The translations under genes and the position numbers were made by a program. From positions 2,490,501 to 2,554,500 of the forward strand of contig NZ_CP083350.1 of the NCBI RefSeq assembly GCF_020035535.1: DNA of 64,000 nt, in the 5' to 3' direction. This DNA is from Ensifer adhaerens. GTDB taxonomy: Bacteria > Pseudomonadota > Alphaproteobacteria > Rhizobiales > Rhizobiaceae. Positions 1 to 64,000 of the stretch are shown here, piece after piece. How positions within the stretch are numbered: the first letter of the stretch is position 1; each line of letters opens with the position of its first letter. Below the pieces are notes generated by a model, which worked only from the letters and a program-made list of their open reading frames with translations, was not told where the DNA came from and did not search any database.

Positions 1-1652
1 GATTTCGGCTCGCCTTTGTGGATGATCAGCGGCAGCAGTGCCTGCAGCCGCATGTAGCGTAGCGACGGCATCGCATCGCCGGTGTTGGAAACACCCTGGA
101 TATAGAGACGGCGGAAGCGGCGGTCCTGCTGGCCCTGTTCGATGACGGCGACGGTGGCGCCGAGGCCTTCCTCGTAGGAAACGATCGTGCCGTTGCCGCG
201 CGAAAGGTTCAACAGGTTCGCCAGCCGGTCTGAAGGCACTGTGATCGCGATCAGCACGGTGAGGGCACCGAGCACGGGCGCCGCGAGGCGCCAGCCCTTC
301 CAACCGCCATGTCCGCGGCTGACAGCAACGAGACCGATTACGGCCGCGACGACGGCGAGTGCGGCGAAACTTCGGATGATGCCGAAGCTTGGGATCAGCA
401 CGAAACCGGTCAGAAGTGTGCCGGCGATGCCGCCGAGCGTGTTGAGCGCCAGAACCCGGCCGGTATCGCGGCCGACATGGTGAGGATCGACGGCGAGCCT
501 GAGGACAACCGGGAAGGCGGCGCCGAGGATCAGTGTCGGCACGAAGACGATGGTGAGGCCCGCTACCAGGAATCGAGCGCACATGCCGGCGAAAATGCTG
601 CCGGTAGCGCCGGCGACGGCCGCTTCAGCGCTGGTCTGGATCGCGGTGAGCCAGGGGCCGAGCAACGCAAATTCGGCGAGCGCCACGAGGCCGGCCAGGG
701 TGATGAGCAGTCCGAAGGTGCTCCAAGGATCGGAGAGCCGGTCGGTCCGGCGCGCAAAGAGCGCGGCACCGAGCGCGAGGCCGGCGAGATAGGCGGCGAG
801 CACCACCGAAAAGGCGAAGGAGCGGGTGGAGATGAACTGAACGATCGCCTGGGACCAGGCGACCTCATAGCCAAGTGCGATCCCGCCGGCGATGGCATAT
901 AGAACGAGTGCCAGGCGCGATCCGCCGCCGCTGAGCGTCTCGGCCGGCCGCTCCTTTCGCACGGAGACATCCGCGCTCGTGCTGCGCAGCAAAAGCGCGA
1001 TGGCCGCGGCGACAAGTCCAAGGCCGGCCGCCACCAGTCCGGTCGTCTGCACACCGAGCGCAGGGATTAGGACGAAGGAAACCGCAAGGCAGCCGAGGAT
1101 GGCGCCGAGCGTGTTGGCGGCATAAAGACGGCCGCCTTTCGTTCCGACGTCGCCCGGTGCTCCCTCAAGGGCGCGGAGTAGCACGGGCAGGGTTCCACCC
1201 ATCAGGAAGGCAGGCGTGGCGACGATGAGAACCAGCACGGCCCAGGCTAGGAGGGCGCTGGTACTTTCGATCGCGACGAAGAGCGGAGCGATATTTGAAA
1301 GGACGAGCGTGACGCACGTGCCGAGCGCGGCAACGCCCGTTTCGAGCAGGGCATAGAGGCGGAGCGGTTGCGAGGAGCGGTCACTGACGCGGCCGAGAGT
1401 GAAGCTGCCGAGTGCAAGGCCGAGGAAGAAGGCGCTGACCCCGGTGCTGACCGCGTAGACATCGACGCCGGTGACGAGCGAGAGCTGTTTGATCCAGAGA
1501 ACCTGGAAAATTAGCGCGGTAGTGCCGGAGAGGAATAGCATGAACGCGGCGCTCGCCAGTCCGAAGGCGCCCGACCGTTGCTCGATCGTGCCGGCGTCGG
1601 TCTGATCGCCAAGAGACGCCGTTTGTGCAGGCGGACTGTTCTTCGTGGTCAT
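1..1652 (-). CDS. Fused MFS-like membrane/spermidine synthase-like protein (C-terminus cut by window edge)
   Basis: This minus-strand frame is open from an ATG at 1652 to the window edge, so about 550 residues are visible and the C-terminus is missing. The translation starts MTTKNSPPAQ and then shows about a dozen hydrophobic segments in two similar halves. Motifs such as FLSGTTALIFQVLW and FLMGGTLPVLLRAL are typical of the family annotated as fused MFS/spermidine synthase. The soluble aminopropyltransferase-like domain is just beginning where the window ends (VSYEEGLGATVAVIEQ...). The family is known, but its substrate is mostly unproven. It follows the sulfatase on the same strand, separated by a strong hairpin, so it is probably not strictly co-transcribed. 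No good Shine-Dalgarno precedes 1652, so the exact start is uncertain. Confidence 0.8.
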   Translation of the reverse strand, partial: MTTKNSPPAQTASLGDQTDAGTIEQRSGAFGLASAAFMLFLSGTTALIFQVLWIKQLSLVTGVDVYAVSTGVSAFFLGLALGSFTLGRVSDRSSQPLRLYALLETGVAALGTCVTLVLSNIAPLFVAIESTSALLAWAVLVLIVATPAFLMGGTLPVLLRALEGAPGDVGTKGGRLYAANTLGAILGCLAVSFVLIPALGVQTTGLVAAGLGLVAAAIALLLRSTSADVSVRKERPAETLSGGGSRLALVLYAIAGGIALGYEVAWSQAIVQFISTRSFAFSVVLAAYLAGLALGAALFARRTDRLSDPWSTFGLLITLAGLVALAEFALLGPWLTAIQTSAEAAVAGATGSIFAGMCARFLVAGLTIVFVPTLILGAAFPVVLRLAVDPHHVGRDTGRVLALNTLGGIAGTLLTGFVLIPSFGIIRSFAALAVVAAVIGLVAVSRGHGGWKGWRLAAPVLGALTVLIAITVPSDRLANLLNLSRGNGTIVSYEEGLGATVAVIEQGQQDRRFRRLYIQGVSNTGDAMPSLRYMRLQALLPLIIHKGEPK

Positions 1653-1684
1653 GCGGCACGCCGTTTTCAGCAAAGGCAAGAAGA

Positions 1685-1710
1685 GAAGGCGGCGCTTCGG
1701 CGCCGCCTTC
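1685..1710 (-). terminator. Perfect 11-bp hairpin with TTCG/CGAA tetraloop after the sulfatase gene
   Basis: GAAGGCGGCGC and its exact complement GCGCCGCCTTC flank a 4-base loop. The structure begins 8 bp beyond the sulfatase stop (1718, minus strand). On the minus strand it is followed by a pyrimidine-rich TCTCTTCTT stretch and not a pure U-run. It is probably the sulfatase terminator, although it could also act as a read-through attenuator for the next gene. Confidence 0.65.
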
Positions 1711-1717
1711 GATGACC

Positions 1718-3361
1718 TTATTGGGCCGGTTGGGATTTCGCCAGGATCTCATCGATCTTGGAGTGGACGCTTTCCTCGATCTGGTCGACCGAGAAGCTCG
1801 CCGGCTTCTGGCTCGGCGGGTACTCGATGAAGGTTTCGAGGAAGGCCGCCGATTTCATGACGCCTTGAGCGGTGAGGTACGCGTTCTTGGTGACCCAGTC
1901 ATTGTACTGGTCCGAAACGACGTCCGCCCGTTCATAGGGGTCCATGCGCAGATTGAAGATCTTCGGAACGCGCAGGCAGGTGAACGGGTCCTGCCAGACT
2001 GCGAAGCCGCCAGGCTTGCGCATTTCGCAGAAGACGAACTTCCAATTGTCGAAGCGCATGCCGACGAGCTTGGCATCGTCGTTGAAATAGAAGAATTCGT
2101 TGCGCGCGCCCTTCGGTTGCTCTCCCGTCAGGTAGGGCAGCTGGTTGTAGCCATCGAGGTGAACCTTGAAGGTCTTGCCGCCGAGATCCGCGCCTTTCAG
2201 CAGACGATCCTTGATGTCCTTGTCGCCGGCGGCGGCCAGCAGGGTCGGGAACCAGTCGAGGCCGGAAACCATCTCATTGGAAACGCCGGGCTTGATCTTG
2301 CCCGGCCAGCGGATCATGGCCGGCACGCGGAAGGCGCCTTCCCAGTTGCTGTCCTTTTCGCTGCGGAACGCAGTGGTCGCGGCATCCGGCCACGAGAACT
2401 GGTTCGGGCCGTTGTCAGTGGTATAGACGACGATGGTGTTGTCGGCGATCTTCAGTTCGTCCAGCAGGTTCAGCAGCTTGCCGACATCGCCGTCGTGTTC
2501 GACCATGCCGTCGGCATAGTCGTTGCCGGGCATCCCGCTCTGGCCTTGATACTCAGGGCGGATGTGGGTGAACATGTGCATGCGCGTGGTGTTCATCCAG
2601 GTGAAGAAGGGCTTTTTCGCCTCCGCCTGCTTCTTGATGAATTCCATTGCAGCGGCGGTCGTTTCGTCGTCAATGGTCTCCATGCGCTTGGTGTTCAAGG
2701 CACCGGTATCTTCCACCTTGCCGTCGGCAAAGGAATGCAGCACGCCGCGCGGTGCATAGGACTTCAGGAACTGCGGATCGTCCTTCGGCCAATAGGGCCG
2801 CTCGGGCTCTTCCTCGGCGTTCAGGTGGTAGAGGTTGCCGAAGAACTCGTCGAAACCGTGCGCCGTCGGAAGGAAGCGGTCCTGATCGCCCAGATGGTTC
2901 TTGCCGAACTGGCCGGTGGCGTAACCGAGCGGTTTCAGCGCCTGGGCGATGGTCACGTCGCGGTCCTGGATGCCGACGGGAGCGCCGGGAACGCCGACCT
3001 TGGACATGCCGGTGCGCAGCACGGTCTGGCCGGTGATGAAGGTAGAGCGGCCGGCGGTGCAGCTGTTTTCGGCGTAGTAGTCGGTGAACATCATGCCGTC
3101 GCGGGCGATGCGGTCGATGTTCGGCGTCTTGTAGCCCATGACGCCGAAGGAATAGGCGCTGATGTTTGTCTGGCCGATGTCGTCGCCGAAGATCACGAGA
3201 ATGTTCGGCTTGGCGGCGTCCTGCGCGAAGGCGGAAGGCGCCGAAGCGGTGATGGTCGAGATCAGCACGGTCCCGGCAAGTGCCAGCGCCTTCGGCTTCA
3301 TGGACCGCTCGACGGCACACGCCGCGAGCCGGCCAAGCCTGTTCTTCAAATCGATACTCAT
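1718..3361 (-). CDS. Periplasmic arylsulfatase (formylglycine-dependent)
   Basis: This 547-aa sulfatase of the alkaline-phosphatase superfamily hydrolyses sulfate esters. The mature part opens with KPNILVIFGDDIG, whose Asp60/Asp61 are the expected Ca ligands. The active-site motif is C101-T-A-G-R-S-T-F-I-T-G, the CxAxR type, in which Cys is converted to formylglycine. A later TTDNGPN segment supplies further metal ligands. A long N-region followed by a hydrophobic stretch ending in SAFA-QDA looks like a signal peptide. The start at 3361 was chosen because AGGGAGA lies just upstream; ATG 3301 would give a more ordinary signal peptide but has no clear ribosome site. Its maturation enzyme (FGE) is encoded in the same window at 10216. 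Box A lies about 97 bp upstream. Confidence 0.92.
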   Translation of the reverse strand: MSIDLKNRLGRLAACAVERSMKPKALALAGTVLISTITASAPSAFAQDAAKPNILVIFGDDIGQTNISAYSFGVMGYKTPNIDRIARDGMMFTDYYAENSCTAGRSTFITGQTVLRTGMSKVGVPGAPVGIQDRDVTIAQALKPLGYATGQFGKNHLGDQDRFLPTAHGFDEFFGNLYHLNAEEEPERPYWPKDDPQFLKSYAPRGVLHSFADGKVEDTGALNTKRMETIDDETTAAAMEFIKKQAEAKKPFFTWMNTTRMHMFTHIRPEYQGQSGMPGNDYADGMVEHDGDVGKLLNLLDELKIADNTIVVYTTDNGPNQFSWPDAATTAFRSEKDSNWEGAFRVPAMIRWPGKIKPGVSNEMVSGLDWFPTLLAAAGDKDIKDRLLKGADLGGKTFKVHLDGYNQLPYLTGEQPKGARNEFFYFNDDAKLVGMRFDNWKFVFCEMRKPGGFAVWQDPFTCLRVPKIFNLRMDPYERADVVSDQYNDWVTKNAYLTAQGVMKSAAFLETFIEYPPSQKPASFSVDQIEESVHSKIDEILAKSQPAQ

Positions 3362-3457
3362 TTCAAGTCTCCCTGAGGCCGCAAACAAATCGCTCTCGGA
3401 ATGGAGGCAAAGTTTCGAATTTACTGAGGCAATCTCCGCGCGAACGCGCACACAGGT

Positions 3458-3477
3458 AAGTACGTAACAGTTACGAA
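3458..3477 (+). promoter_or_regulatory. Box A of a five-copy 20-bp regulatory element (upstream of the sulfatase)
   Basis: The sequence is AAGTACGTAACAGTTACGAA, with a core CGTAACAGTTACG that is a perfect dyad around one base. It lies in the gap between the batD stop (3517) and the sulfatase start (3361). The same element occurs at 10041, 10121, 12371 and 24381, each time upstream of a gene. In every case the strand opposite to transcription carries the AAGTAC end first. The binding protein is unknown. Confidence 0.6.
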
Positions 3478-3516
3478 GGCACCCGGGATGCCGTAACGCG
3501 AGGCCTTGCGGACACC

Positions 3517-4884
3517 TCAGCGGCTCTTCCGCAAGGCGCTGTCGAACACCGGATTGAGGCCGGGCAATTCATCGGCCGCTTCGTCGTCACCGGAGAATTC
3601 CTCCAGCCAGCGTCGCCGCGCCGACTTCAGTCCGCTTTGCAGCCGGGCGAAATCGGGTCGCTCGTGGTGGGATTGCGAAGTGCCGTACCGGCTCTGCCGG
3701 TGCCGGGCGAAGGCGACCTTCGTCTCCTGATCGGCAAAGCGATCGAGCCATTTCTCCAGCGGCACATTCCCTGTCCTGCGCGACCAGCGATCGAGCGCCG
3801 TATCCAGACGCGCCTTGTCCTGGTCGCGGCAGGCCGAGAGAACCTGGCGAAAGGCCGTATCCTCGGAGTGTGCATTGCGCGTCAAGGCGGCATCGATCCA
3901 GGTTTCGAGCCGCCCGAACAGGTTGGCGGCGACCTGGATTGCGGTGGCGAGGGCGAGAACCGATGCCGCGGCGGTAGCCCACCAAAGCCAATCGAACGGC
4001 TCCTTCGTCGGCGGCGGCGCAGGTGGCGCAATGGCGGTCTCCGTTGCCGGTGCCGCTCCGACCACCACCTGCGCGCCGTCGGCCTCGGCGGTTTCGGTCT
4101 TTCCGGATTGAGGGTTGAACCACTCCAATGTGATTGAAGCCAGCGGGAAGGTTCCGGGCTCGGCAAAGACGTAGGTTGCAACGTCCTTGCGCAGTCCCGC
4201 GGCGATTTCGCCGCGCGGCGTGCGCTCCTCTGAAAGCACCGGATCGTGCCGATAAACCTGCACTCCCTGTGGCGCCTTCAAGCTGGGCTCGGGGATCATC
4301 ATCGGTGCGAGGCCGGCCGCGCGGGTGGTGACCGTGCGCACCAGCGCGTCGCCCGCATGCAGGCCGGCCGGGTCCCGGTCGAATGTCTGGTTGATGGTGA
4401 TTTCGCCTGCGGTCACGCCCGGCGCTCCACCGGCGCCCCCCGGAACCGCTTCCACGGTAAATTTGAGGCGCGGCACTGTCACCTTGCCCTGCGTCGTCTG
4501 GCCCGGCACGGCCGCATAGCCGAACGGGATCACAATCGTCGGCAAGGCGTAGGTGCCCGCCGCCTGCGGCGTGATCACATAGGTCTTGCGGATGCCCGAG
4601 AAGGCTTCACCATCGACGGTTTCATTGAGGTTCATCCCGCGATCGTCCGGCATGGTGACCACTGCGCCGCGAAGGTCGAACAGCGGAAACTGCGGCGGCG
4701 TCAGAAAGTAGTTGGGCACGAAAACGTCGATGTCGATTTCTATCTGCTGCCCGGCATAGATCGTACCCTCGGTCGCAAGCGTCGCGCGGGCAAAGGGGTT
4801 GGCGGCGAACGCATCGCCATTGAACCAGAGCGTCAGGCCGATCAACCAGAGCAGCAGCCGAGGCACTGGGGACGAAGCGCTCAT
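3517..4884 (-). CDS. batD: BatD-like membrane-anchored protein
   Basis: This 455-aa protein has a signal peptide (hydrophobic LLLWLIGLTLWF ending near AFA-ANP). An all-beta exported region of roughly 280 residues follows, with the BatD-like theme of an oxygen-tolerance Ig-type fold (GQQIEIDIDVFVPNYF near the start). One transmembrane helix (WLWWATAAASVLALATAI) comes at about residues 310-335, with a cytoplasmic, Arg-rich tail. The ATG at 4884 overlaps the stop of the upstream gene by 4 bp (ATGA), so an in-frame upstream extension was rejected. It is the last gene of the moxR/bat operon. BatD in other bacteria works with BatA/BatB in envelope stress tolerance; the precise role here is inference. 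Confidence 0.85.
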   Translation of the reverse strand: MSASSPVPRLLLWLIGLTLWFNGDAFAANPFARATLATEGTIYAGQQIEIDIDVFVPNYFLTPPQFPLFDLRGAVVTMPDDRGMNLNETVDGEAFSGIRKTYVITPQAAGTYALPTIVIPFGYAAVPGQTTQGKVTVPRLKFTVEAVPGGAGGAPGVTAGEITINQTFDRDPAGLHAGDALVRTVTTRAAGLAPMMIPEPSLKAPQGVQVYRHDPVLSEERTPRGEIAAGLRKDVATYVFAEPGTFPLASITLEWFNPQSGKTETAEADGAQVVVGAAPATETAIAPPAPPPTKEPFDWLWWATAAASVLALATAIQVAANLFGRLETWIDAALTRNAHSEDTAFRQVLSACRDQDKARLDTALDRWSRRTGNVPLEKWLDRFADQETKVAFARHRQSRYGTSQSHHERPDFARLQSGLKSARRRWLEEFSGDDEAADELPGLNPVFDSALRKSR

Positions 4885-6455
4885 GGCGTTGCTTCCTTCG
4901 CCTCGATCGCGAATTTTCGCGCGAGCAACTCGGCGGGCGAGACCTGGATGTTGCGCATCCACATGTCGGCGGTCTGGGCGCCGCCTTGGACGGTGGCGTC
5001 CTGGCCCTTCTTGCCCTTGTCGTCGAACTGGACCTGGTCAGGGTCTATGCCTGCCTGTTCCTGTTCAGCGTCCTGCTCCTGCTTGTCCTTGTCGGCTTTG
5101 AATTTTTCCGCAGCGGCCAGGTTCTTTTCCGCGTCGGGCCAGTCGGGGCGGCGTTTCAATGCCTGCTCGTAGACCGCTATCGCCTCTTCCGGCTTGCCGA
5201 GGTGCATGAGGGCGTTGCCTTGATTGTAGTAGCTCTCGGCCGTATCGGTTTCGGCAAAGGCGTCGATCGCGTCCTCGAAACGGCCGGCACGGTAGAGCGC
5301 CGCGCCGCGCCAGGAAGGATCGGCGAATTTCTCGGCGGCGCCTGGGAAGTCGCCCTGTTCGAACGCGCGCCGGCCCTGCTGGTCAGGTGTCAGCCAGAGG
5401 TCGAGGAAGCGGTTGTCGGCGGCCTGCGCCCGGTCATTGCTCATCAGCATAAGGGTGGCGGCGAGCAGATAGACGGCCCAGCGCACGGTCCAGCCGCGGC
5501 GGAACCAGAACAGCCCAAAGACGGCGATCGGGATCGTGAGCCACCAGCCGGCATCATGCCAACGGGTCAGCCCCTCGGCGGTCTTGGCGGCAAAATTAGT
5601 CTGGATGCGCCTGACGATCCAGCGCACGTCGGAATCGTCAGGCGTGACGGTCGCGACCTCGGCCTCGGATGCGGACTGCAGCGCCTTCAGGCTGTCGACA
5701 TCGAGCTTGGAACGAACATGACTGCCGGTTGCGTCGGTCAGGAAGCCGCCGTCGGCAGTCTTCACCGGACCGCCTTCAGCCGTGCCGATGCCGAGCACCA
5801 TGAGGGCGTTTCGACCCTTGTACCGGCTGAATACCTGAAAGGCCGAACGCTCGACCCCGTCGGTCATGAACAGGATCGTACCGGGGACGGTTTCATTGGC
5901 CAGTGCCGTCTCGACCTCCTGCAGGGCCTTTGCCGTATCCTTGCCGTCGACCGGCATGATCTGAGGCGAAAGTGCCGCGAGATAGGTCTTGACCAGCGCC
6001 GCATCGTCGCTGAGCGGCAGCACCATATGGGCCGAGCCGGCATAGGCGAAGAGCGCGGTGCGCGAGCCTTTCCTGAGGCTGAGAATATCCTGGACCTTGA
6101 GCTTGGCGCGTTCGAGCCGCGTCGGCGAAATGTCGGTCGCGTTCATCGTCGGGTTGAGGTCGATGGCGATCGCCAGCGGTGCTGTGTCCTCGACGAAGGG
6201 CGGTCGCTCGCGCTGCCATGTCGGACCGGCCGCAGCGATGGCTGCGACAGCAATCAGCGCCGCCGTGATGTGCACGGGCTGCAGGCGCCGCTTGCCGCCC
6301 TTCTCGATCAGCAGGTGATCGAGCAGGTGGGGAGCGATCACGCCCTGCCATTGCAAGCGGACATCGCCCCGCCGGCTGACGAGATAGACAAGCAGCGGGA
6401 CGGCGAGAAGCGCCAGCAGCCAGAGCGGTCTGAGGAAGTGGAAGTCCGCGATCAT
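4881..6455 (-). CDS. BatB-BatC fusion: VWA-domain membrane protein with C-terminal TPRs
   Basis: The protein has 524 aa. Two N-terminal membrane helices are followed by a von Willebrand A domain (about residues 85-290), another membrane helix pair (about 300-355) and a C-terminal region with TPRs (YYNQGNALMHLGKPEEAIAVYEQAL). It ends in an acidic, Lys/Gln-rich stretch (KADKDKQEQDAEQEQ). This order corresponds to BatB and BatC joined in one chain. The first MIDAS loop reads D-L-N-P-T where D-x-S-x-S is expected, so metal binding may be altered. Its start and stop overlap both neighbours by 4 bp, implying translational coupling inside the operon. Confidence 0.85.
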   Translation of the reverse strand: MIADFHFLRPLWLLALLAVPLLVYLVSRRGDVRLQWQGVIAPHLLDHLLIEKGGKRRLQPVHITAALIAVAAIAAAGPTWQRERPPFVEDTAPLAIAIDLNPTMNATDISPTRLERAKLKVQDILSLRKGSRTALFAYAGSAHMVLPLSDDAALVKTYLAALSPQIMPVDGKDTAKALQEVETALANETVPGTILFMTDGVERSAFQVFSRYKGRNALMVLGIGTAEGGPVKTADGGFLTDATGSHVRSKLDVDSLKALQSASEAEVATVTPDDSDVRWIVRRIQTNFAAKTAEGLTRWHDAGWWLTIPIAVFGLFWFRRGWTVRWAVYLLAATLMLMSNDRAQAADNRFLDLWLTPDQQGRRAFEQGDFPGAAEKFADPSWRGAALYRAGRFEDAIDAFAETDTAESYYNQGNALMHLGKPEEAIAVYEQALKRRPDWPDAEKNLAAAEKFKADKDKQEQDAEQEQAGIDPDQVQFDDKGKKGQDATVQGGAQTADMWMRNIQVSPAELLARKFAIEAKEATP

Positions 6456-7456
6456 GTCGCTGCCTCCTGCCGCCGGCGGCGTTCGGCCAGCGAAGAGAGC
6501 AGCCACATGGTGGCGTGGTAGGCGAGGACGAGCAGGAGTGCCGCGCCAAGCGGGTAGTGGAACAGTTCGATGCGCGGCCGCCAGGAGAGTGTTTTCTGGT
6601 TCGCCGGTGTCAGTTGATCGAGCAGTTCATAGATGTTCTTTAGGCCAGCCTGATCTTGTCCGAAGAAGTAGCGGCCCTTCGTCGTCTCGGCGATGCCCTG
6701 GAGGGTTGTCGTATCGAGCTTCTGTTCGCCTTCCGCATTGGGGTCACCGATCCCGACCGTGTGGATCACCACATCCCGATCGGCGGCGATGCCGGCGGCC
6801 TTGTCGGGCGGCATCTTGCTGGCGGTGTCATTGCCGTCGGTGAGCAGAATCATCACTTTGTCCGGCGCGGTGCTGGCATCGAACATCTTGATCGCGAGAC
6901 CGATCGCGTCGCCGACGGCGGTGCGCGGGCCAGCCATGCCGGGCAGGCTGTCGGCGAGCATCAGTTTTACGGTCTTGTGGTCGAGCGTGAACGGCACCAG
7001 CGGATAGGGTGCATCGCCGAAGGCAATCAGGCCGAGGCGATCATTGGGTCGCCGATCGATGAAATCGGCGACCACTTTATGAACGGCCTCGGCGCGGGTC
7101 TGCAGATTGCCGGCAGGATCGCGAAAATCCCGCGTGTCCATCGATTGCGAAAGGTCGATCGCCAGCATCAGGTCGCGTTGCGGCTCGGTCTTTTCGATCG
7201 GCGGCTCGACATATTGTGGCCGCGCCAGCGCCAGCACGATGAGCGCCCAGCAAATCGGTGCAATCGCCTTCTGGCCGAGATTGGTCCTCGGGACGACGGA
7301 TCCCTCTGTCGGTCCGAGATTGGCGGCCGCCGTGATGTCCTTGAAGAAGGGTATTCTGACGGCGGCCGATTGTTCGCGGTAGGGCGGAAGCAGCCACCAG
7401 ACGAGAAAGGGCAGAGGCAGGAGGATCAGCGCCCAGGCGTGGTCAAGCACGTACAT
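6452..7456 (-). CDS. BatA-like VWA-domain membrane protein
   Basis: This 334-aa protein has N-terminal membrane segments (WALILLPLPFLVWWLL and IAPICWALIVLALA), then a VWA domain beginning LMLAIDLSQSMDT, with an intact D-x-S-x-S MIDAS motif, and a last membrane helix near the C-terminus (YPLGAALLLVLAYHATMWLL). This is the BatA layout. The ATG at 7456 lies inside the end of the DUF4381 gene (14-bp overlap); longer in-frame starts would run well into that gene. It is expected to pair with the following BatB/C-type protein, which has a degenerate MIDAS, as the metal-competent partner (inference). Confidence 0.88.
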   Translation of the reverse strand: MYVLDHAWALILLPLPFLVWWLLPPYREQSAAVRIPFFKDITAAANLGPTEGSVVPRTNLGQKAIAPICWALIVLALARPQYVEPPIEKTEPQRDLMLAIDLSQSMDTRDFRDPAGNLQTRAEAVHKVVADFIDRRPNDRLGLIAFGDAPYPLVPFTLDHKTVKLMLADSLPGMAGPRTAVGDAIGLAIKMFDASTAPDKVMILLTDGNDTASKMPPDKAAGIAADRDVVIHTVGIGDPNAEGEQKLDTTTLQGIAETTKGRYFFGQDQAGLKNIYELLDQLTPANQKTLSWRPRIELFHYPLGAALLLVLAYHATMWLLSSLAERRRRQEAAT

Positions 7457-7970
7457 GATGCGCCTCGATCCAGTGACGTGCCGCGGCGGCATAGGTCCGT
7501 GCTTCCGGCTCAGGCACGGCGCAAAGCGCCTGGCTGCCGCGATACTCCGCTTCCTCGAAGAAGCGCGCCGAGGCGATCGGAAACACAGGGCCACCGGAAT
7601 GGGCATCGAGGAAACCGGTCCAGCCCGTGCCGTGGAGCCCGGCAATCGTTTCGCGCGGCCAGAGCACCAGGGCAGTGCGCTTCAGGAGGATGGGCAGGGC
7701 GACGAGTGCTTCGCCGCGAGTTGCGGACGCGGCGAGCCGTCCTTCTATTGCCTTGAGGTCGGTGAGCGCTTGACGACGGTAACCGTTGGCTTCCCAGCGC
7801 TGGTACCAGCGCCAGCATGCAAATGCGATCAGCAGGAGTATGAAGCCGGCGAGCGCCGCCCAGGCCCAGGTCTGCGGCATCCTCGATACGGGCGCGGGCA
7901 TGGCGATGTCCGCAAGCTGCCGAAGGGTTGCCTCGAGCAACGGGTCTTTTGGAGGGGCGGCCGTCGCCAT
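7443..7970 (-). CDS. DUF4381-family membrane protein of the bat operon
   Basis: This 175-aa protein has a short N-terminal segment containing DPLLEATLRQLADIAMPAPVS, one membrane helix at about residues 34-53 (TWAWAALAGFILLLIAFACW), and a soluble C-terminal part rich in Trp, His and Arg (ALVLWPRETIAGLHGTGW). The domain order and the position between DUF58 and BatA match DUF4381 proteins of MoxR/bat operons, whose biochemical role is not established. It starts 2 bp after the DUF58 stop. Confidence 0.82.
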   Translation of the reverse strand: MATAAPPKDPLLEATLRQLADIAMPAPVSRMPQTWAWAALAGFILLLIAFACWRWYQRWEANGYRRQALTDLKAIEGRLAASATRGEALVALPILLKRTALVLWPRETIAGLHGTGWTGFLDAHSGGPVFPIASARFFEEAEYRGSQALCAVPEPEARTYAAAARHWIEAHHVRA

Positions 7971-7972
7971 CG

Positions 7973-8968
7973 CTATCGCCTCCGTTGCCGGCTGGCGAGT
8001 TGCCCGAGCATGGTGCGCAATTGCGGCGCGATCTCTTCGGCGGCCGAAATCGGTAGCATCGGCAGCCCGAGTTCCTCCTGCCAGGAGCGCAGTGCCCGGC
8101 CGCGCTTTCTGGCAAAGCTGTCGATCGCGTCGCGGACATTGCCGTGGCCGAACTGCACCTCGGCCTGAAGCAGGCCGCCACTGAAGACGATGTCGCCCTT
8201 GCGCGGCAGTTCGAGCAGGAAGGGATCGTAGATGAGGACCGAGATCACATCGTTGTGGGCCGAGAGCTTCAACAGCATGTCTCGGGTTTCGAGGCTATAT
8301 CCGTCGAAATCGCTGATGACGATGATCAGGTGATCATGCCGAGCGATGTTGGCGACGGTGGCAAGCACGACGTCGAGCTGCTCTGCGCCATGTGGCGCCT
8401 GCGAACCCGCCTGGAGTGCGGTGTTGTGGCGAACGATGCTGTCGGCAAGGCGGATGACCGCCTCGCGGCTGCGGTAAGGGCGCACCTCGGTGACCTCTTC
8501 GTCGCCGAAGACGAAGCCGCCGACACGATCGCCGAGCGCCAGCACGCGCCAGGCCGAAAGCGCCGCGACCTCCGCGGCGGCGACCGATTTCATCGCGCGG
8601 CGGCTGCCGAAGAACATGTTGATGCGCTGGTCGACGAGGATCAGGGCCGGCCGGTCCTTCTCTTCGTCATAGACGCGCACGACGGGCTTGCCGGTGCGCG
8701 CCGTCACCCGCCAGTCGATCGCACGGATGTCGTCACCGGGGAGATAGTTACGCAACTCCTCGAACGAGAGGCCGCGGCCGCGCATGCGCGATTCATGTCG
8801 CCCGGCAAGCAGGCGCCGTACCGGGGCCTTGCGCAGGAAGGTGAGGTCCCGGGCCATGGCCTCGAGCCCGACGAGCGTGTCGACCGACGTGTAGACGCCG
8901 GTCGCATCGACCTGGCGGGTTTTTACGACGCCGCGGGAACGGGCGAGAGCCGGCAGGGATATAGCCAT
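7973..8968 (-). CDS. DUF58 domain protein (VWA-like) partnered with MoxR ATPase
   Basis: This 331-aa protein contains the DUF58 hallmark GRGLSFEELRNYLPGDDIR followed by IDWRVTARTGKPVVRVYDEE, at about residues 64-105, and then a VWA-like fold (ALILVDQRINMFFGS). DUF58 proteins are regularly encoded directly after MoxR ATPases and probably act as substrate or adaptor. The start has GGAGG 7 bp upstream. The gap to moxR is 16 bp, so one transcript is likely. Confidence 0.88.
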   Translation of the reverse strand: MAISLPALARSRGVVKTRQVDATGVYTSVDTLVGLEAMARDLTFLRKAPVRRLLAGRHESRMRGRGLSFEELRNYLPGDDIRAIDWRVTARTGKPVVRVYDEEKDRPALILVDQRINMFFGSRRAMKSVAAAEVAALSAWRVLALGDRVGGFVFGDEEVTEVRPYRSREAVIRLADSIVRHNTALQAGSQAPHGAEQLDVVLATVANIARHDHLIIVISDFDGYSLETRDMLLKLSAHNDVISVLIYDPFLLELPRKGDIVFSGGLLQAEVQFGHGNVRDAIDSFARKRGRALRSWQEELGLPMLPISAAEEIAPQLRTMLGQLASRQRRR

Positions 8969-8984
8969 CGGCGAACCTCCATCC

Positions 8985-9956
8985 TCAGGCGACCGCGACG
9001 AGTTCGACGATGCGGTCGATCACCTGGTTGGCGGTGGTGCCGCCGGCATGGGCTTCGTAGGAAAGCACCAGCCGGTGGCGAAAGACGTCGTGCACGGTGG
9101 CCTGCACATCGTCGGGGGTCACGAAATCGCGGCCGTTCAGCCAGGCATGCGCCCTCGCAACCTTGTCGAGGCCGATGACGCCGCGCGGGCTGACGCCGAC
9201 CTGCAGCCATTTGGCGAGGTCCTTGTCGACCTTGTCGGGATAGCGGGTCGCCATGACGAGCGCGACGATGTAATTTTCGATCGCCTCCGAAACGGTGATC
9301 GCCGAAATCTCCTGGCGTGCGGAAAACACCGCATCCTGTGCGAGTTTTTCCGTCGCGTGATTGTTGGTTTTCGCGTGGATTTCCTCGGAGCGCACCAACC
9401 GCATGATGTCGGCCTCCGAGGCGGCGTCCGGGTAGTCCACCTGGATGTGCATGAGGAAGCGGTCGAGTTGCGCCTCGGGCAGCGGATAGGTGCCTTCCTG
9501 CTCGATCGGGTTCTGCGTGGCCATCACCAGGAACAGGTCCGGCAGCGTGTGGCTCTTGCCGCCGATGGTGACCTGACGTTCCTCCATCGCTTCGAGCAGA
9601 GCCGATTGCACCTTGGCCGGCGCACGGTTGACCTCGTCCGCCAGGATGAGATTGGCGAAGATGGGCCCCTCCTGAAAGCGAAACTCGCCCTTGCCGCCAT
9701 CGGAAAAATAGATCTCCGACCCGGTGATGTCGGCGGGCAGGAGGTCGGGCGTGAACTGGATGCGCGACAGCTCCGCGTCGAGGTTCTTCGCCATGCTCTT
9801 GATCGCACGGGTCTTCGCGAGCCCCGGCAAGCCCTCGACGAGCAAATGTCCGTTGCTGAGCAAGCCCAGCAGCAACCGCTCGATCATGCCCTCCTGGCCG
9901 ATGATCGCTTCGCCGATACGCTTGCCAAGCTGCTCGATATCGTCGCGTGCACCCAT
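8985..9956 (-). CDS. MoxR-family AAA+ ATPase
   Basis: This 323-aa ATPase shows Walker A GLPGLAKT (about residues 42-49), Walker B LILADEVNRA, sensor-like ATQNPIEQEGTYPLPEAQLDRF, and the MoxR lid region near the C-terminus (GVSPRG, LDKVARAHAWLNGRDFV). MoxR ATPases act as chaperone-like partners for VWA proteins. The ATG at 9956 was preferred over one 33 bp earlier because AGGA sits at the right distance. It is the first gene of the six-gene minus-strand operon running to 3517. Box B lies about 85 bp upstream. Confidence 0.92.
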   Translation of the reverse strand: MGARDDIEQLGKRIGEAIIGQEGMIERLLLGLLSNGHLLVEGLPGLAKTRAIKSMAKNLDAELSRIQFTPDLLPADITGSEIYFSDGGKGEFRFQEGPIFANLILADEVNRAPAKVQSALLEAMEERQVTIGGKSHTLPDLFLVMATQNPIEQEGTYPLPEAQLDRFLMHIQVDYPDAASEADIMRLVRSEEIHAKTNNHATEKLAQDAVFSARQEISAITVSEAIENYIVALVMATRYPDKVDKDLAKWLQVGVSPRGVIGLDKVARAHAWLNGRDFVTPDDVQATVHDVFRHRLVLSYEAHAGGTTANQVIDRIVELVAVA

Positions 9957-10040
9957 GAATTCCTGCTCCCTCTGCCTCTCCGGCAGCATCAGTCATCATG
10001 AAATTTCGGCAGAGCTTATTGTTAAATCAGGTCAATTGGA

Positions 10041-10060
10041 AAGAACGTAACAGTAACGAA
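10041..10060 (+). promoter_or_regulatory. Box B of the five-copy 20-bp element (moxR/bat side)
   Basis: The sequence is AAGAACGTAACAGTAACGAA, which differs from box A at two positions. It lies 85 bp upstream of the moxR start in the divergent moxR/FGE intergenic region. It has the same orientation relative to moxR as box A has to the sulfatase gene. Confidence 0.55.
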
Positions 10061-10120
10061 GACCTCGCGAGGACCACATTTGGGCGATTTTTCATCGAGG
10101 CCATGGAGGTCTTGTTTGCC

Positions 10121-10140
10121 ATCGTAACGGTTACGTACTT
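10121..10140 (-). promoter_or_regulatory. Box C of the five-copy 20-bp element (FGE side)
   Basis: On the minus strand this reads AAGTACGTAACCGTTACGAT, with the core CGTAACCGTTACG again a perfect dyad around one base. It sits 76 bp upstream of the FGE start and 60 bp from box B. The 260-bp divergent intergenic region therefore carries one copy per promoter. Confidence 0.6.
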
Positions 10141-10215
10141 TGGGCCGGAGAGGAATGGCGCTAGCTTGGATCGGCTTGGTGGTTGAACCTGCCACCTCCG
10201 GGAGATGGAAGCCGC

Positions 10216-11187
10216 ATGCAAGTGTCGCAGAAGATACCGCCTCTCAACGAAACGCCGGCAGCGATTAGCGCGCGAGAGCCAATCTGGATCGAAGGCGGCA
10301 CCTTCGTCATGGGCTCGGACAAGCACTACCCGGAAGAGGCGCCGGCGCATCCGGTGAAGGTCGACGGTTTCTGGATCGACGTTGCGCCGGTGACCAACCG
10401 CCAGTTTGCCGCCTTCGTCGAGGCCACCGGCTACGTTACCGAGGCCGAGAAGATACCGGACCCCAAGGATTATCCGGGCGCCTTGCCGGAGATGATGCGC
10501 GCTGGCTCGGTGATCTTCGATCCGCCGAAGCGGATTAACGGCAATAGCCCGTCGCAATGGTGGAACTTCAAGTTCGGTGCCGATTGGCGCCGGCCCTATG
10601 GGCGGCAGAGCAACATCCGCGGCAAGCTCGATCATCCCGTCGTCCAGGTCTCCTATCTCGATGCCAAGGCCTATGCGGCATGGGCGGGCAAGGATTTACC
10701 GACGGAAGCGGAGTGGGAGTTCGCCGCGAAAGGCGGGCTCGAAGGCGCGGAATTTGCCTGGGGTAACGAACTGGTGCCCGAGGGCCGCTTCATGGCGAAC
10801 ACTTGGCACGGCCTGTTCCCGACGGAAAATCTGAGGCCCGACGGCTTCGAACGGACCTCGCCCGTCGCAAGTTTCCCGCCGAACAGCTACGGCCTCTACG
10901 ACATGATTGGCAATGTCTGGGAATGGACGAGCGACTTCTGGTCGACCAAGCATCCGGCACCGGCGCAAAAGAGCTGCTGTATCCCCTCCAATCCGCGCGG
11001 CGGCGAGAGGGAAGCAAGCTTCGATCCGAGACAACCGACGATCCACATCGCCCGTCGGGTGGTGAAGGGCGGCTCGCATCTGTGCGCGCCCAACTATTGC
11101 CGACGGTATCGGCCGGCGGCGCGCCATCCGCATGAGGAAAACGCGGCGACTACCCATATCGGTTTTCGGTGTGTTCGGCGGCCCTGA
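10216..11187 (+). CDS. Formylglycine-generating enzyme (sulfatase-modifying factor, SUMF1/FGE)
   Basis: This 323-aa enzyme oxidises the active-site Cys of sulfatases to formylglycine. The N-terminal part has the FGE motifs WIEGGTFVMGSD and DVAPVTNRQFAAFV. The centre has LPTEAEWEFAAKGG and YDMIGNVWEWTSDFW. The C-terminal catalytic loop is GGSHLCAPNYCRRYRP, in which Cys290 and Cys295 correspond to the redox/copper-binding cysteine pair of aerobic FGEs. The likely client is the CTAGR sulfatase at 1718-3361. The ATG at 10216 has GGAAG just upstream; a TTG 33 bp earlier is less likely. The N-terminus lacks a clear signal peptide, so the protein is presumably cytoplasmic and acts before export. Confidence 0.93.
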   Translation: MQVSQKIPPLNETPAAISAREPIWIEGGTFVMGSDKHYPEEAPAHPVKVDGFWIDVAPVTNRQFAAFVEATGYVTEAEKIPDPKDYPGALPEMMRAGSVIFDPPKRINGNSPSQWWNFKFGADWRRPYGRQSNIRGKLDHPVVQVSYLDAKAYAAWAGKDLPTEAEWEFAAKGGLEGAEFAWGNELVPEGRFMANTWHGLFPTENLRPDGFERTSPVASFPPNSYGLYDMIGNVWEWTSDFWSTKHPAPAQKSCCIPSNPRGGEREASFDPRQPTIHIARRVVKGGSHLCAPNYCRRYRPAARHPHEENAATTHIGFRCVRRP

Positions 11188-11230
11188 TCCTGCCAGAGAC
11201 TTCGATTCGTTCCCGCAAGGAGGATGCGTG

Positions 11231-12277
11231 ATGACGGCAATAGCGATGCGGTCCAACTTCGTGCCGAGCAGGTACCGTTCGCGGCTCGTCGGCCTCCTGT
11301 TTCTGCTTTCTACGGCGTTCGCCGCTCCGGTTGCTGCGATTGCGGCTGATGCGCCGGCCGACAACCTTCCGTCGTGGAATGATGGCGAGGCGAAGACGGC
11401 CATCGTCGATTTCGTCGCGCGCGTGACCAGCGAGAACGGAGCCGACTTTGTGACGCCGGAGGAACGCATTGCCGTCTTCGACAATGACGGCACGCTCTGG
11501 ACGGAGCAGCCGAATTATTTCCAGGGCATGTTCGCCATAGATCGCGTCAAGGCGATGGCGCCGGAACATCCGGAATGGAAAGACAAGGAGCCAGTCGCTT
11601 CGCTTCTCAAGGGCGACATGGCGGGTGTTGCCGCTGCCGGAGAGAAAGGCATCGTCGAGCTCGTGATGGCGACCCATGCGGGCATGACAACGGATGCGTT
11701 CACCAAGACGGTCAAGGACTGGTTTGCGAACGCCAAGCACTCGCGCTTCGAGCGTCCCTATAACGAGATCACCTATCTGCCGATGCGTGAATTGCTCGAC
11801 TATCTCCGGGCAAACGGCTTCAAGACCTACATCGTCTCCGGCGGCGGCATCGAGTTCATGCGGCCGATGACCGAGCAGATGTATGGCATTCCGCCCGAAC
11901 AGGTCGTCGGCAGCAGCATTACGACGAAATACGACCTCGACGGCGACACGCCGGTGCTGACGCGCGAACCCAAGATCAACTTCATCGACGACGGTCCGGG
12001 CAAGCCCGTCGGGATCAACACCTTCATCGGCCGCCGGCCGATCTTTGCGGCCGGCAATTCCGACGGCGACTACGAGATGCTGCGCTGGGTGACGGCTGGC
12101 ACCGGCCCGCGCTTCGGCATGATCGTGCACCATACGGACGGCGAGCGCGAATGGGCCTACGACCGGCAATCGCCGGTCGGCAAGCTGGACAAGGCGCTGA
12201 CGGAAGCCGAGCAGAGGAACTGGCTGCTGGTCGACATGAAACAGGACTGGCGCAAGATCTATGCATTCGAGAAGTGA
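11231..12277 (+). CDS. Exported HAD-superfamily phosphatase
   Basis: This 348-aa protein has an N-terminal signal peptide (hydrophobic LVGLLFLLSTAFAAPVAAIA, probable cleavage near residue 39). The HAD motif I is IAVFDNDGTLW, with nucleophile Asp84 and acid/base Asp86. A motif II-like segment is TYIVSGGG, and a motif IV region is FAAGNSDGDYEML. It probably hydrolyses a phosphoester in the periplasm; the substrate cannot be read from sequence. The ATG at 11231 follows AAGGAGG at about 7 bp. It starts 43 bp after the FGE gene, so the two are likely co-transcribed from the box C promoter. Confidence 0.85.
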   Translation: MTAIAMRSNFVPSRYRSRLVGLLFLLSTAFAAPVAAIAADAPADNLPSWNDGEAKTAIVDFVARVTSENGADFVTPEERIAVFDNDGTLWTEQPNYFQGMFAIDRVKAMAPEHPEWKDKEPVASLLKGDMAGVAAAGEKGIVELVMATHAGMTTDAFTKTVKDWFANAKHSRFERPYNEITYLPMRELLDYLRANGFKTYIVSGGGIEFMRPMTEQMYGIPPEQVVGSSITTKYDLDGDTPVLTREPKINFIDDGPGKPVGINTFIGRRPIFAAGNSDGDYEMLRWVTAGTGPRFGMIVHHTDGEREWAYDRQSPVGKLDKALTEAEQRNWLLVDMKQDWRKIYAFEK

Positions 12278-12579
12278 GGGACCGCCGCGCTGCGCCTTCT
12301 TCGGTGCCGCCGGGCTCGGTTGAGGGGGCAAATCCGCCGATTATTGCGTCGGCGTCAAGGCTGTCGGCGCAAAGTTACTGTTACGTACTTCCGAAACGAA
12401 GCGTCTGTTGTCACGCTAACCATCGAGGGAGAGGTCCGTCCCTGCCGCCAGCCTTGGTTGAGCGCGTTGGTGGGCCGATGTGTCGTCACGGTCCCGGGAA
12501 AATGGTCCTTGAAAATGGCGCGCCAGCCAGTGGGGTTGGCGGCACGGTCATCGATTGTCGATCAGGCGGGTAGAAAACA
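12278..12579. other. Intergenic region with box D
   Basis: About 300 bp lie between the HAD phosphatase gene and a small ORF. The only structure I can support is box D at 12371-12390. No convincing coding frame with a ribosome site was found. Confidence 0.5.
12371..12390 (-). promoter_or_regulatory. Box D of the five-copy 20-bp element
   Basis: On the minus strand it reads AAGTACGTAACAGTAACTTT, matching the consensus over its first 17 bases. It lies 190 bp upstream of the small ORF at 12580, farther than the other copies, in the orientation expected for a plus-strand gene. Confidence 0.5.
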
Positions 12580-12855
12580 ATGCCCAACGCAGCCGGACAG
12601 CGCGGACTTTTGAAGCTTATGCTGAAGCTTCCAGCCTTGCGTGGCCAATTGCAACTCCTGAGCGCCAAGAACCTCTCACTTGCCAATCTTTGCGAGGCCT
12701 ATGAGGAAGCGAGTTCGATGCTTGACCGGCAACGCAGGCTTGATCCTCTGGATCATTCGATGATCTCGGAGTATGAATTGATCTGTCGCGAGATCGAAGA
12801 AGAGGTAATTTCGATCTGTATCATCGATTCAGGGCGCGAACCTAGTCCATTGTGA
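12580..12855 (+). CDS. Small helical hypothetical protein
   Basis: This 91-aa frame encodes a Lys/Leu-rich N-terminal stretch (LLKLMLKLPALRGQLQLL), then an amphipathic acidic helix region (NLCEAYEEASSMLDRQRR and EYELICREIEEEVISI). Periodic hydrophobics and charge suggest a real folded helical protein. The ribosome site is weak (GGTAGAAAACA before ATG). No family was recognised. It may be controlled by box D upstream. Confidence 0.45.
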   Translation: MPNAAGQRGLLKLMLKLPALRGQLQLLSAKNLSLANLCEAYEEASSMLDRQRRLDPLDHSMISEYELICREIEEEVISICIIDSGREPSPL

Positions 12856-13074
12856 TTAACAAATAGCCTTCTTGGGATCATGCATTTCATGCAAACCCCG
12901 TGAAAATTCTATGGGATTTTCGAAAGGTTCTTGCTCTGTTTTGGAATGTCTCATTTCCTTCGTGAAAATGTTTTGTGATGGCGCGATATTTTTCTTTTCG
13001 CCACTGCGGCTCTCGTCTAGAGTTCGTCTCGCGTTTGCACTCTCTTTGGGGTTGTGGGCAGCTGGGAGCGCATC

Positions 13075-14844
13075 ATGGAAGCCAGAAATGCGGGTCAAGC
13101 AGCTTTTGGTGTCGTCGCCGAATGTCACGCACGTGCTGCACTTGATCGTATTCTTGCCGATAGCCAGTTTCACGCGACCGAGCGCCATCGGAAACTCCTG
13201 CGCTATCTGGTCGATGAATTCTTCGCTGGCCGCTCAGGGCAGGTCAAAGCCTATACCATCGCGATCGACGTTTTCGGCCGGCCGACCTCTTTCGATCCGG
13301 CAACCGATCCGATCGTGCGTGTCGAAGCCTCGCGTCTGCGCGCCGCGCTGACGCAATATTACGAGACCGCCGGCGAGAAGGTCGGGGTTCGCATCGAGCT
13401 CCCCAAAGGCAACTACGTTCCTCATTTCGTGGCGAGCGACCGCTCGCCGGCCCCTGCGGAAGGCGCAACGGCTCCCGCGGAGACGGCGAGCGAGCCGGAA
13501 CAGCCGGTGGCTGTCGCGTCCGTCGCGGCACAGCCGAAGCGTCGTCCGTTCGGCCCGATTGCAGCCGCTGTCGCAGGCGTCGCGGCGATGGCCGGAGCCT
13601 TCTATCTCTCCGTCGTGGAGCGCCTTCCGTGGCAACCGGTGCTCTCAGCCAAGCCAACGATCGTCATAGACGTCGCTGCGGCCGGTGGAGCCGGCGGCGA
13701 AGAACAGCGGAAGGCGGGCGACTATCTGGTTCACGCGCTGTCGCAGTTCTCCGCGGTGCGCACCCTGGCGCAAGTGCCGGCCGCGGGTGTCGATGTTGCA
13801 TCGGTTACCGGCTGGGTCGCATCGGCACCGCCGGTGAAGCTGCAGGGGAGCAAGGAGTACCGGCTCTCGGTCGCTTACAGCGCCGACGTTCACGAGCATC
13901 AGGTTTCGTGGCAGGTCGTCGATACCCAAAGCAACGAGGCGCTCCGAGCGGGCACCGCGAAGGCGGCGCTCGATACTGGCGACGCGCGAACGGTTCAGGA
14001 AAGATTGCTGGCGCGGCTCGCCCGATCGCTCGCCGGCGAGGAAGGCGTCATCGTCAGCCTGGAGGCCGCGCGGCAACTCGTGACGCCTTCGATCGGCTAC
14101 GGCTGCGTGCTGCTCGCCGATGTTGCGCTGGCGCGGCTCGACGCGGAAGGCCTGGCGTCTGCGCATGCCTGCCTGGAAAAGTCGGTGACCTATCAGGCGG
14201 CCGATCCCGATGTGCTTGCAAGCCTCGCCATGGTGCTGGTGGCGACCGGTGAGGCGAGCACCTCGCCAACGGTCGCGGCCCGTGCGGTGAAGCTTGCGGA
14301 CAGAGCCGTGGCGCTGGCACCACAATCGAGCCAGAGCTATCTCGCCCAGATGCAGGCCCGTTTCGTTTCCGGTGACACGGAGGCCGCGTTCCTGTCCGGT
14401 CGCCGCGCTGCGGCACTCAATCCGCTCGATGATGCCATCCCGGCCCGGCTCGGCCTGCTGCTCTTCGTCAGCGGGCAATATTCGGAAGGCGTGAGCCTGG
14501 CGCGGGTGGCGGAGATGGGCTGCGAGTATCTGCACCGCGATGCCGCGCTCACCCTGGCGCTAGAAGAGTACCGGAACGGCAAGTACCGCGAAGCGCTGAC
14601 ACGCGCGCGCGAACTCGCCAACCCCGCCGACACTGCCGTCAACCTGCTCCGCATGGCGGCTGCCGGCCAGCTCGGCCTGACACGTGAGGCAACCAGCGCG
14701 CTGGACGGGTTACGCTGGAGCAAGAGCGGCAAGCCGCGGTCGATCGAGAGTGAGCTTGCCGCGCGCGGTTACGCGCCGGACCTGATCGCGCTTCTTGACG
14801 ACGGTCTGGGCAAGGCGGGCATTCGCCTCGCCGCCCTGCACTGA
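13075..14844 (+). CDS. Membrane-anchored TPR protein with adenylate-cyclase-type N-terminal regulatory domain
   Basis: The protein has 589 aa. Residues 20-120 hold a conserved rhizobial module (LDRILADSQF, ERHRKLLRYLVDEFFAGR, AYTIAIDVFGRPTSFDP, DPIVRVEASRLRAAL, RIELPKGNYVPHF). This module is found at the N-terminus of many TolB-like, cyclase or TPR proteins and resembles a winged-helix sensor domain. A Pro/Ala linker and a single membrane helix (about 160-180) follow, and then a C-terminal half with TPR-like helical repeats. No catalytic domain is visible. The ATG at 13075 has GGGAG upstream. It is a stand-alone gene; the function is probably regulatory (inference). Confidence 0.75.
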   Translation: MEARNAGQAAFGVVAECHARAALDRILADSQFHATERHRKLLRYLVDEFFAGRSGQVKAYTIAIDVFGRPTSFDPATDPIVRVEASRLRAALTQYYETAGEKVGVRIELPKGNYVPHFVASDRSPAPAEGATAPAETASEPEQPVAVASVAAQPKRRPFGPIAAAVAGVAAMAGAFYLSVVERLPWQPVLSAKPTIVIDVAAAGGAGGEEQRKAGDYLVHALSQFSAVRTLAQVPAAGVDVASVTGWVASAPPVKLQGSKEYRLSVAYSADVHEHQVSWQVVDTQSNEALRAGTAKAALDTGDARTVQERLLARLARSLAGEEGVIVSLEAARQLVTPSIGYGCVLLADVALARLDAEGLASAHACLEKSVTYQAADPDVLASLAMVLVATGEASTSPTVAARAVKLADRAVALAPQSSQSYLAQMQARFVSGDTEAAFLSGRRAAALNPLDDAIPARLGLLLFVSGQYSEGVSLARVAEMGCEYLHRDAALTLALEEYRNGKYREALTRARELANPADTAVNLLRMAAAGQLGLTREATSALDGLRWSKSGKPRSIESELAARGYAPDLIALLDDGLGKAGIRLAALH

Positions 14845-14864
14845 CAGGCGGCGGGGTTGGCTGC

Positions 14865-15890
14865 TCAGCTCTCGTCAGCCAGCCGCACGACCAGCTTGCC
14901 GAAATTGCGGCCTTCGAGCAGCCCGATGAACGCATTCGGGGAGTTCTCGATGCCGTCGACGACGTCCTCCTTGTAGCGAACCTCGCCGCTGGCGATCCAG
15001 CCTGCCATCTCCTGGTAGAAGGCCGGCCGCTGATCGGCGAATTCACGCTGGATGAAGCCGCGGATGAGCAGGCTCCGGCTCAGGACCTCGCGCATGACGC
15101 CCGGCAACCTGTCGCCGCCCGCTTGCGGGCCGCCGGCCTGGTTGTAGTGCGCGATCAGCCCGCACACGGGCACGCGGGCGAAGTCGTTCAGTAACGGAAA
15201 CACCGCATCCCAGACATGGCCACCGACATTCTCGAAATAGACGTCGATGCCTTTGGGGCAAGTGGCCGCGAGCTGCTCGGTGAAATCCGGCGCGCGGTGA
15301 TCGATCACCGCATCGAAGCCGAGTGTGTCGCGAACGAAGGCGCACTTGTCCGCACCGCCGGCGATCCCGACAGCGCGGGCGCCCTTGATGCGTGCGATCT
15401 GGCCGACGGCCGAGCCGACGGCGCCGCTGGCGGCAGCCACCACAACCGTCTCACCTGGCTTCGGCCTGCCGATTGTCAGCAGTCCCGCATAGGCGGTAAA
15501 GCCGGGCATGCCGAGAATGCCGAGTGCCGTCGATAGAGGCGCCGCCGATGGATCGAGCTTGCGCAGGTCCGCACCGCGCGACAGCGCATAGCTCTGCCAA
15601 CCGGAGTGGGAGAGCACGAAATCGCCGTCGCTGAAATCGGGGTGGCGCGAGCGGACGACGCGGGCCACCGTGCCGCCTTCCATGACCGCGCCGATCTCCA
15701 CCGGCTTGGCATAGGAGCGGCCGGCGTTCATGCGCCCGCGCATGTAGGGATCGAGGGAAAGATAGAGGATCTTCAGCAGAACTTCGCCTTCGGCCGGCTC
15801 CGGGATTGCCGTCTCTACGATGCGAAAATCGCTCGGCGTCGGTCGACCGGCTGGCCGGGCGGCAAGCAGGACCTGGGTGTTCTTGCTCAT
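14865..15890 (-). CDS. NADP-dependent MDR oxidoreductase (zinc-free, curcumin/prostaglandin reductase type)
   Basis: This 341-aa protein has the medium-chain dehydrogenase fold without zinc ligands. The N-terminal catalytic domain contains LDPYMRGRM. The nucleotide-binding domain has VVVAAASGAVGSAVGQIARIKG, and a segment YFENVGGHVWDAV follows. The C-terminus contains NFGKLVVRL, typical of the leukotriene B4 12-hydroxydehydrogenase/curcumin reductase family, which reduces activated double bonds with NADPH. The ATG at 15890 is preceded by AGAGGAAAG. It converges with the TPR gene, 20 bp away. Confidence 0.9.
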   Translation of the reverse strand: MSKNTQVLLAARPAGRPTPSDFRIVETAIPEPAEGEVLLKILYLSLDPYMRGRMNAGRSYAKPVEIGAVMEGGTVARVVRSRHPDFSDGDFVLSHSGWQSYALSRGADLRKLDPSAAPLSTALGILGMPGFTAYAGLLTIGRPKPGETVVVAAASGAVGSAVGQIARIKGARAVGIAGGADKCAFVRDTLGFDAVIDHRAPDFTEQLAATCPKGIDVYFENVGGHVWDAVFPLLNDFARVPVCGLIAHYNQAGGPQAGGDRLPGVMREVLSRSLLIRGFIQREFADQRPAFYQEMAGWIASGEVRYKEDVVDGIENSPNAFIGLLEGRNFGKLVVRLADES

Positions 15891-15995
15891 GATCTTTCCT
15901 CTGTAGGTACGTGGTAACATTTGCGGACGCAGCGACCGGTGCGCATTTGTGACACGAAACCGGGCGGTGACCTATCGGCCAGTTCTGACCCCGCC

Positions 15996-16043
15996 AAACA
16001 AAAAACTCCGCAGCCCGGCCACAAAGGCCCTGAGCTGCGGAGC
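15996..16043 (-). terminator. Rho-independent terminator of metY
   Basis: On the minus strand, CTCCGCAGC pairs with GCTGCGGAG, with an inner GGCC pairing, followed by TTTTTTG. It begins about 20 bp after the metY stop codon. Stem plus T-tract make this the clearest intrinsic terminator in the window. Confidence 0.85.
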
Positions 16044-16062
16044 CGGATACGCGATCGTGCCG

Positions 16063-17424
16063 TCAGGCCGCGTCGATCGCCTGACGGATATCGGCGATGA
16101 TGTCGTCGGCATGTTCGATGCCGATCGAAAGCCGGACATAGCCCGGCGTGACGCCGGTCTTGAGTTGATCCTCCTCAGATAGCTGCGAATGCGTCGTCGT
16201 CGCCGGATGGATGGCAAGCGAGCGCGCGTCGCCGATATTGGCGACATGGTAGAGCAGATTCAGCCCGTCGATGAAGCGGCGTCCCGCTTCGCGTCCATCC
16301 TTCAGTTCGAAGCCGACCAGGGCGCCATAGTGGCCGTTACGGAGATACTTCTCGGCACGCTTCTGTGTCTCGCCTTCCTGGAACTTCGGGAAGATCACGC
16401 GACCGACCTTCGGATGGGTGCGGAGGAACTCGGCCACCTTGATCGCGTTCTCGTTGTGCTGGCGGATTCTGAGCGGCAGCGTCTCCAGCCCTTGGATGAA
16501 CTGGAAGGCGTTCAGCGGACTGATGGCGGCGCCGAGGTCGCGCAACAGCACCGCGCGGGCGCGCAGGATATAGGGATGAAAGTCGATCGCAGCCGCCTTT
16601 TCCAGCCACGTCTTGCTCTGGTAGCTCAGGTCCGGCTCGTGCAGGTTCGGATGCCGCGCCTCATGTTCGTGCCAGGGAAAGCGGCCGCTGTCGATGATCG
16701 CGCCGCCGATCGACGTACCATGACCGCCGATATACTTCGTCGTGGAGTAGACGACGACGGCGGCGCCGTGTTCGAAGGGGCGAATGGTCAGCGGGGCTGC
16801 CGTGTTGTCGACGATCAGCGGAATGCCGAAGCGCAAGCCGACTTCGGCCACTTCGGCGATCGGAAAGACCTCGAGCTTCGGGTTCGGCAGGGACTCGGCA
16901 TAGTAGGCGCGCGTCCTGTCGTCCGTCGCCCGGGCAAAGGCTTCGGGGTCAGAGGCGTCGACGAAACGGACCTCGATGCCGATGTTCTTCAGCGTTGCGG
17001 CAAAGAGTGCCCAGGTGCCACCATAAAGGCCGGCCGCGCTGACTATGTTGTCGCCGGCGCGCGCAAGGTTCAGGAGGGCGAACGCAGAGGCCGCCTGACC
17101 GGAGCCGAGGGCCAGCGCCGCGGCACCACCTTCGATTTCCGCCAGCCGCTGCTCGAAAGCGTCCTGCGTCGGATTGGAGACGCGAGTGTAGAGATGCCCC
17201 GGAGCTTCCAGCGCGAAGAGCTTGTCGGCGCCATCGGTGCCGGGGAGCTGATAGGACGTCGTCTGGTAGATCGGCACGGCGACGGCGCCGCTTGTCGGGT
17301 CGAAGCGGTAGCTGCCGCCATGGAGTGCCAGCGTTTCGGGATGCAACTGTCCGCCGGCTTCGCGCAGGCCGCTCGGTGCCTTGATCTTGATTGCAGGTTC
17401 TTCCGGCTTCTGATGAATCGTCAT
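16063..17424 (-). CDS. metY: O-acetylhomoserine sulfhydrylase (PLP-dependent)
   Basis: This 453-aa enzyme of the Cys/Met metabolism PLP family makes homocysteine from O-acetylhomoserine and sulfide. Motifs are GGSYRFDPTSGAVAVPIYQTT at the N-terminus (typical of MetY), YTRVSNPTQDAFEQRLA, LGSGQAASAF, VDNTAAPLTIRPFEHGA, and the PLP lysine in YSTTKYIGGHG (Lys230). The start has AAGGAGA 8 bp upstream. The 45-bp gap from the upstream oxygenase gene suggests an operon. A terminator follows. Confidence 0.93.
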   Translation of the reverse strand: MTIHQKPEEPAIKIKAPSGLREAGGQLHPETLALHGGSYRFDPTSGAVAVPIYQTTSYQLPGTDGADKLFALEAPGHLYTRVSNPTQDAFEQRLAEIEGGAAALALGSGQAASAFALLNLARAGDNIVSAAGLYGGTWALFAATLKNIGIEVRFVDASDPEAFARATDDRTRAYYAESLPNPKLEVFPIAEVAEVGLRFGIPLIVDNTAAPLTIRPFEHGAAVVVYSTTKYIGGHGTSIGGAIIDSGRFPWHEHEARHPNLHEPDLSYQSKTWLEKAAAIDFHPYILRARAVLLRDLGAAISPLNAFQFIQGLETLPLRIRQHNENAIKVAEFLRTHPKVGRVIFPKFQEGETQKRAEKYLRNGHYGALVGFELKDGREAGRRFIDGLNLLYHVANIGDARSLAIHPATTTHSQLSEEDQLKTGVTPGYVRLSIGIEHADDIIADIRQAIDAA

Positions 17425-17469
17425 ACCATGTCTCCTTGGCTCTCAGGTTGATCGGCGCTGTCCGGTTAA

Positions 17470-18507
17470 TCAGGCGGGCACCGCCGCTTTTTGCTGTTCC
17501 AGCAGGTCGGCGTGGTGCTCTGCGGCGACATCGGGGTGCGAGCGCAGCCGGGACTTCAGCACGTTGCGGCCGACCTCGTGGAAGAGCGGGTTCTGCGGAT
17601 CCTGCGTAACGCCGCGAACCTCGGCCGCAAGCTCTGTTGGCAGGTCGAGCACCGGGATGGTCGAGGCGAGGTTGGCGCCGAGGAAGAAGGCGACGGACAG
17701 CCGGTCGCCGCCGGCTGGGGGCGTCACCACTCGGTGGATGTTGGCGAGCAGATAACCGTTCGACGCCAGTTCCAGAAGTTCGCCGACATTGATGACGAAG
17801 GTTCCGCGCTTCGGCGGTGCGTCGATCCACCCGCCCTTGCCGTCATCGACCTGCAGCCCGCCAACCACGTCCTGCAGCAGGATGGTGACGAAACCGCCGT
17901 CCTTATGGGCGCCCACGCCCTGGTCGCTCTCCGTCTTGTCACGGCCGGGGTAGCGGATGATCTTCAGAAGTTGGTTGGGGCCGTCGCGATAGATCGGGCC
18001 GAAGACATCGGGCTTCTGGCCGAGCGCTTCCGAGAAGATCTCGATCAGACGAATGCCGAGCCCGGTGACGGCTTCGATATAGTCGAGGATCGCGGGCTTC
18101 AATTCTGGCAAGGCATCGGGGAACTGATTGGGGCCGACGAGCCGCTTCCATGGTGCATCGCCGGAGGCGGTTTCAAGCCTTTGACGCTCGGGACCGAAGT
18201 CTACCTGCTCGCGCCAGTCCTGGGTACCACGGGTATATTCGAGGCCGGCACGGTTGTAGCCGCGGAAGTGCGGCGACTTGCGCATTTCGATCGCCAGCTT
18301 GTCATCCTCGGGCAGCGCGAAGAAACGACGCGAAAGCGAAAGGATGCCGTCGATCTCGTCCTGCGGGATGCCGTGGCCTTCGAGGTAGAAGAAGCCCACC
18401 GAGCGGGCGACGCTGCGCAACTCATCGAGCGCGGTCGCCCGCTCGGGATGGCCCGCCGCAAAGCGGGAAAGGTCGAGGACGGGCAGGGTTGGATTGGTCT
18501 TGCTCAA
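17470..18507 (-). CDS. 2-oxoglutarate/Fe(II)-dependent oxygenase (isopenicillin N synthase family)
   Basis: This 345-aa enzyme has a DIOX_N-like N-terminal half (GFFYLEGHGIPQDEID) and a double-stranded beta-helix core. The iron ligands are His201 and Asp203 (GAHKDGGFVTILLQD) and His258 (ANIHRVVTPP); the 2OG-binding R-x-S is Arg269/Ser271. No ATG is available, so the start is TTG at 18507 with GGAGA about 5 bp upstream. Being upstream of metY suggests it releases or modifies a sulfur compound, for example oxidative desulfonation. That is inference from context, and the substrate is unknown. Confidence 0.88.
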   Translation of the reverse strand: MSKTNPTLPVLDLSRFAAGHPERATALDELRSVARSVGFFYLEGHGIPQDEIDGILSLSRRFFALPEDDKLAIEMRKSPHFRGYNRAGLEYTRGTQDWREQVDFGPERQRLETASGDAPWKRLVGPNQFPDALPELKPAILDYIEAVTGLGIRLIEIFSEALGQKPDVFGPIYRDGPNQLLKIIRYPGRDKTESDQGVGAHKDGGFVTILLQDVVGGLQVDDGKGGWIDAPPKRGTFVINVGELLELASNGYLLANIHRVVTPPAGGDRLSVAFFLGANLASTIPVLDLPTELAAEVRGVTQDPQNPLFHEVGRNVLKSRLRSHPDVAAEHHADLLEQQKAAVPA

Positions 18508-18594
18508 GATGCTCTCCGTTGTTTCTTGGCGCGTGCCGCCGGCTACCGGTACACCGCGAGCGAGGCAGAGCGTGCGGCGGGCACATCGAGGTAC

Positions 18595-18693
18595 TCAGGT
18601 GAAGACAGGGGATGCGGCAAGGGCGGCCGTGTCGGTTGACTGCAAGAGCGTACACCGCGGCAAAACGCTGGTCGTTGAATGGCCCTGGCTCAT
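18595..18693 (-). CDS. Possible 32-aa leader peptide upstream of the oxygenase-metY operon
   Basis: On the minus strand an ATG at 18693, preceded by GGGGG four bases upstream, opens a 33-codon frame that ends in TGA about 90 bp before the oxygenase TTG. The peptide contains RCTLLQSTDTAALAASPVFT at its C-terminal part, with a single Cys. The ribosome site and the position between a LysR-type dyad and a sulfur operon make it a candidate regulatory uORF. The length is short enough to be chance. Confidence 0.3.
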   Translation of the reverse strand: MSQGHSTTSVLPRCTLLQSTDTAALAASPVFT

Positions 18694-18748
18694 GGTACCC
18701 CCGGCTGTGTCGAGTGGTTCAAGCCTAACCCACAGCGCCGTTTATTCA

Positions 18749-18768
18749 ATAATATCTATGGAAATTAT
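18749..18768 (-). promoter_or_regulatory. LysR-type dyad (ATAAT-N10-ATTAT) upstream of the sulfur operon
   Basis: An AT-rich island in GC-rich DNA carries ATAAT and ATTAT arms separated by 10 bp. This spacing and T/A composition are typical of LysR-family operators such as CysB/Cbl sites of sulfur-starvation promoters. It is about 240 bp upstream of the oxygenase start and about 55 bp upstream of the possible leader ORF. No LysR gene is in the window. Confidence 0.4.
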
Positions 18769-18990
18769 GGACTAAAATTCGAAGGCCGGGCGAGGTAAAC
18801 ATTCGAACGGCGCGAGGTTCCGGGGAAATTCCGTCCGGGCCGTCGCTACTAGCGCTGGTGAACGCTCCCGCGCGTCGATACTGGCGCACGCCGATTGCAA
18901 GGTGGTAGGCGAGTGGCACTGCAAATGCCGTCACGCCTGGCCGAGCTATGCACACCGCGTGAGGTGAACTTGCTTGCAGAGCGCAAATGA

Positions 18991-19026
18991 AAAGCCCTGT
19001 TTTGCTTTTCTGCAAAACAGGGCTTT
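18991..19026 (-). terminator. Perfect 15-bp inverted repeat, probable terminator
   Basis: AAAGCCCTGTTTTGC and its exact complement flank a 6-base loop. On the minus strand the structure lies about 95 bp after the small gene at 19122-19358 and is followed by a T-rich TTTTCATTT. It most likely ends the YcaO/TfuA-region transcript. Confidence 0.6.
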
Positions 19027-19121
19027 GTGGCGATCGGATTTTCGGGTCACCCCGGCGTTCCCGGAAACGGAGGATGACCCTTCACGACTGCGCTATTCCG
19101 GGCGGAGACGCCCTACCGGTC

Positions 19122-19358
19122 TCAGCAGCGGCCGAGGCTTGGTCGTGTCATCAGTTCGTTGGTGAGATGTGCTCTCTTGTCTCCGCACTCCTCTGCCTCC
19201 TTGAGCAGTGACGCAAGCGCCAACTCGAGGCAGTATTGCACGCCTTCGACATTGAGGGTCTTGGCGGAGTCGCGCGCATAGGTGACAAGGCGAGCCAATG
19301 CCAGCAGCTCCTTCTCCTTGTCTTCCGGCTCCACCGGTACAGCAAATGAAGATAGCAT
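19122..19358 (-). CDS. Small acidic helical hypothetical protein downstream of tfuA
   Basis: This 78-aa protein begins MLSSFAVPVEPEDKEKELL and continues with amphipathic helix segments (LARLVTYARDSAKTL and YCLELALASLLKEAEEC). The ATG at 19358 has GGGGA about 6 bp upstream, better than any earlier start. It lies on the same strand as tfuA, about 120 bp after its stop. It could be part of the RiPP locus or an independent small regulator; no family was recognised. Confidence 0.6.
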   Translation of the reverse strand: MLSSFAVPVEPEDKEKELLALARLVTYARDSAKTLNVEGVQYCLELALASLLKEAEECGDKRAHLTNELMTRPSLGRC

Positions 19359-19478
19359 GATTTTCCCCAGCTCCCTATGGATCGGCCAGATCCAGTTCAG
19401 CGTGAGCAATCATAGCGTGACTGCGCGGCAGTGCGCGTGACATGAGCGTGACACACGTTGTATGGGAAAACCACGCGC

Positions 19479-20204
19479 TTAAGATGAAGCGTCAGGTTGA
19501 CCGGACAACATCTTCCACATGCTGGTAGAATTGAATTTCCAGTCTTTGGCCACAACTGTTCGTTGGTTCGGCGCCTTGTGCAGTGCATCAAGCAAAAGCA
19601 ACGCATCGATACGCTTCTGATCGACGAATTCAGCGGCAAGCAGGTCTTTGAGGCGTGTGCGATCGATGCCAGCGGCAAGGGGCGCGCGCGCGACCACCGC
19701 GGTCCAGGTGCGCTCCTTGTAGAAGATGCCGGCCGCCGCGCCGCCGATCGCCGCTGCCGCTTCCGCAGAAAGCAGTTGGCGATCCCGAAGGTGCCTGAGG
19801 GTCATGTCCACATTCACGAGTGGCAGGGTCAGCGGCAGGTGCCCGAGCTCAGCCGGGCTGTGGATCAGGGCGACATCGGCATCGTCCACCCGCTCGCATT
19901 GCGCATATTGGCGGTAGACCTCGCCAATGCCCGTCATGCCGAAGGGAGCGCATTCTGCAGCGCGCAGCGCACCCATGCTGGCTGCGCCGAAGACCTGAAC
20001 GCCTTGCGTCAGCGCGTAGAGAATCTCCTTATGCCAGACCGGCGCCACCTGTTCGAAATTGCCATCGACCAGGCCGATGGCTGTCGCTCCGCGCTCGGTC
20101 GCCTGGAGAATGTCGCTCTGGACCGCAGGTGGCAGGACGGTAATGGCATCGCCCGCAATTCTCTGCGCGTCCGGCAGCGTCGGGCCCACGAAGACGATCT
20201 TCAT
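19479..20204 (-). CDS. tfuA: TfuA-family protein, YcaO partner
   Basis: This 241-aa protein carries the TfuA-like domain. It begins MKIVFVGPTLP and has the family signature VFGAASMGALRAAECAPFG followed by MTGIGEVYRQY (about residues 71-100). TfuA is named from trifolitoxin biosynthesis in Rhizobium. In studied thioamide systems TfuA partners YcaO and is thought to help deliver sulfide for backbone thioamidation. The ATG overlaps the YcaO stop by one base (TAATG), so the two are translationally coupled. No membrane helices are seen. Confidence 0.88.
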   Translation of the reverse strand: MKIVFVGPTLPDAQRIAGDAITVLPPAVQSDILQATERGATAIGLVDGNFEQVAPVWHKEILYALTQGVQVFGAASMGALRAAECAPFGMTGIGEVYRQYAQCERVDDADVALIHSPAELGHLPLTLPLVNVDMTLRHLRDRQLLSAEAAAAIGGAAAGIFYKERTWTAVVARAPLAAGIDRTRLKDLLAAEFVDQKRIDALLLLDALHKAPNQRTVVAKDWKFNSTSMWKMLSGQPDASS

Positions 20205-21451
20205 TAGACCTCCAGCGCGCGCGTCAGCGCCCGCGCTCCGAAGCGGCGCTTGCGAAGCTCATCGGGGTTTTCGAGGTCGGGAACGAGAACCTTGACGACA
20301 GAAAACGGCATTGCCCCCTCTTCGACCAGCGGTACGACGATGGTCGAGCCGATACGCGCCTCCTCGAGCCGCCGCATCACGAAGCGCAGCAGTTCCTGCG
20401 GTCCGCGCCCGGCGTTGGTAGCTGCTGCCGTTTTCCTTTGAGGCACCGCCTCGAACAGGCGTTGCGTCTCGCTCGGAAGGGGACGGGTAAACGTCTCGGG
20501 AAAGACGTCGTCGCGGGCGCCGCTGATATAGGTGAGCCGCGACTGAGCGGCCTCCGTCACGGCGCGGATGGCGGCTCTTCCCGCCACCGGGTGCGCGCCA
20601 TGGCCGATCGTCACGTCGTGGTATCGGGGTTGCCGCGCGGTCAGAATGCCGGTGCCGGCAAGGGTCGCCGTATAACAGGGGATTGCGACGTCGCTGGTCA
20701 TATCGAATAGACGCAGTTGCAGGCCGCAGTCCACGATCCGCCGCTCCATCCCGTCGAGGATCGGGTCCTCGAACGATGCCGGATCAATGCAAGTCCTGAG
20801 CTTGCCGTCCAGCGGCAACAGACGCCAGAGCGTTTCGGCGTCGCGCTCGATCCGCTCCAGCAGGCCGTGCAGGATAGCCTCGGTCTCGGTGTTGCCGGAG
20901 GCAAGGCCGTCGGAGGATTGCCAATATCGGCAGCGGTCGATGGTTCGGTCGAGCGTCGTTGCGTGAAGCGGCGCCCATGTGGTGGATCCATCCGCCAGAT
21001 CAAATCCGCTGAGCCAGGCGATCGTCTCGTCGTCTCCGAGATCGGCCCCGCCGGCGGCCACTAGACCCGGAAGCGTCAAGGCCCGGTCCCCACCCTCGCG
21101 CAGGGCCCGTCTGGTCGCCATTCTGAACGGAACGGAAGGCGCGCAGGCCACGGCGCGTTCGATCGCCTCCATGGCGGCCGAAATCTTGGCGTCGCTATCG
21201 CTGACGCCCTTTCCTTGATTGATGACGATCGACCGCGCATTCGGGGAAATGGCGCTCCAGACCGGGATCCCGATCTTGTCGAGCCCGGTCAGGCGCGCAA
21301 GCCGGCTGACGCCGAATGTCGGCAAAAGCGGCTCGATGCGCCGAAGGGTCTCTTCGGGCGAACAGGCGCGATCGCTGTATGAGAGCATTCCGGTCGTCGG
21401 ATGACCGATACGATCATCCGACGGCCGGTCAATTTCGGTGGCCTGCGCCAC
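20204..21451 (-). CDS. YcaO-domain peptide backbone-modifying enzyme
   Basis: This 415-aa YcaO enzyme activates peptide amide bonds with ATP. ATP-binding motifs are readable: SAAMEAIERA (Ser91, Glu95, Glu98, Arg99), GNTETEAILHGLLERIERDA (Asn187, Glu191, Glu199, Glu202), and VTEAAQSRLTYISGARDD (Glu300, Gln303, Arg305). The N-terminal FGVSRLARLTGLDKIGIPV and NQGKG are family-typical. The C-terminus ends RALTRALEV and lacks the PxPxP tail of many azoline-forming cyclodehydratases, and no fused E1-like partner is present. Pairing with TfuA favours thioamide formation (inference). The start is GTG at 21451, 9 bp after the precursor stop; ATG 21388 is an alternative. Confidence 0.9.
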   Translation of the reverse strand: MAQATEIDRPSDDRIGHPTTGMLSYSDRACSPEETLRRIEPLLPTFGVSRLARLTGLDKIGIPVWSAISPNARSIVINQGKGVSDSDAKISAAMEAIERAVACAPSVPFRMATRRALREGGDRALTLPGLVAAGGADLGDDETIAWLSGFDLADGSTTWAPLHATTLDRTIDRCRYWQSSDGLASGNTETEAILHGLLERIERDAETLWRLLPLDGKLRTCIDPASFEDPILDGMERRIVDCGLQLRLFDMTSDVAIPCYTATLAGTGILTARQPRYHDVTIGHGAHPVAGRAAIRAVTEAAQSRLTYISGARDDVFPETFTRPLPSETQRLFEAVPQRKTAAATNAGRGPQELLRFVMRRLEEARIGSTIVVPLVEEGAMPFSVVKVLVPDLENPDELRKRRFGARALTRALEV

Positions 21452-21460
21452 GTCTCGGCG

Positions 21461-21682
21461 CTAGCCGTCCATGAATCCGCCGGAAACCGAACCGGACGAG
21501 GCGGCCAGCACGGCGAGGTTCACGCCCTTGTGCACTGTCGCGCCGCCGTTGCTACGCAGATCGTTGGCCGCTGCGAGCGGTCCCTGTGTCGGCGTCGGAA
21601 TTAGCGTCACCGTTCCCGCATCCAGATCTGCCATCCAGAGCCTGTCATCGCCTTCCACACCAATTACCACCACTTTCGCCAT
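21461..21682 (-). CDS. Candidate RiPP precursor peptide of the YcaO-TfuA cluster
   Basis: This 73-aa peptide starts at ATG 21682 with a strong AGGAGG. The N-terminal half (MAKVVVIGVEGDDRLWMADL) looks like a structured leader. A Pro/Thr hinge (TLIPTPTQGP) follows, and the C-terminus is small and Ser/Gly/Ala-rich (LAVLAASSGSVSGGFMDG), a plausible core. It contains no cysteine, so Cys-derived thiazoles are excluded; Ser azolines or backbone thioamides remain. It lies directly before ycaO (9 bp) and 32 bp after the SARP-type regulator gene. The precursor role is inferred from position, size and composition. Confidence 0.7.
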   Translation of the reverse strand: MAKVVVIGVEGDDRLWMADLDAGTVTLIPTPTQGPLAAANDLRSNGGATVHKGVNLAVLAASSGSVSGGFMDG

Positions 21683-21714
21683 TTGCCCCTCCTGGCTTTC
21701 ACTGAATGAAGACG

Positions 21715-23589
21715 TCAGAAGCCTGCCTTGCGCAGGCCCTCGCAATAGTGGACTCGCTGCCACTCTTCCCTAAAGGGAACGATGGCCATCCATTTGTCGA
21801 GATCAAAATCCGGATGCACGTCGAATGTCTTGCGGACGAATTGGCGTGCCTTCTTCTTGTTGCCAAGCATACCCCAGCTCGCCGCCGACAGCCGGTCGGC
21901 AGGCGTCGGATCGCGCATACGCTCGATATAGGCGATGGCCTGCTCGTACTGCCCGAGCGAGTAGCTGGCGCCGGCTGCGGTCCAGAAATATTCGTCCGGC
22001 GCGATCGGGTTGAGGTCGAGCGCGGCCTGGATCTTGCGTAGCCCGCCCTCGGGACGCGAGGCCTGCACCAGCGTGTCGGCGTAGCTCGCGATCACGTTGG
22101 CATGCTGCGGGCTCAGCGCCTCCGCCTTGTCATGGTACTCCATGCTCTCATCGAACTGTCTCAGATAGAGCTTGACGACACCGAGTTCGCGATAACCCGT
22201 TGCCAGCGTGTCATCGGCTCCCACCGCGTCGCGCGCATGCCGCTCCGCAAGTGCCAGCAGTTCGCTGTCGCCACGCGCCGTCAGCAGCCATTCGAAGAAG
22301 TAGCTGCGTGCCAGGCCACTCATCGCCGGCGCAAAGTCGGAATTCTCGTACAGCGATTCACGGAAACTCTTGCGAGCGCGCCGCACTTCCGGAAGGTTGA
22401 GCTGCTTGAGGTAGCGCTGCCCAAGCAGGAAACTGCGATAGGAGCCGACATTGGTTTCGTAGGTCTTCCGTTGTGTCTCGTTGCGCTCCACCTGGCTGGC
22501 GATCGCATAGGCGATCTGCAGTGCGATCTCCCGCCTGGAGGTCATCAACCCGTCGCCGTCGATATTGAAGCGGTCAGCCCAGATCACCTCGTCGTTGGCA
22601 AAAAAGATCAGTTGGGTGAACAGGGTCAGCCGGCTGCCCTCGTCCGTCAAACGGGTATCGAGGATGTAGCTGATGGCGTGCTTTTGGTAGGTGTTTGCCT
22701 TGTCGGACTGAAGGCTGATCTGCGCGGCCGTGTAGGGGGCGATGACCGAAACCGAACGAAGCGCGCAAAGACCGATGGTGACGTCCTCGATCAGGGCGCT
22801 TGCGAACTGGGTGGAGGGACTGTCGATCGCTCCGTTGCTCGGCGGAAGCAGCACGACACGCGGCGGACGCAAGTCGGCAGCTGTCTCCGAAACTGGAGCG
22901 AGGATCGTCGAAGCTGGCGGTCGCCATTCCGCGACCGCGGGAACGACCGGCGCATCGCTGTGCGCGATTGCCCTTGCCTCGAGGGGATTGCCCTCCAGCT
23001 GAAACACCTGGGTCAGGATCTTGCGCACATCTTCGTCGAGCGGATTGCGCTCAAGGAGCCGTGCTGCGGCCGCCTTGACCAGCTTGCGCAGGCTCTTCGT
23101 CGCTTCCGGTGCGGCTAAGAGCAGGCTTTCGCGCAGGAGCGTCATGTGCTCGCCGCGCTGCCGCTCGATCCAGCCGTGGAGCGCTTGCCCTTGCGACTTC
23201 AGATCCTTGAGGAAGTCCTCCTGGAACGTCGTCGCCGCCAGCTGGAAGCGGGCGAGGGGATCGCCCGTGTCTCGGCCGATTTCATCGAGATCGCTCTGCA
23301 GCCGATCGACGTCGAGCCCGACCGACGATTGGGAGAAACTCAGGAAATGGCAGCCCAGTTCGTCCTGTCGCGCGCTGATCCGGGAGATCGTCTTGCGCAG
23401 ATTGACGAAGGCCTGGCTGGGGACGACTTCATCCCACAACAGCTTGGCAATGTCGTTTCTCGACTGCTCGCGATGTCCGCCGACGATAAAATAACAAAGG
23501 ATGAGCAGACCCTTTTCCGGAAAGGCCACTTCGCGCCCGTCGGCATCGACGAGGCGCAAGAGCCCGAGGGTCTGCAGTCTGAATGTCAT
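21715..23589 (-). CDS. SARP-type transcriptional regulator (wHTH-BTAD, TolB-like, TPR)
   Basis: The protein has 624 aa. Residues 1-95 look like an OmpR/SARP winged helix (MTFRLQTLGLLRLVDADGREV, AFPEKGLLILCYF, NLRKTISRI). About 95-200 is a BTAD-like helical segment with ARLLERNPLDEDVRKIL. About 245-360 resembles the TolB-like N-terminal module (VVLLPPSNGAIDSPSTQFASAL, EVIWADRFNIDGD). About 390-610 contains TPR-like repeats. Proteins of this build occur widely in rhizobia as regulators. The stop is 32 bp before the RiPP precursor start on the same strand, making it the probable cluster-situated regulator. Confidence 0.8.
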   Translation of the reverse strand: MTFRLQTLGLLRLVDADGREVAFPEKGLLILCYFIVGGHREQSRNDIAKLLWDEVVPSQAFVNLRKTISRISARQDELGCHFLSFSQSSVGLDVDRLQSDLDEIGRDTGDPLARFQLAATTFQEDFLKDLKSQGQALHGWIERQRGEHMTLLRESLLLAAPEATKSLRKLVKAAAARLLERNPLDEDVRKILTQVFQLEGNPLEARAIAHSDAPVVPAVAEWRPPASTILAPVSETAADLRPPRVVLLPPSNGAIDSPSTQFASALIEDVTIGLCALRSVSVIAPYTAAQISLQSDKANTYQKHAISYILDTRLTDEGSRLTLFTQLIFFANDEVIWADRFNIDGDGLMTSRREIALQIAYAIASQVERNETQRKTYETNVGSYRSFLLGQRYLKQLNLPEVRRARKSFRESLYENSDFAPAMSGLARSYFFEWLLTARGDSELLALAERHARDAVGADDTLATGYRELGVVKLYLRQFDESMEYHDKAEALSPQHANVIASYADTLVQASRPEGGLRKIQAALDLNPIAPDEYFWTAAGASYSLGQYEQAIAYIERMRDPTPADRLSAASWGMLGNKKKARQFVRKTFDVHPDFDLDKWMAIVPFREEWQRVHYCEGLRKAGF

Positions 23590-23616
23590 CCGGTCATTCC
23601 TGTCGGGCGCAAACGA

Positions 23617-24069
23617 TTATCCGTGCAGATCCTGGGCGTGGGTCGTTCCTGCGCGGCTGCCTTCCGTCTCCGGCGTCTGGGCCACGGCGGCGACGAGCGA
23701 GATGATCTTCTTGCGCAACACCGGATCCGTGATCTTCAGGAAAGCGCGGTTGAGCGCGATGCCTTCCTTCGACGAAACGAAGGAGGAGATTTCGCTCGGT
23801 TCGCGCGTCGTGTCGCCGGCGCCGTTGCGAGCAGCTGCGTCGTCGCCTTCCTGGAAGAAGAAGCTCGGATGCACGCCGAGGATATCGGCGATCGCCTGAA
23901 GACGGCTGGCGCCGATGCGGTTGGTGCCTTTTTCGTACTTCTGAACCTGCTGGAATGTGATCCCGAGGCCGTCGGCCAGCTTCTCCTGGCTCAACCCGGC
24001 CATCAACCGACGCATCCTGACGCGGGAACCGACAAAGACATCAATCTGGCTGGGGGCTTTTGTGTTCAC
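23617..24069 (-). CDS. XRE-family HTH transcriptional regulator
   Basis: This 150-aa regulator has a helix-turn-helix at about residues 15-68 (VGSRVRMRRLMAGLSQEKLA, ITFQQVQKYEKGTNRIGASRL, ADILGVHPSFFF). The C-terminal part (ALNRAFLKITDPVLRKKIISL) matches the common alphaproteobacterial XRE group. It lies 27 bp upstream of the SARP-type gene on the same strand and is the first gene of the putative RiPP transcription unit. Confidence 0.88.
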   Translation of the reverse strand: MNTKAPSQIDVFVGSRVRMRRLMAGLSQEKLADGLGITFQQVQKYEKGTNRIGASRLQAIADILGVHPSFFFQEGDDAAARNGAGDTTREPSEISSFVSSKEGIALNRAFLKITDPVLRKKIISLVAAVAQTPETEGSRAGTTHAQDLHG

Positions 24070-24527
24070 TTGTATTTCCTCCGCACGTAGGAGTGGTCAA
24101 ATCATACATATGAGTTTGCTTGAATAAATCTCCCGATGCAATCACTACGGGCTAAAACACGGAGATTTGCAAAGCCGCCCCGGTTTTCCAGGGGGTGAGC
24201 CGGGCGATGCCGCAACGATTGGAGCACAAGCGCGCGAATTGTGGCGGATCACGCAGGCCAACTTGCCTCGTTTACGCCAAAATGCGGGGGCGCCGGGCGC
24301 GAATCGATCCGGCGTCAATGCGCTTGCGACTGTGCGAACGGCTGGGTCCCATCGTCCTCATTCAACGGCTTTTACGGTCGCCGTTACTGTTAAGTACTTG
24401 TGCTGCCCCGGCTCTTGAAGAAGCTGCGATCATACCGGCTCTATGTCCGCGCCTTACCTGCCTGCTGGCGGGATGAGGGGGCAGCGCGGAGCCGGTTCGG
24501 ATTGCTGCTAGATGCCGGAGAACCGAA
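24070..24527. other. Divergent intergenic region between the XRE regulator and the SH3-protein operon
   Basis: These 458 bp hold an AT-richer stretch next to the XRE start (around 24100-24135, including CATATG), presumably its promoter. Box E lies at 24381-24400 on the side of the SH3-protein gene. No ORF with a credible ribosome site was found. Confidence 0.5.
24381..24400 (-). promoter_or_regulatory. Box E of the five-copy 20-bp element (SH3/MscS operon)
   Basis: On the minus strand it reads CAAGTACTTAACAGTAACGG. After a one-base offset this matches the consensus AAGTACGTAACAGTWACGAA, with G-to-T at position 7 and G replacing A at position 19. It is 128 bp upstream of the SH3-protein start, in the same orientation relative to its gene as the other copies. 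Confidence 0.5.
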
Positions 24528-27116
24528 ATGCGCAGATTGACCCTGGCCTTGACCCTGTTGGCGATTGCTTCCATGCCGGCAGAGGCCGGTCCGGCTACGA
24601 CGAGCGCGTCCGTCAATTTCCGGGAAGGACCGGGCACCGGTTTCAATAGTCTGGGTACGATTGCGGAAGGCGCGGAGGTCGACGTCAAGGAATGCGACGA
24701 TGCCGGCACATGGTGCGCCGTCAGCTTCAGCGGCCAGAACGGCTTCGTCAGCGGCAAGTACCTGAACGATGCCGACCCGAAGGGGCTTGGCTGGCCGCGC
24801 GCCTTCAAGACCGACAGTGGCGCGACCATCACGCTCTACCAGCCGCAGATCAACGCGTGGAAGGACTTCACCGATCTCGATGCGCTGATTGCCACCGAAT
24901 ACAAGCAGTCTGACGATGCCAAGCCGATCTACGGCGTCATCGGGGTCACCGGCAAGACCGCCGCCGACAGTGCATCCGGCCAGGTCGTCGTTTCGGACAT
25001 CAAGATGACGGAGATCAATTTCTCCGTCCTTGACCGGAAGGAACTGGCGGATCTCGCGCTTGAGGTCGGAAAGCTGATGCCGGTCGGAACCATCACCGTT
25101 TCCGAGGACAAGTTGACGGCGAGCCTCGCCGACTACGAGCGGCTCGGCAATGTCGAAGGGCTGAAGGCCGATCCGCCGCCGATTTTTATCAGCAAGAGGC
25201 CGGCGGTGTTGGTGCAGACCGACGGCAAGGCGGTGTTCGCGCCGGTCAAGGGTGTCGAGGGCCTGTCCTTCGCCGTCAACACCAACTGGGACCTGTTCAA
25301 GGTCGATGCGGACGGCACCTATTATCTGCGCAACGACAAGTCCTGGCTGCAATCGAAAGATCTGGCCTCGGGGTGGCAGCCTGCGCCGTCGCTGCCCGAC
25401 ATTCTTGGCAAGCTGCCGGACGACGACAACTGGAAGGATGCGAAGGCGGCAATTCCGCCGCAACCGGACAAAGCCGTGGTGCCGGATGTCGTCTATTCGG
25501 ACAAACCTTCCGAGCTGCTCGTCTTCGACGGCGAGCCGGAGCTGGAGCAGGTGCCGGGCACCGGCCTCAAGGTTGCAACCAACAGCGAGAGCGATGTCTT
25601 CTACCGCAATGCGGATTCCAACTGGTACATTCTCGTCTCCGGCCGCTGGTTCGCGAGCTCTTCTCTCGATGGTCCGTGGACCTTCGCGACGCCCAAGCTT
25701 CCAGAAGATTTCCAGAACATCCCGCAGGATGCCGCCTATTACACGGTGCGCGCTTCCGTTCCCGGCACGTCCGAAAATGCCGAAGCGCGGCTGAAGGCGA
25801 GCATTCCCGAAAAGGCGCGCGTGGCGCTTGACGGGTCGGTCACGGTCGACGTCACCTATAGCGGCGATCCGAAGTTCGAGCAGATCGACGGCACTTCGCT
25901 CACCTACGCCGTGAACACGAATGAGATCGTCATCAAGGTCGGCGACAAGTACTTCGTCGTGAAGGACGGGATCTGGTTCGTCGGCGACAAGCCGACCGGA
26001 CCGTTCAGCGTCGCCAAGGCGGTGCCGGACGAGATCTACCAGATCCCGCCGTCTTCGCCGGTCTACAACGCGACCTATGTGCGGATCTACGAGACGGAGC
26101 CGGATGCGGTCTGGTTCGGCTACACGATGGGCTATCTCGGTGCCTATCTCGCCTGGGACACCTTCGTCTACGGCACCGGCTGGTACTATGACGACTATTG
26201 GGACTATGGCTGGGCCGGCGGCGGCTACTGGCCTTACTATCCGCGTCCGGTGACCTATGGCGTCGGCGCGTTCTACAACCCGGCTGTCGGGACGTTCGGC
26301 CGCTATGGCTATGCCTATGGCCCCTACCGCGGCATCGCCGCCGGTGCCGCCTACAATCCGCGCACCGGGACCTACATGCGCGGCGCTGTCGGCTACGGAC
26401 CGAACGGAGACCGGGGCTTCGTCGCGGCCTATAATCCGCGCACCGGCAACGCGGCGATCGCGCGCGGCGGGCACAATGTCTACGGCAGCTGGGGCACAGC
26501 GGCCGTCAAGCACGGCTCGGACTTTGCGCGCATTTCCGGCGGTGCGACCGCGGGCGGCGCCGGTATGCATTGGCGCACGTCAGACGGCAACCATGGCTTC
26601 GTCGCCGGCGGCAAGGGTGGCGACGTCTATGCCGGGCGTGACGGAAGCGTCTATCGCCGCGACGACGGCCAATGGCAGAAGCACACGCCGGACGGCTGGC
26701 AGCCAGTCGACAAGCCGTCGATCCAGGATCGGGCCAAGGCGGGCGAACAGTTTTCTGCCAATCATCCGGATGCGGCCCAGAACCTGAATCAGCGGATCGA
26801 GACACGTCAGTCCGGCCAGGGAGCAGGCGCCAGAACATTGGACCGGGCACCCGACCATCTGGCCATCGACAACATCGGGCGACAGCTCGGCAACCAGCGT
26901 TCCTTCGAACGCCAGTCCTTCGATCAGCGCCCGCTGAACTTCCCGAGCAGCGGCGGAGGTGGCTTTGACCGCCCGGGTGGCTTCGGGGGAGGTGGCTTCG
27001 AAGGAGGTGGGTTCCACGGCGGTGGCGGCTTTCAAGGGGGCGGCGGTTTCCATGGTGGAGGCGGCTTCGGTGGGGGCGGTGGTTTCCATGGCGGTGGTGG
27101 GTTCCGTCGGCGCTGA
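24528..27116 (+). CDS. Large exported SH3-domain protein with Tyr/Gly-rich C-terminus
   Basis: This 862-aa protein has a signal peptide (MRRLTLALTLLAIASMPAEA). A bacterial SH3 domain follows at about residues 25-80 (SVNFREGPGTGFNSLGTIAEG, WCAVSFSGQNGFVSGKYL). Then come three similar beta-rich segments of about 100 residues (FAVNTNWDLFKVDADGTYY; VATNSESDVFYRNADSNWY; YAVNTNEIVIKVGDKYF). An aromatic stretch (WYYDDYWDYGWAGGGYW) precedes repeats with YNPRTG, and the Gly-rich tail holds GGGF/GGFHGG units. It is likely a cell-wall- or envelope-associated protein. It heads an operon with MscS, a lytic transglycosylase and a lipoprotein. Box E precedes it, and GGAGA lies 7 bp before the ATG. Confidence 0.85.
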   Translation: MRRLTLALTLLAIASMPAEAGPATTSASVNFREGPGTGFNSLGTIAEGAEVDVKECDDAGTWCAVSFSGQNGFVSGKYLNDADPKGLGWPRAFKTDSGATITLYQPQINAWKDFTDLDALIATEYKQSDDAKPIYGVIGVTGKTAADSASGQVVVSDIKMTEINFSVLDRKELADLALEVGKLMPVGTITVSEDKLTASLADYERLGNVEGLKADPPPIFISKRPAVLVQTDGKAVFAPVKGVEGLSFAVNTNWDLFKVDADGTYYLRNDKSWLQSKDLASGWQPAPSLPDILGKLPDDDNWKDAKAAIPPQPDKAVVPDVVYSDKPSELLVFDGEPELEQVPGTGLKVATNSESDVFYRNADSNWYILVSGRWFASSSLDGPWTFATPKLPEDFQNIPQDAAYYTVRASVPGTSENAEARLKASIPEKARVALDGSVTVDVTYSGDPKFEQIDGTSLTYAVNTNEIVIKVGDKYFVVKDGIWFVGDKPTGPFSVAKAVPDEIYQIPPSSPVYNATYVRIYETEPDAVWFGYTMGYLGAYLAWDTFVYGTGWYYDDYWDYGWAGGGYWPYYPRPVTYGVGAFYNPAVGTFGRYGYAYGPYRGIAAGAAYNPRTGTYMRGAVGYGPNGDRGFVAAYNPRTGNAAIARGGHNVYGSWGTAAVKHGSDFARISGGATAGGAGMHWRTSDGNHGFVAGGKGGDVYAGRDGSVYRRDDGQWQKHTPDGWQPVDKPSIQDRAKAGEQFSANHPDAAQNLNQRIETRQSGQGAGARTLDRAPDHLAIDNIGRQLGNQRSFERQSFDQRPLNFPSSGGGGFDRPGGFGGGGFEGGGFHGGGGFQGGGGFHGGGGFGGGGGFHGGGGFRRR
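26950..27113 (+). repeat. In-frame Gly-rich repeat tail of the SH3 protein
   Basis: Short tandem units encoding GGGGF, GGGFH and GGGFQ make up the last ~55 codons and end in FRRR. Slippage at such repeats could vary the length of the tail between strains. Confidence 0.8.
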
Positions 27117-27224
27117 TCCGCGGCGAAACGGTGTTGGCGGAACCGCCTACAGGTATGTTAGCATTTCTAAAAATTGAGAGTCGTGCCGGTCGGGGGACCG
27201 GCGTGATCGGTGGGGGTGGTAAGC

Positions 27225-29351
27225 ATGGGCTGTGTCGGGTCGTCGCATCGTTTTCTGGGGCCGCTTTTCGGCCTTCTTGTGTTGCTTTCAATCGTCTTCG
27301 GACCCGTCGCCAAGGGGTTTGCGCAGGAGCCGGCACCCGCCGCGCCGCCTGCCAAGGTCCAGCAACTGATCCAGCTTCTCGACGACCCCGAGGTGAAGCA
27401 GTGGCTTTCGGCGAAACAGGCGCCAGCCGCCACTGCGGCTGCAACTGAGACGCCGGCGACCGGTATCGTCGCCCGGTGGACGGCCCAAATCAGGCGCCAC
27501 CTGACAGGCATCACCAATGCGGTGCCGCGCGTTCTCCCGGAGATACAGGCTGCACGGGATCGCCTGGCCGGCGACATGGAAAACCATGGGGCAGCTCCGA
27601 TCCTTAAAGGCTTCTTCTTCATCCTGCTGATCGGCTACGGAGCCGAATATCTCTTGCGCTGGGTGCTGAAGCGCAGCCTTCAGGGCGCGGTCCTGACGGG
27701 GCCGGCCCGAACGATATTGACACGGGTGCTGCCGCTCATCGTTTTCGCGGCCGCCAGCATATCGGTGCTCGCGATCGCCGACTGGCCTCCGAGGCTGGAG
27801 GCGACGATCGCACCGTTGCTTGGTGCCTGGATCGGCGCCCGCCTGCTGATGATCATCGCCGCGGCTGTGCTGACCGGTGGGCCGGCAAGCGAGGAGAGTG
27901 CAGACGGGCGGGTTGGCTACATGTCGCTGACGGCGGATGATGCCCGCTTCTGGCACCGGCACAGCCTGTGGCTGATCGGCGCTGCGGCGCTGGTGTGGGG
28001 CATCGGCGATGCAATGCGGGCGCTATCCATTTCGGATGACGTACATGATCTCGTCTCCGCTGCCCTCGGTCTCGTCGTTCTGGTGCTCGGGATCGTGACG
28101 GTGGTCCGTCGGCCCGTCGGCACCGTCATCGGCTCGCGACGCATTGTCGGTAACGTCCTGTTGGTCGCCTTCCTGATCGTCTTGTGGATGCTTTGGGTTG
28201 CCGGCATGGATGTCCTGTTCTGGATCGGCCTCTACGTGATCGGCATGCCGCCGTTGCTGCGCTTCACCAGCGCCTTCACCAAGACGTTGCTGCAGGCTTC
28301 CGCCGAAGACGACGTGCATGTGATGCGCAACATCTTGATCGAGCGCGGCGCTCGACTGTTGGTCATTGCTCTGGCGGCTGGCTGGCTGGCGCTGGTCTTC
28401 AAGGTCAGTGCGACGGCGATGATGCATGACGACGCCTTCAACCGGGTGGTCCGCGGGCTGCTCGCCGGTATCGTCATTCTGCTGGCGGCAGATCTCATCT
28501 GGCAGCTCGTAAAGGGCTTCATCAATCTGCGGGTCAAGCAGGCCAATCACGCGACCGAGGACCCGGCCGAGCGCGCCCGCAACACCCGTCTGATGACCTT
28601 GCTGCCGATCCTGCGCAATTTTCTCGCGGCCTTCATCGCCGTCGTGGCGGTGCTGATGGTGCTCTCCGGCCTCGGTGTGGAGATCGGCCCGCTGATTGCC
28701 GGTGCCGGTGTCTTCGGCGTGGCCATCGGCTTCGGCTCGCAAACGCTCGTCAAGGACGTCATCAGCGGCATCTTCTACATGATGGACGATGCGTTCCGCA
28801 TCGGCGAATACATCCAGAGCGGCAGCTACAAGGGCACGGTCGAATCCTTCAGCATTCGTTCCGTCAAGCTGCGCCATCACCGCGGCCCGGTCTTTACCGT
28901 ACCTTTCGGCTCGCTCGGCGCGGTGCAGAACATGAGCCGCGACTGGGTGATCGACAAGTTCCTGATCAACGTTTCATTCGATGCCGATGTCGCCAAGGTG
29001 AAGAAATTGGTGAAGGGCATCGGTGCCAAGCTGCTGGAAGATCCGGATGTCGGCCCGTTGATCCTGGAAACGGTCAAGATGAAGGGCGTCGAGAATTTTG
29101 GCGACTACGGGATGACCCTGAGTTTCGCCATGAAGACGAAGCCGGGAAGCCAGACCCAGGTCAGACGCCGGGCGCAGGTGATGATCAAGGAAGCTTTCAA
29201 GGAAAACGGCATCAATTTCGCCTCGCCGACGGTGCAGGTGGCGGGCGATGAGCAGCAGCATTCTGCTGCGGCCGCCGCCGCGACCCGTGATGCCATCGCC
29301 AAGAAGAATGCGGCTGCAGCGCTCGGCGAAGGTGGCGCGCCACAGGAATAG
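27225..29351 (+). CDS. MscS-family mechanosensitive ion channel
   Basis: This 708-aa protein has a signal peptide (hydrophobic FLGPLFGLLVLLSIVFG ending near GFA), a periplasmic Ala/Gln-rich segment, and about ten membrane helices. The MscS core follows: a pore helix rich in Gly/Ala (VEIGPLIAGAGVFGVAIGFG) and SQTLVKDVISGIFYMMDDAFRIGEYI, then the beta domain (GTVESFSIRSVKLRHHRGPVFTVPFG). This is the long MscS subfamily that gates upon membrane tension. The ATG at 27225 was chosen; a GTG 15 bp earlier is possible. It lies about 110 bp after the SH3-protein gene. Confidence 0.9.
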   Translation: MGCVGSSHRFLGPLFGLLVLLSIVFGPVAKGFAQEPAPAAPPAKVQQLIQLLDDPEVKQWLSAKQAPAATAAATETPATGIVARWTAQIRRHLTGITNAVPRVLPEIQAARDRLAGDMENHGAAPILKGFFFILLIGYGAEYLLRWVLKRSLQGAVLTGPARTILTRVLPLIVFAAASISVLAIADWPPRLEATIAPLLGAWIGARLLMIIAAAVLTGGPASEESADGRVGYMSLTADDARFWHRHSLWLIGAAALVWGIGDAMRALSISDDVHDLVSAALGLVVLVLGIVTVVRRPVGTVIGSRRIVGNVLLVAFLIVLWMLWVAGMDVLFWIGLYVIGMPPLLRFTSAFTKTLLQASAEDDVHVMRNILIERGARLLVIALAAGWLALVFKVSATAMMHDDAFNRVVRGLLAGIVILLAADLIWQLVKGFINLRVKQANHATEDPAERARNTRLMTLLPILRNFLAAFIAVVAVLMVLSGLGVEIGPLIAGAGVFGVAIGFGSQTLVKDVISGIFYMMDDAFRIGEYIQSGSYKGTVESFSIRSVKLRHHRGPVFTVPFGSLGAVQNMSRDWVIDKFLINVSFDADVAKVKKLVKGIGAKLLEDPDVGPLILETVKMKGVENFGDYGMTLSFAMKTKPGSQTQVRRRAQVMIKEAFKENGINFASPTVQVAGDEQQHSAAAAAATRDAIAKKNAAAALGEGGAPQE

Positions 29352-29391
29352 GATTCGCAATCAGGTTTTCCAGGGGCTGGGGAGGCCGACC

Positions 29392-30846
29392 GTGAAACGC
29401 GTTCTATTGGGAATGCTGCTTCTCGTGGTGTTCGCGGGCGGCAGCGCCTTGGCGCAATCGAACGAGCAGTTTGTTCGGTCGATGTTCGTTCCCCACAAGG
29501 ACGACTTCGACGGGATGGAAAAGCGACGTGTGATCCGCATCATCGTTCCCTTCAGCAAGACGATCTATTTTGTCGACCGCGGCCAGCAACTTGGCACGGC
29601 TGTTGAATTCGGGACGGCGCTTGAAAACGAGCTCAACAAGGACCGCAAGAAGCAGATCGACAAAATCCGCATCGGTTTCGTGCCGATGCCGCGGGCAAGA
29701 CTTCTGTCGGCACTGGAAGAGGGGCTCGGTGATATCGTCATGGCGAACCTGACGATCACGGAAGCGCGGCTCGCCAAGGTGGATTTCACCGCGCCACTCT
29801 ACGGCGAAGCCAAGGAAGTCCTCGTCACTGGCCCATCCGCTCCCGCAATCGCCGGTCTTGATGACCTGAGCGGACAGGAAATCCATGTGCGCCGTTCGAG
29901 CAGCTACTACGAGCATCTGGCGGCCCTGAGTGCAGATTTCGAAAAGGCCGGCCGCCCGCCGATTGCCTTGAACGACATGGACGAGAACCTGGAGGACGAA
30001 GACGTTCTGGAGATGATCAACGCCGGACTGCTGCCGTGGACGGTCGTCGACATGTACAAGGCGAACATCTGGGCGAAGGTCTTCACCGACCTCAAGGTGA
30101 GAGAGGATATCGCCGTCTCCGATCACGGTGAAATCGCCTGGGCAATCCGCAAGGACAGCCCGAAGCTCAAGGCCGTTCTTGATGACTTCGTCAAGGGCCA
30201 TAAGATCGGCACCACCTTCGGCAACATCCTGAGAAACACCTATTACAAGGGCGACAAGATGCTGAAGCGGGCCTATGCGCCCGATGACGTCGAACGTTTC
30301 AAGCAACTCGTCGAGATCTTCCGCAAGCACGGAAGCACCTATTCTTTCGATCACCTGATGCTGATGGCGCAGGGTTACCAGGAATCGCAACTCGACCAGA
30401 CCCGGCGTAGCCAGCGTGGCGCAGTCGGCATCATGCAACTGCTGCCGTCGACTGCAGCGGACAAGGCCGTTAACATCCGCGGCATCGACAAGGACGAGAA
30501 CCTGAACGTCGAAGCCGGATCGAAGTATCTGCGTTTCCTGGTCGATACCTATATCAACGATCCGGCCGTGACGCCGCGTGACCAGTTGCTGTTTGCCTTC
30601 GCGGCCTACAATGCCGGGCCCGGGAACCTGCGGAAGTTCCGGGCAAAGGCCAGCGAAATGGGGCTCGATCCGAACCTCTGGTTTGGCAATGTCGAAAACG
30701 CCGCGGCCGCGATCGTTGGGCGCGAGACGGTTCAATATGTCAGCAATATCTATAAGTACTATGTCGCCTACAGCCTGCTTGCGGCCCATGATGCTGACAC
30801 GGCCGCGACGAAAATCGAAAACAAGACGGCGACCACCGCGCCATAG
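29392..30846 (+). CDS. MltF-like lytic murein transglycosylase with substrate-binding-protein domain
   Basis: The protein has about 484 aa. A signal peptide (VKRVLLGMLLLVVFAGGSALA-QS) precedes an SBP_bac_3-like domain (about 50-290; TVVDMYKANIWAKVF). The C-terminal SLT domain has catalytic Glu331 in GYQESQLDQTRRSQRG, followed by AVGIMQLLPSTAADKA and AAYNAGPGNLRKFR. MltF enzymes cleave peptidoglycan to 1,6-anhydro products. The start is GTG at 29392 with GGGGAGG upstream; an in-frame ATG at 29413 would shorten the signal peptide. It is 40 bp after the MscS gene and probably in the same transcript. Confidence 0.88.
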   Translation: MKRVLLGMLLLVVFAGGSALAQSNEQFVRSMFVPHKDDFDGMEKRRVIRIIVPFSKTIYFVDRGQQLGTAVEFGTALENELNKDRKKQIDKIRIGFVPMPRARLLSALEEGLGDIVMANLTITEARLAKVDFTAPLYGEAKEVLVTGPSAPAIAGLDDLSGQEIHVRRSSSYYEHLAALSADFEKAGRPPIALNDMDENLEDEDVLEMINAGLLPWTVVDMYKANIWAKVFTDLKVREDIAVSDHGEIAWAIRKDSPKLKAVLDDFVKGHKIGTTFGNILRNTYYKGDKMLKRAYAPDDVERFKQLVEIFRKHGSTYSFDHLMLMAQGYQESQLDQTRRSQRGAVGIMQLLPSTAADKAVNIRGIDKDENLNVEAGSKYLRFLVDTYINDPAVTPRDQLLFAFAAYNAGPGNLRKFRAKASEMGLDPNLWFGNVENAAAAIVGRETVQYVSNIYKYYVAYSLLAAHDADTAATKIENKTATTAP

Positions 30847-30882
30847 GCGCAGGTGTTGCTCGCCAGTAGTGGAGGTCTCGAA

Positions 30883-31170
30883 ATGGTCTTGGTGAAGAGC
30901 AACTCGCTGGTGAGACGGTCGGCGGCCTTCCTTTGCCTTTGCGCTCTGACACTTGCGGGCTGCACGACCCCGGATCTTGAACCGATCCCCGGCAGCATCA
31001 CCTATGGAGGCCAGCCGCGGACGAAGCTGACGAAGGCGCCCGTGGGCAGCATCGTCCCGCACCGTTTCACCAGCGGCAACAGTTTCGTCCAGGAGACCTA
31101 TGTCATTCAGCCGGACCGCACGCTGAAACTCATCCGTCGCGACTACTATGATCTGCCGATCGATCGATGA
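30883..31170 (+). CDS. Small lipoprotein
   Basis: This 95-aa protein has a type II signal: basic N-region, hydrophobic core and lipobox LTLAGC (Cys27 lipidated). The mature part is about 68 residues with no known domain (PGSITYGGQPRTKLTKAPVG, FVQETYVIQPDRTLKLI). The ATG at 30883 has GGAGG 8 bp upstream. It is the last gene of the SH3-MscS-MltF operon and may anchor or chaperone the transglycosylase (inference). Confidence 0.8.
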   Translation: MVLVKSNSLVRRSAAFLCLCALTLAGCTTPDLEPIPGSITYGGQPRTKLTKAPVGSIVPHRFTSGNSFVQETYVIQPDRTLKLIRRDYYDLPIDR

Positions 31171-31236
31171 ACCGGGCATGGGTCCCGGGCTCGGTTGGTT
31201 GACAGTCCCGCGTCGACACATGATAGCTCGCAGCGG

Positions 31237-32334
31237 ATGAAGATCGCTTTTTACGCACCATTGAAATCGCCCGAACATCCGGTGCCTTCCGGCGACCGGC
31301 TGATGGCGCGCATGCTGCTCGCAGCACTTCGGGCCGATGGACATGCGGTTGCGATTGCATCGGACCTGCGCAGCTTCACGGCCAAGGCGTCGAACGAGGA
31401 ATTTGCCGAACTGGAACGCGCGGCGGAGGCCGAGACCGCGCGCCTTCGGAAGCTCTGGCGTCACGAGGGCGCACCCGACCTCTGGTTCTGCTACCATCCC
31501 TATTACAAGGCGCCCGACCTTCTCGGGCCCGCGCTCGCGGACGAATTTTCCATTCCCTATGTCACCGCAGAAGCGTCCTACTCGATACGGCGGAACGAGG
31601 GTGTCCGGGCCATTGCCCAGCGCCGGGTTCTTGCCGCCATCGAGAAGGCGGCCGTCAATATCTGCCTGACGCGCCGCGACCGCGACGGCCTTCTCGAAGC
31701 CGCACCGTCGTGTCGGCACGCTATGCTCGCGCCATTCATCGACGCGTCTCCCTTCAGTGAGAGCGAGCCGTCGGCTGGTGCCGCCTGCCGGATGGTCGTG
31801 GTCGCGATGATGCGAAGCGGCGACAAGACGGATAGTTACCGCATGCTGGCGCAGGCGCTGGCGCTCCTTGCGGATGCCGCCTGGACCTTGACGATCGTCG
31901 GTGACGGACCTTGTCGCGACGAGGTCATGGAAGCCTTTGCGGCCTTGCCTTCCGAGCGACTGGTATGGCTTGGCGAAAAAGACGCAGCCGAATTGCCGGA
32001 TATTCTGGCGAGCGGCGATCTCTATGTGTGGCCCGGCTGCGGCGAGGCCTATGGGCTTGCCTATCTCGAAGGGCAGGCTGCCGGTCTGCCGGTAATCGCG
32101 CAACACACGGCCGGCGTGCCCGAGGTGGTGCGAGACGGCGAGACTGGGCTGCTGACGCCGGATGGCGATGTGAGCGCCTATGCGGCGGCGATGCGTGACC
32201 TGATCGAGGATCCGGCTCGCCGCCGGCGATTGGGGGCAGCGGCCCGGCGGTTCGTTCACGAGGAGCGCTCGTTTCATGCTGCCGCGCGACGGCTTCGCTC
32301 GATTTTCGATGAATTCCTGGAGACGCCGAGATGA
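31237..32334 (+). CDS. GT4-type glycosyltransferase
   Basis: This 365-aa GT-B enzyme has an N-terminal MKIAFYAPLKSPEHPVPSGDR and a C-terminal group-1 domain with LTIVGDGPCRDEV, LGEKDAAELPDILASGDLYVWPGCGEAYGL (nucleotide-sugar site with the EAYGLAYLEGQAAGLPVIA motif), and GVPEVVRDGETGLL. It probably transfers a sugar in surface-glycan or glycolipid synthesis. Its stop overlaps the following deacetylase gene by 4 bp, so the two are coupled. Confidence 0.88.
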   Translation: MKIAFYAPLKSPEHPVPSGDRLMARMLLAALRADGHAVAIASDLRSFTAKASNEEFAELERAAEAETARLRKLWRHEGAPDLWFCYHPYYKAPDLLGPALADEFSIPYVTAEASYSIRRNEGVRAIAQRRVLAAIEKAAVNICLTRRDRDGLLEAAPSCRHAMLAPFIDASPFSESEPSAGAACRMVVVAMMRSGDKTDSYRMLAQALALLADAAWTLTIVGDGPCRDEVMEAFAALPSERLVWLGEKDAAELPDILASGDLYVWPGCGEAYGLAYLEGQAAGLPVIAQHTAGVPEVVRDGETGLLTPDGDVSAYAAAMRDLIEDPARRRRLGAAARRFVHEERSFHAAARRLRSIFDEFLETPR

Positions 32335-33104
32335 CAGAGGAAGTCCATTGGCAGCGCCTTGCTGCGGAACTCGATCGCATCGCGGCGTCGGGGCGGCAGG
32401 TGGATTTCTGGCTACGTGACGATGATGCAGCCGAGCCGACTGTGGCGCTCGATCGTCTGCTGTCGCTGGTCGACCGGCATGCGCTTGCCGTCGTTCTCGC
32501 CGTTCCGCCGGCCCTAACCGGCGAAGCGCTCGCGCGCCGTCTGGATGGGCTCGCGCATGTCAGTGTCGCCGTACATGGATGGGCGCATCGCAATCATGCG
32601 CTGCCTGAAGAAAAGAAGCAGGAGCTCGGTGCGCACCGGCCGCGGGCCGCCGTGCTCAACGAACTCGAGCGCGGTTACGACCGCCTGCGGACGCTTTTCC
32701 CTGACGGTTTCGTGCCGATGCTCGTTCCGCCGTGGAACCGCATCGACAAGTCTCTGCTGGATGCCTTGCCCGAAATCGGGTTCACGGTGCTTTCGGTCTT
32801 CGGGCCAGAGAAGCCATCGCCGTTCAAGCTGGCCAACACCCATGTCGACGTCATGGACTGGCGCGGTACGCGCGGCTGTCGCGACCATGCATCGATCGTC
32901 GCCGATATCATTGCAAGGCTCAGGCAGGTCTGTGGCGATGTCGAGGAAAGGGCGGATCAGAAGGGCCGCACGATCGGCGTGCTGACGCATCATCTGGTTC
33001 ACGACGAGGGCGTTTGGGCGTTCCTCGAAAAGCTCTTCGCGGCGACGAGCAGGCACCCGGCCTGTCGCTGGCTCGCCGGCCGCGAGATTACTACAGCTCG
33101 ATGA
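32331..33104 (+). CDS. Polysaccharide deacetylase-family protein
   Basis: This 257-aa NodB-like fold shows FWLRDDDA (Asp30-32, metal/base site) and VHGWAHRNH (His82, His86) as metal ligands, and VPPWNRIDKSLLDALPEIGF further on. It probably removes an N-acetyl group from a sugar. The partner is the glycosyltransferase immediately upstream (ATGA overlap). The 3' end overlaps the convergent MBL-fold gene by 14 bp. Confidence 0.85.
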   Translation: MTEEVHWQRLAAELDRIAASGRQVDFWLRDDDAAEPTVALDRLLSLVDRHALAVVLAVPPALTGEALARRLDGLAHVSVAVHGWAHRNHALPEEKKQELGAHRPRAAVLNELERGYDRLRTLFPDGFVPMLVPPWNRIDKSLLDALPEIGFTVLSVFGPEKPSPFKLANTHVDVMDWRGTRGCRDHASIVADIIARLRQVCGDVEERADQKGRTIGVLTHHLVHDEGVWAFLEKLFAATSRHPACRWLAGREITTAR

Positions 33105-33921
33105 TCTGTCCGTCGCGGGCGGCAAAGGCGCCGGCGAAGGTTGTCTTAACGTCGCGTTCCATTGCCGTCAGCGCCTCGTCGGTGCGCGACGGATCGTGAT
33201 GGAACATGGCGAGTTGCTTGACGTCGGCGGCCATCGCCAGGCGGGCACCATGCATGCCGGTCGAGTGCCCGTAGCCCTGAAAATGGTCCATCTCGCTCTC
33301 GAGATAGGTGCAGTCATAGACCATCAGATCACAGCCGGCGATCAGTTCAAGAACGGCGGGATCGAGAATGCCGGGCTCATGCTCGGTATCGTAGACGAGA
33401 GCGACGGCGCGACCGTTCCACTCGACGCGGTAGCCGACACAGCCGCCCGGATGATTGAGGCTTGTTGTGCGGATCGTGATCCCCGCGCGCGGCGTCAGGA
33501 CGTCACCGGGTTTGAAATCCATGCCGTCGAGGCTTGCCTGACAGATATCCGGATCCACGGGGAACCACGGCGGCCGCATGAAGTCGCGGATCATTTCCTT
33601 CGTGGTCATAGTGCCGTGCAGGTGGCCGGACCAGAAGCGCACCGAGTTCTGACACTTGTAGATCGGTTTGAAATAGGGGAGGCCGATGATGTGGTCATAG
33701 TGGCTGTGGGTGAAGAAAAGGTCGAACTGGTCGATGCCTTCGGCGATCAGCGAGTAACCGGCCTCACGTATTCCCGACCCTGCATCGAAAAGCAAAACGT
33801 CCTTGCCGCATCGAATCTCGATGCAGGACGTATTCCCTCCATAGGCGACGTATTGTTGGCCGGATACCGGCAAACTTCCTCTTACGCCCCAGAACCGCAC
33901 TCGAAAGTTGTCGTCACGCAT
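33091..33921 (-). CDS. Metallo-beta-lactamase-fold hydrolase
   Basis: This 276-aa protein starts with FRVRFWGVRGSLPVSG and has VLLFDAGSGIR, then the di-metal motif THSHYDHIIG (His72, His74, Asp76, His77), and later VALVYDTEHEPG and MFHHDPSRTDEAL. The opening is typical of the RNase Z / cAMP-phosphodiesterase-like MBL group that often occurs near cyclic-nucleotide genes. A role in degrading a cyclic nucleotide is possible but unproven. Confidence 0.85.
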   Translation of the reverse strand: MRDDNFRVRFWGVRGSLPVSGQQYVAYGGNTSCIEIRCGKDVLLFDAGSGIREAGYSLIAEGIDQFDLFFTHSHYDHIIGLPYFKPIYKCQNSVRFWSGHLHGTMTTKEMIRDFMRPPWFPVDPDICQASLDGMDFKPGDVLTPRAGITIRTTSLNHPGGCVGYRVEWNGRAVALVYDTEHEPGILDPAVLELIAGCDLMVYDCTYLESEMDHFQGYGHSTGMHGARLAMAADVKQLAMFHHDPSRTDEALTAMERDVKTTFAGAFAARDGQIIEL

Positions 33922-34198
33922 TCATTTCGGCTTCACTACGCACGCTCGGACCATTTTGATCCTTGTGTGACTGTTAAACAAGCACAGATGGCCACACCCC
34001 TGCAATGCCATGGGTTATTATTTGGAAAGTAACCTTAGCGTCGCCAAGAGTGACCGATTGAAAATCGCCCGACGGAACCGCGTTTCAGCGGGAATCGTCG
34101 GATCGATGGCTCGCCCTTAGCAACGGCATATGAAACTTTTTGTTGCGCTCTTACGTGGATTGTCTATCGAACGCAGTAACGCAGGGAACAGGTTACGC

Positions 34199-35368
34199 AT
34201 GGTTGAGGCAACGGACGGGCGGTTCTACGACAGCGTACCTCTCTTCGATGCGTTCGAGGGGGTGACGGACGAGGCCAACTATCGCCCGCTGCCGGATGGC
34301 TGGGTCCTTGCCGTTGCCGACATCGTCAACTCGACCGGCGCGATTGCCGAAGGTCGCTACAAAACTGTGAATATGGCAGGCGCCAGTGTGATCTCGGCGT
34401 TGATGAACGCGCTCGAAGAAAAGTCGATGCCCTTTGTTTTCGGGGGTGACGGTGCACTCGCCGCACTGCCGGCTCCAATGGAGGGCCGCGCACGCGCCGC
34501 ACTCTCTGCCGTTAAGACCTGGGTTGCCGAGGAGCTTGGCCTCGAATTGCGCGCCGCTTTGGTGCCGGTCAGTGATATCCGGGCCAACGGCTTCGACATG
34601 CGCGTCGCCCGCTTCAAGGCGAGCGAGGAAGTCTTCTATGCGATGTTTGCGGGCGGCGGCGCCAGTTGGGCGGAGGCGGCGATGAAGGCGGGACGCTATC
34701 CCGTCGGTCCTGCGGCCGCCGGTACCCGGCCCGATCTGACCGGGCTCTCCTGTCGCTGGAACCCGATCGAGTCCCGCCATGGCACCATAGCCTCGATCAT
34801 CGCCGTGCCCGGACAGAAGGGCAATGGGCCGGAGTTCCAGGCGTTGATCGCCGATATTGTCGCGTTGGCCGACGAGGAAGAGCGCAACGGTCATCCTGTT
34901 CCTGAGCTTGGGCCGCGGCCGCGGTTCTCTTTCAAGGGCATCGACGCCGAGACGCGGGCCGTGGCGCCGAAGGGGCAGCGCTTTTTCGCCCGTTGCTTCA
35001 TCACCGTGCAGACACTGGCGCTGTTTGTATGTCTCAAGATGGGTTGGAATCTCGGGACGTTCGACACGACCCGCTACCGCCGCGACCTCGCCGACAACAC
35101 GGATTTCCGCAAGTTTGACGACGGGTTGAAAATGACGATTGACATCAGCGCCGATCGGCTAGAGCGGATCGAAGCGCGGCTAAGGCAGGCCGAGGCAGCG
35201 GGCGTCGGGCACTATGGACTGCATCAACAGGATTCGGCGCTCATGACCTGCATCGTTCCGACGCCTATGACGCGGGACCACATGCATTTCGTCGACGGCG
35301 CGTCGGGCGGCTATGCAGTCGCCGCAAGCAAGCTCAAGGCAACGTTGGCGCGGGTTCATACTGCCTAG
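34199..35368 (+). CDS. DUF3095 protein with cyclase-like metal motifs
   Basis: This 389-aa protein of the DUF3095 family has an N-terminal RFYDSVPLFDAF, then WVLAVADIVNSTGAIAEG (Asp41) and FVFGGDGALAALP (Asp84). Both resemble the first and second metal aspartate motifs of class III nucleotidyl cyclases. The C-terminal half is family-specific (YRRDLADNTDFRKFDDGLKM, GLHQQDSALMTCIVP). A catalytic cyclase activity is not established. The ATG at 34199 was taken because AGGG lies upstream; an earlier ATG at 34130 would add 23 residues of poor family fit. Confidence 0.75.
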   Translation: MVEATDGRFYDSVPLFDAFEGVTDEANYRPLPDGWVLAVADIVNSTGAIAEGRYKTVNMAGASVISALMNALEEKSMPFVFGGDGALAALPAPMEGRARAALSAVKTWVAEELGLELRAALVPVSDIRANGFDMRVARFKASEEVFYAMFAGGGASWAEAAMKAGRYPVGPAAAGTRPDLTGLSCRWNPIESRHGTIASIIAVPGQKGNGPEFQALIADIVALADEEERNGHPVPELGPRPRFSFKGIDAETRAVAPKGQRFFARCFITVQTLALFVCLKMGWNLGTFDTTRYRRDLADNTDFRKFDDGLKMTIDISADRLERIEARLRQAEAAGVGHYGLHQQDSALMTCIVPTPMTRDHMHFVDGASGGYAVAASKLKATLARVHTA

Positions 35369-35421
35369 CAACGACGCCGAGATGCCGTCCGGTCTGCGGC
35401 CCTCGGCGAACCCGGTGCGGG

Positions 35422-36807
35422 TCAGGCCTTGACGATATGTTCGCCGGTCAGCCCGTTGCGGTGAAAGACATTGCGCGTATCGACGACGAGCGGCGCGGCA
35501 GCCGCAAGCGCGGCGTAGTCCACCTGGTCATGGTCGGTGGCAATCAACACGGCGTCGAACCCTGCCAGCGTTTGCGCGTCGAGCACGACGGACCGCCGGC
35601 CCTTCAAGGCGCCATATTCACGCGTCGGCGGGATCTCGGCGACGTAAGGGTCGTGATAGGCGGTGCGCCCACCGCGCTCTTCGATCAATTCGATCAGGCG
35701 CAGCGACGGGCTTTCGCGAATGTCCGGAACATTCTTCTTGTAGGCGAGGCCGACCACGAGGACGTTGGAACGGCTGAGCGCCTTGCCGGCCTTGCGGTCG
35801 AGGGCCTCGGCCAGGCGGCTGACCACATGGCGGGGCATGGCCGAATTGATCTCGCCGGCAAGCTCGATGAAGCGCGTAGGCAGCTCGAATTCCCGCGACT
35901 TCCAGGTGAGGTAGAAGGGGTCGATCGGAATGCAGTGGCCGCCGAGCCCGGGGCCGGGGTAGAACGGCATGTAGCCGAACGGCTTGGTCTTTGCCGCTTC
36001 GATCACTTCCCATACGTCGATGCCCATTGCCTCATAGACGATCTTCAACTCGTTGACGAGGGCGATGTTGACGGAGCGGAAGATGTTCTCGGTGAGTTTC
36101 ACGGCCTCCGCCGTGGCGTTGGAAGAGACCGGCACGACGGTCTTCACCACGGCAGCATAGAAGCGCTCCATCAAGGCCGAAGCCTGCGGACCGTCACCGG
36201 CGACGACCTTCGGAATGCTGACGGTCTCATAGGTCGGATTGCCGGGGTCCTCGCGCTCCGGCGAAAAGCCGACGAAGAAGTCGTTGCCGGACTTGAGTCC
36301 GGTTTCCTCAAGGATGGTGCGCACGACGCCATCGGTCGTCCCCGGATAGGTGGTCGATTCCAGGACGATAAGTTGTGCTGGCCGAAGCGCAGCAGCGATA
36401 GCGCGGGAGGTCTTCTCGACGAAGGAAAGATCCGGGTCTCGGTGTTTGGTGAGCGGCGTCGGCACGCAGATGATGATGACGTCGCAGCCCGCCAGCCTTT
36501 GAAAGTCCGTTGTCGAGTGGAAGCGGCCGGCACTGCTCTCTTGCGCAAGTGCTGCGTCCGATACGGCGGCGATGTAGGACTTGCCCGCATCGAGCGAGAC
36601 GATCTTGTTGGGATCGATATCGAACCCGGTGACGGCGAAGCCTGCGCGGGCAGCGGCGATGGCGAGCGGCAGGCCGACATAGCCAAGGCCGATGACGCCA
36701 ACCTTGGCGCTGAAGGCAGCGATGGACGAGAGCAGGTTTTCGAAGTGAGGTGAGGTCAATTTTGCTTTCCGGATCTCGTGGACAGACGGGCGGCGTCGCG
36801 CGAACAT
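35422..36807 (-). CDS. UDP-sugar 6-dehydrogenase (WbpA/UDP-N-acetyl-hexosamine type)
   Basis: This 461-aa NAD-dependent dehydrogenase oxidises C6 of a nucleotide sugar to the uronic acid. Motifs are VGVIGLGYVGLPLAIAAARA (Rossmann), IIICVPTPL, FFVGFSPEREDPGN, AEAVKLTENIFRSVNIALVNE, and the catalytic Cys292 in GPGLGGHCIPIDP. SPERxDPGN and the length favour a UDP-GlcNAc/ManNAc-type enzyme over UDP-glucose dehydrogenase (inference). The N-terminal ~35 residues precede the Rossmann start, and the ribosome site is weak, so the exact start is uncertain. Confidence 0.9.
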   Translation of the reverse strand: MFARRRPSVHEIRKAKLTSPHFENLLSSIAAFSAKVGVIGLGYVGLPLAIAAARAGFAVTGFDIDPNKIVSLDAGKSYIAAVSDAALAQESSAGRFHSTTDFQRLAGCDVIIICVPTPLTKHRDPDLSFVEKTSRAIAAALRPAQLIVLESTTYPGTTDGVVRTILEETGLKSGNDFFVGFSPEREDPGNPTYETVSIPKVVAGDGPQASALMERFYAAVVKTVVPVSSNATAEAVKLTENIFRSVNIALVNELKIVYEAMGIDVWEVIEAAKTKPFGYMPFYPGPGLGGHCIPIDPFYLTWKSREFELPTRFIELAGEINSAMPRHVVSRLAEALDRKAGKALSRSNVLVVGLAYKKNVPDIRESPSLRLIELIEERGGRTAYHDPYVAEIPPTREYGALKGRRSVVLDAQTLAGFDAVLIATDHDQVDYAALAAAAPLVVDTRNVFHRNGLTGEHIVKA

Positions 36808-37131
36808 GTCGTGGTTTGTTGGAGAGAAACAAGCCCCAAGTCAAGCGAGGCACCGCGTCGGGCCGCGGGACTGGTCCATGAGCCGACTATCAAATCTTCG
36901 TGCGAAAAAACTTTGCCTAGCCTCTGGAAATCGGCGGGCGGGATCAATATCTGCAACGGATAAGTCCCGCATTCCGGGTGCCTGCACGTCATCGACGCCG
37001 GAACGGCTGGAGCATTTTCTTAACGGGCACGGCTCATCATCATCCACCGCGAACTTGGACCGGCAATTTGCCGGGGCGTTCGTCGTCTCCGGATGCTGGC
37101 GTGGGACGGTCTGTCATGATGAGGACGCGAA
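36808..37131. other. Divergent intergenic region, UDP-sugar dehydrogenase / nucleotidyl cyclase
   Basis: These 324 bp separate two divergent genes and presumably hold both promoters. No hairpin, conserved box or small ORF with a ribosome site could be supported. Confidence 0.4.
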
Positions 37132-38481
37132 ATGGCCCCGACAAACGACAACGTATCCGAAATCCTCATCGACAAGGTTGCCGACTGGTTGATGCGGACG
37201 TCGCTCAGCGACGCACCGCTGGAGACGATCGTCAAAGGTTTCTGCGAGCGGCTGGCAGCCGCCGGTCTGCCGCTAATGCGCGTTCACCTCTCCTTTTCGA
37301 TGTTGCATCCGCTCTATGATGCACTTGGTTTCACCTGGGTGCGCGGCAAGGGCGTCGAGGTGAGTGGCCTCCGGCACGAAGAACTGGCGCTCAATCCCGA
37401 ACGCTTTCTGCAGAGCCCGTACTACTACCTGCTCAACAACAATCTCGAACATGTCCGGCGGCGCCTTTATCAGGATACGCCGTCCGAGTTCCCGATTTTC
37501 GACGATCTGAAGGAGATGGGTGCGACGGACTACCTGGCCTTCATGCAGTCGCTCGGGGCCGATTCCGGTCACGGCATGGTCGGGTCCTGGACGACGGACC
37601 GCCATGGTGGCTTCACCGATGATGTGATTGGGGCGCTTTTGAAACTGCAGTATCATCTGGCAGTTGCCGCCAAGATGGCGGTGCTTGGAAAACTCGCCGA
37701 CAATATGCTGACCACCTATCTCGGCTCCAGCGCCGGCCGCCGCGTGATGAGTGGCCAGGTGCGTCGTGGCGATGGCGAAACCGTACGTGCGATCCTGGTC
37801 ATGGCCGATATGCGCCGCTCGACGATGCTGGCGGAAAAGGAAGGGCGGCAGTCCTACATCGAGACGCTGAACACCTATTTCGATGCGATTGCTGCCCCCT
37901 TCAATCGCAATGGCGGCCATATCCTGAGCTTCGTCGGTGACGGGTTCATCGCCGTCTATCCGTGTGGGCGCCACAAGGAGCCGTCCGAGTTTGCTGCCCG
38001 CGAAGCCTTCGCAGCCGTTCGCGCAGCAACCGTGCGCATGGAGATGCTGAACGGCGAAAGGCGCAAGCAAGCGCGTGATCCGATCGGCTACGGCATCGGA
38101 CTGCATGTCGGCAACGTGATGTTCGGCAATGTCGGCCTGCGCGACCGGCTGACCTTCTCCGCCTTCGGCTCGGCCGTCAACGAAGTCCAGCGGTTGCAGA
38201 ACCTCACCAAGAAGTATGCGCATAGCGTCGTCGCGAGCGAAGCCTTCGTCAACTACTGCGGTGGGGATTGGACCGCGCTCGGCCAGGAAAAACTGCGCGG
38301 CGTGCGGCAGAAGTTCACGATTCTCTACCCCAACGATACGGCGTTGCTTGCCAGGGCAGACGAGCGCTTCGACGATGTGTCGCAGGATGGACTTTCCGAA
38401 GCGGAACATGTCATGTTGCTTCACCGTAATACTCGTCCGCTTCAGCCGCCGCGCGGCCTTATCGACAAGATGCTTCAGTAA
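37132..38481 (+). CDS. Class III adenylate/guanylate cyclase
   Basis: The protein has 449 aa. The first ~200 residues form a sensor-like domain (WVRGKGVEVSGL, RRRLYQDTPSEFPIFDDL), of the kind fused to rhizobial cyclases. The catalytic domain (about 205-420) shows ILVMADMRRSTMLAE (metal Asp226), HILSFVGDGFIAVYP (Asp270) and FGSAVNEVQRLQNL (transition-state Asn/Arg). The active site therefore looks intact. No membrane helix is visible. The start has GAGGA 7 bp upstream. A polysaccharide lyase gene follows 9 bp after the stop. Confidence 0.88.
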   Translation: MAPTNDNVSEILIDKVADWLMRTSLSDAPLETIVKGFCERLAAAGLPLMRVHLSFSMLHPLYDALGFTWVRGKGVEVSGLRHEELALNPERFLQSPYYYLLNNNLEHVRRRLYQDTPSEFPIFDDLKEMGATDYLAFMQSLGADSGHGMVGSWTTDRHGGFTDDVIGALLKLQYHLAVAAKMAVLGKLADNMLTTYLGSSAGRRVMSGQVRRGDGETVRAILVMADMRRSTMLAEKEGRQSYIETLNTYFDAIAAPFNRNGGHILSFVGDGFIAVYPCGRHKEPSEFAAREAFAAVRAATVRMEMLNGERRKQARDPIGYGIGLHVGNVMFGNVGLRDRLTFSAFGSAVNEVQRLQNLTKKYAHSVVASEAFVNYCGGDWTALGQEKLRGVRQKFTILYPNDTALLARADERFDDVSQDGLSEAEHVMLLHRNTRPLQPPRGLIDKMLQ

Positions 38482-38490
38482 GGGGGAAGA

Positions 38491-39441
38491 ATGTTCCGAG
38501 CCGTGTTTGTCGCCGCCAGCATCGCCATGGCCGGAGGCGCCATGGCGCAGCCGTGGGAAACCAAACTGTCAGACGGCTTCGAAGGACAGAATTTCGCGCC
38601 CGAAGGTGGGCTCTATTATCGCGAAAATTTCGAGCAGACTGCGGGCACGGTCGAATTTCAGAACGAGGTCAAGCGTACCGGAAACGGCGCGCTCAAATTG
38701 AGTGTCGTTCCGACGTGTCCGGACTCCCTCGACGGTTGTAGCGAGCGAGCCGAGATTTGGGAAAAGACGGCGCTGCGTGTGCCCTACGACCAGGGGATCT
38801 GGTACGGTTTCGCGGTCAAGTTTGCCGATCCGATCCCAAGCGAGGACCACCGCTATCTGATCGCCCAGTGGAAACGTGAGATCGACCCCGGCGCGGAGGG
38901 CGATTTCAGCCCGTTCCTGGCTTTGCGTCTCGAAGCCGGCAAGCTCTTCGTCACGGTGGAGACGAATTACATCGCGCCGCTCTCGTCCGGTCCGGAAGGG
39001 ACGCCGGCCAGCTGCAAGCCCGGTGAGATTCCCGTGTGGGGGCGCCCCAACATCAACCAGATGCGCATGCTGGTCGCAGCCGACAGCAACTGGAAGCCGG
39101 AAGACGGCAGCCTCTTCAATGGCTGCACGGATGCCGTGAAGGTGACGAGCCATGGCAATCCGTTGCCCGACCCGAAGTCCGGCTGGATCGATTTCGCGAT
39201 TTACACGCTGCCGGGGGCCAATGGCACCGGGCGTATCGAAGTCTTCGCCAACGACAAGCCGATCATTACGGTAACCGGGCATGTCGGCCACGACGACAAG
39301 GGGCTCGGCAAGAACCAGTACTTCAAGTTCGGCCCCTATCGAGCGGCCGATACGACCGACTGGACGCTGTTCTATGACGACTTCCGTCGCTCGCCGAATT
39401 GCGCCGACGTGTTAAAGGCCGAGGTGTGCCCCGCGCTCTAA
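38491..39441 (+). CDS. Secreted polysaccharide lyase (heparin lyase I-like fold)
   Basis: This 316-aa protein has a signal peptide (FRAVFVAASIAMAGGAMA-QP) and a jelly-roll-like body with ERAEIWEKTALRVPYDQG, WYGFAVKFADPIPSED, LIAQWKREIDPG, YFKFGPYRAADTTDWTLFYDDF. These match the family of periplasmic or extracellular polysaccharide lyases that cleave uronic-acid-containing glycans. A plausible substrate is the polymer built in this region, trimmed or remodelled during export (inference). It follows the cyclase gene by 9 bp and has GGGGGAAGA as ribosome site. Confidence 0.82.
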   Translation: MFRAVFVAASIAMAGGAMAQPWETKLSDGFEGQNFAPEGGLYYRENFEQTAGTVEFQNEVKRTGNGALKLSVVPTCPDSLDGCSERAEIWEKTALRVPYDQGIWYGFAVKFADPIPSEDHRYLIAQWKREIDPGAEGDFSPFLALRLEAGKLFVTVETNYIAPLSSGPEGTPASCKPGEIPVWGRPNINQMRMLVAADSNWKPEDGSLFNGCTDAVKVTSHGNPLPDPKSGWIDFAIYTLPGANGTGRIEVFANDKPIITVTGHVGHDDKGLGKNQYFKFGPYRAADTTDWTLFYDDFRRSPNCADVLKAEVCPAL

Positions 39442-39482
39442 CCGACTGAAGATGCAAGGAGCAATGCTCCGGTTGCAGTCGG
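39442..39482 (+). terminator. Hairpin after the polysaccharide lyase
   Basis: CCGACTG (39442) pairs with CAGTCGG (39476). Inside are GCAA/TTGC and GGAGC/GCTCC pairs. A T-run (seven T) occurs only 30 bp later (39515-39522), so the hairpin is a weak terminator candidate. Confidence 0.4.
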
Positions 39483-39563
39483 CCTGCTGGACAGCCTTCT
39501 GAAGCTGCGCTAGTCTTTTTTTAGAGGCGGCGGATAAAAAGGCGATGAGGGAAGCGTGCTGCT

Positions 39564-41452
<1,889 letters not shown>

Positions 41453-41456
<4 letters not shown>

Positions 41457-43354
41457 TCACCCGCCGAACTGTACTGGCATTGCTTGCAACCGTGGCATTT
41501 CCCATGCGGCTGCTGGCTGCTGGCGGCGAGCCGGCGTTTCTGGAAAAGCTGATTGCCGACGGCAAACTCCCGCCGCTCAGCGAGCGCCTGCCCAAGACGC
41601 CGCGTGTCATCAACGTCGCGGCATTGGGGCGTACGCCCGGCAAGCATGGCGGCGTCGTGACGATGATCATCGGCAGCGCCAAGGACATCCGGCTCATGAC
41701 CATCTACGGCTATGCCCGGCTGGTCGGCTATGACGAAACGCTGAAGCTCGAAGCGGATGTCCTCGAAAGCTACGAAACGGTCGAGGACCGCATTTTCACC
41801 TTCCACCTGAGGGAAGGGCACAAGTGGTCTGACGGAACGCCGCTGACCGCCGAGGACTTCCGCTATTGCTGGGACGACGTGCTCAACAACGAAAAGCTGA
41901 GCCCCGCCGGATTGCCGACTGCGCTGGTGATGGACGGAGAGGCCGGAAAGTTCGAAGTCCTCGACGAGCGAACCGTTCGCTACACTTGGTTGACGCCAAA
42001 CCCGGACTTCCTGCAGAAGCTTGCGGCGCCCCAGCCGATGTTGGTGGCGATGCCTTCCGCATATCTCAAGCAGTTCCACGAGAAGTATCAGGAAGAAGAC
42101 AAGCTCAAGGCCCTGATGAAGGAGCAGCGCGTCAAGAAATGGAGCCAGCTCCATATGCGCATGGCACGCTCCTATCGCCCTGAAAACCCGGACCTGCCGA
42201 CGCTCGACCCGTGGCGCAACACGACACCGCTTCCAGCCGAGCAGTTCGTTTTTGAGCGTAATCCCTACTTTCACCGTGTGGACGAGAACGGGCTGCAGCT
42301 TCCCTATATCGACAAGTTCGTGCTCAACGTCAGTTCCTCGGCACTGATCCCGGCGAAGACGGGCACGGGTGAAAGCGATCTGCAGGCCACGGGCCTCGAC
42401 TTCGTCGACTATACCTTCCTCAAGGATTCCGAGAAGCGGTATCCGGTGAAGGTGTTGCTTTGGAAGAAGACGCAGGGTTCGCGCCTGGCGCTTCTGCCCA
42501 ACCTCAACTGCTCCGACACGGTCTGGCGGTCGTTGCTGCAGGACGTGCGCGTTCGCCGTGCACTCTCGCTCGCGATCGACCGCACAGAGATCAACAAGGC
42601 CGTCTTCTACGGACTGACCAAGGAAAGCGCCGACACGGTTCTGCCGGATAGCCCGCTCTTCCGTCCGGAGTTCGCCAGTGCGTGGGTCGCCCACGACCCG
42701 GCTCAGGCCAATGCGCTGCTCGACGAGGTTGGGCTGACACAGCGCGGCAGTGACGGCATTCGTATTCTCTCCGATGGCCGGCCGGCGCAAATCGTTGTGG
42801 AAACGGCGGGCGAAAGTACGCTTGAGACGGACGTGCTTCAGCTTGTCACCGACTACTGGCAGAAGATCGGTATATCGCTTTTCATCCGCACCTCGCAGCG
42901 CGACACGTTCCGCAGCCGCGCCGTGGGCGGCGAGATCGTCATGTCGATGTGGTTCGGCCTCGACAACGGCGTGCCCACTCCCGGCATGAACCCGGGGCAG
43001 CTGGCGCCCACGGCCGACGACCAGCTGCAATGGCCGGTCTGGGGGCTCAACTATCTGTCCCATGGCGAAATGGGCCAGGCGCCTGATCTTCCTGCCGCCG
43101 TCGAGCTGACGGAACTGCTGCAACGCTGGCGCCATTCGGCGGAAGATGCCGAGCGTACGGAGATTTGGACCCGCATGCTGTCGATCTACACGGACCAGGT
43201 GTTCTCGATCGGTATCGTCAACGCCTCGCTGCAGCCGATCCTCGTGGCGAAGAAGCTCCGCAACGTGCCGGAAACGGCGCTCTACGGCTTCGATCCCACG
43301 TCCTACTTTGGTGTTTACAAGACCGATACCTTCTGGATCGAGCAGGAAACCTGA
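41453..43354 (+). CDS. Peptide-type extracellular solute-binding protein (family 5)
   Basis: This 633-aa protein has an N-terminal MITRRTVLALLATVAF signal with twin Arg, possibly Tat-directed. Family-5 motifs are LREGHKWSDGTPLTAEDF, VRRALSLAIDRTEINKAVFYG and PDSPLF. It binds the substrate for the adjacent permeases; YejA-like size and operon order suggest peptides or peptide-like compounds. AAGGGAG precedes the start. The 4-bp overlap with the ATPase gene indicates coupling. Confidence 0.92.
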
Positions 43355-43355
43355 C

Positions 43356-44354
43356 ATGCTGCGATATATTCTCTGGCGTATCGCGGCGATGGTTCCCACC
43401 CTCCTCATCATTTCCGCTCTTGTCTTCACCATCATCGAACTGCCCCCGGGCGACTACTTCGAAAGCTATGTCGCCGAGCTCAAGGCGCAGGGCGAAGGCG
43501 TCGACATGGAGCAAATCGACGCGCTCAGGAAGGAATATGGCTTCGACCAGCCGCCGGTCCTGCGCTACGTCTACTGGCTTGGCGGCATGCTGCAGGGCGA
43601 TTTCGGCTATTCCTTCGAATACGAACTGCCGGTCAGCGCTGTTGTCGGCGATCGCTTGTGGCTGACGATCCTGGTCTCTTTCGTCACCATCATCTTCACC
43701 TGGCTGATCGCCTTTCCGATCGGTATCTACTCCGCGACCCATCAGTATAGCTGGGGCGATTACGGCCTGTCGCTGATGGGCTTGATCGGCATTGCCATCC
43801 CGAATTTCATGCTGGCGCTGATCTTGATGTATTTCGCCAATATCTGGTTCGGGATATCGATCGGCCACCTGATGGATCAGAAATATCTGGCCGAGCCGAT
43901 GAGTTGGGCCAAGGCAAAATCGATTCTCGAGCACATCTGGATACCCGTCATCATCGTCGGTGCGGCGGGCACGGCCGGCATGATCCGGCGTCTGCGCGCC
44001 AACCTGCTCGACGAACTGCAGAAACAGTATGTGGTGACGGCGCGCGCCAAGGGGCTTTCGCCGATGCGCACGCTGGTCAAGTACCCGCTGCGCATGGCGC
44101 TGAACTTCTTCATCTCGGACATCGGCTCGATCCTGCCGGCGATCATTTCCGGTGCGGAAATCACCGCGATCGTGCTGTCGCTGGAAACCACCGGCCCGAT
44201 GCTGATCAAGGCCTTGCAAAGCCAGGACATGTATCTCGCCGGTTCGTTCCTGATGTTCCTCGCCTTCCTGACGGTGATCGGCGTGCTGATCTCCGACATC
44301 GCACTCGCCATCCTCGATCCACGAATTCGGCTGCAAGGCAGGAGCACCAAGTGA
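43356..44354 (+). CDS. ABC transporter permease (DppB/YejB-like)
   Basis: This 332-aa permease begins MLRYILWRIAAMVPTLLIIS and has six predicted helices. The binding-protein-dependent transport motif is in TARAKGLSPMRTLVKYPLRM. The periplasmic loop after helix 1 (PPGDYFESYVAELKAQ) is family-typical. It starts one base after the binding-protein stop. Its stop overlaps the next permease start. Confidence 0.92.
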   Translation: MLRYILWRIAAMVPTLLIISALVFTIIELPPGDYFESYVAELKAQGEGVDMEQIDALRKEYGFDQPPVLRYVYWLGGMLQGDFGYSFEYELPVSAVVGDRLWLTILVSFVTIIFTWLIAFPIGIYSATHQYSWGDYGLSLMGLIGIAIPNFMLALILMYFANIWFGISIGHLMDQKYLAEPMSWAKAKSILEHIWIPVIIVGAAGTAGMIRRLRANLLDELQKQYVVTARAKGLSPMRTLVKYPLRMALNFFISDIGSILPAIISGAEITAIVLSLETTGPMLIKALQSQDMYLAGSFLMFLAFLTVIGVLISDIALAILDPRIRLQGRSTK

Positions 44355-45526
44355 CGTCATTTCTTCCGGCGCCCGGCGAGCCCCTGCCGCACTATGTTTC
44401 GACGGCCCCTTTCGATCCCTATTCCGTCGAGGCGATGACGGACGAGCAGGTGCGCGTCAATCAGGCTTCGCAGCTTCGCCTGATGTGGTGGAAGTTCCGC
44501 CGCCACAGGCTCGCGCTCGTCTCGGGTATTTTCCTTGCGGCGCTCTACCTGTCGATCCTCATTTCCGAGTTCCTCGCGCCCTACAATCTGCACACCCGCA
44601 ACATGGACTACATCTATGCACCGCCGCAGGCGGTGCACCTGTTCCATGAGGGCAAGTTCGTCGGTCCCTTCGTCTACGGGCGGACCATGACGCTCGACAT
44701 GGACACGCTGAAGCGCAACTATGCCGACGATACCAAGGACGTGCAGCGGCTCCGCTTCTTCTGCCGCGGCGACGGTTATCGTTTCTGGGGGCTGTTCGAC
44801 AGCAACGTGCATCTCGTTTGCCCGGCGGAAGGCGGCCAGGCCTTCTTCCTGGGGACGGACCGTCTCGGCCGCGACGTGCTTTCGCGCATCATTTACGGCG
44901 CTCGAATCTCGCTCACGATCGGCCTTTTCGGCATCACCGTGAGCTTCGTGCTCGGCATCGTCATCGGTGGCCTTGCCGGTTATCACGGCGGCGTCTTCGA
45001 TCTCATCGTGCAGCGCGTCATCGAGGTTCTGCAGTCGATCCCGAGCATCCCGCTTTGGCTGTCGCTCGCAGCGATCATGCCAGCGACCTGGAGTCCTATC
45101 CTGATCTACCTGGCGATCACGATCATCCTCGGTCTTCTCGACTGGACGGGGCTTGCGCGTGCCGTGCGCTCGAAACTGCTGGCGCTTCGCGAGGAGGACT
45201 ATGTTCTTGCGGCCCAGCTGATGGGCGCAAAGAGCAGCCGCATCATCGGCCGGCATCTCGTGCCGGGTTTCATGTCGCATCTGATCGCCACTGCGACGAT
45301 CTCGATCCCGGGCATGATCCTTGGCGAGACGGCACTGAGCTTCCTCGGTCTCGGCCTCAGGCCCCCGATCACCAGCTGGGGCATTCTCCTGACCGAGGCC
45401 AAGAGCGTCAGCGTCATCGCCTTCTATCCCTGGCTCCTATTTCCCACAATTCCGGTCATTCTTGTGATTTTGGCATTCAACTTCTTGGGAGATGGGTTGC
45501 GCGATGCGGCCGATCCCTACAAATGA
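44351..45526 (+). CDS. ABC transporter permease (DppC/YejE-like) with enlarged periplasmic loop
   Basis: This 391-aa permease starts at GTG 44351, overlapping the previous stop (GTGA). An extended N-terminal cytoplasmic segment precedes helix 1 (LALVSGIFLAALYLSILIS). A periplasmic stretch of about 90 residues, from NLHTRNMDYIY to FFLGTDRLGRDVLSRI, is longer than in typical DppC. The permease motif EEDYVLAAQLMGAKSSRIIG and FLGLGLRPPITSWGILL are present. It ends the transporter operon. Confidence 0.9.
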   Translation: MTSFLPAPGEPLPHYVSTAPFDPYSVEAMTDEQVRVNQASQLRLMWWKFRRHRLALVSGIFLAALYLSILISEFLAPYNLHTRNMDYIYAPPQAVHLFHEGKFVGPFVYGRTMTLDMDTLKRNYADDTKDVQRLRFFCRGDGYRFWGLFDSNVHLVCPAEGGQAFFLGTDRLGRDVLSRIIYGARISLTIGLFGITVSFVLGIVIGGLAGYHGGVFDLIVQRVIEVLQSIPSIPLWLSLAAIMPATWSPILIYLAITIILGLLDWTGLARAVRSKLLALREEDYVLAAQLMGAKSSRIIGRHLVPGFMSHLIATATISIPGMILGETALSFLGLGLRPPITSWGILLTEAKSVSVIAFYPWLLFPTIPVILVILAFNFLGDGLRDAADPYK

Positions 45527-45596
45527 AGCCCGATTTGAAGCCGGCAAGCGGTCGGCGTGAAACGGTTCATTGCACCCTGTGCGAAAGGTTTCTTGC

Positions 45597-46814
45597 ATGA
45601 TGCGGCGTTTCGAAGATGCCCGGATCCTCATGTATAGCCATGATACGTTCGGGCTCGGTCACCTCCGGCGGTGCCGCACGATCGCGCATTCGCTGGTGGA
45701 AGACTATCGCGGCCTGAACATCCTGATCATCTCCGGCGCAACGATCGCCGGTGCTTTCGACTATCGCGCGCGCGTCGACTTCGTGAAGATCCCGAGCGTC
45801 ATCAAGCTGCACAACGGCGACTATACCTCGCTCGACCGTCATATCGAACTCGATGAGACGCTGAAGATGCGTCAGGCGATCATTCGCCACACCGCCGAGA
45901 CCTTCAAGCCCGACATCTTCATCGTCGACAAGGAGCCCATGGGCCTGCGCGGCGAAGTCGAGGAGACGCTGACCTACCTGAAAGCCCATGGCACGACGCT
46001 GGTCCTGGGCCTTCGCGAGGTCATGGATGCACCGCATCTGCTGGAGGCAGAGTGGAAGCGGCGCGATACCATGCGCAAGATCGAGCAGTACTACGATACG
46101 ATCTGGGTCTATGGCCCGCCGGACTTTTACGATCCGCTGACCGAACTCGAAGTGCCGCCGGCCGTGCGCGACCGAATGGACTTCGTTGGCTTCCTGCAGC
46201 GCAGCGTTCCGCGCGAGGAACTGCCGGGCCATAAGCCCCAAGGCGACTACATCCTGGTGACGACCGGCGGCGGCGGCGACGGCGCCGATCTGATCCACCA
46301 GGTCATCCACGCCTACCAGCAGGACCCGGAACTGATGCACAGGGCGTTGATCGTGCTCGGGCCCTATATGCCGGTCAAGAAGCGGGAAAAGCTGATCCGC
46401 AAAGGGAGCAAGATTCCCTATATCAAGATCATCGAGTTCGACAATCGCATGGAAGAGCTCATTGCTGGCGCAAAGGGTGTCGTTGCCATGGGCGGCTACA
46501 ACACCTATTGCGAAATTCTCTCTTTCGACAAGCCGGCGCTGATCGTGCCGCGCATCCAGCCGCGCGAGGAGCAACTGATCCGCGCCCGCCGCGCCGCCGA
46601 ACTCGGGCTCGTCGAAATGCTGTTGCCCGACGAAGCGGAAGATCCGCTGCGCCTGGCGGCGGCGCTGAAAGCGCTTCCGTCCCGGGCGCCGCCGTCGAAA
46701 AGCACTGCCAACGGCCTGCGGCTCGAAGGGTTGGCGCATATCTCCGAAATCGTCGGCGGGTGGCTCGATCGGCCTTCGAGCGGCCATCTGAATATCGTGA
46801 AGAAATCGAGCTGA
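45597..46814 (+). CDS. MurG-like GT-B glycosyltransferase (first of two)
   Basis: This protein of about 405 aa has an N-terminal LMYSHDTFGLGHLRRCRTIAHSL (glycine-rich loop of family 28/GT-B) and a C-terminal YILVTTGGGGDGADLI, EFDNRMEELIAGAKGVVAMGGYNT and KPALIVPRIQPREEQ, matching the UDP-sugar-binding half of MurG-type enzymes. It is one of two such genes flanking a GT4 enzyme. It probably builds a surface glycan or glycolipid. ATG 45597 or 45600 is possible (both in frame). Confidence 0.82.
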   Translation: MMRRFEDARILMYSHDTFGLGHLRRCRTIAHSLVEDYRGLNILIISGATIAGAFDYRARVDFVKIPSVIKLHNGDYTSLDRHIELDETLKMRQAIIRHTAETFKPDIFIVDKEPMGLRGEVEETLTYLKAHGTTLVLGLREVMDAPHLLEAEWKRRDTMRKIEQYYDTIWVYGPPDFYDPLTELEVPPAVRDRMDFVGFLQRSVPREELPGHKPQGDYILVTTGGGGDGADLIHQVIHAYQQDPELMHRALIVLGPYMPVKKREKLIRKGSKIPYIKIIEFDNRMEELIAGAKGVVAMGGYNTYCEILSFDKPALIVPRIQPREEQLIRARRAAELGLVEMLLPDEAEDPLRLAAALKALPSRAPPSKSTANGLRLEGLAHISEIVGGWLDRPSSGHLNIVKKSS

Positions 46815-46818
46815 AGCA

Positions 46819-48063
46819 TTGCCGACAGATCGCAAGATTGCAGTGGTGCTGAAGGGCTATCCGCGTCTTTCGGAAACCTTCATCGCGCAGGAACTGCTTG
46901 GCCTCGAGCGGGCCGGACTGGACCTCGTATTGATCGCACTGCGCCGTCCGACCGACGGCAAGCGCCACCCGGTTCACGACGAGATTCGCGCCGAGGTTCA
47001 CTATCTGCCCGAATATCTTCACGAAAAACCGTTGCGGGTGCTGCGCGGCCTCGTCCGTTCCCTGCCGAAGCCGGGTTTCTGGCCGGCATTCGGGCTTTTT
47101 CTCAAAGACCTGCGCCGCGACTTCAGTCGCAACCGCTTTCGCCGGTTTGGACAGGCGGTGGTGCTCGCTTCGGAATGGCCGGGCAACCCGCGTTGGCTGC
47201 ACGCGCATTTCATCCATACGCCGGCGTCGGTGACCGCCTATGCCAGCGTGATCACCGGCACGCCATGGACCTGCTCGGCGCATGCCAAGGACATCTGGAC
47301 GTCGCCCGACTGGGAGCTTTCCGAAAAGCTCGGACGGGCGCGCTGGACAGTGACCTGCACACGCATGGGCTACGAGCATCTGAAGAGCCTGACGACAGAA
47401 AAAGCGCGGGTGCACCTGAGCTATCACGGCCTTGATCTTGACCGGTTCCCCCGTTTCGAGGGCGCACATTCCGGTCGGAACGGTTCCGACCCTTCGGATC
47501 CCGTGCGCCTTGTCAGCGTCGGCCGTGCCGTCGGCAAGAAGGGTTACGACGTGCTGCTGAAGGCGCTCTCGCTGCTGCCGGCAGAGCTCCATTGGCGGTT
47601 CGAGCATATCGGCGCGGGGGAACTGACCGGCGAGCTCAAGACGCTTGCGACCGAGCTTGGTGTTTCTGACAGGATTGCCTGGAAGGGCGCGCTCGACCAG
47701 ACCGATGTGCTGGCGCACTACCGGACGAGCGACATCTTTGCGCTTGCCTGCCGGATCACCGCCGACGGCGATCGCGACGGATTGCCCAATGTCCTCGTCG
47801 AAGCATCAAGCCAGCGGCTGCCCTGCGTCTCGACGGCGATCTCCGGCGTTCCGGAACTTCTCGCCGATGGCGAGAACGGCCGGGTCGTTCCGTCGGAGGA
47901 CCCACAGGCGCTTGCTGCGGCGCTCGAGCAACTCATCCGCGATCCGGCGCTCCGCCTCAGGCTTGGCGATGCGGCGGAACGGAAAGTCCGCGAGCAATTC
48001 GACCACCATACCAGCATCGATCAGCTCGCCGCCCTGTTTGCCAGCGAATGGAGAGCCGCCTGA
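46819..48063 (+). CDS. GT4-type glycosyltransferase
   Basis: This 414-aa enzyme has VVLKGYPRLSETFIAQELLGLE at its start, HAKDIWTSPDWELSEKLG centrally, and a C-terminal RLVSVGRAVGKKGYDVLLKAL, ALACRITADGDRDGLPNVLVE and GVPELLADGENG. These are typical of group-1 glycosyltransferases of exopolysaccharide clusters. The start appears to be TTG at 46819, 5 bp after the previous stop, since no ATG fits; the ribosome site is weak. Its stop overlaps the start of the next gene (TGATG). Confidence 0.88.
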   Translation: MPTDRKIAVVLKGYPRLSETFIAQELLGLERAGLDLVLIALRRPTDGKRHPVHDEIRAEVHYLPEYLHEKPLRVLRGLVRSLPKPGFWPAFGLFLKDLRRDFSRNRFRRFGQAVVLASEWPGNPRWLHAHFIHTPASVTAYASVITGTPWTCSAHAKDIWTSPDWELSEKLGRARWTVTCTRMGYEHLKSLTTEKARVHLSYHGLDLDRFPRFEGAHSGRNGSDPSDPVRLVSVGRAVGKKGYDVLLKALSLLPAELHWRFEHIGAGELTGELKTLATELGVSDRIAWKGALDQTDVLAHYRTSDIFALACRITADGDRDGLPNVLVEASSQRLPCVSTAISGVPELLADGENGRVVPSEDPQALAAALEQLIRDPALRLRLGDAAERKVREQFDHHTSIDQLAALFASEWRAA

Positions 48064-49199
48064 TGCGTGCGCGTCGTGTCTTTTTCTACGTACAGCACCT
48101 GCTGGGCATCGGACATCTGGCGCGGGCGAGCCGGATCGCGAGCGCCCTTGCCGCCAGAGGCTTCGAGGTGACCGTCGTGACCGGTGGCAGCCCGGTACCG
48201 GGTTTCCCGGGAAGTGATGTAAAACATGTGGCTCTTCCGCCCGTGCTCGCCGGCGACAAGGGATTTTCCGGCCTTTCCGACAGCGACGGAAATCCGGTCA
48301 GCGATGCCTTCAAGGATCAGCGCCGGGACCTGTTGATCGAGGCGTATCTGGCCTGCGATCCCGACATCGTTGTCTTCGAAGCCTTCCCTTTCGGCCGCCG
48401 GCAGATGCGTTTCGAGTTGATGCCCTTGCTCGATGTAATCGAAAAGCAGACCCCAAGACCTCTTGTTGCCGCTTCGCTGCGGGACATCCTGCAGGAGCGG
48501 ACGAAACCCGGCCGCGCCGAAGAGACCCTTGATGTCGTCAGGGCACATTTCGATCTCGTGCTTGTGCATGGAGATCCTGCCTTCGCGCGGCTCGAGGAAA
48601 CCTATCCCTACGCGGCCGAGATCGCGGACAAGGTCGCCTATACCGGCCTCGTCGCAGGCCCAGCGCCGGATGCGCCGGCGGAAAAGTTCGACGTGCTCGT
48701 TTCGGCCGGCGGCGGTGCGGTCGGCAAGGAACTGATCGGTGCGGCGTTGCAGGCGGCAAGCCTGCTGCCGCGCGAGCTACAATGGTGCCTCGTCACCGGA
48801 CCGAACCTGCCGCAGCAGGATTACGATGCGTTTGCGGCTGCCGCGCCCGACAACGTGCAACTTTTCCGCTTCCGCAAGGATTTCGCCAGCCTGCTTTCGG
48901 GCGCGCGGCTTTCGGTTTCTCAAGCGGGTTACAACACGGTTTGCGACATCATCCGCGCCGGCTGCGGATCCCTGCTGATCCCCTTCGTCGCCGGCGGTGA
49001 AACCGAGCAGTCGACCCGGGCGGAAAGGCTTGAGAAGCTCGGCCTTGCCGGCGTGCTGCTGGAGGCCGAGGTGACGCCCGAGAGGCTGGCGCGCGATGTG
49101 GAAGCGATGCTGGCGCGGCATAAGCCGAATATTCCGCCGCTGGACCTGGATGGGGCGATGAAGACTGCCGAAATCCTTGAGAGCCGTACGGCTCGTTAA
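48063..49199 (+). CDS. MurG-like GT-B glycosyltransferase (second of two)
   Basis: This 378-aa protein starts at ATG 48063 with GGAGAG 7 bp upstream. The N-terminal FFYVQHLLGIGHLARASRIASAL and C-terminal VLVSAGGGAVGKELIGAAL, LSVSQAGYNTVCDIIRAG and PFVAGGETEQSTRAERL match MurG-type enzymes and resemble the gene at 45597. The three transferase genes 45597-49199 are nearly contiguous and probably act in one pathway. Confidence 0.82.
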   Translation: MRARRVFFYVQHLLGIGHLARASRIASALAARGFEVTVVTGGSPVPGFPGSDVKHVALPPVLAGDKGFSGLSDSDGNPVSDAFKDQRRDLLIEAYLACDPDIVVFEAFPFGRRQMRFELMPLLDVIEKQTPRPLVAASLRDILQERTKPGRAEETLDVVRAHFDLVLVHGDPAFARLEETYPYAAEIADKVAYTGLVAGPAPDAPAEKFDVLVSAGGGAVGKELIGAALQAASLLPRELQWCLVTGPNLPQQDYDAFAAAAPDNVQLFRFRKDFASLLSGARLSVSQAGYNTVCDIIRAGCGSLLIPFVAGGETEQSTRAERLEKLGLAGVLLEAEVTPERLARDVEAMLARHKPNIPPLDLDGAMKTAEILESRTAR

Positions 49200-49564
49200 G
49201 CGGTTCCATTGTGGGCTTTGCGCGGGCGCTTCAGAAGGAGCGCCTTGGCGACGCCTTGCGACGGACCGCCCGTCTCGCGGCGTCAAATCGCAATGGCAGA
49301 TAATATGTCCGCGACCGCCGCGACCATAACGCGTCTCAGCCATGTATGTGTGCATGCCAGGCAAGGCCCATGGTTAGTTATCGGACTGGGCTGACTGGAA
49401 GACTGGAGCGCCGGTGAAGTGGCCTCGGCCATGGCGGAGGTGCTCGCCCACCCGGTGGCGCCGGCGTTGGTCCCGACACAGCGCCAGCGAACATAGGCGC
49501 GGCACGATTTCCCTGAAGACAGCGGTTGAGCGCGTGCTGGCGACGGTGTGACCAGCCGGTGTGC
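49200..49564. other. Intergenic region between convergent transferase and methyltransferase genes
   Basis: These 365 bp show no frame with good codon use and ribosome site. No clear terminator or repeat was identified. Confidence 0.4.
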
Positions 49565-50239
49565 TCAGACCGTTCCGATCAGCATGAAACGGGTGTATTT
49601 CTTCGTCGGCAGGGCGCCGGCGAATTCGACAGTGGTCAGCGCTGCCTGTTTCGCGAAGTCCTCGACGGAAGCCACGCAATTGATATGGGTGGGCTCGCTG
49701 AAATAGTCATTGGATTGCAGCAGCACGCGCGTGCCGGCAGGGATGCGATCGAGCCAAGACCGGAGGTCGGCGATATGCTCGCAGCTCGTGTTGATGACGA
49801 GGTCGGCCCCGAGTGTCGTATAATCGATGGCGTACATGTCGGCTGTTACGGCGCGGAATTTCTCCGGGAAGGCGAAATTGAGGGTCCGCGCGACCGTTTC
49901 CACATCCGGGTCGATGTCGAAGCTGTCGACTGCAGCGACCTTGAAGCGCGTGTCCTCCAGCAACATGGCGCCCAGGATGCCGTACCAGCCACCGAGGATC
50001 GCAATCCTGGCGTAGGATGCGCCCGCAACATGCAAAAGCGTATCGCGCGCCCAGACCTTGCAGGCGACCTGCTTGTGATTGAAGGCGTTGGCGATGTGGG
50101 CTTCGGGATGTTTGGCGATTACCTTCGCGACACCCTCGAGCAGGGGGCTTTGCGTATAGGCGGCGATACCGCGTGCCAAATCAAAGGCATGCTCGTACCA
50201 ATCGCTGGTTCGGGACGGCGGATGGCTGGTGTGTTTCAT
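49565..50239 (-). CDS. Class I SAM-dependent methyltransferase-like protein
   Basis: This 224-aa protein has a Gly-rich motif I, RIAILGGWYGILGAMLLEDT, followed by VAAVDSFDIDPDVETVA (motif II acidic Asp), and later ADLVINTSCEHIADLRSWL. It is Rossmann-like, with about 65 helical residues at the N-terminus. The methylation substrate is unknown; the context suggests a glycan or lipid. The ATG at 50239 was chosen; a long in-frame upstream extension has low-complexity composition and was rejected. The ribosome site is weak. Confidence 0.7.
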   Translation of the reverse strand: MKHTSHPPSRTSDWYEHAFDLARGIAAYTQSPLLEGVAKVIAKHPEAHIANAFNHKQVACKVWARDTLLHVAGASYARIAILGGWYGILGAMLLEDTRFKVAAVDSFDIDPDVETVARTLNFAFPEKFRAVTADMYAIDYTTLGADLVINTSCEHIADLRSWLDRIPAGTRVLLQSNDYFSEPTHINCVASVEDFAKQAALTTVEFAGALPTKKYTRFMLIGTV

Positions 50240-50544
50240 GCGCCCGTTGTAAGCTGCGTGTCGGGCGAGTGCAATAACGGCGTGTGCTTCGGAGCGTGAC
50301 GGTCTCTGTGGTTGCCTTCGCGGCAGTGGAGTTGAAACCCGCGTCCATTGCAGATTTCCCTCGCACCTGCATAATCGACAGAACCGGATTCGGCGCCGGG
50401 CGGAATATGCAGGCATCCACTTCGCGATCGAGCGCCGATAGGCACCCATCCGGAGACTCCGCCGAGGAATGATGCGTGGCGGAGCAAACGGCAGTCCGCC
50501 ACGCCAGCAGCTATCGTGTTCAATAAGGTCCTATTGCCAGACAC
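50240..50544. other. Divergent intergenic region upstream of the ABC-like protein
   Basis: These 305 bp lie between the methyltransferase (minus) and the 900-aa ABC-like gene (plus), and presumably hold both promoters. I see no supported motif. Confidence 0.4.
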
Positions 50545-53247
50545 ATGGAACCACGCCTTTCTCGCTACATCTGGACCCACACGCGCAAGGATCAGCTCTG
50601 GATTCTGGTGGTCGTCGCGCTGTCGATGATCCCTTACTTCCTGTCCTTCGACCTGCCGAAGCAGATCGTCAATGGACCGATCCAGGGCGACGGCTTCGAC
50701 AGTCCGGAGGCGACGCAGGCCTTCCTGCCGATTTCCTTCGACTTGCCGTACTTCGGAACGATCAACGTCTTCGAGGGCTTCCACCTCGGCCGGGAAGGCA
50801 TGCTACTCGCCCTCAGCCTGGTGTTCCTGCTGCTGGTGGTCGTCAACGGCCTGTTCAAATTCTACATCAATACCTTCAAGGGCCGACTCGGCGAGCGCCT
50901 TCTGCGGCGTATCCGCTTCGAACTGGTCGACCGCGTCCTGCGCTTCCCGCCCAGCCACTTCAAGCGGGTGAAACCGGCCGAAATAGCGACGATGATCAAG
51001 GACGAGGTCGAACCGCTCGGTGGTTTTACCGGCGATGCCTTCGTTTCGCCGGCGCTGCTCGGCGGCCAGGCGCTGACCGCCCTGGTGTTCATTCTGCTGC
51101 AGAGCTTCTGGCTCGGCCTGATCGCCACGCTGATCGTCGCGGTTCAGGCGGTGATCATCCCGCGCATGCGCAAGCGGCTGCTGATACTTGGGCGTGAACG
51201 CCAGCTGACGGCGCGCGAGCTCTCCGGCCGCGTCAGCGAAATCGTTGACGGTATTGGCGCCATCCGCGGGCACGATACCTCAAACTATGAGCGGGCCGAC
51301 ATCGCCTCGCGCCTCGCGAGGATCTTCAAGATCCGCTATGATCTCTATCAGTGGAAATTCCTCGTCAAGTTCATCAACAATTTCCTGGCGCAGGTCACGC
51401 CATTCCTGTTCTACGCGATCGGCGGCTATTTCGCCCTGCAGGGTCGCCTTGACATCGGGCAGCTCGTTGCGGTCATCGGCGCTTACAAGGACCTGCCAGG
51501 TCCCCTGAAGGAACTGATCGATTGGGACCAGGCCCGCCAGGACGTCCAGGTCAAGTATGCGCAAGTCGTCGAGCAATTCAGCGTCGATCCGCTGCTCGAT
51601 CCGAAGGTTCAGGCGGTTGCCACGGGAACCATCGAATCGCTGAATGGACCGCTGGCCGCCGTGAACCTGACGGTGATCGACGACGGTGGCTCGACCTTGC
51701 TCGACCACGTGTCGCTTCAGGTGCAGCCTGGAGAGAAGGTGGCGTTGACCGGCGGTGGCGAGGTGCTGGCGGAAGCCTTTGGTCGCCTGGTCTGGCCGGC
51801 AAGCGGCAAGGTGGTCATCGGCGGACAGGACATTCTGGAGATTCCGGAATCCGTCACCGGGCGTCGGATCGCTTACGCGTCCTCCGATGTCTACGTGTTC
51901 CAGGGCAGCCTCGGTGACAACCTTTTCTACGGTCTGAAGCACGCTCCGCTGACGGAGGTTGCCTATGAAGGGGAGGGCGCTTCGCACCGCAAGTGGGAAG
52001 TGATCGAGGCCCGCCTTGCCGGTAATCCGTATCTCGACGTCAACAGCGACTGGATCGACTACGGGTCGGCAGGGGCAAGCGGTCCGGACGATCTGCTCGT
52101 GCAGATCCGCCCGGTTCTCGACGCCGTGCTGTTGACCAACGACGTGATGGCGCTTGCCGTCCGCTCGACGATCGACCCGAACCGCCATGCGGCATTCGCG
52201 GCCGGTATCGTCGAGATGCGCAGCGCGCTCAGGCAGAGCCTTGAAAAGGAAAAGCTCAGCGACCTCGTCGTGTTCTTCGAGCCGGGAGCCTACAACGTCG
52301 AGGCCACCATCGGTGAAAACCTGCTGTTCGGCACTATCACCGATCAGGTGATGTGGGCGGACGCGCTGGAGAACCACCCGTTCTTCAAGACGATCCTGCA
52401 GCGGGTCGGGTTGCGTGAAACCTTCTACGACATGGGCATCGAGATCGCCGAGAACGTGGTCGAACTGTTCCGCGACTTGCCGCCGGATCATCCGTTCTTT
52501 CAACAACTGACGTTCATGACCGCCGAGGAAATACCCGTTTATGAGGCCATCCTTCAGAAGGTGCGCAGCCGTGGCAAGGGCGAGGTTTCCGAAGACGATC
52601 AGATCAAGATCATCCGGCTGTGCTTCGATTACATCGAGCCGCGGCACCGCTTCGGTCTGCTGACGGATGAGGTGATGGCGAAGGTTGTTGCTGCGCGCCG
52701 CGAGTTCGATGAGGGCCTGCCAGCCGATCTTGCAGGGATGATCGAGCATTATCGCCCGAACCGCTACATCGCTTCGGGCAGCATTATCGACAACGTGCTC
52801 TTCGGACGCATTGGCCACAAGCATGCCGATGGGTCGGAGAAAATCCGGGCGATCGTACGTGATCTCTTCGAGGCCGGCGGCCTCTATAACGAAGTGCTGG
52901 CCTTCGGCTTCGATTTTAATGTCGGCGCCGGCGGCAAGCGTTTGACGGCGGCCCAGCGACAGAAGCTCGACCTTGCGCGCGCGCTTATCCGCGCCTGCGA
53001 TTTCTATATCTTCAATCAGCCGCTGCTTGCGCTCGATCAACGCGTTCAGGAACAAGTCGTGCGCAACGTCTTCTCGATGCTTGACCGGGCCGGGCGGGAA
53101 CCGGCGATCGTATGGGTCCTTGCCAACCCTTCGTTGCTGGAGCTGTTCGATCGCGTAGCGCGGTTCGAAAACGGGCGGTTGGTGCACGACACCGGTGCCG
53201 ATGCCGCGGTGGATGACGGACGCGACTACAAGGAAATGGCATCTTGA
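50545..53247 (+). CDS. ABC-exporter-like protein with degenerate ATPase and ~300-aa insertion
   Basis: The protein has 900 aa. The N-terminal half is an ABC_membrane exporter domain with about six helices (residues 18-315). The C-terminal half keeps the ABC fold outline but has lost its catalytic motifs. The P-loop reads LTGGGEVLAEAF (about 401-412, no GxxGxGKS). The signature region is GGKRLTAAQRQKLDLARAL (about 796-815). Walker B is FYIFNQPLLALD, without the Asp-Glu pair. The H-loop His is absent (WVLANPS). Between P-loop and signature lies an insertion of about 300 residues. A (G)SIxxNLLFG-like segment occurs three times (about 452-463, 585-596, 743-754). It is probably a non-hydrolysing or regulatory ABC protein (inference). 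Confidence 0.8.
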   Translation: MEPRLSRYIWTHTRKDQLWILVVVALSMIPYFLSFDLPKQIVNGPIQGDGFDSPEATQAFLPISFDLPYFGTINVFEGFHLGREGMLLALSLVFLLLVVVNGLFKFYINTFKGRLGERLLRRIRFELVDRVLRFPPSHFKRVKPAEIATMIKDEVEPLGGFTGDAFVSPALLGGQALTALVFILLQSFWLGLIATLIVAVQAVIIPRMRKRLLILGRERQLTARELSGRVSEIVDGIGAIRGHDTSNYERADIASRLARIFKIRYDLYQWKFLVKFINNFLAQVTPFLFYAIGGYFALQGRLDIGQLVAVIGAYKDLPGPLKELIDWDQARQDVQVKYAQVVEQFSVDPLLDPKVQAVATGTIESLNGPLAAVNLTVIDDGGSTLLDHVSLQVQPGEKVALTGGGEVLAEAFGRLVWPASGKVVIGGQDILEIPESVTGRRIAYASSDVYVFQGSLGDNLFYGLKHAPLTEVAYEGEGASHRKWEVIEARLAGNPYLDVNSDWIDYGSAGASGPDDLLVQIRPVLDAVLLTNDVMALAVRSTIDPNRHAAFAAGIVEMRSALRQSLEKEKLSDLVVFFEPGAYNVEATIGENLLFGTITDQVMWADALENHPFFKTILQRVGLRETFYDMGIEIAENVVELFRDLPPDHPFFQQLTFMTAEEIPVYEAILQKVRSRGKGEVSEDDQIKIIRLCFDYIEPRHRFGLLTDEVMAKVVAARREFDEGLPADLAGMIEHYRPNRYIASGSIIDNVLFGRIGHKHADGSEKIRAIVRDLFEAGGLYNEVLAFGFDFNVGAGGKRLTAAQRQKLDLARALIRACDFYIFNQPLLALDQRVQEQVVRNVFSMLDRAGREPAIVWVLANPSLLELFDRVARFENGRLVHDTGADAAVDDGRDYKEMAS

Positions 53248-53337
53248 TGTAATATTAATGTCAGGGCACGAGCATATGGTCCCGCGCGATGCGGGAGGCA
53301 GACTGCTCCCGACGGGAAATCGGAGACACGGATTGTG

Positions 53338-53802
53338 ATGTTGCTCAAGGATGAAGTTGAAATGCTGCGCCGGATTACCCTGTTTTCAGGATTGCCGCCG
53401 GCAAAGTTGAAACTTCTTGCCTTCACATCTGACAGGGTGATGTACGGCGCCGGCGAGGCACTGTTCTATCAGGGCGACATCGGCGATGCGGCTTACGTCA
53501 TTCTTTCCGGCAAGGCCGAAGTGCTGATCAATACGGCCGGCGGGCCTTTCAAAATTGCCGAGTTCGAGCAAAATTCGATCGTCGGCGAAATCGCTATCCT
53601 CTGCAATACGCCGCGCACGGCGACTGTGCGCACTGCCACGCCGCTTGAGGCCCTGCGCATTCGCAAGGAGGATTTCCTCAAGCTTCTCGCCGATTTTCCG
53701 GAGATGGCGGTGGAGATCATGCGTGTGTTGGCAGACCGCCTCGCCCAGACCACGGCCGAACTTAGCGAAGCCCGCAGCCAGGTCGAGCGGGTGGAGGCTT
53801 GA
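53338..53802 (+). CDS. Stand-alone cyclic nucleotide-binding domain protein
   Basis: This 154-aa protein (ATG 53338; an adjacent GTG at 53335 is possible) consists of one CRP-like cNMP-binding domain. It has LRRITLFSGLPPAKLKLLAF, the beta-roll turn GEALFYQGDIGDAAYVILSG, and the phosphate-binding cassette VGEIAILCNTPRTATVR (Gly83, Glu84, Arg93, Thr94, Ala95 intact). A C-terminal helix follows, without a helix-turn-helix. It is therefore likely a cAMP/cGMP sensor that acts on a protein partner. It lies 90 bp after the degenerate ABC gene, so that protein is the obvious candidate partner (inference). Confidence 0.85.
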   Translation: MLLKDEVEMLRRITLFSGLPPAKLKLLAFTSDRVMYGAGEALFYQGDIGDAAYVILSGKAEVLINTAGGPFKIAEFEQNSIVGEIAILCNTPRTATVRTATPLEALRIRKEDFLKLLADFPEMAVEIMRVLADRLAQTTAELSEARSQVERVEA

Positions 53803-53914
53803 CGCCAAGGCACGCTTCGCGCCGGCCCGTTTCATGTCCAGGCATTCCCTCCCGTCATGTGAGCCTTTCGCAAAAGCGATTCCGCTTTGCGGAGATATCG
53901 GCTAGACAGGCGCC

Positions 53915-54676
53915 ATGCGTTCGATAACCTATTTCCAGAAAACCGTTCAGTTCCCCGACAAACCGGAGAAGAAGCGCTTCTTTGCGCGTCTGCAGAACGG
54001 CGATTGGGAACCTTGCACGTTTCAGAACATCGAGCGCCTGGTCGATGGCAAGACGACCTTTGTCGACATCGGCGGATGGATCGGGGTGACGCCCTATTGG
54101 GCGGCGCAGATTGCCGACAACGTCATAACTGTCGAGCCGGATCCCGTCTGCTTCGGTATCCTCAAGGAAATGCAGCCGGAAAACAGCGGGGAGGTGCGCG
54201 TCATCAACGCCGCGCTTTCCGAAGACGAGGTGTTGGTGCTGCACTCCGTGGGCGGTGGTTTTGGCAGCTCGGAAACGTCAGCCCTGATTGCCGATGACAA
54301 CGGCGAGGCGATCAGGGCGCAGACGGTTACGATCGCTGAGCTTCAGGCTATGGCCCGCACCGAGAGGCTTTGCTTCAAGATCGATATCGAAGGATATGAG
54401 TATCGCGCCATGGATCAGTTCCGGGCGATCGATCTGCAGCGAACGGCCGGCGTCCTGCTTGCAGTGCACCCGCAAATCCTTTTTGCCTCGCTGAAAGGGC
54501 CCTCGGCGCTGCGGGCCATTCGCACGATAACAGCCACGATGCGGCTGATCCGCAGCCTGAGCGGCTTTCGCCTCGACAATCCGCAGGCGATATGGACGGT
54601 GCTGCGCAAATCGATTGCCCGCCGGGAGTTTCGCGGTTTCGATCTGTTGTTCGTTTCGAGGCGTCACGGTCGCTAA
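53915..54676 (+). CDS. FkbM-family methyltransferase
   Basis: This 253-aa SAM-dependent enzyme has motif I FVDIGGWIGVTPYWAAQIAD, then VITVEPDPVCFGILKEM and LCFKIDIEGYEYRAMDQF. The latter is the FkbM hallmark, with D-I-E-G-x-E. FkbM enzymes O-methylate sugars or polyketides and are frequent in surface-glycan clusters. It lies about 110 bp after the cNMP-binding gene. Confidence 0.85.
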   Translation: MRSITYFQKTVQFPDKPEKKRFFARLQNGDWEPCTFQNIERLVDGKTTFVDIGGWIGVTPYWAAQIADNVITVEPDPVCFGILKEMQPENSGEVRVINAALSEDEVLVLHSVGGGFGSSETSALIADDNGEAIRAQTVTIAELQAMARTERLCFKIDIEGYEYRAMDQFRAIDLQRTAGVLLAVHPQILFASLKGPSALRAIRTITATMRLIRSLSGFRLDNPQAIWTVLRKSIARREFRGFDLLFVSRRHGR

Positions 54677-54855
54677 GCGATCCCCAGAACGCCGGGGAGC
54701 GTTCTCGATCCGTCTCCTTATCCGGATGGTTCGTTACAACGCGTTGCGCACGTGCGCCTTCGCGCAGGCGCGGTCTCAGGGCAACCCCGTCCGCCAGTTC
54801 GCTTTCGAACAAGGGCAGCCGCTCGCCGACGAGGGGCGGAGAGCCGGTATGGTTA

Positions 54856-54875
54856 ACCATTCTTTAGAGAATGGT
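54856..54875. repeat. 8-bp inverted repeat in AT-rich promoter region
   Basis: ACCATTCT and AGAATGGT flank a TTAG loop, in an AT-rich stretch upstream of the small membrane-protein gene at 54965. It could be an operator or a weak transcription stop; no T-run follows. Confidence 0.35.
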
Positions 54876-54964
54876 AATTCATCGTTTGAAGACGTGATTT
54901 TCGCTGCTATAAATTTCTCGGCCGCCATTGCCTTGGCTTGATGTTGCGTCGTGAGGGCGACCGT

Positions 54965-55168
54965 ATGGCATGGATATGTTTTGCGACTGCCGCCTATTGC
55001 ATGCCCGCCTTGTTTCTGTTGGCGATGACTTATCTTGAAGGTTTGCAGGCGCGTGCGCCTTGGAACATGTATCGTTTCGCCGGGCTGCTCATATGCATTT
55101 TTTGGCCGGTCCTGTTTCTCTATCTGATGTTTAAAATGATATCGAAAACAAGAATTTCGGAGCGTTAA
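54965..55168 (+). CDS. Small two-helix membrane protein
   Basis: This 67-aa frame starts at ATG 54965 with GAGGG about 7 bp upstream. It has two hydrophobic helices (AWICFATAAYCMPALFLLAM and FAGLLICIFWPVLFLYLMF) separated by a short polar loop, and a basic tail (SKTRISER). The composition supports a real membrane peptide. No family was recognised. It is separate from, and 146 bp upstream of, the AsnB gene. Confidence 0.5.
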   Translation: MAWICFATAAYCMPALFLLAMTYLEGLQARAPWNMYRFAGLLICIFWPVLFLYLMFKMISKTRISER

Positions 55169-55314
55169 GGCTAGATTCCTTGCCCCTATCTCGGGATTTG
55201 ACGCCCGAACCGTGGCATTTACCATACAACCAGAAAATGCCGGAGACTTAACCCTTGAGTCCCTCATGCGGATTATGCTCCGGCGGTGATCGACCGGTGT
55301 GAAAGTATTTGAAC

Positions 55315-57252
55315 ATGTGCGGTTTCGGTGGCCATTTCGGCTCAATTCCAGACGCTAAGATCCTTCTCGAGAAAATGGTTACTGCGATTGCGCATCGCGG
55401 TCCGGACGAGACCGGCTTTTTCGTCGACAAGGAGGCCGGACTTGGGCATGTGCGTCTGTCGATCGTCGGTCTCGGCGATGGTCAGCAGCCGATGTCGGAC
55501 GAGACCGGCGAATTGACGATCGCCTTTAACGGCGAAATCTTCAACTATGTCGAATTGCGCGAGGAACTGCGCTCCAAGGGACGGCGCTTCCGCACGTCAA
55601 GCGACACCGAAGTGATCCTGCATCTTTACGATGTCATGGGCGAGGAGTGCCTGTCTCGTCTCAACGGCGATTTTTCCTTCGCCATCTGGGATCGGCGTCG
55701 CCAGCGGATGGTGCTGGCGCGCGACCGGATGGGCGTTCGTCCGCTGTTTTACATGACCCACGGCGGCACGATCTATTTTGCCTCGGAGATCAAGGCCCTG
55801 CTGCAGGTGCCGGGCGTTTCTGCCGAACTCGATCCGATCGCGCTCGATCAGATCTTTACGCTCTGGGCGCCGATCGCGCCGCGCACCGGTTTTCGCGACA
55901 TTCAGGAGCTCGAGCCGGCGCATCTCATGATTGCAGAAAAGGGCAAGGTTTCGATCCGTCCCTATTGGCAGCTCGACTATCCCGACTTCGGTGCGCCGCC
56001 ACTTTTCACGGACGAGCGTGTCGCTGCCGAAGAACTGCGTGCGCTGCTTACCGATGCCACCCGGATCCGGATGCGCGCCGATGTTCCCGTCGGCTCCTAC
56101 CTTTCCGGCGGGCTCGATTCCTCCATCGTCGCGGCGATGGCGACCGGCATGGCGCCGCAGGGCCTCAGGACCTTCTCCGTCACCTTCGATAGCGCGGAAC
56201 ACGACGAGAGCGCCTTCCAGGTGGAAATGGCGACAGCGCTCGGCACACACCACAGCGCCGTTGCCTGCCGGGCGGGCGACATCGCAAGATCCTTCCCGGA
56301 GGTGATCCGCTTTGCGGAGCGACCGATCATCCGGACGGCGCCAGCGCCTCTCTATCAGCTTTCGGGTCTGGTGCGGGAGCAGGGGCTGAAGGTGGTTCTG
56401 ACGGGCGAAGGGGCCGATGAGGTCTTTGCCGGCTACGATATCTTCAAGGAGGCGCGGGTGCGCCGGTTCTGCGGCCGGCAGCCCGGTTCACGCATGCGCC
56501 CGCACCTCTTCCGCAAGCTCTATCCCTACATCCCCGGCCTGCAGCAGCAATCGGCGGAGTATCTGGCCGCGTTTTTCGGCGCCGGCGACGTATCGCTTGA
56601 CGATCCGCTGTTCTCGCATCGTCCGCGCTTCAAGAGCACGGCGGCAACCAAGATCTTCTTTTCCGGAGACCTGCGTACACGCCTGAGCAACTACGATGCG
56701 GCGGAAGATCTGGCGAGCCGGCTTCCCGCAGCCTTCGGCGGTTGGCACCCGCTGCACCAGGCGCAATATCTCGAAAGCCGCTTCCTGCTGCCGGGTTACA
56801 TCCTGTCGAGCCAGGGCGATCGCATGGCCATGGCCCATGGGATCGAGGGGCGGTTCCCGTTCCTCGACCATCGCCTCGTCGAATTCGCGACCCGTCTGCC
56901 GCCAGAGATGAAGCTGAAGGGTCTGGTGGAGAAGCATATCCTGCGCGAAGCGACGAAGGATCTGCTGCCCCCGTCCATCGGCCAGCGGACCAAGCAGCCC
57001 TACCGCGCACCGGACAGCCACTCCTTTACCGGGGTGGGCGAACTCGACTACGTCCGCGACGCCATGAGCGAAGCGCGCGTCAGCGACAGCGGGCTTTTCA
57101 ATGCCAAAGCCGTGACGAAGCTCTACGACAAATGCCAGTCGCAGCCGGTGAGCGGCTTCCGCGACAACGCGGCTTTCGTCGGCGTCCTGTCGACGCAGCT
57201 CTGGCTGCAAACTTTCACCGGCACCAGCGTCCGCGCGGCGGAAGCAGCCTGA
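55315..57252 (+). CDS. Glutamine-hydrolysing asparagine synthetase-like amidotransferase (AsnB family)
   Basis: This 645-aa protein has a class II glutaminase at its N-terminus. The start codon ATG 55315 gives MCGFGGHFG, with Cys2 as nucleophile; an earlier TTG would bury it and was rejected. FNGEIFNYVELREEL and DFSFAIWD follow. The synthetase domain has SYLSGGLDSSIVAAM (PP-loop, about residue 261-275) and VLTGEGADEVFAGY. AsnB-like enzymes in surface-glycan clusters often amidate a carboxylate of a sugar or amino acid instead of making asparagine. The cluster context (ACP, AMP ligase, NadE) favours such a role (inference). Confidence 0.88.
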   Translation: MCGFGGHFGSIPDAKILLEKMVTAIAHRGPDETGFFVDKEAGLGHVRLSIVGLGDGQQPMSDETGELTIAFNGEIFNYVELREELRSKGRRFRTSSDTEVILHLYDVMGEECLSRLNGDFSFAIWDRRRQRMVLARDRMGVRPLFYMTHGGTIYFASEIKALLQVPGVSAELDPIALDQIFTLWAPIAPRTGFRDIQELEPAHLMIAEKGKVSIRPYWQLDYPDFGAPPLFTDERVAAEELRALLTDATRIRMRADVPVGSYLSGGLDSSIVAAMATGMAPQGLRTFSVTFDSAEHDESAFQVEMATALGTHHSAVACRAGDIARSFPEVIRFAERPIIRTAPAPLYQLSGLVREQGLKVVLTGEGADEVFAGYDIFKEARVRRFCGRQPGSRMRPHLFRKLYPYIPGLQQQSAEYLAAFFGAGDVSLDDPLFSHRPRFKSTAATKIFFSGDLRTRLSNYDAAEDLASRLPAAFGGWHPLHQAQYLESRFLLPGYILSSQGDRMAMAHGIEGRFPFLDHRLVEFATRLPPEMKLKGLVEKHILREATKDLLPPSIGQRTKQPYRAPDSHSFTGVGELDYVRDAMSEARVSDSGLFNAKAVTKLYDKCQSQPVSGFRDNAAFVGVLSTQLWLQTFTGTSVRAAEAA

Positions 57253-57274
57253 TCTCTTCAAGAAAGGAAACCAC

Positions 57275-57541
57275 ATGACGGAAACGATCAAAGACAAGGT
57301 TAGAGCCTTCGTCATCGAAAACTTCCTGTTCGGCGACACGTCCTACGATCTCGCCGATACGGCATCGCTGATCGAGAATGACATCATCGACTCCACCGGC
57401 GTTCTCGAACTCGTGGCCTTCATCGAGGACCAGTTCGGCATTGCCATGGGCGATGCCGATATCGTGCCCGCCAACCTCGATTCTCTTTCGCGCATTTCGG
57501 CCTTCATCGAGACCCGGGTCGGGGCGCCGGCGACGGCATAA
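57275..57541 (+). CDS. Acyl carrier protein
   Basis: This 88-aa carrier protein has the phosphopantetheine site in SLIENDIIDSTGVLELVAF (Ser of D-S-T). A four-helix ACP pattern is readable, with EDQFGIAMGDADIVPANLDSL as helix 3 onward. The Asp-Ser-Thr triad differs from the DSL of fatty-acid ACPs, which suggests a dedicated carrier. It lies 22 bp after AsnB and 21 bp before the AMP ligase, so all are probably one transcript. Confidence 0.88.
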   Translation: MTETIKDKVRAFVIENFLFGDTSYDLADTASLIENDIIDSTGVLELVAFIEDQFGIAMGDADIVPANLDSLSRISAFIETRVGAPATA

Positions 57542-57562
57542 TCAAGGCGCGAGGGGGCGTCC

Positions 57563-59110
57563 ATGCGGTTCGAGCAATTTCTTACTGGCAATGCCGCAAG
57601 GCAAGCGGCGAAAACGGCGCTGGTCACCGACCGCCGTCGCCTGAGCTACGGCGAATTCGACGATCTATCGGGGAGACTGGCTGCCGCGCTCGCGCGGGCC
57701 GGCGTCAAACGCAACGATCGTGTGCTCGTCTTCATGGACAATTGCTGGGAAGCGGCGGTCTCGATCTTCGCGATCCTGAAGGCTGGCGCGACCTTCAGCC
57801 CGATCAACGCCTCGACCAAGTCGGACAAGCTCGCCTACATCATCACCGACTGCGAGGCGGCGGCAATCCTGACGCAGGCAAAGCTGATGCCGACCGTGGC
57901 GGAGGCGCAGGCCCTGAGTGGCAAATCGGATATCTTCATTGCCTCGACGGCCGCGCCGAATGGTCAGACGCCGGCTAACGCGATCGCTTTCGATGCCTGC
58001 CTCGCGGAGGCGGCAATGCCGGTGCTGCATCGCGGCATCGACGTCGACCTCGCGATGCTGATCTACACCTCGGGTTCGACCGGCCGGCCGAAGGGCGTAA
58101 TGATGACCCATCGCAACATCGATGCGGCATCGGAGTCGATCACCACCTATTTGCGCAACGAGCCCGACGACATCATCCTCAACGTGCTGCCGCTCGCCTT
58201 CGACTACGGCCTCTACCAGTTGCTGATGGCGATCCGCATCGGGGCGACGCTGGTGCTGGAAAAATCCTTCGCGTTCCCGCACGCGATCTTCGAGCGGATC
58301 CGCGAGGAGGGCGTCACCGGCTTCCCGCTGGTTCCGACAATGGCGGCGATGATCCTGCAGATGCGCGATCTGGAGCCCGGCTTCCTGCCGAGCCTGCGCT
58401 ATCTCTCCAATACCGCCGCCGCCTTGCCGCCGCCGCACATCGCGCGGCTCCGCGAACTCTTCCCGGGTGCCCGGCTCTATTCGATGTATGGGCTGACGGA
58501 GTGCAAACGCTGCACCTACCTCCCGCCGGAGGAACTCGACCGCCGGCCGGGTTCGGTCGGCATCGCGATACCAAATACCGAGGCCTTCGTCGTCGACGAT
58601 GAGGGCAAACGCGTACCGCCGGGCGTTCCCGGCGAACTCGTCATTCGCGGTCCTCACGTCATGCAGGGCTACTGGCGCAACGATGCGGCGACCGAGCGCA
58701 TGCTGCGACCGGGGCCGAACCCGTGGGAAAAGGTGCTCTATACAGGCGACCTGTTCCAGACGGACGAAGAGGGCTTCCTCTATTTCGTCGGCCGCAAGGA
58801 CGACATCATCAAGACACGCGGCGAGAAGGTCGCGCCCAAGGAAGTCGAGACCGTTCTGCACGCGCATCCCGGAATTGCCGAGGCCGTCGTGGTCGGCGTG
58901 GCCGATCCGGTGCTCGGCCACGCGATTGCAGCGCTGGTGGTGCGCTCCGATCCCAGCCTGTCGGACAAGGACATTATTCGCCACTGCACCCGCCACCTTG
59001 AAGACTTCATGGTGCCGAAGATTATCGAATTCCGCACCGAACTTCCGAAGACGGATACCGGTAAGGTCAGCCGCCGCCTTGCGGCCGAGACGATGGAGCC
59101 TGCTCAATGA
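57563..59110 (+). CDS. AMP-forming acyl/aminoacyl ligase loading the adjacent ACP
   Basis: This 515-aa ANL-superfamily enzyme has core motif A3 AMLIYTSGSTGRPKGVMM (about 163-180), A5 YGLTECKRCTYLPPEEL, A7 LYTGDLF, A8 KTRGEKVAPKEVETVL, and the C-terminal catalytic Lys in PKTDTGKVSRR (about 499). It activates a carboxylate as adenylate, probably for transfer to the neighbouring ACP. Whether the substrate is a fatty or amino acid cannot be read. The stop overlaps the NadE start by 4 bp. Confidence 0.88.
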   Translation: MRFEQFLTGNAARQAAKTALVTDRRRLSYGEFDDLSGRLAAALARAGVKRNDRVLVFMDNCWEAAVSIFAILKAGATFSPINASTKSDKLAYIITDCEAAAILTQAKLMPTVAEAQALSGKSDIFIASTAAPNGQTPANAIAFDACLAEAAMPVLHRGIDVDLAMLIYTSGSTGRPKGVMMTHRNIDAASESITTYLRNEPDDIILNVLPLAFDYGLYQLLMAIRIGATLVLEKSFAFPHAIFERIREEGVTGFPLVPTMAAMILQMRDLEPGFLPSLRYLSNTAAALPPPHIARLRELFPGARLYSMYGLTECKRCTYLPPEELDRRPGSVGIAIPNTEAFVVDDEGKRVPPGVPGELVIRGPHVMQGYWRNDAATERMLRPGPNPWEKVLYTGDLFQTDEEGFLYFVGRKDDIIKTRGEKVAPKEVETVLHAHPGIAEAVVVGVADPVLGHAIAALVVRSDPSLSDKDIIRHCTRHLEDFMVPKIIEFRTELPKTDTGKVSRRLAAETMEPAQ

Positions 59111-60114
59111 ACATTCGAACAACTGAAGGCGCGCGCCCGTTTTCGGCCGAGACGCTGACGATCGATCACGCGGCCGAGACTGACCGGATCGTTGCGGGGC
59201 TGCGTGAGCAGCTGCGGGCGATGAAGAAGCGCGGCCTGGTGCTCGGACTCTCCGGTGGTATCGACTCGAGCGTTTCAGTTGCCTTGGCGGTGCGCGCCGT
59301 CGGCGCCAAGAATGTCTTCTGCCTGTTCATGCCGGAAAACGATTCTGATCCGGAAAGCCTGCGCTTTGGCCGTCTGGTGGCCGAAACCTTCGGCGTCGAG
59401 GCAATCATCGAGGATATCGGCCCGACGCTGAAGGCGATGGGTTGCTATGAGCGTCGCGATGCTTTCATTCGTGAACTGGTACCGGACTACGGCGACGGAT
59501 GGGCCTCCAAGATCGTGATCGCCAATGCGCTGGAAGGCGAGGGCTACAATATTTCCTCGCTCGTTGTTCAAAGCCCGGATGGTGTGCAGTCCAAGCACCG
59601 GATGCCGCCATCGGTCTATCTCGGCATCGTCGCCGCCACCAACATGAAGCAGCGCACGCGCAAGCAGGTGGAGTATTATCACGCCGACCGGCTGAATTTC
59701 GCGGTGCTCGGCACGCCGAACCGTCTGGAATACGACCAGGGCTTCTTCGTCAAGAACGGCGACGGTGCCGCTGACGTGAAGCCGATCGCGCATCTCTACA
59801 AGTCGCAGGTCTACGCGCTTGCCGCCTATCTCGGCATTCCCGAGGAGATCCGGCGCAGGCCGCCGACGACCGACACCTATTCGCTGGAGCAGACGCAGGA
59901 GGAATTCTACTTCTCTCTGCCATACGACCGCATGGATCTCTGCCTCTACGGGCTCAACAACGGCATCGATATCGACGCCGTCGCCCATGCGGCCGGCCTG
60001 ACAGCGACGCAGGTGGAACGGGTCTGGGTGGATATCGCCGCCAAGCGTAAGGCGACGCGTTACCTGCATCTGGGGCCGCAGCTCGTGCGGCCGGTGGAGG
60101 AAATCAAGGGCTGA
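59107..60114 (+). CDS. NAD synthetase-like ATP pyrophosphatase (NadE family)
   Basis: This 335-aa protein has the PP-loop LVLGLSGGIDSSVSVAL (SGGIDSS at 49-55) and the NadE-like block TPNRLEYDQGFFVKNGDGAAD, then PIAHLYKSQVYALAAYLGIP. It lacks a glutaminase domain, so ammonia must come from elsewhere. Its sequence and genomic setting (AsnB, ACP, AMP ligase, ATGA overlap) differ from housekeeping nadE. It may be a second amide-forming enzyme of the pathway or a supply of NAD for the dehydrogenase. Both are inference. Confidence 0.8.
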   Translation: MNIRTTEGARPFSAETLTIDHAAETDRIVAGLREQLRAMKKRGLVLGLSGGIDSSVSVALAVRAVGAKNVFCLFMPENDSDPESLRFGRLVAETFGVEAIIEDIGPTLKAMGCYERRDAFIRELVPDYGDGWASKIVIANALEGEGYNISSLVVQSPDGVQSKHRMPPSVYLGIVAATNMKQRTRKQVEYYHADRLNFAVLGTPNRLEYDQGFFVKNGDGAADVKPIAHLYKSQVYALAAYLGIPEEIRRRPPTTDTYSLEQTQEEFYFSLPYDRMDLCLYGLNNGIDIDAVAHAAGLTATQVERVWVDIAAKRKATRYLHLGPQLVRPVEEIKG

Positions 60115-60136
60115 TCCCGAGGCTTGAGGCTCGGCG

Positions 60137-60176
60137 CGGTTATTGCGGCGGCTTCAACGAAGCATCGCAATAACCG
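60137..60176. terminator. Perfect 11-bp hairpin between convergent genes
   Basis: CGGTTATTGCG and CGCAATAACCG form an 11-bp stem with an inner GCTTC/GAAGC pair, placed 22 bp after the NadE stop and 8 bp before the convergent gene end. No T-run flanks it. It is likely a bidirectional terminator. Confidence 0.55.
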
Positions 60177-60184
60177 AAGGCGTG

Positions 60185-61300
60185 TCAGTCGAACTGGCCG
60201 GCGATCAGCCGGCACCAGTGTTCTCCGGCAATGCCGTTGAAGAAGCCTTGTCCGTCCCGGCAGGCCTGGACGATTGCCGGATCACGGGAGTGAACCACGG
60301 TCGAGGCAACATGGACAAACGCAATCCGACGTCCGAGCATGGCTTCCATCAGTGCCGGCTGCGTCCGGCCCCTCAGACCCGGAAGGTTGCGCTTGGCGGC
60401 GTGATCGACCAGGCAGTCGATAACCGGACCGGCCTGGCCCGGCAGCGCCAGCACCTGCAGGACCCGCCCGATTTCTCCGGCTCTAGCGTAATAGGCGAAG
60501 GCGCCGACGAGCGTGCCGGTGCGCGCCGTGACCAGCGCGTAGACAAGCGTGCCGTGCTCGGGCTTCCGCTCCGCATCGCCGAGAATGTAGGCGAGCTGCC
60601 CGTCAGCCCAGTCGGGGCGCAGCGGGAACTGTCCGATGAAGCGATCGACCACGGCGGCAAAGCCGTTGCGATCGGTTTCCTGAGCGGTGAAACCGGCCTG
60701 GCTTGCGCCGGCGGCAGACACGGCGGACCAGCGTTGTTCGCCCGGCGCCATCCGCTTGCGGTAGGCGCCGTCAACGGCTCGCGCAATGGGGGCTGCAAGC
60801 CGCGCCGGCTTGATGCGGTTCGACGCAACACTCAGGCTGAAGGACGCGGGCTGGATGACGCGCACCCAATCGAGACTGTATTGCGGCAGGACGACACCCC
60901 GAAGGCGCGTCCACATCTGGGCTGAAACGTCGCTTGCGGTCTCGCTGAAGGAAAGATCCTGCGGGCCGGCGAGAAAGGCCTTGAGGATGCGCGCCCCGGC
61001 CAAGGGATCGGTCTCGTGATCCTCGACCATCAGCGAGCCGCAGATGGCTGCCCGCAGCCGGCGGCCGTTCAGGACCATGGGCAGGACGTTGACGCCGACG
61101 AAACCGGAGATGGCGCCCTTGTCGTTCACGTGCACGAGCGGGCCTATCTCGGGGTCGCAGCCGGGTGCGTCGAGGTAGAGCTGCTGCATGTAATCGGCAA
61201 GTGCCGGCGGTGGTCGGCCCAGGTCGTTACGGAACACCCGCTGGAACATGCCGGCAATCGCGGGAATGTCCGCACGTTCAAGCGAACGGATTTCGCTCAT
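60185..61300 (-). CDS. GNAT-fold acyltransferase-like protein
   Basis: This 371-aa protein starts with SEIRSLERADIPAIAGMFQRVF, a GNAT-like beginning. The mid-region has GAISGFVGVNVLPMVLNGRR and AAICGSLMVEDHE, consistent with an acetyl-CoA-binding fold. The C-terminal half (RPDWADGQLAYILGD, TLVYALVTARTGTLVGAFAYY) may be a second GNAT-like domain. It resembles the partial gene at 63532. It is coupled to the PrmC-like gene upstream (stop at 61297 overlaps). A role as acyl-ACP- or acetyl-CoA-dependent transferase is inferred. Confidence 0.7.
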   Translation of the reverse strand: MSEIRSLERADIPAIAGMFQRVFRNDLGRPPPALADYMQQLYLDAPGCDPEIGPLVHVNDKGAISGFVGVNVLPMVLNGRRLRAAICGSLMVEDHETDPLAGARILKAFLAGPQDLSFSETASDVSAQMWTRLRGVVLPQYSLDWVRVIQPASFSLSVASNRIKPARLAAPIARAVDGAYRKRMAPGEQRWSAVSAAGASQAGFTAQETDRNGFAAVVDRFIGQFPLRPDWADGQLAYILGDAERKPEHGTLVYALVTARTGTLVGAFAYYARAGEIGRVLQVLALPGQAGPVIDCLVDHAAKRNLPGLRGRTQPALMEAMLGRRIAFVHVASTVVHSRDPAIVQACRDGQGFFNGIAGEHWCRLIAGQFD

Positions 61301-61995
61301 TTGGACACGCTTCCGGCTCCGTCGTCGATCTTCCTGACGATGGCGACGCGCGGTTTGCCGTCGCGATCGGTCGCAAACGTTACCGGCTCATAGGTCTTGA
61401 TGCGCGACAGAAGTGCTGCCGCTTGTCGATCCTGGCCCTCGCCGAACTCGAACAGCAGCCAGCCACCCGGCTTCAGAAAGGCAACGGCATCGCGGATCAG
61501 CCGCTGGTGAATGGATATGCCGTAGGGGCCGCCATCAAAGGCTTCGCGCGGCTCGCTCTCAAGCAGATGCGCCCGGTCTCCCTCCAGCCGTCCCGTGGAG
61601 ATATAAGGCGGGTTGCAGACGATCATATCGACCGTGCCTTCGAGATTGTCGCCTTCGAAGGCACCGAAGAGATCGCCTTGCCGGATGGAAACGCGTGTGC
61701 CGGTTTGTAACCGGTCGACATTGCGGCGCGCCAGCGCAACGGTGCTGTCTGTGAGGTCGGCGCCCCAGACGCGCGCGGACGGAACTTCGTTGGCGATACC
61801 GAGCGCGAGATTTCCGGAACCGCAGCACATGTCGATGACGGTCGGCGCCGCCGGGCGATCCGCGAGGACCGATACGGCCTTTCGTCCAAGGAGCTCCGTT
61901 TCCTCGCGCGGGACGAGAACGTCGGGTGCCAGCTCAAGCTCCACCCCCATGAAACGATGCAGACGAATATTATTGTCGTTGTGCGGCACGGCCAC
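61297..61995 (-). CDS. PrmC/HemK-like N5-glutamine or small-molecule methyltransferase
   Basis: This 232-aa protein has LVPREETELLG, the SAM motif VIDMCCGSGNLALGIA and the diagnostic NPPY at 128-131 (MIVCNPPYISTGRL). Those residues define the PrmC-type family, which methylates planar amide/amine nitrogens. No prfA is nearby, and the protein is short compared with PrmC, so it may methylate a different substrate of the glycan pathway. The start is GTG 61995 or 61989. The gene overlaps the GNAT-like gene. Confidence 0.8.
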   Translation of the reverse strand: MAVPHNDNNIRLHRFMGVELELAPDVLVPREETELLGRKAVSVLADRPAAPTVIDMCCGSGNLALGIANEVPSARVWGADLTDSTVALARRNVDRLQTGTRVSIRQGDLFGAFEGDNLEGTVDMIVCNPPYISTGRLEGDRAHLLESEPREAFDGGPYGISIHQRLIRDAVAFLKPGGWLLFEFGEGQDRQAAALLSRIKTYEPVTFATDRDGKPRVAIVRKIDDGAGSVSK

Positions 61996-62222
61996 CCCTC
62001 TTCATGTCCCCGGTCGAATTGTCGCTGGATAAATCCGTAGACGCGAAGTGCTGCAGCCTATTGTAATCGGGTAAACGAAGCTCAAATGCAATTGTGGCGC
62101 ATGCGTTAACGGCGCAATCATCTCTACCTGCTACCTTGCGCGGCGATCAAAGGCGATTGCTCTCTGTCGTTGAGTGCGCATTTGCGTAATGAACGGCGAG
62201 TTGGTGTCAAAGGCGAAACGGA

Positions 62223-63542
62223 ATGGCTTCGGAAAGTGTGAAGGAACGTGCGCACAGACCGTTCCTTTCGATGATCATGTCCTATGCTGCATCCGGCGGC
62301 AGCCTCGTCATCGGATCGGCCGCCCAGCTTTTGACATTCGCGATCCTGGCGCGCTGGCTCGGCGTGCATGAATTCAGCGTTTTCGTCGCAATAACCGCTG
62401 TCGCCAACATCGCCGTGCACCTGTGTGGTCTCGGTGCGATGGAATGCCTGGTGCGTCGCGTGGCGCGCGATCGCAGCATGTATTCGCGCATGCTCGGGCA
62501 CAACATTCTGCTGACCGCCGTGAGCGGCGTGATCCTGGTAATGCTCGGCGCCGCCATCCTGCCGTTCTTCTTCACGCTGTCACCGGATCCGTTGACCAAT
62601 GTCGCAGTGATCACGCTGATGCTGATCACCAACATCGTCTTCGTACGCGTCATCGTGCTGGCGGAGCAAATTTTCCTCGCCCATTCGAATTTTGCCTCGG
62701 CAAACAAGGTGGTCGTCGCCTTTGCCGTCGCGCGCACCATCGCCGCCGCGCTTGCCTGTATCGCTTTCGGCGTTGCGACGGTCGCCTCCTGGGCGGTGTG
62801 GCAATTCATCTGTCATGTGCTCGTGGCTGTCGGGTGCTGGCGCGCCGTCAAGGGGTTGGGGCGTCCGACCTACGGCATCGTTCGTGAAGAGCTGCCGCTG
62901 GGGCTCTATTTCAGCATCCCGTTCATCCTGCGGGCCGTCAGGCAGAACGCCGACCTTCTGGTCTTGAGCCTGGTGGCGACGGCCGAGGTCATGTCGAGCT
63001 ACAGCGTTGCGCGGCGTATGCTGGAAAGCAGCTATCTGTCAGTCGAGGCGCTGAACCGGTTGATCTATCCCGGCTCCGCAAAGGCAACCGCGGCCGGCCT
63101 GCACCATGCGTTCGAGCGTGTGCGCAAGGTGCTGGTCGCCGCCACCTCGATCAGTATCGCTGCCGCCATCGCGGTGTTCGTGCTGGCGCCAGTCCTGCCC
63201 AGTCTTTTCGGCAAGGACTATGTTTCCCTCGTTTCCTTCGTCCGTACACTCTGCTGGGTGGTTGTCCCGATTGCCATGTGGTCGGTCGCGATGGAGGCGC
63301 TCGGCGCGTCCGGCCATCACCCTGCGCGCGCCTCGGTCATGGGGCTCGGCAGCGTGCTCGGCGCCGCGATCACGGCCTGGGCAACCTGGTATGCGCCGCC
63401 GACCGGAACGTTCATTTCGTTCTACGTGATCGAAATCGCGATGGTTATCGTCTCCTGGACGGTCTTCTTGCGCTTCGTCCAGCGCGACAGACGAGATGCG
63501 GACAGGGCGCCGCTCTCGGCAAGGATGGCCCATGAAGGTTGA
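62223..63542 (+). CDS. Wzx-type flippase / polysaccharide transporter
   Basis: This 439-aa membrane protein has about 12-14 hydrophobic segments. The start MASESVKERAHRPFLSMIMSY runs into IGSAAQLLTFAILARWLGVH. Further motifs are LGLYFSIPFILRAVRQNADLLVLS and FERVRKVLVAATSISIAA. The build matches the MATE/Wzx oligosaccharide flippases that move lipid-linked glycan units across the inner membrane. Codon use is like its neighbours. Its stop overlaps the following gene by 11 bp. Confidence 0.82.
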   Translation: MASESVKERAHRPFLSMIMSYAASGGSLVIGSAAQLLTFAILARWLGVHEFSVFVAITAVANIAVHLCGLGAMECLVRRVARDRSMYSRMLGHNILLTAVSGVILVMLGAAILPFFFTLSPDPLTNVAVITLMLITNIVFVRVIVLAEQIFLAHSNFASANKVVVAFAVARTIAAALACIAFGVATVASWAVWQFICHVLVAVGCWRAVKGLGRPTYGIVREELPLGLYFSIPFILRAVRQNADLLVLSLVATAEVMSSYSVARRMLESSYLSVEALNRLIYPGSAKATAAGLHHAFERVRKVLVAATSISIAAAIAVFVLAPVLPSLFGKDYVSLVSFVRTLCWVVVPIAMWSVAMEALGASGHHPARASVMGLGSVLGAAITAWATWYAPPTGTFISFYVIEIAMVIVSWTVFLRFVQRDRRDADRAPLSARMAHEG

Positions 63543-64000
63543 GGTCGGGACGATCCACGCGGCAAGACTGCATGGACCCGATTGGCCCGGTTCGGGCGCC
63601 CTGCGCGCGATGGAGCTTCGAGACATACCTGCCGTGGGCAGCATGTTTACCCGGATCTTCCGCAAGCGCGAGTACAAGGCGGGTGGCGAGCTTCAGAAGT
63701 ACATCGAGACCATTTTCTTTGGCAGTCCGCTCTATTCGCCCGAGCGCGGCAGTGTTGTCTATGATGACGGAGCAGGCGGCATAGGTAGCGTCATCCTGGC
63801 GCTCCCGATGGAGTTCTCGGTGCAGGGGCGCCGGACGGTCGCAAAATTGCTCTGCGCTTTCATGTCTGAAGGCAAAGCGGGCGCCCATGGCGCTGCATGT
63901 ATTGCTCGCGCCATGCGCGCCGCCAAACAGGATATGTGCTTTTCGGACAATCTGTCACCGGTCAGCGCAGATCACGGGGCAGCCGGCGGTGGCATCCTGC
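63532..64000 (+). CDS. GNAT-like protein, partial (runs off the window)
   Basis: The frame opens at ATG 63532, overlaps the flippase stop by 11 bp and is still open at 64000 (156 codons seen). The motif LRAMELRDIPAVGSMFTRIFRK matches the start of the GNAT-like protein at 60185-61300 (IRSLERADIPAIAGMFQRVF). The two are therefore probable paralogues. The remainder (VILALPMEFSVQGRRTVAKLL) agrees with an N-terminal GNAT domain. The C-terminus is not visible. Confidence 0.65.
   Translation, partial: MKVEVGTIHAARLHGPDWPGSGALRAMELRDIPAVGSMFTRIFRKREYKAGGELQKYIETIFFGSPLYSPERGSVVYDDGAGGIGSVILALPMEFSVQGRRTVAKLLCAFMSEGKAGAHGAACIARAMRAAKQDMCFSDNLSPVSADHGAAGGGIL

Follow-up and report, generated by a model that had tools for sequence, protein, structure and literature searches.

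The window analysed here, a 64,000-nucleotide stretch of Ensifer adhaerens DNA, carries on its minus strand an operon-like block of five open reading frames (ORFs), all of which were recovered in the order and with the gaps (27, 32, 9 and -1 bp) given in a preliminary description of the sequence. They encode an XRE-family protein (23617..24069, 150 aa), a SARP-type regulator (21715..23589, 624 aa), a 73-aa precursor peptide (21461..21682), a YcaO amide-activating enzyme (20204..21451, 415 aa) and TfuA (19479..20204, 241 aa), the presumed sulphur-delivery partner of YcaO. That description was right that the locus is of the YcaO-TfuA RiPP kind and that its precursor is genuine, but not in its five-gene extent: the unit includes a sixth gene downstream (19122..19358, minus strand, 78 aa), which is conserved with the rest, starts 120 nt after tfuA and is a putative member of the same transcript. 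On the 3' side of the sixth gene lies a hairpin (18991..19026, minus strand) that, with the short T-rich tail after it, looks like a terminator; its folding energy is -25.5 kcal/mol (z -6.16; none of 200 shuffles as good). This hairpin was not among the terminator-like sites of a consensus scan, whose yield was close to chance (one promoter-like site versus 0.9 expected and six terminator-like sites versus 4.3 expected), and an Rfam search over 18700-24600 gave no matches at gathering cut-offs.

Conservation of the unit in other genomes

In 50 loci fetched by YcaO through a single pattern scan, a sample that leans to close relatives, the XRE, SARP, peptide and sixth genes occur all together in 34, and tfuA lies directly downstream of ycaO in 42 (one of the other eight, L016, ends at a contig end). 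Among 346 Rhizobiaceae genomes, scored for up to 17 or up to 5 candidates each so that absences weigh less, YcaO is present in all 64 that are positive for the precursor, and 64 of the 73 precursor matches lie within 1 kb of YcaO. A precursor is found within 1 kb of 63 of the 66 YcaO matches of at least 40% identity, versus 0 of 17 below that level. The 73-aa frame is thus conserved with both ycaO and tfuA; the preliminary description had named a lack of such conservation as the finding that would overturn its reading. It had also remarked that no exporter or protease gene is adjacent, which stands in that none recurs inside the block in the 50 loci (under a non-exhaustive annotation of genes from a simple custom caller, with ten window proteins covered by Pfam in the flanking genes), with the caveat that an ABC-type ATPase gene precedes XRE in some loci.

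The precursor peptide and its core

The 73-aa frame encodes a true precursor, a chance ORF being ruled out by dN/dS values of 0.06-0.12 against five Ensifer homologues and by the co-occurrence with YcaO. The peptide matches no Pfam family, and its homologues form 16 protein clusters. A conserved leader (about residues 1-60) is followed by the C-terminal SGGFMDG, which looks like the core peptide because the precursors of relatives repeat such a C-terminal unit two to five times, in tandem units of SGG[FY][ML]D, FSGKLE or FSGHYYKTP type. Gly69 is the sole invariant core position in an alignment of 23 short precursors; Ser is replaced in some units (e.g. DGGYMD, GGGYMD), and Cys is absent from 53 of 54 precursors. 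Together, these features favour a backbone thioamide at the glycine over an azoline.

YcaO and TfuA

The YcaO protein covers all 325 positions of PF02624 (5.7e-56) and is the single match to this family in the whole genome; its best match in the PDB is MJ1094 (6.2e-35). The full-length Pfam match and the MJ1094 alignment fit an intact YcaO enzyme. Its C terminus, reading ...RRFGARALTRALEV, lacks PxPxP, and the TfuA signature is borne out by a Pfam match to PF07812 (8.8e-42), both as first described. YcaO also matches TIGR03266, the model for McrA-glycine thioamidation YcaO proteins (2.2e-54, yet below the model cut-off), and TfuA matches NF033432 (1.1e-48, below cut-off) and PDB entry 6xp8 (9.8e-26). 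Of the proteins covered by named models or solved structures, the archaeal McrA-thioglycine pair comes closest to YcaO and TfuA, which makes glycine thioamidation the leading guess for the chemistry of the product. The McrA system of methanogens shares the glycine target proposed here; however, its substrate is a large enzyme rather than a dedicated short peptide, and YcaO and TfuA of the present locus score below the McrA family cut-offs. For a small gene set there is the precedent of thiovarsolin B, in which precursor, YcaO and TfuA were sufficient for a thioamide peptide (excerpts of PMC6511847).

The XRE protein and the conserved upstream element

The XRE protein contains an HTH_3 domain (9.9e-15, residues 18-71; Pfam), and the closest of its four paralogues in the genome is a chromosomal copy with 56% identity over 133 aa. 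The two genes downstream of that copy, read by eye, are presumably metK and trmB. Such a neighbourhood is the one given for praR (PMC10790750, in part), and this comparison, with neighbours recognised by eye, places the XRE protein in the PraR family as a PraR/PhrR paralogue, presumed to be a repressor.

A conserved element (24107..24124, minus strand) adjoins the XRE gene on its upstream side, inside a longer conserved block. The sequence TTCAAGCAAACTCATATG is exact in six of ten aligned loci (the window and nine Ensifer-group loci) and differs by one base (TTCGAG) in the other four, and in three genomes with a split locus it stands upstream of XRE in the form TTCAAGCAAACTTATATG. The element has one exact match per genome in these three and in the source genome, where two further matches occur at two mismatches. 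It is a candidate operator, but could instead be a promoter. For the upstream block, a PraR site of the TTGCAA type (the consensus of PMC4149787, in part) was considered but not established, and a possible palindrome there varies from species to species in its arms and spacing. Directly before XRE, 13 of the 33 loci in which the custom caller called an XRE gene carry the ABC-type ATPase gene, and by eye these ATPases resemble those of amino-acid importers.

The sixth protein, a probable remote homologue of CinS

The sixth gene was detected by profile search in 38 of the 50 loci and has one copy in its own genome; its product matches no Pfam family. CinS sequences for comparison were identified from where they lie, behind an AHL synthase gene, and not from the names in their records. 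In a search of 12,881 ORFs with the CinS profile, the sixth-protein family took ranks 1-13, of which only the first was significant (L043, 2.1e-4; the next 12, all of this family, E 0.28-6.6). In three of four loci with an AHL synthase gene, the reverse profile, built from the sixth-protein family, picked the ORF that overlaps the end of that gene; it was significant for all three putative CinS proteins (78 ORFs), versus one family member in the opposite direction. Alignment of the two families with hhalign gave a probability of 59% in local mode and 8% in global mode. The sixth protein is a probable remote homologue of CinS, the antirepressor of PraR, and a candidate antirepressor itself.

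Of the 50 loci, 34 have both the XRE and the CinS-like gene and 10 have neither, the truncated L016 being one of those that lack them. XRE occurs without the CinS-like gene in L017 and L037 and the CinS-like gene without XRE in L019, and three of the six discordant loci have XRE elsewhere, beside tfuA. Of eight loci that are stray or have no precursor (L085-L092), three carry both genes and five carry neither. A lesser possibility, but one of some weight, is that the sixth protein acts in immunity, as a chaperone or in processing and that its likeness to CinS reflects shared short helical hairpins: the similarity is weak, and a search of 199 Rhizobiaceae genomes detected CinS in 3, once as a 31% fragment at E 0.0099. 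Against this, searches in both directions rank the other family first, and the presence of the sixth gene tracks that of the PraR-like gene.

PraR-type regulators are bound by a small partner in Rhizobium leguminosarum (PraR-CinS; excerpts of PMC4149787) and in Methylobacterium fujisawaense (PraR-MmaP; excerpts of PMC10790750). In both systems the small protein is made with the AHL synthase, whereas here the CinS relative belongs to a RiPP unit that has a PraR paralogue of its own; MmaP is likened by description alone.

The SARP/TPR regulator accompanies the short precursor gene

In Pfam, the SARP-type protein matches TPR families only, with no BTAD at E<=1. Of 30 members of its family, however, two match BTAD (PF03704; best 1.5e-8). 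Searched as a profile, the first 200 residues gave four PDB matches at E<=1, three of them AfsR (best E 0.009). The AlphaFold2 model (pLDDT 83, pTM 0.58) predicts a winged helix with BTAD-like helices, an alpha/beta middle domain and a C-terminal TPR region. The SARP label of the preliminary description holds on this indirect evidence. The SARP gene lies beside a short precursor gene for 43 of 44 SARP matches in the 50 loci, goes with all six full-length precursors located away from YcaO and is not directly upstream of any of seven long repeat precursors; its link is with the short peptide gene and not with the pathway as a whole, a point missing from the preliminary description.

In RRNPP receptor-propeptide pairs such as Rap-Phr, the gene of a TPR regulator stands directly upstream of a short peptide gene. 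The locus shares this order of a TPR-protein gene and then a peptide gene, in the same 43 of 44 SARP matches and six stray precursors, but differs in a SARP-type N terminus instead of an XRE-TPR or Rap-type receptor, a Gram-negative host, an apparently enzyme-modified peptide and a block in which no exporter is seen. It is conceivable, though doubtful, that the SARP/TPR protein is the receptor of its peptide, with the (thioamidated) short core as an internal signal that the TPR domain reads, so that the cell would sense its own YcaO-TfuA modification, and the PraR/CinS-like switch gating the circuit; if so, the product would be a signal rather than a weapon, and Gram-negative bacteria would have a form of peptide-receptor signalling in which the peptide is enzyme-modified. 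Peptide binding could not be read from the structure matches: Foldseek returned many TPR proteins, one a Rap protein, and the periplasmic domain of CadC (E 2e-6 to 1.3e-5; TM by target 0.47-0.48, though with an rmsd near 14 Å), and these matches are generic and hardly probe the SARP N terminus. Receptor-ligand evolution by core class was tried and set aside. On the SARP tree (49 tips), cores switch between GG and SG type three times, versus a mean of 15.2 and a minimum of 10 in 500 shuffles; on the YcaO tree (43 tips) they also switch three times (shuffles: mean 11.3, minimum 7). With equal counts, the test does not favour SARP as the receptor over plain descent.

Proposed mechanism and alternative explanations

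The reading that we favour, with modest confidence, is that of one six-gene thioamide RiPP unit with PraR-type repression, CinS-like antirepression and a SARP/TPR positive regulator. The precursor would be bound via its conserved N-terminal part; YcaO would activate a backbone amide with ATP and TfuA would release sulphide for that amide, most likely yielding a thioamide at the glycine of SGGFMDG, the proposed core at the C terminus. The product may act in the cytoplasm, or housekeeping functions may trim and export it. The PraR-type XRE repressor would hold the unit off at its own promoter until the CinS-like protein binds and disarms it, opening the unit, and the SARP/TPR protein would be a positive regulator accompanying the precursor gene.

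Somewhat unlikely is an ordinary secreted thioamide peptide of thiovarsolin type, with SARP as a pathway activator, XRE as a conventional repressor and unlinked housekeeping export and trimming. The thiovarsolin cluster of Streptomyces varsoviensis (varA, varY, varT, varO) likewise has precursor, YcaO and TfuA as its core set; these four genes are all that thiovarsolins require, the transporter gene varP being dispensable, and both systems have repeat cores in the precursor family and no specific protease (excerpts of PMC6511847). However, the thiovarsolin core is APR/GPR as opposed to SGGFMDG; unlike that cluster, the six proteins here include no heme-oxygenase (varO-like), ligase, amidinotransferase or transporter family in Pfam; and the SARP, PraR-like and CinS-like genes set the present locus apart. 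Moreover, the non-exhaustive annotation reveals no recurring exporter or protease in the block, and a plain pathway activator does not predict a SARP gene that stays with stray short precursors and off long repeat ones.

We regard as unlikely a reading in which the 73-aa product, instead of being a leader-core precursor, folds into a small protein that undergoes modification in place, like McrA and ribosomal protein uL16 (PMC13063428, in part, for the latter). The N-terminal two thirds of the short precursors are strongly conserved in alignment, three strands and a helix are predicted there at low confidence (AlphaFold2, pLDDT 66; the model was left out of the fold search for this reason), and the block has no visible protease or exporter; nevertheless, tandem duplication of the C-terminal unit, up to five copies in relatives, is typical of cores. 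That YcaO converts Ser/Thr residues in the core to oxazolines instead of forming a thioamide is very unlikely, since the match to the SagD-family model (2.1e-25, below cut-off) and the Ser before Gly in most cores are countered by the TfuA partner, by the lack in Pfam of any E1-like/RRE or dehydrogenase family in the other genes of the unit, and by core units in which Ser is not kept.

Relation to catalogued rhizobial clusters

TfuA-related clusters of rhizobia were catalogued in 2021 by Malit et al., with over 500 from Rhizobium and mention of Sinorhizobium (PMC8120280, in part), and a unit of the present kind may well be among them; the main text of that paper, in the portion available, names no such precursor family, core motif, SARP-precursor pair or PraR/CinS-like genes. 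Our literature search found no account of a regulatory design with PraR/CinS-like and SARP proteins in a RiPP unit: in the papers searched, YcaO with PraR gave nothing, TfuA with SARP gave only a conference volume whose uses of the two words have nothing to do with each other, and a word search of the available text of two recent thioamide papers (PMC13185837, PMC13063428) found no mention of rhizobia. The PraR-paralogue XRE protein, the probable CinS-like sixth protein and the SARP gene staying with the short precursor gene appear to be new.

TfuA clusters number in the hundreds in rhizobia, most of them with obscure products and roles, whereas at this locus the precursor family is defined, a core is predicted and the gene set is small. 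Should the CinS-like protein prove to be an antirepressor, a rhizobial quorum-sensing switch would be built into a modified-peptide operon. Split arrangements of the locus occur naturally in Sinorhizobium meliloti and S. medicae and let genetics separate the parts.

Gene content and extent of the locus

The locus is best read as a predicted thioamide-RiPP unit of six genes that includes a putative PraR/CinS-like switch. Genes for an XRE protein (23617-24069), a SARP-type regulator (21715-23589), a 73-aa peptide (21461-21682), YcaO (20204-21451) and TfuA (19479-20204) share the minus strand, and the gaps between them are those given in the preliminary description (27, 32, 9 and -1 bp). Pfam bore out the helix-turn-helix of XRE and the assignments of YcaO and TfuA, whereas it had no family for the peptide. 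The window (C2:2490501-2554500) belongs to a host genome of 8.1 Mb in three contigs, which contains one match to PF02624 (YcaO). A sixth gene, a 78-aa ORF at 19122-19358, lies 120 nt 3' of tfuA and is followed by a hairpin (-25.5 kcal/mol, z -6.2); its protein is 79-97% identical across 11 Ensifer-group loci. A scan with the window YcaO, leaning to close relatives, retrieved 50 loci, and the nearest relatives of this YcaO came from Ensifer/Sinorhizobium. Among these loci, tfuA directly follows ycaO in 42, and the sixth gene was detected by profile search in 38. XRE, SARP, peptide and sixth gene were all present in 34 of the 50; XRE alone was missing from this set in four and the sixth gene alone in two, three carried SARP and peptide without XRE or sixth gene (one, L016, ends at a contig edge), in five a long repeat-type peptide was the sole one of the four, and two had none. 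Because the genes flanking the six-gene block differ from group to group, the block is considered a unit. Within it, the 50 loci show no recurring exporter or protease family, in agreement with the earlier claim that none is adjacent, but an ABC-type ATPase gene stands immediately 5' of XRE in 13 of the 33 loci having an XRE gene call; reading its sequence by eye, we take it to resemble an amino-acid importer ATPase.

Enzymes and expected chemistry

The nearest curated models were the McrA-glycine thioamidation YcaO (2.2e-54) and TfuA (1.1e-48); both scores fall below the model cut-offs, which implies kinship with the McrA pair and not membership. The closest solved structures were MJ1094 for YcaO and a TfuA-domain protein for TfuA. 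Published reports state that precursor, YcaO and TfuA can be enough in the case of thiovarsolin (PMC6511847), and that TfuA hydrolyses ThiS thiocarboxylate, supplying sulphide to YcaO (PMC13185837). A thioamide is predicted at Gly69, the single invariant position of the proposed core (SGGFMDG, at the C terminus) in an alignment of 23 short precursors. Of 54 precursors, window copy included, 53 contain no Cys. Distant second YcaO-TfuA loci (L060-L064), whose YcaO shares about 26-37% identity with that of the window, occur in Sinorhizobium/Ensifer genomes, and the window peptide had no tblastn match in their 3.4-kb stretches.

Conservation and diversity of the precursor

In a search covering 5.8 billion proteins, 16 clusters were homologous to the 73-aa peptide, and its frame showed dN/dS of 0.06-0.12 against five Ensifer homologues, indicating purifying selection. 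Precursor matches were found in 64 of 346 Rhizobiaceae genomes, and all 64 also carry YcaO; the frame thus passes the conservation check set in the preliminary description. Thirteen more of the 346 have only a distant YcaO (33-40% identity), without a precursor match. Of 73 precursor matches, 64 lie less than 1 kb from YcaO, and the remaining nine comprise six full-length and three partial ones. The C-terminal unit recurs in relatives: two copies of SGGFLD in Shinella sp. H4-D48 (L023), three SGGYMD-type units in S. kummerowiae (L027), four copies of FSGKLE in R. alarense (L043), and in Rhizobium (L048) up to five 20-odd-residue units around FSG[HQL]. A loose motif, [S/G/A/D]-G plus two more residues, is found in the tail of all 53 precursors, and in several it occurs beyond the core too. 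Two unlike precursor genes stand in tandem, with one ycaO downstream, in L029 (7471-7972), L039 (7437-7939) and L050 (7334-7974). Long precursors of two to five 20-odd-residue units lie immediately 5' of ycaO without SARP in L044, L046, L048, L049 and L051; L046 and L051 additionally have a short SARP-linked precursor beside the long one. More than 500 TfuA-related clusters are reported from Rhizobium by Malit et al. 2021, who also describe several Sinorhizobium species as having a heme-oxygenase-like gene (PMC8120280). In titles and abstract openings of the literature on YcaO and TfuA in RiPPs, in rhizobia and together with PraR or SARP, largely outside subscription journals, no description of the precursor family or its regulators was found.

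Pairing of the SARP-type regulator with the peptide

The precursor lies directly 3' of SARP on the same strand in 43 of 44 SARP matches in the 50 loci, the lone exception being a second SARP homologue of L018. SARP also precedes all six full-length precursors located away from YcaO (L085-L090; its frame is shorter in L087), and is present with the two short precursors of L046 and L051, where ycaO is not directly 3'. Eight of 53 precursors have no SARP directly 5': seven long repeat precursors and the second member of the L050 pair. Elsewhere in the host genome the SARP-regulator profile has 15 matches, all much weaker, and 14 of these fall outside its N-terminal part. The predicted model of the regulator (pLDDT 83) comprises a winged helix, more helices, an alpha/beta domain and TPR repeats; its Foldseek matches include CadC, with poor rmsd. 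A bolder and less likely reading, that SARP might be the receptor of the peptide it accompanies, is consistent with the pairing and with the absence of a linked exporter; a tree test did not distinguish receptor-ligand evolution from plain descent.

A putative PraR/CinS-like pair

PraR is an XRE-type repressor of rhizobia, and CinS is its small antirepressor, encoded by a gene linked to an AHL synthase gene. The XRE protein shares 56% identity over 133 residues with a chromosomal paralogue, the closest of four, whose two downstream genes, read by eye, we take to be metK and trmB. Published work describes praR as marked by downstream SAM synthetase and tRNA methyltransferase genes (PMC10790750), and states that BLAST found no CinS-like protein in Caulobacter crescentus (PMC10688885). 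When 78 ORFs near AHL synthase genes (four loci from three Rhizobium genomes) were searched with the sixth-protein profile, only three matched significantly (E 2.6e-4 to 4.9e-4), each overlapping the end of an AHL synthase gene, the position expected of CinS; the fourth AHL synthase locus (L079) gave no match to this profile. A reverse profile of five putative CinS sequences, run against 12,881 ORFs from the loci, placed the sixth-gene family at ranks 1-13, with the L043 member first (E 2.1e-4) and ranks 2-13 at 0.28 to 6.6; these 13 include mutually close relatives. Profile-profile comparison of the two families gave a probability of 59% in local mode and 8% in global mode. Judged from these sequence comparisons, the sixth protein and CinS are probably remote homologues.

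Split and partial arrangements

S. meliloti 4H41, S. medicae USDA1037 and Ensifer sp. USDA 6670 have the order SARP-peptide-YcaO-sixth gene, with an XRE-tfuA pair sited elsewhere in the genome. The element TTCAAGCAAACTNATATG lies 5' of the XRE gene in the window and in these three split genomes, with one exact match per genome, and occurs with one base changed in four other Ensifer-group loci. Two genomes keep XRE, YcaO, TfuA and the sixth gene with SARP reduced to a remnant (L091, L092), and have a SARP-precursor pair on a separate contig (L088, L090). Another locus, L089, contains XRE, SARP, precursor and sixth gene without YcaO/TfuA within the 9 kb examined.

Other genes of the window

Downstream of the operon, 16063-18507 holds genes for a 2OG-Fe(II) oxygenase and a PLP enzyme of Cys/Met metabolism; both families occur in seven retrieved Ensifer-group loci, and the PLP enzyme additionally in L041, L042 and L045. 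On the plus strand at 55315-60114, genes for an asparagine synthase, an 88-aa protein (no Pfam match), an AMP-binding enzyme and an NAD-synthase-like protein stand in series and possibly form a small biosynthetic cluster. Divergent from the operon, 24528-27116 encodes a protein of 862 aa that combines an SH3_3 domain with a long Gly-rich tail and whose family is also present in 11 retrieved Ensifer-group loci.
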